The position numbers were made by a program, and so were the translations under genes. From JBHIER01 sp046760705 [NCBI: bacterium] (lineage in GTDB: Bacteria; JBHIER01; G020348925), in the NCBI GenBank assembly GCA_046760705.1, contig JBHIER010000031.1, positions 1 through 13,396 on the forward strand: 13,396 nt of DNA, given 5' to 3'. Below the pieces are notes generated by a model, which did no database searches, was not told the origin of the DNA, and worked only from the letters and a program-made list of their open reading frames with translations. Shown here piece after piece: positions 1 through 13,396 of the stretch. How positions within the stretch are numbered: the stretch's first letter is position 1; each line of letters begins with the position of its first letter.

Positions 1-117
1 CAAAATCCAAAATCCAAAATCCAAAAGAAATCCCAACTTCAAAATCCCAAAAACACCATTCTCACTCGCTCTCAGCAGACCCCATTTTGGATTTGGGGCT
101 TGGGATTTCTTTGGGAT
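1..117. repeat. A/T-rich short-repeat tract downstream of the gene cluster
   Basis: The left end starts with three tandem copies of the heptamer CAAAATC (1-21), followed by related words such as AAATCCCAA. AAAGAAATCCCAA (24-36) has an exact inverted copy at 100-112, so the transcript could fold into a long-looped stem. The tract resembles decayed simple repeats seen between genes in many anaerobes. A terminator role is possible but is not supported by a T tract next to a tight stem. Confidence 0.6.
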
Positions 118-177
118 TTGGTACTTATTTGTCATTTGGATTTGCTATTGGTACTTATTTGTCATTTGGATTTGCTA
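118..177. repeat. Two perfect tandem copies of a 30-base unit
   Basis: Bases 118-147 and 148-177 are identical 30-mers (beginning TTGGTACTTATTTG). The second copy includes the TAG stop of the HdrC-like gene (177-175), so the duplication begins at the very end of the coding region. No evenly spaced spacers are present, so it is not a CRISPR array. Confidence 0.9.
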
Positions 178-936
178 CAGGTAGTCTCTGTTTTCCGGTG
201 TCCACGACTCATCGGCCATCTCTGGCTCCACTTCGCGCTCGACATACAGTTTCTTCAATTCGTCCACATTGGCCTTCATAAGTTTGTTGAGTGCTTCATT
301 ATATTTCTTCTGTTCGACTTTCTGCACGGCCGCTTGGAGGTGCTCGGCCTTGGGGGCGATGTATTTGCCGTAAAGCCGTCGGCAGAGGATGGCCACATTA
401 TACTGGACCTCTTCGGCCGGGCACCGGGCCGTACAGAGACCGCACATGACACAGTCGAAGGAGAGCTCAGCCACCCTGGCGATGTTTCCCCGAATGGCCT
501 GGGATATGTACTCCATGACCTCAATATCCATGGGACAGCTCCGGGTGCAGGTATTGCAGCCGACACACTTGAACAGCTCTGGATACAAACTGGCCACAAC
601 CGAACCTACGGGCTTCAGTTCATCGACATTGTAGGTCGCTTTGTTGGCCGGGAAGAAGGGAATCTGGGTTAAATGCATGTCGGCTTTGACCACTGTCTGA
701 CAGGCCAACCCGACCTCAATGCGATACGCTCCGGGCATCCGGTACACTGTGCCGCAAGCACCGCAGATGCCACCCCGACACCCACACCCCCGGACCAACT
801 GATAGCCCGCATGCTCCAAGGCCTTTTGGATCGTCAAGCTATCAGGCACCTCGTACCTCTCCCCCATTATGTAAATGGGAACCAATCGTCCTCCAGGAGT
901 CTCAGACTTTTCTCTCTCTTTTACCTTAGTGGCCAT
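175..936 (-). CDS. HdrC-like iron-sulfur protein with N-terminal [2Fe-2S] domain
   Basis: A 253-residue protein. Residues 18-95 form a ferredoxin/SdhB-like [2Fe-2S] domain with the motif CGCRGGICGACG (C51 or C53, C58, C61) and C79. Residues 120-190 hold two [4Fe-4S] motifs, C124, C127, C130, C134 and C162, C165, C168, C172, with the spacing and helical surroundings of HdrC and the fumarate reductase iron-sulfur subunit. The last 55 residues are charged and helical. HdrC carries electrons between HdrA and HdrB; here the added [2Fe-2S] centre gives a longer chain. No membrane segment is seen, so it is cytoplasmic. ATG 936 follows GGAGG (950-946). It is the last gene of the visible cluster, far from hdrB at the other end. 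An SdhB-like role is less likely because no flavoprotein or membrane subunit of that family is nearby. Confidence 0.88.
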   Translation of the reverse strand: MATKVKEREKSETPGGRLVPIYIMGERYEVPDSLTIQKALEHAGYQLVRGCGCRGGICGACGTVYRMPGAYRIEVGLACQTVVKADMHLTQIPFFPANKATYNVDELKPVGSVVASLYPELFKCVGCNTCTRSCPMDIEVMEYISQAIRGNIARVAELSFDCVMCGLCTARCPAEEVQYNVAILCRRLYGKYIAPKAEHLQAAVQKVEQKKYNEALNKLMKANVDELKKLYVEREVEPEMADESWTPENRDYL

Positions 937-1043
937 AACTCATCTCCTCCCTTCAATTCGGGGCTCGTCTTTTTTTCCAGCTTCGAGTTTCGGGTATCCG
1001 GCTTAGTTACGAGTATCCTTACCCGTAAACGAGCATCATGGGT
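937..1043 (-). other. Intergenic gap before the HdrC-like gene
   Basis: These 107 bases carry no gene. Near the left end is a good ribosome binding site, GGAGG at 950-946, nine bases before ATG 936. CGGGTA and TACCCG words about 25 bases apart could form a weak stem. No convincing promoter or terminator was recognised. This is the only sizeable gap inside the left gene group, and it lies on the downstream side of the MNT-HEPN gene. Confidence 0.45.
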
Positions 1044-1769
1044 CTACTTTAGTCTCCTTTCAAGAATAGCAAGCAGGACTTCTGCCAAGTTTATTACCTC
1101 CTCGGCATCCTCTCTTCCAACATGAGCGCTAAAAACATATCTTGCTTGATTTCTCTTGCCGAGAGCCAAACGAAGCCTTCGGCCTAACTCTGTTTTCACT
1201 TCTCCGGTCCTGGCAAACAGGTCTCCAAACCTGTTCATAACGCCCCTGTGGGTGGACGGAAGATCGCCAGGTTTGAAGAGCAAAAGTCCCTTTACAGCAA
1301 GTTCAGCGCCATTGTAAGCCAAATCTACTGCTGCTCGAAAGGCATCGTCTGCCAGGTTCCTTTTGGCATCCTCAACAAAAAGTCTGGCCAGCTCCGCGTA
1401 TCCCTTTTGTTCCTCCTCCTTTATCTCGTTTTCTGACATCGAATAGACCTCCTTTCCTATTTCAAGCGTTCGATAGACAAGCCACGAGGTAGGGAACCGG
1501 AGTTCACTAATAGGAAACAGAAGCGCCTCGACACTCTCACCCGTTTCCCACCAGATATCGGAAGAGACATCATCCAAAAATTTCTCCACTTCTTTCTTAC
1601 TATTTGTAGAGAAAATCAAGAGGTCGATGTCGCTGTCTTCATATGCCTCCTCTCTGAGAACACTTCCAAAAAGGACCATCTTGGCGATATGATCCCCGAA
1701 CTTGCTCTTCAGGACCCGGCGCTTAAATTCGTCTATGGCTTTGTATTTCTTCTCTAATATTTCTTTCAT
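1044..1769 (-). CDS. Nucleotidyltransferase-HEPN fusion protein (MNT-HEPN type)
   Basis: A 241-residue protein unlike its redox neighbours. Residues 25-90 form a minimal nucleotidyltransferase (MNT) domain with the catalytic motif GSVLREEAYEDSDIDLL: G35, S36, D47 and D49, with E81 a possible third metal ligand. Residues 118-238 are a helical HEPN domain of the UPF0332/COG1895 type, with RNQARY (206-211) and a possible Rx5H (R210, H216). In two-gene MNT/HEPN systems the HEPN protein is an RNase-like toxin and the MNT protein neutralises it by AMP transfer; single-chain fusions are known, but their roles are mostly unsettled. The start overlaps the hdrA stop by four bases (ATGA), so it is translated with the redox genes. 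The DNA looks more A/T-rich than its neighbours. It could be a mobile toxin-antitoxin insert or a regulator/modifier of the complex; the sequence does not decide. Confidence 0.85.
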   Translation of the reverse strand: MKEILEKKYKAIDEFKRRVLKSKFGDHIAKMVLFGSVLREEAYEDSDIDLLIFSTNSKKEVEKFLDDVSSDIWWETGESVEALLFPISELRFPTSWLVYRTLEIGKEVYSMSENEIKEEEQKGYAELARLFVEDAKRNLADDAFRAAVDLAYNGAELAVKGLLLFKPGDLPSTHRGVMNRFGDLFARTGEVKTELGRRLRLALGKRNQARYVFSAHVGREDAEEVINLAEVLLAILERRLK

Positions 1770-3478
1770 GGTTTTTCACGAGAAAAAAGACCGATCACTT
1801 TGCTCGCCGCACCACTGGCTTGAGCGACGGCTTCGGGTATATCTTTAGGTCCTTGGGCGCATCCGGCCAAAAAATAGCCAGGAGTGCGGCTTTCGACGGG
1901 TCGAAGCTTGGAATGGGCCTCGGAGAGGAACCCGTCCCCGTCGCTGGGTATGTTCAACTTCCGCAACAGCTCGGCCGTGCCCTCACTGGGCACCATGGCC
2001 ATGGCCAAGACAACCAGATCGGCCGCAATCTCTATCTTCCTTCCAGTCAGGGTATCGGCCCCCCAGACGATGACCTTCCCGTCCTGTTCGAAGACCTTGG
2101 ACACCTTTCCCCTCAAAAAGATAACGTCCTCCTCCTCGGCCGCCCTGTGGTAAAACTCCTCGTATCCCTTTCCTGCTGTCCGCACATCGATGTAGAAGAC
2201 ATAAGGCTGACCATCGTGAACCCGATGCTTGTAGAGCATGGCATGCTTGGTGGTGTACATGCAGCATATCTTGGAGCAGTAAGGCATATTCTTCTCCGGA
2301 TCCCTGGAGCCGGCGCACTGAATAAAGACCACCTCCTTGGGCACCTTCCCGTCGGAAGGCCTCCTCACCTCCCCCCCTGTGGGCCCCGATGCGTAGAGGA
2401 GACGTTCGAAGGCAAAGCCATCGATAACATTCTCAATCTGACCCCCACCGTATTCGCCCAGTTTGACCATGGGATAGAGATCATAACCTGTGGCCACAAC
2501 AATGGCGCCCACCTCCTGCTCGAGGATCTCGTCCTCCTGCTCCCAGCAGATTGCACCCACATCGCAAAATTTCTCGCAGACTTTGCACTTTCCCTTTTGG
2601 AAAAAGATACAATGTTTCCTGTCGATCACCGGCTTGCTGGGTACCGCCTGAGGAAAAGGGGTATAAATGGCCTTGCGCAGGCCCATGAAACGGTCAAATT
2701 CTGACGGAACCTTCTTCGGGCATTTTTCGCTGCACACCCCGCACCCGGTGCATCTGTCCCAATCGACATAAGCCGCCTTTCTCCTTATGGTCACTCTGAA
2801 ATGCCCCATCTGTCCCTTCACATCGTCCACTTCGGAGTAGGTGAGCAATGTGATCTTCGGGTGCTGCCCTGTCTCGACCATCTTCGGGGTGAGGATGCAT
2901 TGGGAACAGTCCAGGGTCGGAAAAGTCTCGGAAAGTTGAATCATGTGCCCCCCGATGGAGGGTTCCCTTTCCACAAGGATGACCTCATACCCGCTGTTAG
3001 CAATATCGAGGGCGGCCTGAATGCCGGCAATTCCTCCGCCGATGACGAGGGCCTTCTTCACCATCGATCGATCAATAGGCAAAGACTGTTCTTGAGAGGC
3101 AAGCTGTTCAACGCGCTCTTTTATGATTTCGACGGCTCTCCCCGTGGCCTCTTCGGAATCGGAGTGGACATAACTGCACCCTTCCCTGATGTCAGCAATC
3201 ACGCATCCCTCTGAAGCCAATCCCGCCGACTCGGCCGCGTTCCGAAAAGTGAGTTCGTGCAAAGGAGGCGAACAGGCGGCCACCACCACACCCTCCAACC
3301 CCTTCTCCTCCATTACTGCCTTCATCACCTTCTGTCCGGCTTCGGAGCACCAGAAATCGTGCGCTGTGGCCACAGAGACCGGGGCCAGTCGACCCACCTC
3401 CCCCACCACCCTCTCCACATCAACCACACCACCGATCTCATTCTGGCAACAACAAATGAATACACCAATATTCTGCAT
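1766..3478 (-). CDS. hdrA: Heterodisulfide reductase subunit A (HdrA), intact single-module form
   Basis: A 570-residue HdrA. Its N-terminal domain begins MQNIGVFICCCQNEIGG, where most HdrA have CHCG. Then follow the FAD motif GGGIAG (147-152), FPTLDCSQCILTPK (186-199), [4Fe-4S] motif 1 (C243, C246, C249, C253), the linker with RKAIY and PFPQAVP, motif 2 (C290, C298, C301, C305), and the C-terminal flavin half with CAGSRD and CCMYTTKHA. It ends at the flavin domain and lacks the two terminal ferredoxin motifs found in many HdrA and in the tandem protein at 5286-7865. HdrA holds the bifurcating FAD and links MvhD-type donors to HdrBC. ATG 3478 fits homologues and has GAAGG upstream; the alternative is GTG 3493, directly after the stop of the FrhB-like gene. 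Its stop overlaps the next start (ATGA). It serves as an internal reference for the split HdrA. Confidence 0.93.
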   Translation of the reverse strand: MQNIGVFICCCQNEIGGVVDVERVVGEVGRLAPVSVATAHDFWCSEAGQKVMKAVMEEKGLEGVVVAACSPPLHELTFRNAAESAGLASEGCVIADIREGCSYVHSDSEEATGRAVEIIKERVEQLASQEQSLPIDRSMVKKALVIGGGIAGIQAALDIANSGYEVILVEREPSIGGHMIQLSETFPTLDCSQCILTPKMVETGQHPKITLLTYSEVDDVKGQMGHFRVTIRRKAAYVDWDRCTGCGVCSEKCPKKVPSEFDRFMGLRKAIYTPFPQAVPSKPVIDRKHCIFFQKGKCKVCEKFCDVGAICWEQEDEILEQEVGAIVVATGYDLYPMVKLGEYGGGQIENVIDGFAFERLLYASGPTGGEVRRPSDGKVPKEVVFIQCAGSRDPEKNMPYCSKICCMYTTKHAMLYKHRVHDGQPYVFYIDVRTAGKGYEEFYHRAAEEEDVIFLRGKVSKVFEQDGKVIVWGADTLTGRKIEIAADLVVLAMAMVPSEGTAELLRKLNIPSDGDGFLSEAHSKLRPVESRTPGYFLAGCAQGPKDIPEAVAQASGAASKVIGLFSREKP

Positions 3479-3493
3479 ACAAATTACCTTCAC

Positions 3494-4576
3494 CTATCTC
3501 GGTTCGAGCTCATCCTCTTTGAACGTGCACACAGGCGGTTCCTCCTCAAGTCTCATCCCAGGCACATAATCGAAGACGGCCTGGACATCCCGGCCCACAT
3601 ACTGGAACAGATCGTATACCGGCAGATCGTTGGGACAACCACTGCTGCACCCACCGCATTCGACGCAGGAGAGGACCATATGGTTTAACCGTGTCAGATG
3701 GTAGAGCAGGGTTTCATAAGGCAGCTTGATGGCCCCTTTTCGCTGAGCCCATTTGAGATACTGATCGGGCTTATGGTCGAAAATATTTGTCAGAAAGACG
3801 CATTCCTTGCAATAGCAGATGGGACATTCTTGCCGGCAGTTGTAACAGCGCGTGCACCGGGCAAATTCGTTCAACAGGTCGGGTATAGATTTGAACCGTT
3901 CCTTCAGTTCGGCCAGAAACTGGTCGCGCAGCCTGGCCTTGTCACCCGCAATTTGAGATACGGTCTGTTCCCGCCCGACCGGGTTTCCTCCTTTTTCAAT
4001 CCCGAGCTGGGCGGCGATCTCGTCGGGGGTCCGCAGGTAGACCTCCTTCTTGAGATCTACCCCGATGAAACCCAGGCTCATGGGCACGCCCTCAGGTACG
4101 GGATAGGGACAGACCTGGCAGGCTCTCCTCAGATTGGCCGTATTTCCGGAAAGTATGCCGGAGAGATACTCCTCTATTTTGAACTCCCCGTTCATCTTCT
4201 CGAATTCGGCCGACTCCACTGTTCCCAAACAATCGACGCCGATGAGAAAAACCCGGTCAAGGTTGGCCTGCTTGAACTTGGCCAGTTCGATCAGGGCCCG
4301 AATCTCGCACGCCCTCAGCACCGCTCCGATCTTCTGTCCCGGATCCCAACTGGTCAAAGAGGAGACCACCTTCGACCCGTTCACCATCAGCACCGGCAGG
4401 AAGGGAGCGGCCCTCTTGATCTGAGACGGATCCTTGACGAGGGTGTGGGCATAACTCCTCCCAGAGAGAACAGCCTGGGGAACGATGAGGGCATCGACGA
4501 TCTTCTTCTCCAACAAGTCTCGAAAGAACTGGTTGAGGGTCTCCGTCAAATTGGAGTCTTTGAGGGGAATGATCAT
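3494..4576 (-). CDS. FrhB/FdhB-like flavin and iron-sulfur protein (F420 hydrogenase/dehydrogenase beta family)
   Basis: A 360-residue protein. The N-terminal 170 residues match the beta subunits of F420-reducing hydrogenase and formate dehydrogenase (VLRACEIRALIELAK near 87-100, VDCLG at 114-118, RACQVCPYPVPEG at 151-163), which hold FAD and exchange electrons with F420 or another two-electron carrier. The C-terminal part has C241, C244, C247, C251, then C254, C256, C259, and C304, C307, C310, C314, enough for two [4Fe-4S] clusters. Having the clusters after the flavin domain is the reverse of classical FrhB. ATG 4576 is preferred over GTG 4600 because AGGAGG lies five bases upstream, directly after the mvhD stop. 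The position between mvhD and hdrA suggests a flavin entry or exit point of an Hdr complex. Whether the partner is F420, NAD(P)H or ferredoxin cannot be seen. Confidence 0.87.
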   Translation of the reverse strand: MIIPLKDSNLTETLNQFFRDLLEKKIVDALIVPQAVLSGRSYAHTLVKDPSQIKRAAPFLPVLMVNGSKVVSSLTSWDPGQKIGAVLRACEIRALIELAKFKQANLDRVFLIGVDCLGTVESAEFEKMNGEFKIEEYLSGILSGNTANLRRACQVCPYPVPEGVPMSLGFIGVDLKKEVYLRTPDEIAAQLGIEKGGNPVGREQTVSQIAGDKARLRDQFLAELKERFKSIPDLLNEFARCTRCYNCRQECPICYCKECVFLTNIFDHKPDQYLKWAQRKGAIKLPYETLLYHLTRLNHMVLSCVECGGCSSGCPNDLPVYDLFQYVGRDVQAVFDYVPGMRLEEEPPVCTFKEDELEPR

Positions 4577-4581
4577 GCGCT

Positions 4582-4587
4582 CCTCCT
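4582..4587 (-). promoter_or_regulatory. Ribosome binding site of the FrhB-like gene
   Basis: AGGAGG directly follows the mvhD TAA and stands five bases before ATG 4576. It supports this start and tight co-translation with mvhD. Confidence 0.75.
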
Positions 4588-5007
4588 TTATATTTCCCAC
4601 ATGGTCTTGAAGGGACTGGGTCCCAATTGTTTCAGTTCTTCAACCATGGTTGTGATTGTGCGGGCAAACTCTCGCCCTTCGCTGGCGCTGATCCATTTGA
4701 GCCGCACCCGCTCATCAGGAATGCCCAAATCTTTCAAGATAGTCTTCAAAATTGTGATGCGCCGCCGCGCCTTGTAATTACCAGACTGGTAATGGCAATC
4801 CCCTGGGTGTCACCCGCCCACCAGAACGCCGTCAGCACCTTCTAAGAGGGATTTCATGATGTAAACGGGATCGACGGCGCCGCTGCACATCAATCTAATA
4901 ATCCGCACATTCGGTGGGTATTGAATTCTGGACGTACCGGCCAAATCTGCCGCCGCGTATGTGCACCAGTTACAGACAAAGGCGATTATTCTCGGCTCGA
5001 ATTCCAT
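4588..5007 (-). CDS. mvhD: MvhD-type [2Fe-2S] subunit with in-frame UGA read as selenocysteine
   Basis: Read through the UGA at 4812-4810, the frame gives a 139-residue protein, full length for MvhD; a plain reading would stop at residue 65. The sequence around the UGA is VLVGG-U-HPGDCHY, and MvhD normally has cysteine at this place, so the UGA replaces a [2Fe-2S] ligand. The other ligands seen are C12 and C15 (FVCNWC), C41 (LMCSG) and C71. After the UGA the match continues with GNYKARRR and an alpha-helical tail to TAA at 4590-4588. The start at 5007 is set by AAAGGAG five bases upstream; ATG 5022 would overlap that site. MvhD links a hydrogenase, formate dehydrogenase or other donor to HdrA. 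Selenocysteine forms are known in methanogen VhuD, BamF and other bacterial MvhD. Automatic annotation would probably call a truncated 65-70-residue gene. Confidence 0.92.
4777..4793 (-). promoter_or_regulatory. Candidate bacterial SECIS hairpin for the mvhD UGA
   Basis: On the coding strand, ATTACCA - GTC - TGGTAAT forms a perfect seven-pair stem with a three-base loop (or a five-base AGUCU loop if the closing pair opens). The loop begins 24 bases after the UGA, in the range of bacterial SECIS elements, and contains the G-U dinucleotide expected for SelB recognition. GCC just before the stem can also pair with GGC five bases after it (bulge UACAA). The bulged U of the E. coli fdhF element is not evident. 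The hairpin lies inside the coding sequence, as is normal in bacteria. Confidence 0.72.
4810..4812 (-). other. UGA selenocysteine codon (residue 66 of MvhD)
   Basis: The codon falls on the conserved cysteine position of the MvhD motif GCHxGDCHY, and strong family similarity continues in the same frame on both sides. This separates recoding from a nonsense mutation. Confidence 0.9.
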
Positions 5008-5012
5008 AATTT

Positions 5013-5019
5013 CTCCTTT
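5013..5019 (-). promoter_or_regulatory. Ribosome binding site of mvhD
   Basis: AAAGGAG lies five bases before ATG 5007 and decides that start over the in-frame ATG at 5022, which is directly next to the site. Confidence 0.7.
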
Positions 5020-5055
5020 CATCGAATAGTGTCTTTACCAGAACGGATGTTTCTC

Positions 5056-5261
5056 TGTCATTCCGAACCTTGTTCTGAAAAATGGTATCCTGAATCCTGT
5101 CCCGGGCCTCGACCCGGGACCGTTTCAGGATCTCCGATTTCGGAATCGATATCCTTGTCTCTACAGGATCGCCCGGAGATTCCTGCATTCGCAGGAATGA
5201 CAAGAGAAAAGGAGATTACGGCTCGAGTTTATCCTGGACTTGTTCCGGGGCCGGAATGACA
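5056..5261. repeat. Palindromic dispersed-repeat (REP/MITE-like) block in the intergenic gap
   Basis: The 264-298-base gap between hdrA and mvhD holds no credible gene. TGTCATTCCG (5056-5065) is matched in inverted orientation by CGGAATGACA (5252-5261), and GGAATGACA recurs at 5194-5202. Inside are a hairpin 5094-5131 (TCCCGGG at 5100-5106 with CCCGGGA at 5113-5119, outer stem ATCCTG/CAGGAT) and a hairpin 5179-5198 (ATTCCTGC / loop ATTC / GCAGGAAT). Such 'TCATTCC...GGAATGA' palindromes are commonly scattered between genes in anaerobic Deltaproteobacteria and similar genomes. There is no T tract, so an intrinsic terminator is not supported. The block may separate two transcription units, but this cannot be decided from the sequence. 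Confidence 0.7.
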
Positions 5262-5285
5262 AATTTGGGCATTTTCGGACAGACA

Positions 5286-7865
5286 TTAAAGAGCCGCATC
5301 GATCATGGCTAAAACCTCTTCGGTTTCGAATCCCTTCTGCTGGGAGACCCCGCTGGGGCAGGCGACAGTACACGCCCCGCAGGCTTGACAGAGCACCTCC
5401 ACCACCTCAGCCACCCTCCTCTCCGGATCCACCTTGCGGGCATCGTAAGGGCAGACCAGTTCGCAGATACCGCACCCGGAGCACCACTTCTCGTTCACCA
5501 TCGGGATTTCGGCTTTGGCCTGGATCTTATCCTTGGACAATATGGTGACAGCCCTGATGGAGGCTCCCTTGGCCTGGGCGATCGATTCCTCAACGGTCCG
5601 GGGCGAATGGGCCAGCCCGCACAGGAACATCCCGTCGGCAGTGAAGTCCAGAGGCCGTATCTTGGCGTGGGCCTCCATGAAAAAGCCGTCTTCCGTCAGA
5701 GGCAGCTTCAGCCTCTGGGCTAACTCCTCGTTGTCCCCATGCACGCCGGCACTGAGGACCAGTAGATCGGGACTAAAGGCCACCTCCCGGCCAACCACCG
5801 GATCGGTGAGTCGAACCCGCAGTCGGCCATCCTCCTCGGACACCTTCGGTTTATCATTCTCATCGTAACGAATGAAGAGCACACCCTTCCGTCTCGCCTC
5901 TAAATAATATTTCTCCCTGAACCCGTAGGTCCGGATGTCGCGGTAGAGAACCACCACCTCGGCTTCGGGATTCAGCTCTTTCAATCGTAGAGCGTTCTTG
6001 ATGGCCTGGCAACAGCAGATACGGCTGCAATAGGGGCGCTCCTCGTCCCTTGAGCCGACGCACTGGATCATGACCACCGTGCGGAGAGACGAGGGACGAA
6101 AGTCGGAAGACGAAAGAGCCTTTTCAAATTCGGTTTGAGTTATCACCTTTGAGTTCTGACCGTACAGGTACTCCTTCGGTTCGTACTCCTTTGCACCTGT
6201 GGCCACAATAACTACGCCGTGGTTCAGTTCAACCGGGTTCTCTTCCTTCTTCAAATAGAGGGTGGTGGTATAGCTCCCCAGATAGCCGGACATCTCCCTC
6301 ACCTCGGCGTCGGTGTAGACGCGGATGAGATCGCGCCGCTCAACCTCCTCAACGGTCTTCCGCAGCAGCTCCTGAGTGTCCTTTCCGTCTATGGTGGAGT
6401 GTATATCGGCCAAATGGCCGCCCAGACGGCTCTCCCTCTCCACGAGATGAACGGCGAACCCCTGCTCGGCCAGGGAAAGGGCAGCTGTCATCCCCGCCAG
6501 TCCTCCACCGATGACCAACCCCTCCTTGTTCAGCTCAAAAGTCTCCTGGTAGATGGGCGAAAGCAGGGCCGCCTTGGATACAGCCATGGCCACGACCTCC
6601 TTGGCCTTCTGGGTGGCTCTCTCCGGCTCGTTCATGTGCACCCAGGAGACGTGTTCCCGGAGACTGGCCATCTCAAATAGATAGGGATTGAGACCCACCT
6701 CCCGAATGGTATCCCGAAAGAGGGGCGCATGTGTCGTCGGCGTGCACGAGGCCACCACCACCCGGGTCAGCTCGTGTCTTTCAATCTCTGACTTGATCTT
6801 CTCCAGAGAATCTTGGGAACATGTGTACAGGTTTTCATCGGCGAAGACGACGTAAGGTAAGGTACGAGCGTGCTCTACCACTGCCGGTACATCGATGAAC
6901 CCACCGATGTTGCGTCCGCACCGACACACGAAGACACCGATGCGCGGATCTTCGTCTACTACCTCTTTCTCCTCAGGATACTCCTTAGATACAGTCAAGG
7001 TCCCTCGCGCACAAGCCAGCAGGCTGGAGGCCTCGGCGGCAGCACTGCTGGCCTCGATAACCGTCTCAGGAATGTCCTTAGGTTCTCCGAAAGCACCGCT
7101 GACAAATATGCCAGACTGAGCGGTCTCTGTAGGGGAAAACCCCTCCTTAAGAGAGAAACCGTACTCATTCAGCTCCACTCCCAATCGCCGGGCCAATTCT
7201 TTGACCTTCTCAGATGGGATGATTCCCGTGGCCAAAACGACCAGATCAAACTCCTCTTCCGCGAAGGTGTGGTCCTCCCGGACATACTTTATCCGCAGGT
7301 TCTTCGACTGCTGCAGTTCGACCACTTTAGAGACCAGACAGCGGATGTACCGAACACCTTGATTCTCCCTGGCCCTGTTGAAGTAACGCTCGAACCCCTT
7401 TCCAAAAGCCCTCATGTCCATGTAGAAGATGGTCGGTTCAATCTCAGCATCATGCTCCTTGGCTATGATGGCCTCTTTGGTCGAGTACATGCAGCAGACG
7501 GATGAACAGTACTCCTGACCACACGTGATGTCCCTCGATCCGACGCAGGAGATGAAAGCAATCCTCTTGGGGTGCTTGCCGTCGGAAGGCCTGAGAACCT
7601 CCCCCTGAGTTGGGCCGGAGGCGCTCAGGATGCGCTCAAACTGCCTGCTTGTGATGACATTCTGATAGATGCCATATCCATATTCGCCTCTCAACTTGGG
7701 ATCAAAAAGATCAAAGCCAGGCCCGAGGATAACAGCACCAACATCGATTTGACTTTCACGCTCCTTCATCGTATAGTCGATGGCATCGGCCTCACAGACC
7801 GTCTCACATATCTGACACTCGTCCTTATTAAAATAGACACAGTGATCTCTATCGATGACCGGTTC
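5286..7865 (-). CDS. hdrA: Tandem HdrA protein: C-terminal half of one HdrA plus a second HdrA module (5' end frame-disrupted)
   Basis: The frame is open from 7865 just after a TAG. The first ATG is at 7769, but starting there would remove the four cysteines of a [4Fe-4S] motif in HCVYFNKDECQICETVC, so the natural protein begins upstream in another frame. Counting from ATG 7769: residues 1-255 match the second half of an HdrA flavin domain (SCVGSRD, CCMYSTKEA, ATGIIPSEK). Residues 275-400 are a new HdrA N-terminal domain (IGVFVCRCGRNIGG). Residues 415-745 form a second flavin module (GGGLAG at 421-426, SRICCCQAI) that lacks the FPTxDCxxC loop and internal ferredoxin. Residues 758-803 carry two terminal [4Fe-4S] motifs (C763, C766, C769, C773; C794, C797, C800, C804). 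HdrA is the flavin-based bifurcating subunit of Hdr complexes. Two flavin modules in one chain could act as an internal dimer. The missing FAD-binding N-terminal half is encoded at 11624-12553. Confidence 0.88.
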   Translation of the reverse strand, partial: EPVIDRDHCVYFNKDECQICETVCEADAIDYTMKERESQIDVGAVILGPGFDLFDPKLRGEYGYGIYQNVITSRQFERILSASGPTQGEVLRPSDGKHPKRIAFISCVGSRDITCGQEYCSSVCCMYSTKEAIIAKEHDAEIEPTIFYMDMRAFGKGFERYFNRARENQGVRYIRCLVSKVVELQQSKNLRIKYVREDHTFAEEEFDLVVLATGIIPSEKVKELARRLGVELNEYGFSLKEGFSPTETAQSGIFVSGAFGEPKDIPETVIEASSAAAEASSLLACARGTLTVSKEYPEEKEVVDEDPRIGVFVCRCGRNIGGFIDVPAVVEHARTLPYVVFADENLYTCSQDSLEKIKSEIERHELTRVVVASCTPTTHAPLFRDTIREVGLNPYLFEMASLREHVSWVHMNEPERATQKAKEVVAMAVSKAALLSPIYQETFELNKEGLVIGGGLAGMTAALSLAEQGFAVHLVERESRLGGHLADIHSTIDGKDTQELLRKTVEEVERRDLIRVYTDAEVREMSGYLGSYTTTLYLKKEENPVELNHGVVIVATGAKEYEPKEYLYGQNSKVITQTEFEKALSSSDFRPSSLRTVVMIQCVGSRDEERPYCSRICCCQAIKNALRLKELNPEAEVVVLYRDIRTYGFREKYYLEARRKGVLFIRYDENDKPKVSEEDGRLRVRLTDPVVGREVAFSPDLLVLSAGVHGDNEELAQRLKLPLTEDGFFMEAHAKIRPLDFTADGMFLCGLAHSPRTVEESIAQAKGASIRAVTILSKDKIQAKAEIPMVNEKWCSGCGICELVCPYDARKVDPERRVAEVVEVLCQACGACTVACPSGVSQQKGFETEEVLAMIDAAL

Positions 7866-7868
7866 CTA
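7849..7868 (-). other. Frame junction between NuoG-like and HdrA reading frames; probable lost linker
   Basis: The NuoG-like frame runs to TAG at 7851-7849, while the HdrA frame is bounded upstream by TAG at 7868-7866 and offers no ATG, GTG or TTG before 7769. The frames differ by one base. In the intact paralogue (1766-3478) sixteen residues, including RKAIY and PFPQAVP, separate the glycine of the linker from PVIDR. Here only one base separates GGA (glycine) from CCG-GTC-ATC-GAT. If the linkers were the same length, 47 bases are missing, which is not a multiple of three. The Shine-Dalgarno-like AAGGAGG at 7877-7871 is not followed by a usable start at normal spacing. Confidence 0.7.
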
Positions 7869-8469
7869 CGCCTCCTTCAAACTCGGAGGCCAGAGGGACG
7901 ATATCTTTCACGCAGAAATCTTGGGCCGAAATAGCGTTTGTGGGACAGATGAAGGCACAGGCCCCGCATCCCATACAGATGGGAGATGTTCTGTCAAAGG
8001 CAGGACCGACTTTCCTTTCATTTCCACGATCGACAAAACCCAGCACGGCCTGCCCCATCCGCTCACGGCACATGCGAACACAGAGGCCACACAGGATACA
8101 GTCGTCCTTCTCCTTTTTCTCTATTCTGGACCGAGTGATGCCGTATTCTCTGGTGAGAGCATTTATCTTCTCCGAATTCGGAGAACGGGCCAATATCAAT
8201 TCCAGCATCATCTTCCGTGTCTTTTGAACCTTCTCTGTATCCGTCTCGACGACGAGACCTTCCTGGGCCGGATACTGACATGAGGCCGCCAGACCTTGTC
8301 TTCCACCAGCGACAATCTCCACCAGACACACTCGACAGGCACCATACGGACTCAGGGCCGCATGGTAGCAGAGCGTAGGAATCTTGATCCCGGCTTTCTC
8401 CGCTGCTTCTAAGACCGTTGTCCCCTCTTCGACCCGAAGTTTCTCTCTGTTGATGGTAATGTCGATCAT
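7849..8469 (-). CDS. NuoG/HydA N-terminal-type [2Fe-2S] + 2x[4Fe-4S] protein, 3' end probably out of frame with HdrA
   Basis: About 206 residues from the ATG at 8469, chosen because MIDITINREK is the usual beginning of this ferredoxin fold; in-frame ATG 8505 and TTG 8523 lie upstream. A plant-type [2Fe-2S] motif is seen (C34, C45, C48, C64), followed by two [4Fe-4S] motifs (C124, C127, C130, C134 and C165, C168, C171, C175). The His-Cys3 cluster of full NuoG is missing. The protein would relay electrons from the NuoE/NuoF unit. Its last residues, VPLASEFEGGVG, resemble the linker after the first ferredoxin cluster in HdrA (VPSEFDRFMG in the paralogue at 1766-3478), not NuoG. Downstream, the HdrA frame reads PVIDRDHC one base out of phase. 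The gene therefore looks like the front of a NuoG-HdrA fusion, interrupted here by a small deletion or a sequence error. Product class is firm; the true 3' end is uncertain. Confidence 0.85.
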   Translation of the reverse strand: MIDITINREKLRVEEGTTVLEAAEKAGIKIPTLCYHAALSPYGACRVCLVEIVAGGRQGLAASCQYPAQEGLVVETDTEKVQKTRKMMLELILARSPNSEKINALTREYGITRSRIEKKEKDDCILCGLCVRMCRERMGQAVLGFVDRGNERKVGPAFDRTSPICMGCGACAFICPTNAISAQDFCVKDIVPLASEFEGGVGTGHR

Positions 8470-8562
8470 TTGCAGGTATCCATATTTACTCTGCGATGAC
8501 TCCATCGAACTTACCGACCTCAATGCATGCGCCTCGTTTGATCTATCCTTTGCTTACGCCGC

Positions 8563-11500
8563 CTATTCCTTCACCTCGAGGTCGCACCTGAGGCAGCGCT
8601 TCGCCTCAGCCACAGCCATTTCCCGAGTGAAGCCCAACTCCACCTCCTTGAAGTTGCCCTCTCTCTCTTCTGTCGGCAAATGAGGCATCTCGATCTTGTG
8701 CAGACCTTCTGTTTCCTCATCTGTCAGCTCGACGGTCTCAACGTCGATGGCTGGGCGAGTCACTTCATACTCTCGCCTGACCGGTTCGCCCCGCAAAAAA
8801 TTGTCTATCATTCGGGCGGCTATCTTGGCCTGACCCATAGCCTCGGCCACCGTTTTGGGTCCAGTGACGACGTCCCCTCCGGCAAAGACTCCCTCCTCGG
8901 CTGTCTGGAACGTTTCGGGATCGACCTCGATTGTGTTCCATTTGGATATCTTCACTCCGTTACCCCGAAGCCATGTGTCCACATCAGGCTCCTGGCTGAT
9001 GGCTGGGATGAGCGTATCTATCTCCACTGTGAATTCTGATCCTTCGATTGGAACGGGCCTCCTGCGACCACTCCGGTCCACGTCCCCCAGCTCCATTCTG
9101 ATGCACTCAACCCCTTTCATCTGTTCGTTCTCCGCCAGTACTCTGATAGGAGCGACGAGGCACTGAATCTTGATTCCCTCCCTGTCCGCCTGCTCGACCT
9201 CCTCCTTGGCCGCCGGCATTTCCCGTCTTGTCCGCCGGTACAGTATTTCGACGTCCTTGCCCAACCGTTTGGCCGTTCTGGCTGCGTCCACAGCCGCATT
9301 TCCCCCGCCGATGACGGCCACCTTCTGGCCGACGGTGATCTCATAGCCTAAGTTGAGACGGCGCAAGAATTCCACGGCATCGATGACGTGTGGGGAGTCC
9401 TCGCCCTCGATATTCATCTTCAGGCCGCGGTGGGCGCCGGTGGCGATATACACCGCCTGGTATTGGACCTTGAGCTCAGTAAAGGAGACGTCCTTTCCTA
9501 CGGTTACGCCGGTTTTTATCTCCACCCCAGTCTTCTTGATGTTCTCGATCTCGTACTCCAGGATCTGCTTAGGCAATCTGTAGTCAGGAATGCCAACGGC
9601 CAGCATTCCTCCTGCAATGGGGAGCGACTCGAAGATGGTGACACCGTACCCTTCAAGGGCGAGGTAGAAGCCGCAGGTGAGTCCAGCCGGGCCGGAGCCG
9701 ATGATGGCTACCTTCTCAGCTCTGGACATTTTCGGCTGGGGTGGACTCCAGGGGCCCTTTTGGCTCTCATAGTCGGCTACGAATCTCTTGAGCCCTCGGA
9801 TCGAAATGGCGTCTTCGCCGCCTTCGCCGGCTCGGCATTTGTCCTCACAAGGAGCAAGGCAGACTCGGCCGCAGATAGCTGGCAGCGGGTTCTCTCTTTT
9901 GACGATCTCTACAGCCTCGTCGAATCTACCCTGAGCAACGAGGCCGATATAGCAAGGAACGTCCTGGCCGAGAGGGCAGATGTGCTGGCAGGGCGAGGAG
10001 ATGATCCCTTTGCAGACCACAGCGGGGCACCTTTTGTACTTGATGTGAGCCTCATACTCGTCCCTGAAGTAGCGGAGTGTGGAAAGCACAGGATTGGGGG
10101 CGGTTGTCCCCAGTCCGCACAGAGAACCAGCCTGAACCGCCTCTGCAAGCTCCTCCAATAAATCTATATCCTCGAGCCGACCTCGCCCTTCACAGATATT
10201 GTTTAAGATCTCGTACATGGCCTCGGTGCCTTCTCGGCAGGAGGTGCACTTCCCGCAGGACTCCCCACGCAGGAAATCGATGAAGTACTTAGCGATATCT
10301 ACCATGCACGTATTCTCATCCATGACGATCATGCCGCCGGACCCCATGATCGACCCCGCCTCAGACAGCTTCTCGTAGTCTATGGGCAGATCGATCAAAC
10401 TTACCGGAATGCATCCGCCAGAGGGGCCCCCGGTTTGAACCGCCTTGAACTTTCTGTCATTCTGAATACCGTCCCCGATGTCGAAGACCATCTCCTTCAA
10501 CGTAATCCCCATGGGTACTTCCACCAGGCCAGTATTTTTGACCTTTCCTACAAGGGAAAACACCTTTGTCCCTTTGCTGGTTTCGGTCCCGATCTCGGCG
10601 TACCAACCTGCTCCGTTTAGGATGATCTGCGGCACAGTTGCCCAGGTCTCCACATTGTTGATATTAGTGGGTCTGTTCCAGAGTCCGCTCTCGGCGGGAA
10701 ACGGTGGTCTTAACCTGGGCTCCGGCGATCTTCCTTCCAACGATGCGATCAACGAAGTCTCCTCACCACAGACAAAGGCGCCCGCCCCCCGGAACACGGA
10801 GATATCAAAATCGAAGCCTGTGCCCAGAATATCCTTTCCCAAAAGACCGCTCTCCCTGGCCTGCCCGAGAGCCAAGTTGATCTGCTTCAGCGCCAGGGGA
10901 TATTCGCTCCTCAGATAGATGAATCCATGGGAAGCACCGATGGCCTTCGCCCCGATGATCATCCCCTCCAAGACTGCATGTGGATCCGACTCGATAATGG
11001 ATCGATCCATGTAAGCACCTGGATCCCCTTCGTCACCATTGCATATAATATACTTTATATTGCCTCTCGATTTTCGGCACAATTCCCATTTCTTACCGGT
11101 CAAGAAGCCTGCTCCGCCTCTTCCGCGCAGTCCAGAATCTTTAATCTCCTGAATGATCTCTTGGGGAGACATTCGAGTCAGCGCTTTGATCAATGCCTTG
11201 TACCCATCTCTGGCAATGTAGTATTCTATCTTCCCAGGGTCGATGAGCCCTCGATTTCTCAGGACGATGGGGCGCTGTTTGCCGAAGAATCCGGCCTCGC
11301 TCGCCTCGGGAAGGATATACTCCTCGACGATCTTTCCTTCCATAATATGTCCCTTGACGATCTTGCGGATCTTCTCTTCGGTAAGGTTCACATATTTGAC
11401 CGGAGCCTCCCCCTTTCGCTCCACGGTGACCATGGGTTCACAACTGCAGAGTCCGGCGCAACCGGAAATTATCACCCTAATCCCATTTTCCATGTTCTTT

Positions 11501-11664
11501 TCCAATTCGGAGAACACGGCATTCTTTATGTTCCTAGCTCCCGCCGCAATACCGCAAGTACCCATATGGATGGTGATCTTTGCCCTGTCTCCGACTCCCC
11601 AGGACATTTTTCTTCTCTCTATCTCAGCGATCTTTTCCAGATCTTCTGGCTTCAACTTCGGCAT
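8563..11664 (-). CDS. NuoF/HydB-type NADH-binding subunit fused to GltD/NfnB-like NAD(P)H:FAD oxidoreductase
   Basis: A 1033-residue fusion. Residues 25-110 form a thioredoxin-like [2Fe-2S] domain (MGTCGIAAGA with C37; C69, C73, C75), as in HydB/HymB. Residues about 130-545 are NuoF: FMN motif GRGGAGF (181-187), NGDEGDPGAYMDR (209-221), and the [4Fe-4S] ligands C470, C473, C476 and C516. Residues about 555-965 resemble the small subunit of glutamate synthase and NfnB: cysteine-rich start (C559, C563, C571, C598, C602, C606, C610), FAD motif GSGPAGL (656-662), NAD(P) motif GGGNAA (786-791) followed by YRRTRREMPA, typical of NADPH-preferring members, and FAGGD near 927-931. The tail has C1024 and C1027. 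The first domains oxidise or form NADH via FMN; the GltD part adds a second flavin and NAD(P)H site. The far upstream start fits homologues, which have a short charged lead-in, although it overlaps the previous gene by 41 bases; ATG at 11607 is the alternative. Confidence 0.93.
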   Translation of the reverse strand: MPKLKPEDLEKIAEIERRKMSWGVGDRAKITIHMGTCGIAAGARNIKNAVFSELEKNMENGIRVIISGCAGLCSCEPMVTVERKGEAPVKYVNLTEEKIRKIVKGHIMEGKIVEEYILPEASEAGFFGKQRPIVLRNRGLIDPGKIEYYIARDGYKALIKALTRMSPQEIIQEIKDSGLRGRGGAGFLTGKKWELCRKSRGNIKYIICNGDEGDPGAYMDRSIIESDPHAVLEGMIIGAKAIGASHGFIYLRSEYPLALKQINLALGQARESGLLGKDILGTGFDFDISVFRGAGAFVCGEETSLIASLEGRSPEPRLRPPFPAESGLWNRPTNINNVETWATVPQIILNGAGWYAEIGTETSKGTKVFSLVGKVKNTGLVEVPMGITLKEMVFDIGDGIQNDRKFKAVQTGGPSGGCIPVSLIDLPIDYEKLSEAGSIMGSGGMIVMDENTCMVDIAKYFIDFLRGESCGKCTSCREGTEAMYEILNNICEGRGRLEDIDLLEELAEAVQAGSLCGLGTTAPNPVLSTLRYFRDEYEAHIKYKRCPAVVCKGIISSPCQHICPLGQDVPCYIGLVAQGRFDEAVEIVKRENPLPAICGRVCLAPCEDKCRAGEGGEDAISIRGLKRFVADYESQKGPWSPPQPKMSRAEKVAIIGSGPAGLTCGFYLALEGYGVTIFESLPIAGGMLAVGIPDYRLPKQILEYEIENIKKTGVEIKTGVTVGKDVSFTELKVQYQAVYIATGAHRGLKMNIEGEDSPHVIDAVEFLRRLNLGYEITVGQKVAVIGGGNAAVDAARTAKRLGKDVEILYRRTRREMPAAKEEVEQADREGIKIQCLVAPIRVLAENEQMKGVECIRMELGDVDRSGRRRPVPIEGSEFTVEIDTLIPAISQEPDVDTWLRGNGVKISKWNTIEVDPETFQTAEEGVFAGGDVVTGPKTVAEAMGQAKIAARMIDNFLRGEPVRREYEVTRPAIDVETVELTDEETEGLHKIEMPHLPTEEREGNFKEVELGFTREMAVAEAKRCLRCDLEVKE

Positions 11665-12553
11665 ATTCGACTTCGACCTCTCTTCTATATTTCTTCAGGA
11701 TACCCGATATTTTGGTCTGGGTTACCCCTCCATAGACATCCTCACCCACTGTCATGACGGGTGCCAGGCCGCAGCAGCCAAGGCATCTCACGGCCTCGAG
11801 GCTAAAAAGCTTGTCCTGCGTGGTCTCTCCTGTCTTGATACCAAGCTCCCGCTCCAAGGCATAGTGGGTCCTGGAGGAACCCTTGACATGGCAGGCGGTT
11901 CCCAGGCAGACCTGGATCGTATACTTTCCTCGCGGAGTGAGGCTGAAGGCGTTGTAGAACGTGGCAATATTATAGACATGACTCAAAGGGATGTCCAGTC
12001 TAATGGCGACGAATTTTAACAGGTCTTCAGGGAGATAGTAGTATGCATCATTGATCTCTTGCAAAATGGGCACCAGAGCACCTTCCTGCTCTTTGTAGGC
12101 TTCGAGTATCTGGGTAACCTTCTCCCGGTCTTTCTCTTCCAACATGGGTTCTGGAAAGTGTTCCTGTTCAAAGTGAGGCCGATTCCTCACTGGACATTGA
12201 GCCACGCATTGGCCGCAACCAGTGCACTTATCAATATCCACGTACCTGGGTCTGTTCACCAGCTTGACCGAGAAATTCCCTGGCTCTCCCCGGATCGACT
12301 CCACATCCGACCAGGTGATGATCTCGATGTTCAGATGGCGGCCGCACTCCACCAGCTTGGGGGCCATGATGCACATGGCGCAGTCGTTGGTGGGAAAGGT
12401 CTTGTCCAGAGCGGCCATGGTTCCGCCGATGGCCGAGGAACTGTCCAATAGGTAGACCTTAAATCCCGATTCGGCCAGATCGAGGGCCGACTGCATCCCT
12501 CCGATGCCGCCCCCTATGACAAGCACCGACCCGATGGTCTTCTTCTCATTCAT
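11624..12553 (-). CDS. HdrA N-terminal half fused to NuoE-type [2Fe-2S] subunit
   Basis: A 309-residue protein with two parts. Residues 8-122 match the FAD-binding start of HdrA: dinucleotide motif GGGIGG (14-19), the conserved FPTNDCAMC loop (C58, C61), and one [4Fe-4S] motif (C110, C113, C116, C120) ending in CPV. The HdrA similarity stops there, so the rest of the flavin domain is absent. From about residue 137 to 290 it is a NuoE/HydC-type thioredoxin-like domain, with the helical lead-in containing YYYLPEDLLKFVA and the four [2Fe-2S] ligands C216, C221, C257 and C261. NuoE carries electrons beside the NADH-oxidising NuoF, which is the next gene. The start overlaps the hdrB stop by ATGA, and the 3' end overlaps the nuoF-like start by 41 bases. 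The HdrA half alone is unlikely to hold FAD unless it pairs with the C-terminal half encoded at 5286-7865. Confidence 0.9.
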   Translation of the reverse strand: MNEKKTIGSVLVIGGGIGGMQSALDLAESGFKVYLLDSSSAIGGTMAALDKTFPTNDCAMCIMAPKLVECGRHLNIEIITWSDVESIRGEPGNFSVKLVNRPRYVDIDKCTGCGQCVAQCPVRNRPHFEQEHFPEPMLEEKDREKVTQILEAYKEQEGALVPILQEINDAYYYLPEDLLKFVAIRLDIPLSHVYNIATFYNAFSLTPRGKYTIQVCLGTACHVKGSSRTHYALERELGIKTGETTQDKLFSLEAVRCLGCCGLAPVMTVGEDVYGGVTQTKISGILKKYRREVEVEYAEVEARRSGKDR

Positions 12554-13396
12554 GATAGCAGTTGTAACGATTTCAACAAAGGTGTTGCATCAATCAAATG
12601 TTTCTTCATCCAATCTTCACTCTCTTTCAGACCGAAGGCTACACCGAGAAGCTCGGTGAAATAGAGGACCGGAAACTGGCCGTCGGTCTGGCGCATCTCC
12701 AGATTTTCCAGGCACAGCGGGCAGAGGGTGACGATGGCCTCGGCCCCGGCCTCTTTGGCCATATCAACGATACCGTCAACCAGGCTTTTGACGATGTCGT
12801 CCCTGGTCAATGACAGACTCCCCCCGCAGCATTCCGTCTTATAGGACCAGTTGAGCACCTCGGCTCCGACGGCCTCCATGAGTTCATCCAGACTGTGCGG
12901 GTGTTCGGGATCGTCAAAATGGGTCACCCTCGCTGGCCTGACAAGAAGGCACCCGTAGTAGCAGACGACTTTAAGGCCGGTAAGAGGTTTCACTACCTTC
13001 GACTTGACTGTCTCCAGGCCGACACGATCGGTGATCAGCTCCACAAGGTTGAGAATCTGGACCGTCCCCACATAATCGTAGTCGAGGAGTTCCTTCATCT
13101 GATCCCTGACGCTTTCCTCCTCCTTTAAAGCGTGCTCGGCCACCTTGAGTCGATTGTAGCAGGCCGCACAGGGCACGGCCACGTCCAGACCCTCTCGTTC
13201 GGCGAGCTTCAGGGTGTGGGCTGGCAGACCGATGTTGAGGATCTCATCCAGGCTGTGGCCTGAGGAGGCCCCGCAGCAAATCCAGTCGGGAAGCTCCTTC
13301 AGCTCGATCTCCAGCTCCGCGCAGACGGCCTGAGTCGAAGCATCGTATTCCTTTGAGGTCCCGTGAAGGGAGCAGCCGGGATAGTATGAATACGTC
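12550..13396 (-). CDS. hdrB: Heterodisulfide reductase subunit B (HdrB), 5' end cut by the window edge
   Basis: The frame is open from base 13395 and 281 residues are visible. The first ones read TYSYYPGCSLHG, the usual HdrB beginning, so only one or a few residues are missing. Two CCG domains are seen. The first has C8, C40-C41 and C76-x2-C79; the second has C145/C149, C189-C190 and C225-x2-C228. In archaeal HdrB these domains bind two non-cubane [4Fe-4S] clusters that reduce the CoM-S-S-CoB disulfide. In bacteria the substrate is usually unknown, so the role here is a thiol/disulfide or other two-electron site. The length is normal for HdrB (about 280-300 residues). The stop overlaps the next start by four bases (ATGA), which indicates translational coupling. 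Its usual partner HdrC is not adjacent; an HdrC-like protein is the last gene of the window. Family assignment is firm and the substrate is open. Confidence 0.93.
   Translation of the reverse strand, partial: TYSYYPGCSLHGTSKEYDASTQAVCAELEIELKELPDWICCGASSGHSLDEILNIGLPAHTLKLAEREGLDVAVPCAACYNRLKVAEHALKEEESVRDQMKELLDYDYVGTVQILNLVELITDRVGLETVKSKVVKPLTGLKVVCYYGCLLVRPARVTHFDDPEHPHSLDELMEAVGAEVLNWSYKTECCGGSLSLTRDDIVKSLVDGIVDMAKEAGAEAIVTLCPLCLENLEMRQTDGQFPVLYFTELLGVAFGLKESEDWMKKHLIDATPLLKSLQLLS

Follow-up and report, generated by a model that had tools for sequence, protein, structure and literature searches.

HdrA cut within its inserted ferredoxin domain, with its halves attached to NuoE and NuoG: a candidate trans-assembled flavoenzyme

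In a stretch of 13,396 nucleotides from the bacterium JBHIER01 sp046760705 (assembly GCA_046760705.1, contig JBHIER010000031.1, positions 1 to 13,396; hereafter the window), HdrA is cut directly after its first ferredoxin motif (CTGCGQCVAQCP), the N-terminal part being joined to NuoE and the C-terminal part lying behind NuoG. The FAD domain of this HdrA is not on one polypeptide, and it is likewise split in the relatives that have both halves. On balance, the arrangement probably represents a trans-assembled HdrA, whose composite ferredoxin domain would connect with a NuoEFG/Bfu module and so serve NAD(P)H-coupled bifurcation or confurcation.

All parts of the split locus are on the minus strand, where the sequence-only reading had placed them, as are the other genes described here. 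An HdrB-type subunit with two CCG domains (12550..13395; Pfam CCG 5e-22) enters from the window edge and is followed by the HdrA(N)-NuoE fusion (11624..12553), a 309-aa protein of class A, that is, without the HdrA N-terminal domain. Residues 7-130 of this frame match positions 139-263 of the NCBIfam HdrA2 profile (1e-46) and residues 147-290 match Pfam 2Fe-2S_thioredx (PF01257, 6e-50), bearing out the claim of the sequence-only reading that an HdrA N half ending after motif 1 is fused to NuoE. Motif 1 lies at 12194..12226 (C110, C113, C116 and C120) and is the first of the two [4Fe-4S] motifs in HdrA's inserted ferredoxin domain; the HdrA(N) part closes with CTGCGQCVAQCPV, and the thioredoxin-like [2Fe-2S] NuoE domain occupies 11681..12136. 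NuoF (8563..11664) has an N-terminal thioredoxin-like region and a C-terminal GltD part consisting of Fer4_20 and a pyridine nucleotide oxidoreductase (about 8566-10002). The short NuoG (7849..8469) contains a [2Fe-2S] and two [4Fe-4S] motifs followed by the start of the HdrA linker (VPLASEFEGGVG), and its frame finishes with VPLASEFEGGVGTGHR. HdrA(C) (7044..7862) supplies motif 2, the second [4Fe-4S] motif of the inserted domain (7794..7841; HCVYFNKDECQICETVC), and the rest of the FAD domain. It shares one frame (5286-7862) with HdrA' (5286..7007), a second HdrA-like unit with its own N-terminal part and a C-terminal ferredoxin domain, and residues 2-284 of that frame match HdrA2 positions 284-562 ahead of the second unit. 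The remaining genes encode an iron-sulfur protein of the same operon, labelled HdrC-like (3494..4600), an intact single-chain HdrA of 575 aa (1766..3493; phmmer match to 8rvu residues 13-568, 3e-170), and an iron-sulfur protein with 2Fe-2S and two 4Fe-4S motifs (175..936), for which an HdrC role is probable.

The two halves fit one another closely. Against the solved HdrA 8rvu, the window N half covers residues 153-273 and the C half of a related locus (L135) covers 271-654, such that the matches adjoin and the proposed complementarity of the halves, originally described as complete apart from the linker, holds to the residue. Each of the 14 split loci compared in the alignment has its cut behind motif 1 and its NuoG joined on the ferredoxin side of HdrA(C), with the exception of the broken frame in the window. 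There, the NuoG frame stops at 7849 and HdrA(C) follows in a different frame that has a stop shortly before PVIDRDHC, because 47 nt of linker are missing relative to the L001 locus (at 7858..7866). Thus the earlier statement that HdrA resumes at the linker after NuoG stands as regards the order of the sequence, but not as a continuous frame in the window. The 47-nt gap is either a real mutation or an assembly fault. Of 47 distinct NuoG frames in split loci, 45 continue without a break into HdrA(C); the two others are that of the window and that of L136, which ends at a contig edge.

The halves might instead be fragments, produced by a sequence or assembly artefact or left by a decaying gene, with the frame break marking its loss of function; the truncated NuoF of one locus (L165) points the same way. 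The distribution of the arrangement and the prevailing read-through of NuoG make such an explanation very improbable. The same cut, seen as the HdrA(N)-NuoE fusion, was found in 45 of 491 genomes from seven phylum-level groups, although these groups were picked because a match was known and 7 of the 45 genomes are the seeds used to choose them. Two more phyla have the C fusion, in 2 of 400 genomes of one and 20 of 395 of the other, giving nine phylum-level groups in total, two of them by the C fusion alone. Three genomes (G353, G365 and G382) carry the N fusion on contigs longer than 2.6 Mb. Six loci have the HdrA(N)-NuoE fusion in a single frame, a seventh (L029) has both parts in different frames, and in G071 HdrA(N) and NuoE are adjacent genes. 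With NuoG-HdrA(C) counted as matches that start at or before profile position 14, 42 of the 45 genomes that have the N fusion also possess it, against 1 of 35 that lack the N fusion, counts that ignore kinship; the two fusions thus accompany one another in most genomes but not in every one. In G401, which has the N fusion, no C fusion was found, with 2.4 kb of contig remaining after NuoF, and in G481, which has the C fusion, no N half was found; three loci (L142, L144 and L171) showed no NuoF between the halves or within the retrieved stretch. As an explanation of the whole family, an artefact was rejected in view of the conserved cut, the read-through frames, the co-occurring halves and the invariant cluster ligands.

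Conservation extends to the residues on both sides of the cut. The inserted ferredoxin domain has its two cluster motifs, on separate chains: the four motif-1 cysteines do not vary across any of the 46 N halves aligned, nor do the four of motif 2 across the 28 C halves aligned, which all come from loci other than the window. Four cysteines of the NuoE domain are likewise invariant in the alignment of N halves, and the glycines of the FAD Rossmann GxGxxG motif are kept in 40 of 42 split rows, the remaining 2 having a gap at those columns. On the C half, equivalents of E356 and K409, mapped by alignment offset onto the HdrA of M. thermolithotrophicus, are found in 42 of 42 split sequences, the window included; in the available text of PMC12054007 these are HdrA residues near N5 of the FAD. 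The N and C halves also co-diverge (r=0.80, with 0 of 2000 permutations as high), the corresponding value within intact HdrA being 0.83. Taken together with the position of the cut, these residues suggest that the FAD site is probably complete only when the two proteins join.

The same data weigh against the idea that NuoG's last ferredoxin motif has taken over the role of motif 1, so that HdrA(C) needs only NuoG in order to fold and the NuoE-borne HdrA(N) serves as a mere tether or as a separate flavin or cluster carrier. The C chains do read NuoG CxxCGACxxxCP, linker, motif 2, an order close to that of intact HdrA. With such a replacement, however, motif 1 and GxGxxG could decay, yet motif 1 has not varied in any aligned N half; the NuoG motif already has its own partner motif, with eight invariant cysteines in the two-motif [4Fe-4S] domain of NuoG; the only FAD Rossmann motif of the split HdrA unit is on the N half; and the halves co-diverge nearly as intact HdrA does. 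A takeover by NuoG is accordingly judged unlikely. The single chains were also modelled. The N-chain model aligns with 9mqx_C over residues 140-298 (Z 18.0, rmsd 4.6, 159 aligned), and the 50 matches listed for each of Foldseek and VIA are all NuoE-type chains; these lists are therefore uninformative on the HdrA(N) part, which is identified by its sequence match. The model of the NuoG-HdrA(C) protein from L135 matches NuoG-type chains over about residues 1-240 and, starting at about residue 166-191, HdrA chains (Z 26.8-27.6). Folded apart, the halves of the inserted ferredoxin domain have block means of 49-59 (N chain, 101-130) and 48-68 (C chain, 191-260), a low model confidence that may simply be due to alignments of few rows (46 and 28) or to absent cofactors.

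Attachment to NuoE, as opposed to the cut itself, is optional. Several loci from Desulfobacterota encode HdrA(N) on its own, in a gene of about 130 aa that has an in-frame TGA and stops 7-9 residues past motif 1, and of 20 Desulfobacterota with the C fusion, 14 have a stretch spanning HdrA(N) and NuoE, some with internal stop codons, and 6 have a short HdrA(N) frame. The N half also varies in position among loci, being upstream of NuoE or, as in L239, between NuoF and NuoG. Since free-standing HdrA(N) genes exist, the binding of NuoE to HdrA is a variant, and the notion of an essential NuoE fusion was rejected. The proposal that Nuo parts are physically bound to HdrA survives in the NuoG-HdrA(C) protein common to the loci. 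A dispensable NuoE fusion and a mobile N half are what one would expect if the tethers only kept the Nuo module near HdrA, exchange through soluble ferredoxin continuing and the cut itself being neutral. Against this stand the constancy of the cut after motif 1 and the position of NuoG on the ferredoxin side in the 14 printed loci, and tethering alone, while the least improbable of the alternatives considered here, is still rather unlikely.

The closest comparison for the window is a Gemmatimonadota operon (L006) that otherwise matches it but has a single HdrA of 1489 aa with a GltD insert. The other genes of the two operons are 74-87% identical, including HdrB (87%), HdrA' (78-86%), the HdrC-like protein 3494..4600 (74% to L006 14859-15950), the intact HdrA 1766..3493 (83-84% match) and the iron-sulfur protein 175..936 (84% to L006 17436-18209). 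The sequence-only reading had named an unbroken hdrA at the place of one of the halves as evidence against itself; such a gene does exist in this operon, but it reads as a one-chain counterpart. The GltD domain of L006 occupies the same inter-motif HdrA loop, roughly 30 residues beyond the Nuo cut on the downstream side; L006 and 42 other rows have GltD within HdrA itself, whereas in the window it is on NuoF. The possibility that GltD on NuoF is a remnant of an L006-like one-chain HdrA is not supported, both because the window GltD is nearest to other NuoF-GltDs (68% to L152, against 39% to that of L006) and because the insertion points differ. Of 53 NuoF proteins of split loci, 10 have a GltD tail and 43 carry two CxxCxxCxxxC motifs in its place; the window NuoF has the GltD tail, and the two C-terminal [4Fe-4S] motifs of the BfuB type are not present there. 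The window NuoG, with its [2Fe-2S] and two [4Fe-4S] motifs, corresponds to a Type 2 BfuA in having no A3 cluster, the absence of A3 ligands being judged by eye and the cluster naming following the accessible portion of PMC9304861.

Given a matching operon with a continuous hdrA, it is natural to see here an hdrA that has a Nuo block within it. The history is nevertheless more complex than the insertion of an NADH-dehydrogenase module that was first envisaged. In tests on 70 of 160 rows, hand-picked after the first tree was known, a single clade of all split HdrAs was rejected (p=0.0002), as was a clade of the class B split HdrAs alone (p=1.35e-05), while a clade of the class A split HdrAs was not rejected (p=0.074). 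One simple insertion event followed by vertical descent is therefore rejected, and the HdrA tree does not show a single optimised design from one ancestor. The NuoG tree is compatible with a single origin of the NuoG fusion, whereas the HdrA halves belong to several HdrA families, so that the cassette may have passed from one such family to another. In its boldest form, for which the case for and against seems evenly balanced, the proposal is that the bifurcating flavin site and two [4Fe-4S] clusters are each formed by two polypeptides (three cysteines of one and one of the other), with a NuoEFG cassette threaded through the HdrA ferredoxin loop as an exchangeable NAD(P)H plug.

For the trans-assembled HdrA favoured here, the N chain, fused to NuoE in the window and free in some relatives, would bring the FAD Rossmann motif and motif 1, and on the C chain NuoG would be followed by the linker, motif 2 and the remaining part of the FAD pocket. 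Pairing of the chains would set NuoG's last [4Fe-4S] cluster beside the composite HdrA ferredoxin domain, and electrons could then pass between NAD(P)H (at the FMN of NuoF, plus GltD in the window), NuoE/NuoG with the composite domain, and the bifurcating HdrA FAD, with HdrB/HdrC as the putative high-potential partner and HdrA' or ferredoxin as the low-potential one; the direction of flow may reverse. The available texts of PMC12350162 and PMC9012536 describe the inserted ferredoxin domain as HdrA's electron port. In solved complexes, this domain is taken as an exit to ferredoxin and not as an entry for NADH, a role that counts against the proposal of NADH entry. The covalent attachment of a Nuo module to the inserted ferredoxin domain would be a contact marked by evolution. 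If the assignment is right, the HdrA flavin site forms only on assembly of two chains, and a natural split flavoenzyme with mixable halves would offer an experimental handle.

No description of a split HdrA with Nuo fusions was found in the literature searched, most subscription papers being outside its reach. The single-chain HdrA of HdrABC (5ODC, 8RVU) has the same domain order, GxGxxG, E356/K409 equivalents, the same two inserted-domain cluster motifs and a C-terminal ferredoxin domain, whereas the split HdrA is divided between two chains at a point within the inserted ferredoxin domain. Among Nuo-containing systems, the nearest are the Bfu family and NuoEFG, in particular Bam-Bfu, which according to the accessible part of PMC9304861 places NuoE, NuoF and short NuoG homologues beside an HdrA module. 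The locus might then be a known Bam-type assembly of HdrA and NuoEFG-like BamGHI, with HdrA merely in two pieces and no new wiring. However, no match to the tungsten enzyme BamB was found among the nine window proteins scanned; the same part of that source presents the homologues of BfuABC as I, H and G in a complex of eight subunits, each a subunit of its own and not an HdrA fusion, whereas here NuoG runs on into HdrA(C) in nearly all frames and, in the window, GltD replaces the C-terminal ferredoxin motifs of NuoF. A Bam-type assembly is thus a distinctly unlikely explanation, more so than a takeover by NuoG. Type II HdrA, with two thioredoxin-reductase domains (PMC12054007, available text), resembles the C chains of class A, which likewise consist of HdrA(C) and a second unit, except that the first unit of the latter is completed by another chain. 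Closest is type III HdrA with an inserted GltD (PMC12054007; HdrA-NfnB in ANME-1, PMC9012536; both as far as the available texts go), in which an NAD(P)H module lies in the same inter-motif loop; there GltD follows the linker and the chain stays whole, whereas the split HdrA is cut before the linker, with NuoE and NuoG attached. The split HdrA is read as a new HdrA variant, near the published GltD-inserted type III.

The operon of the window, encoded throughout on the minus strand, runs from HdrB (12550-13395) through an HdrA(N)-NuoE fusion (11624-12553), NuoF-GltD (8563-11664) and NuoG (7849-8469) to a frame carrying HdrA(C) and a second HdrA-like unit, HdrA' (5286-7862), and continues with genes for iron-sulfur proteins, an intact HdrA and a HEPN protein. 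Window HdrA(N) terminates directly behind CTGCGQCVAQCPV. Downstream of NuoG come the linker, VPLASEFEGGVG, and then cluster motif 2 (PVIDRDHC...CQICETVC); the corresponding stretch of the intact HdrA encoded at 1766-3493 is CTGCGVCSEKCP-KKVPSEFDRFMGLRKAIYTPFPQAVPSKPVIDRKHC. By this comparison the cut sits immediately behind cluster motif 1. The sequence-only reading had described the halves as complementary, with a break at this point, and this is borne out by matches to the solved HdrA structure 8rvu, which abut at residues 271-273 (window N half and C half of locus L135). The proposed joining of NuoG to HdrA(C) holds in 45 of 47 distinct split-locus NuoG frames (L183 and L184 being left out as repeats of L004 and L002), but not in the window, where the NuoG frame ends at a stop (7849) and HdrA(C) goes on in a different frame. 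In the other exception, L136, the frame is cut off by a contig edge. The same region of L001 is open throughout from NuoG into HdrA(C), and there the window is 47 nt shorter than L001, through either a mutation or a fault of the assembly. Between HdrA' and the gene of an iron-sulfur protein (3494-4600), here called HdrC-like, lies a stretch (4640-5285) that has no gene match, contains an ORF with IPAFAGMT-like text and presumably resembles dispersed repeats.

The arrangement is widespread. A scan of species genomes with the fusion protein as query kept 78 loci, seven of which matched both HdrA(N) and NuoE, in a single frame in six and in two frames in L029. The N fusion, suggested earlier as worth seeking elsewhere, recurs at a profile threshold of E<=1e-85 in at least 45 of 491 genomes from seven phylum-level groups (3/247, 5/8, 6/17, 22/147, 1/44, 1/9 and 7/19), a frequency that is biased, since the groups were picked through the first seven genomes and these are counted among the 45, and that is a lower bound, since in the larger groups just some candidates per genome were scored. 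For NuoG-HdrA(C), with E<=1e-145 and three candidates scored per genome, at least 2 of 400 genomes in the phylum of L008 (Anaerolineales) and at least 20 of 395 in that of L051 (Desulfosarcina) were positive.

The two fusions largely travel together. Among 80 genomes, counting matches that start at profile position 14 or earlier, NuoG-HdrA(C) was found in 42 of 45 genomes with the N fusion versus 1 of 35 without it (raw counts, kinship ignored). Of the three N-fusion genomes lacking a C-fusion match, the loci of G257 and G490 run into contig edges, an explanation that does not extend to G401. Conversely, the C-fusion genome G481 yielded no N half at E<=1e-45. In G353 a single 2.85-Mb contig has both halves, on opposite strands and separated by about 80 kb, and the NuoF next to the N half is truncated. 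Judged by eye, 14 of 20 C-fusion Desulfobacterota have a match that extends over both HdrA(N) and NuoE, in several cases interrupted by stop codons. In the other six HdrA(N) is a short frame, which shares a contig with the C fusion in five.

Split loci fall into two classes: in class A, to which the window belongs, the HdrA N-terminal domain is absent and the C chain, of about 1100 aa, includes a second HdrA unit, and class B retains that domain on an N chain of about 430 aa and has a C chain of about 595 aa with a single HdrA end. Fusion of NuoE to HdrA(N) is optional, so that, of the suggested physical tethering of both Nuo subunits to HdrA, the NuoE link is a variant and the NuoG link (45/47 frames) the shared feature. 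HdrA(N) is a separate gene of 293 aa in L151, L240 and L243, neighbouring NuoE across a stop in L151 (genome G071), and in L239 it is located between NuoF and NuoG. In L232-L236 HdrA(N) is encoded on its own, by genes of about 130 aa that end 7-9 residues past the CP of motif 1 (in L236 a second TGA is taken as the stop) and carry an in-frame TGA at the expected Cys (TNDCAMUIISP), probably encoding selenocysteine. No HdrA(C) half apart from NuoG occurred among the loci examined, many of which were selected for NuoG-HdrA(C). In L142, L144 and L171 NuoG-HdrA(C) directly follows HdrA(N)-NuoE, and the retrieved stretch holds no NuoF.

The two chains would together build one flavin site and its ferredoxin domain: the N chain has GxGxxG and motif 1, the C chain motif 2 and the equivalents of E356 and K409, which lie near FAD N5 in Methanothermococcus thermolithotrophicus HdrA, and all are conserved. 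Distances among N halves correlate with those among C halves (0.80 over 42 split rows, a value reached in 0 of 2000 permutations), compared with 0.83 for intact and 0.86 for GltD-inserted HdrA. AlphaFold2 models, made for each chain separately, gave a mean pLDDT of 83 for HdrA(N)-NuoE (below 50 at 1-3, 43-50 and 122-127) and 80 for L135 NuoG-HdrA(C) (below 50 at 205-216 and 584-593), the latter matching NuoG-type chains over one range and HdrA chains (Z 26.8-27.6) over the complementary one. In ordinary 2[4Fe-4S] ferredoxin domains the fourth Cys of each motif ligates the other cluster, and thus both clusters of the split domain would be ligated across two chains.

A single clade of all split HdrAs was rejected by tree tests, and class A alone is compatible with being one. 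The NuoG tree (178 columns, many weak branches) is compatible with a single origin of HdrA-fused NuoGs. A Nuo cassette that recombined into different HdrAs would account for the several HdrA lineages as well as for a possible single NuoG fusion; alternatively, HdrA may have been split repeatedly, or re-joined.

The Gemmatimonadota chromosomal locus L006 has the operon of the window (HdrB 87%, HdrC-like 74%, HdrA 83-84% and FeS 84% identical) minus one gene, that of a fused nucleotidyltransferase-HEPN protein (1044-1769). Since the intact hdrA and last iron-sulfur gene (175-936) that flank it are neighbours in L006, the HEPN gene looks like an insertion into the window operon. Where the window is split, L006 encodes a single 1489-aa HdrA(N)-GltD-HdrA(C)-HdrA' chain (N 80%, GltD 39%, C 69% and HdrA' 78-86% identical), and in both trees calculated the window, L001 and L002 adjoin L006 (support 100 and 99). 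A complete hdrA in a relative, named earlier as evidence against the split, therefore exists, but it has a GltD insert and reads as a one-chain counterpart of the split protein. The insertion points are about 30 residues apart, the Nuo cut preceding the linker and GltD following it. GltD also replaces the usual C-terminal ferredoxin motifs of NuoF in 10 of 53 split-locus NuoFs; that of the window (8566-10002, minus strand) has the nucleotide motif GGGNAA then YRRTRRE, a GxGxxA type that would fit NADP(H) by the rule quoted in PMC12054007.

Electrons from NADH would enter at NuoF FMN and pass through the NuoE/NuoG clusters to the composite HdrA ferredoxin domain, then to HdrA FAD, and from there to HdrB/HdrC and to HdrA' or ferredoxin. 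Literature searched by title, abstract opening and passage gave no description of an HdrA cut in two and attached to NuoE and NuoG. The inserted ferredoxin domain is regarded as the anticipated electron exit of HdrA (PMC12350162), and so the Nuo module may stand in for ferredoxin there, much as GltD has been proposed to do (PMC12054007). GltD-inserted HdrAs, described from archaea as type III (PMC12054007; PMC9012536), are common among the fusion-scan loci (43 rows of single-chain proteins, for example in L015, L008 and L006, from groups that include Chloroflexi, WOR-3, Spirochaetes, Gemmatimonadota and Desulfosarcina), so that their range greatly exceeds that of the type III set in PMC12054007, which has nine sequences, all archaeal. 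Type III HdrA carries GltD within the chain behind the linker, as L006 does, whereas in the window the chain itself is cut before the linker.
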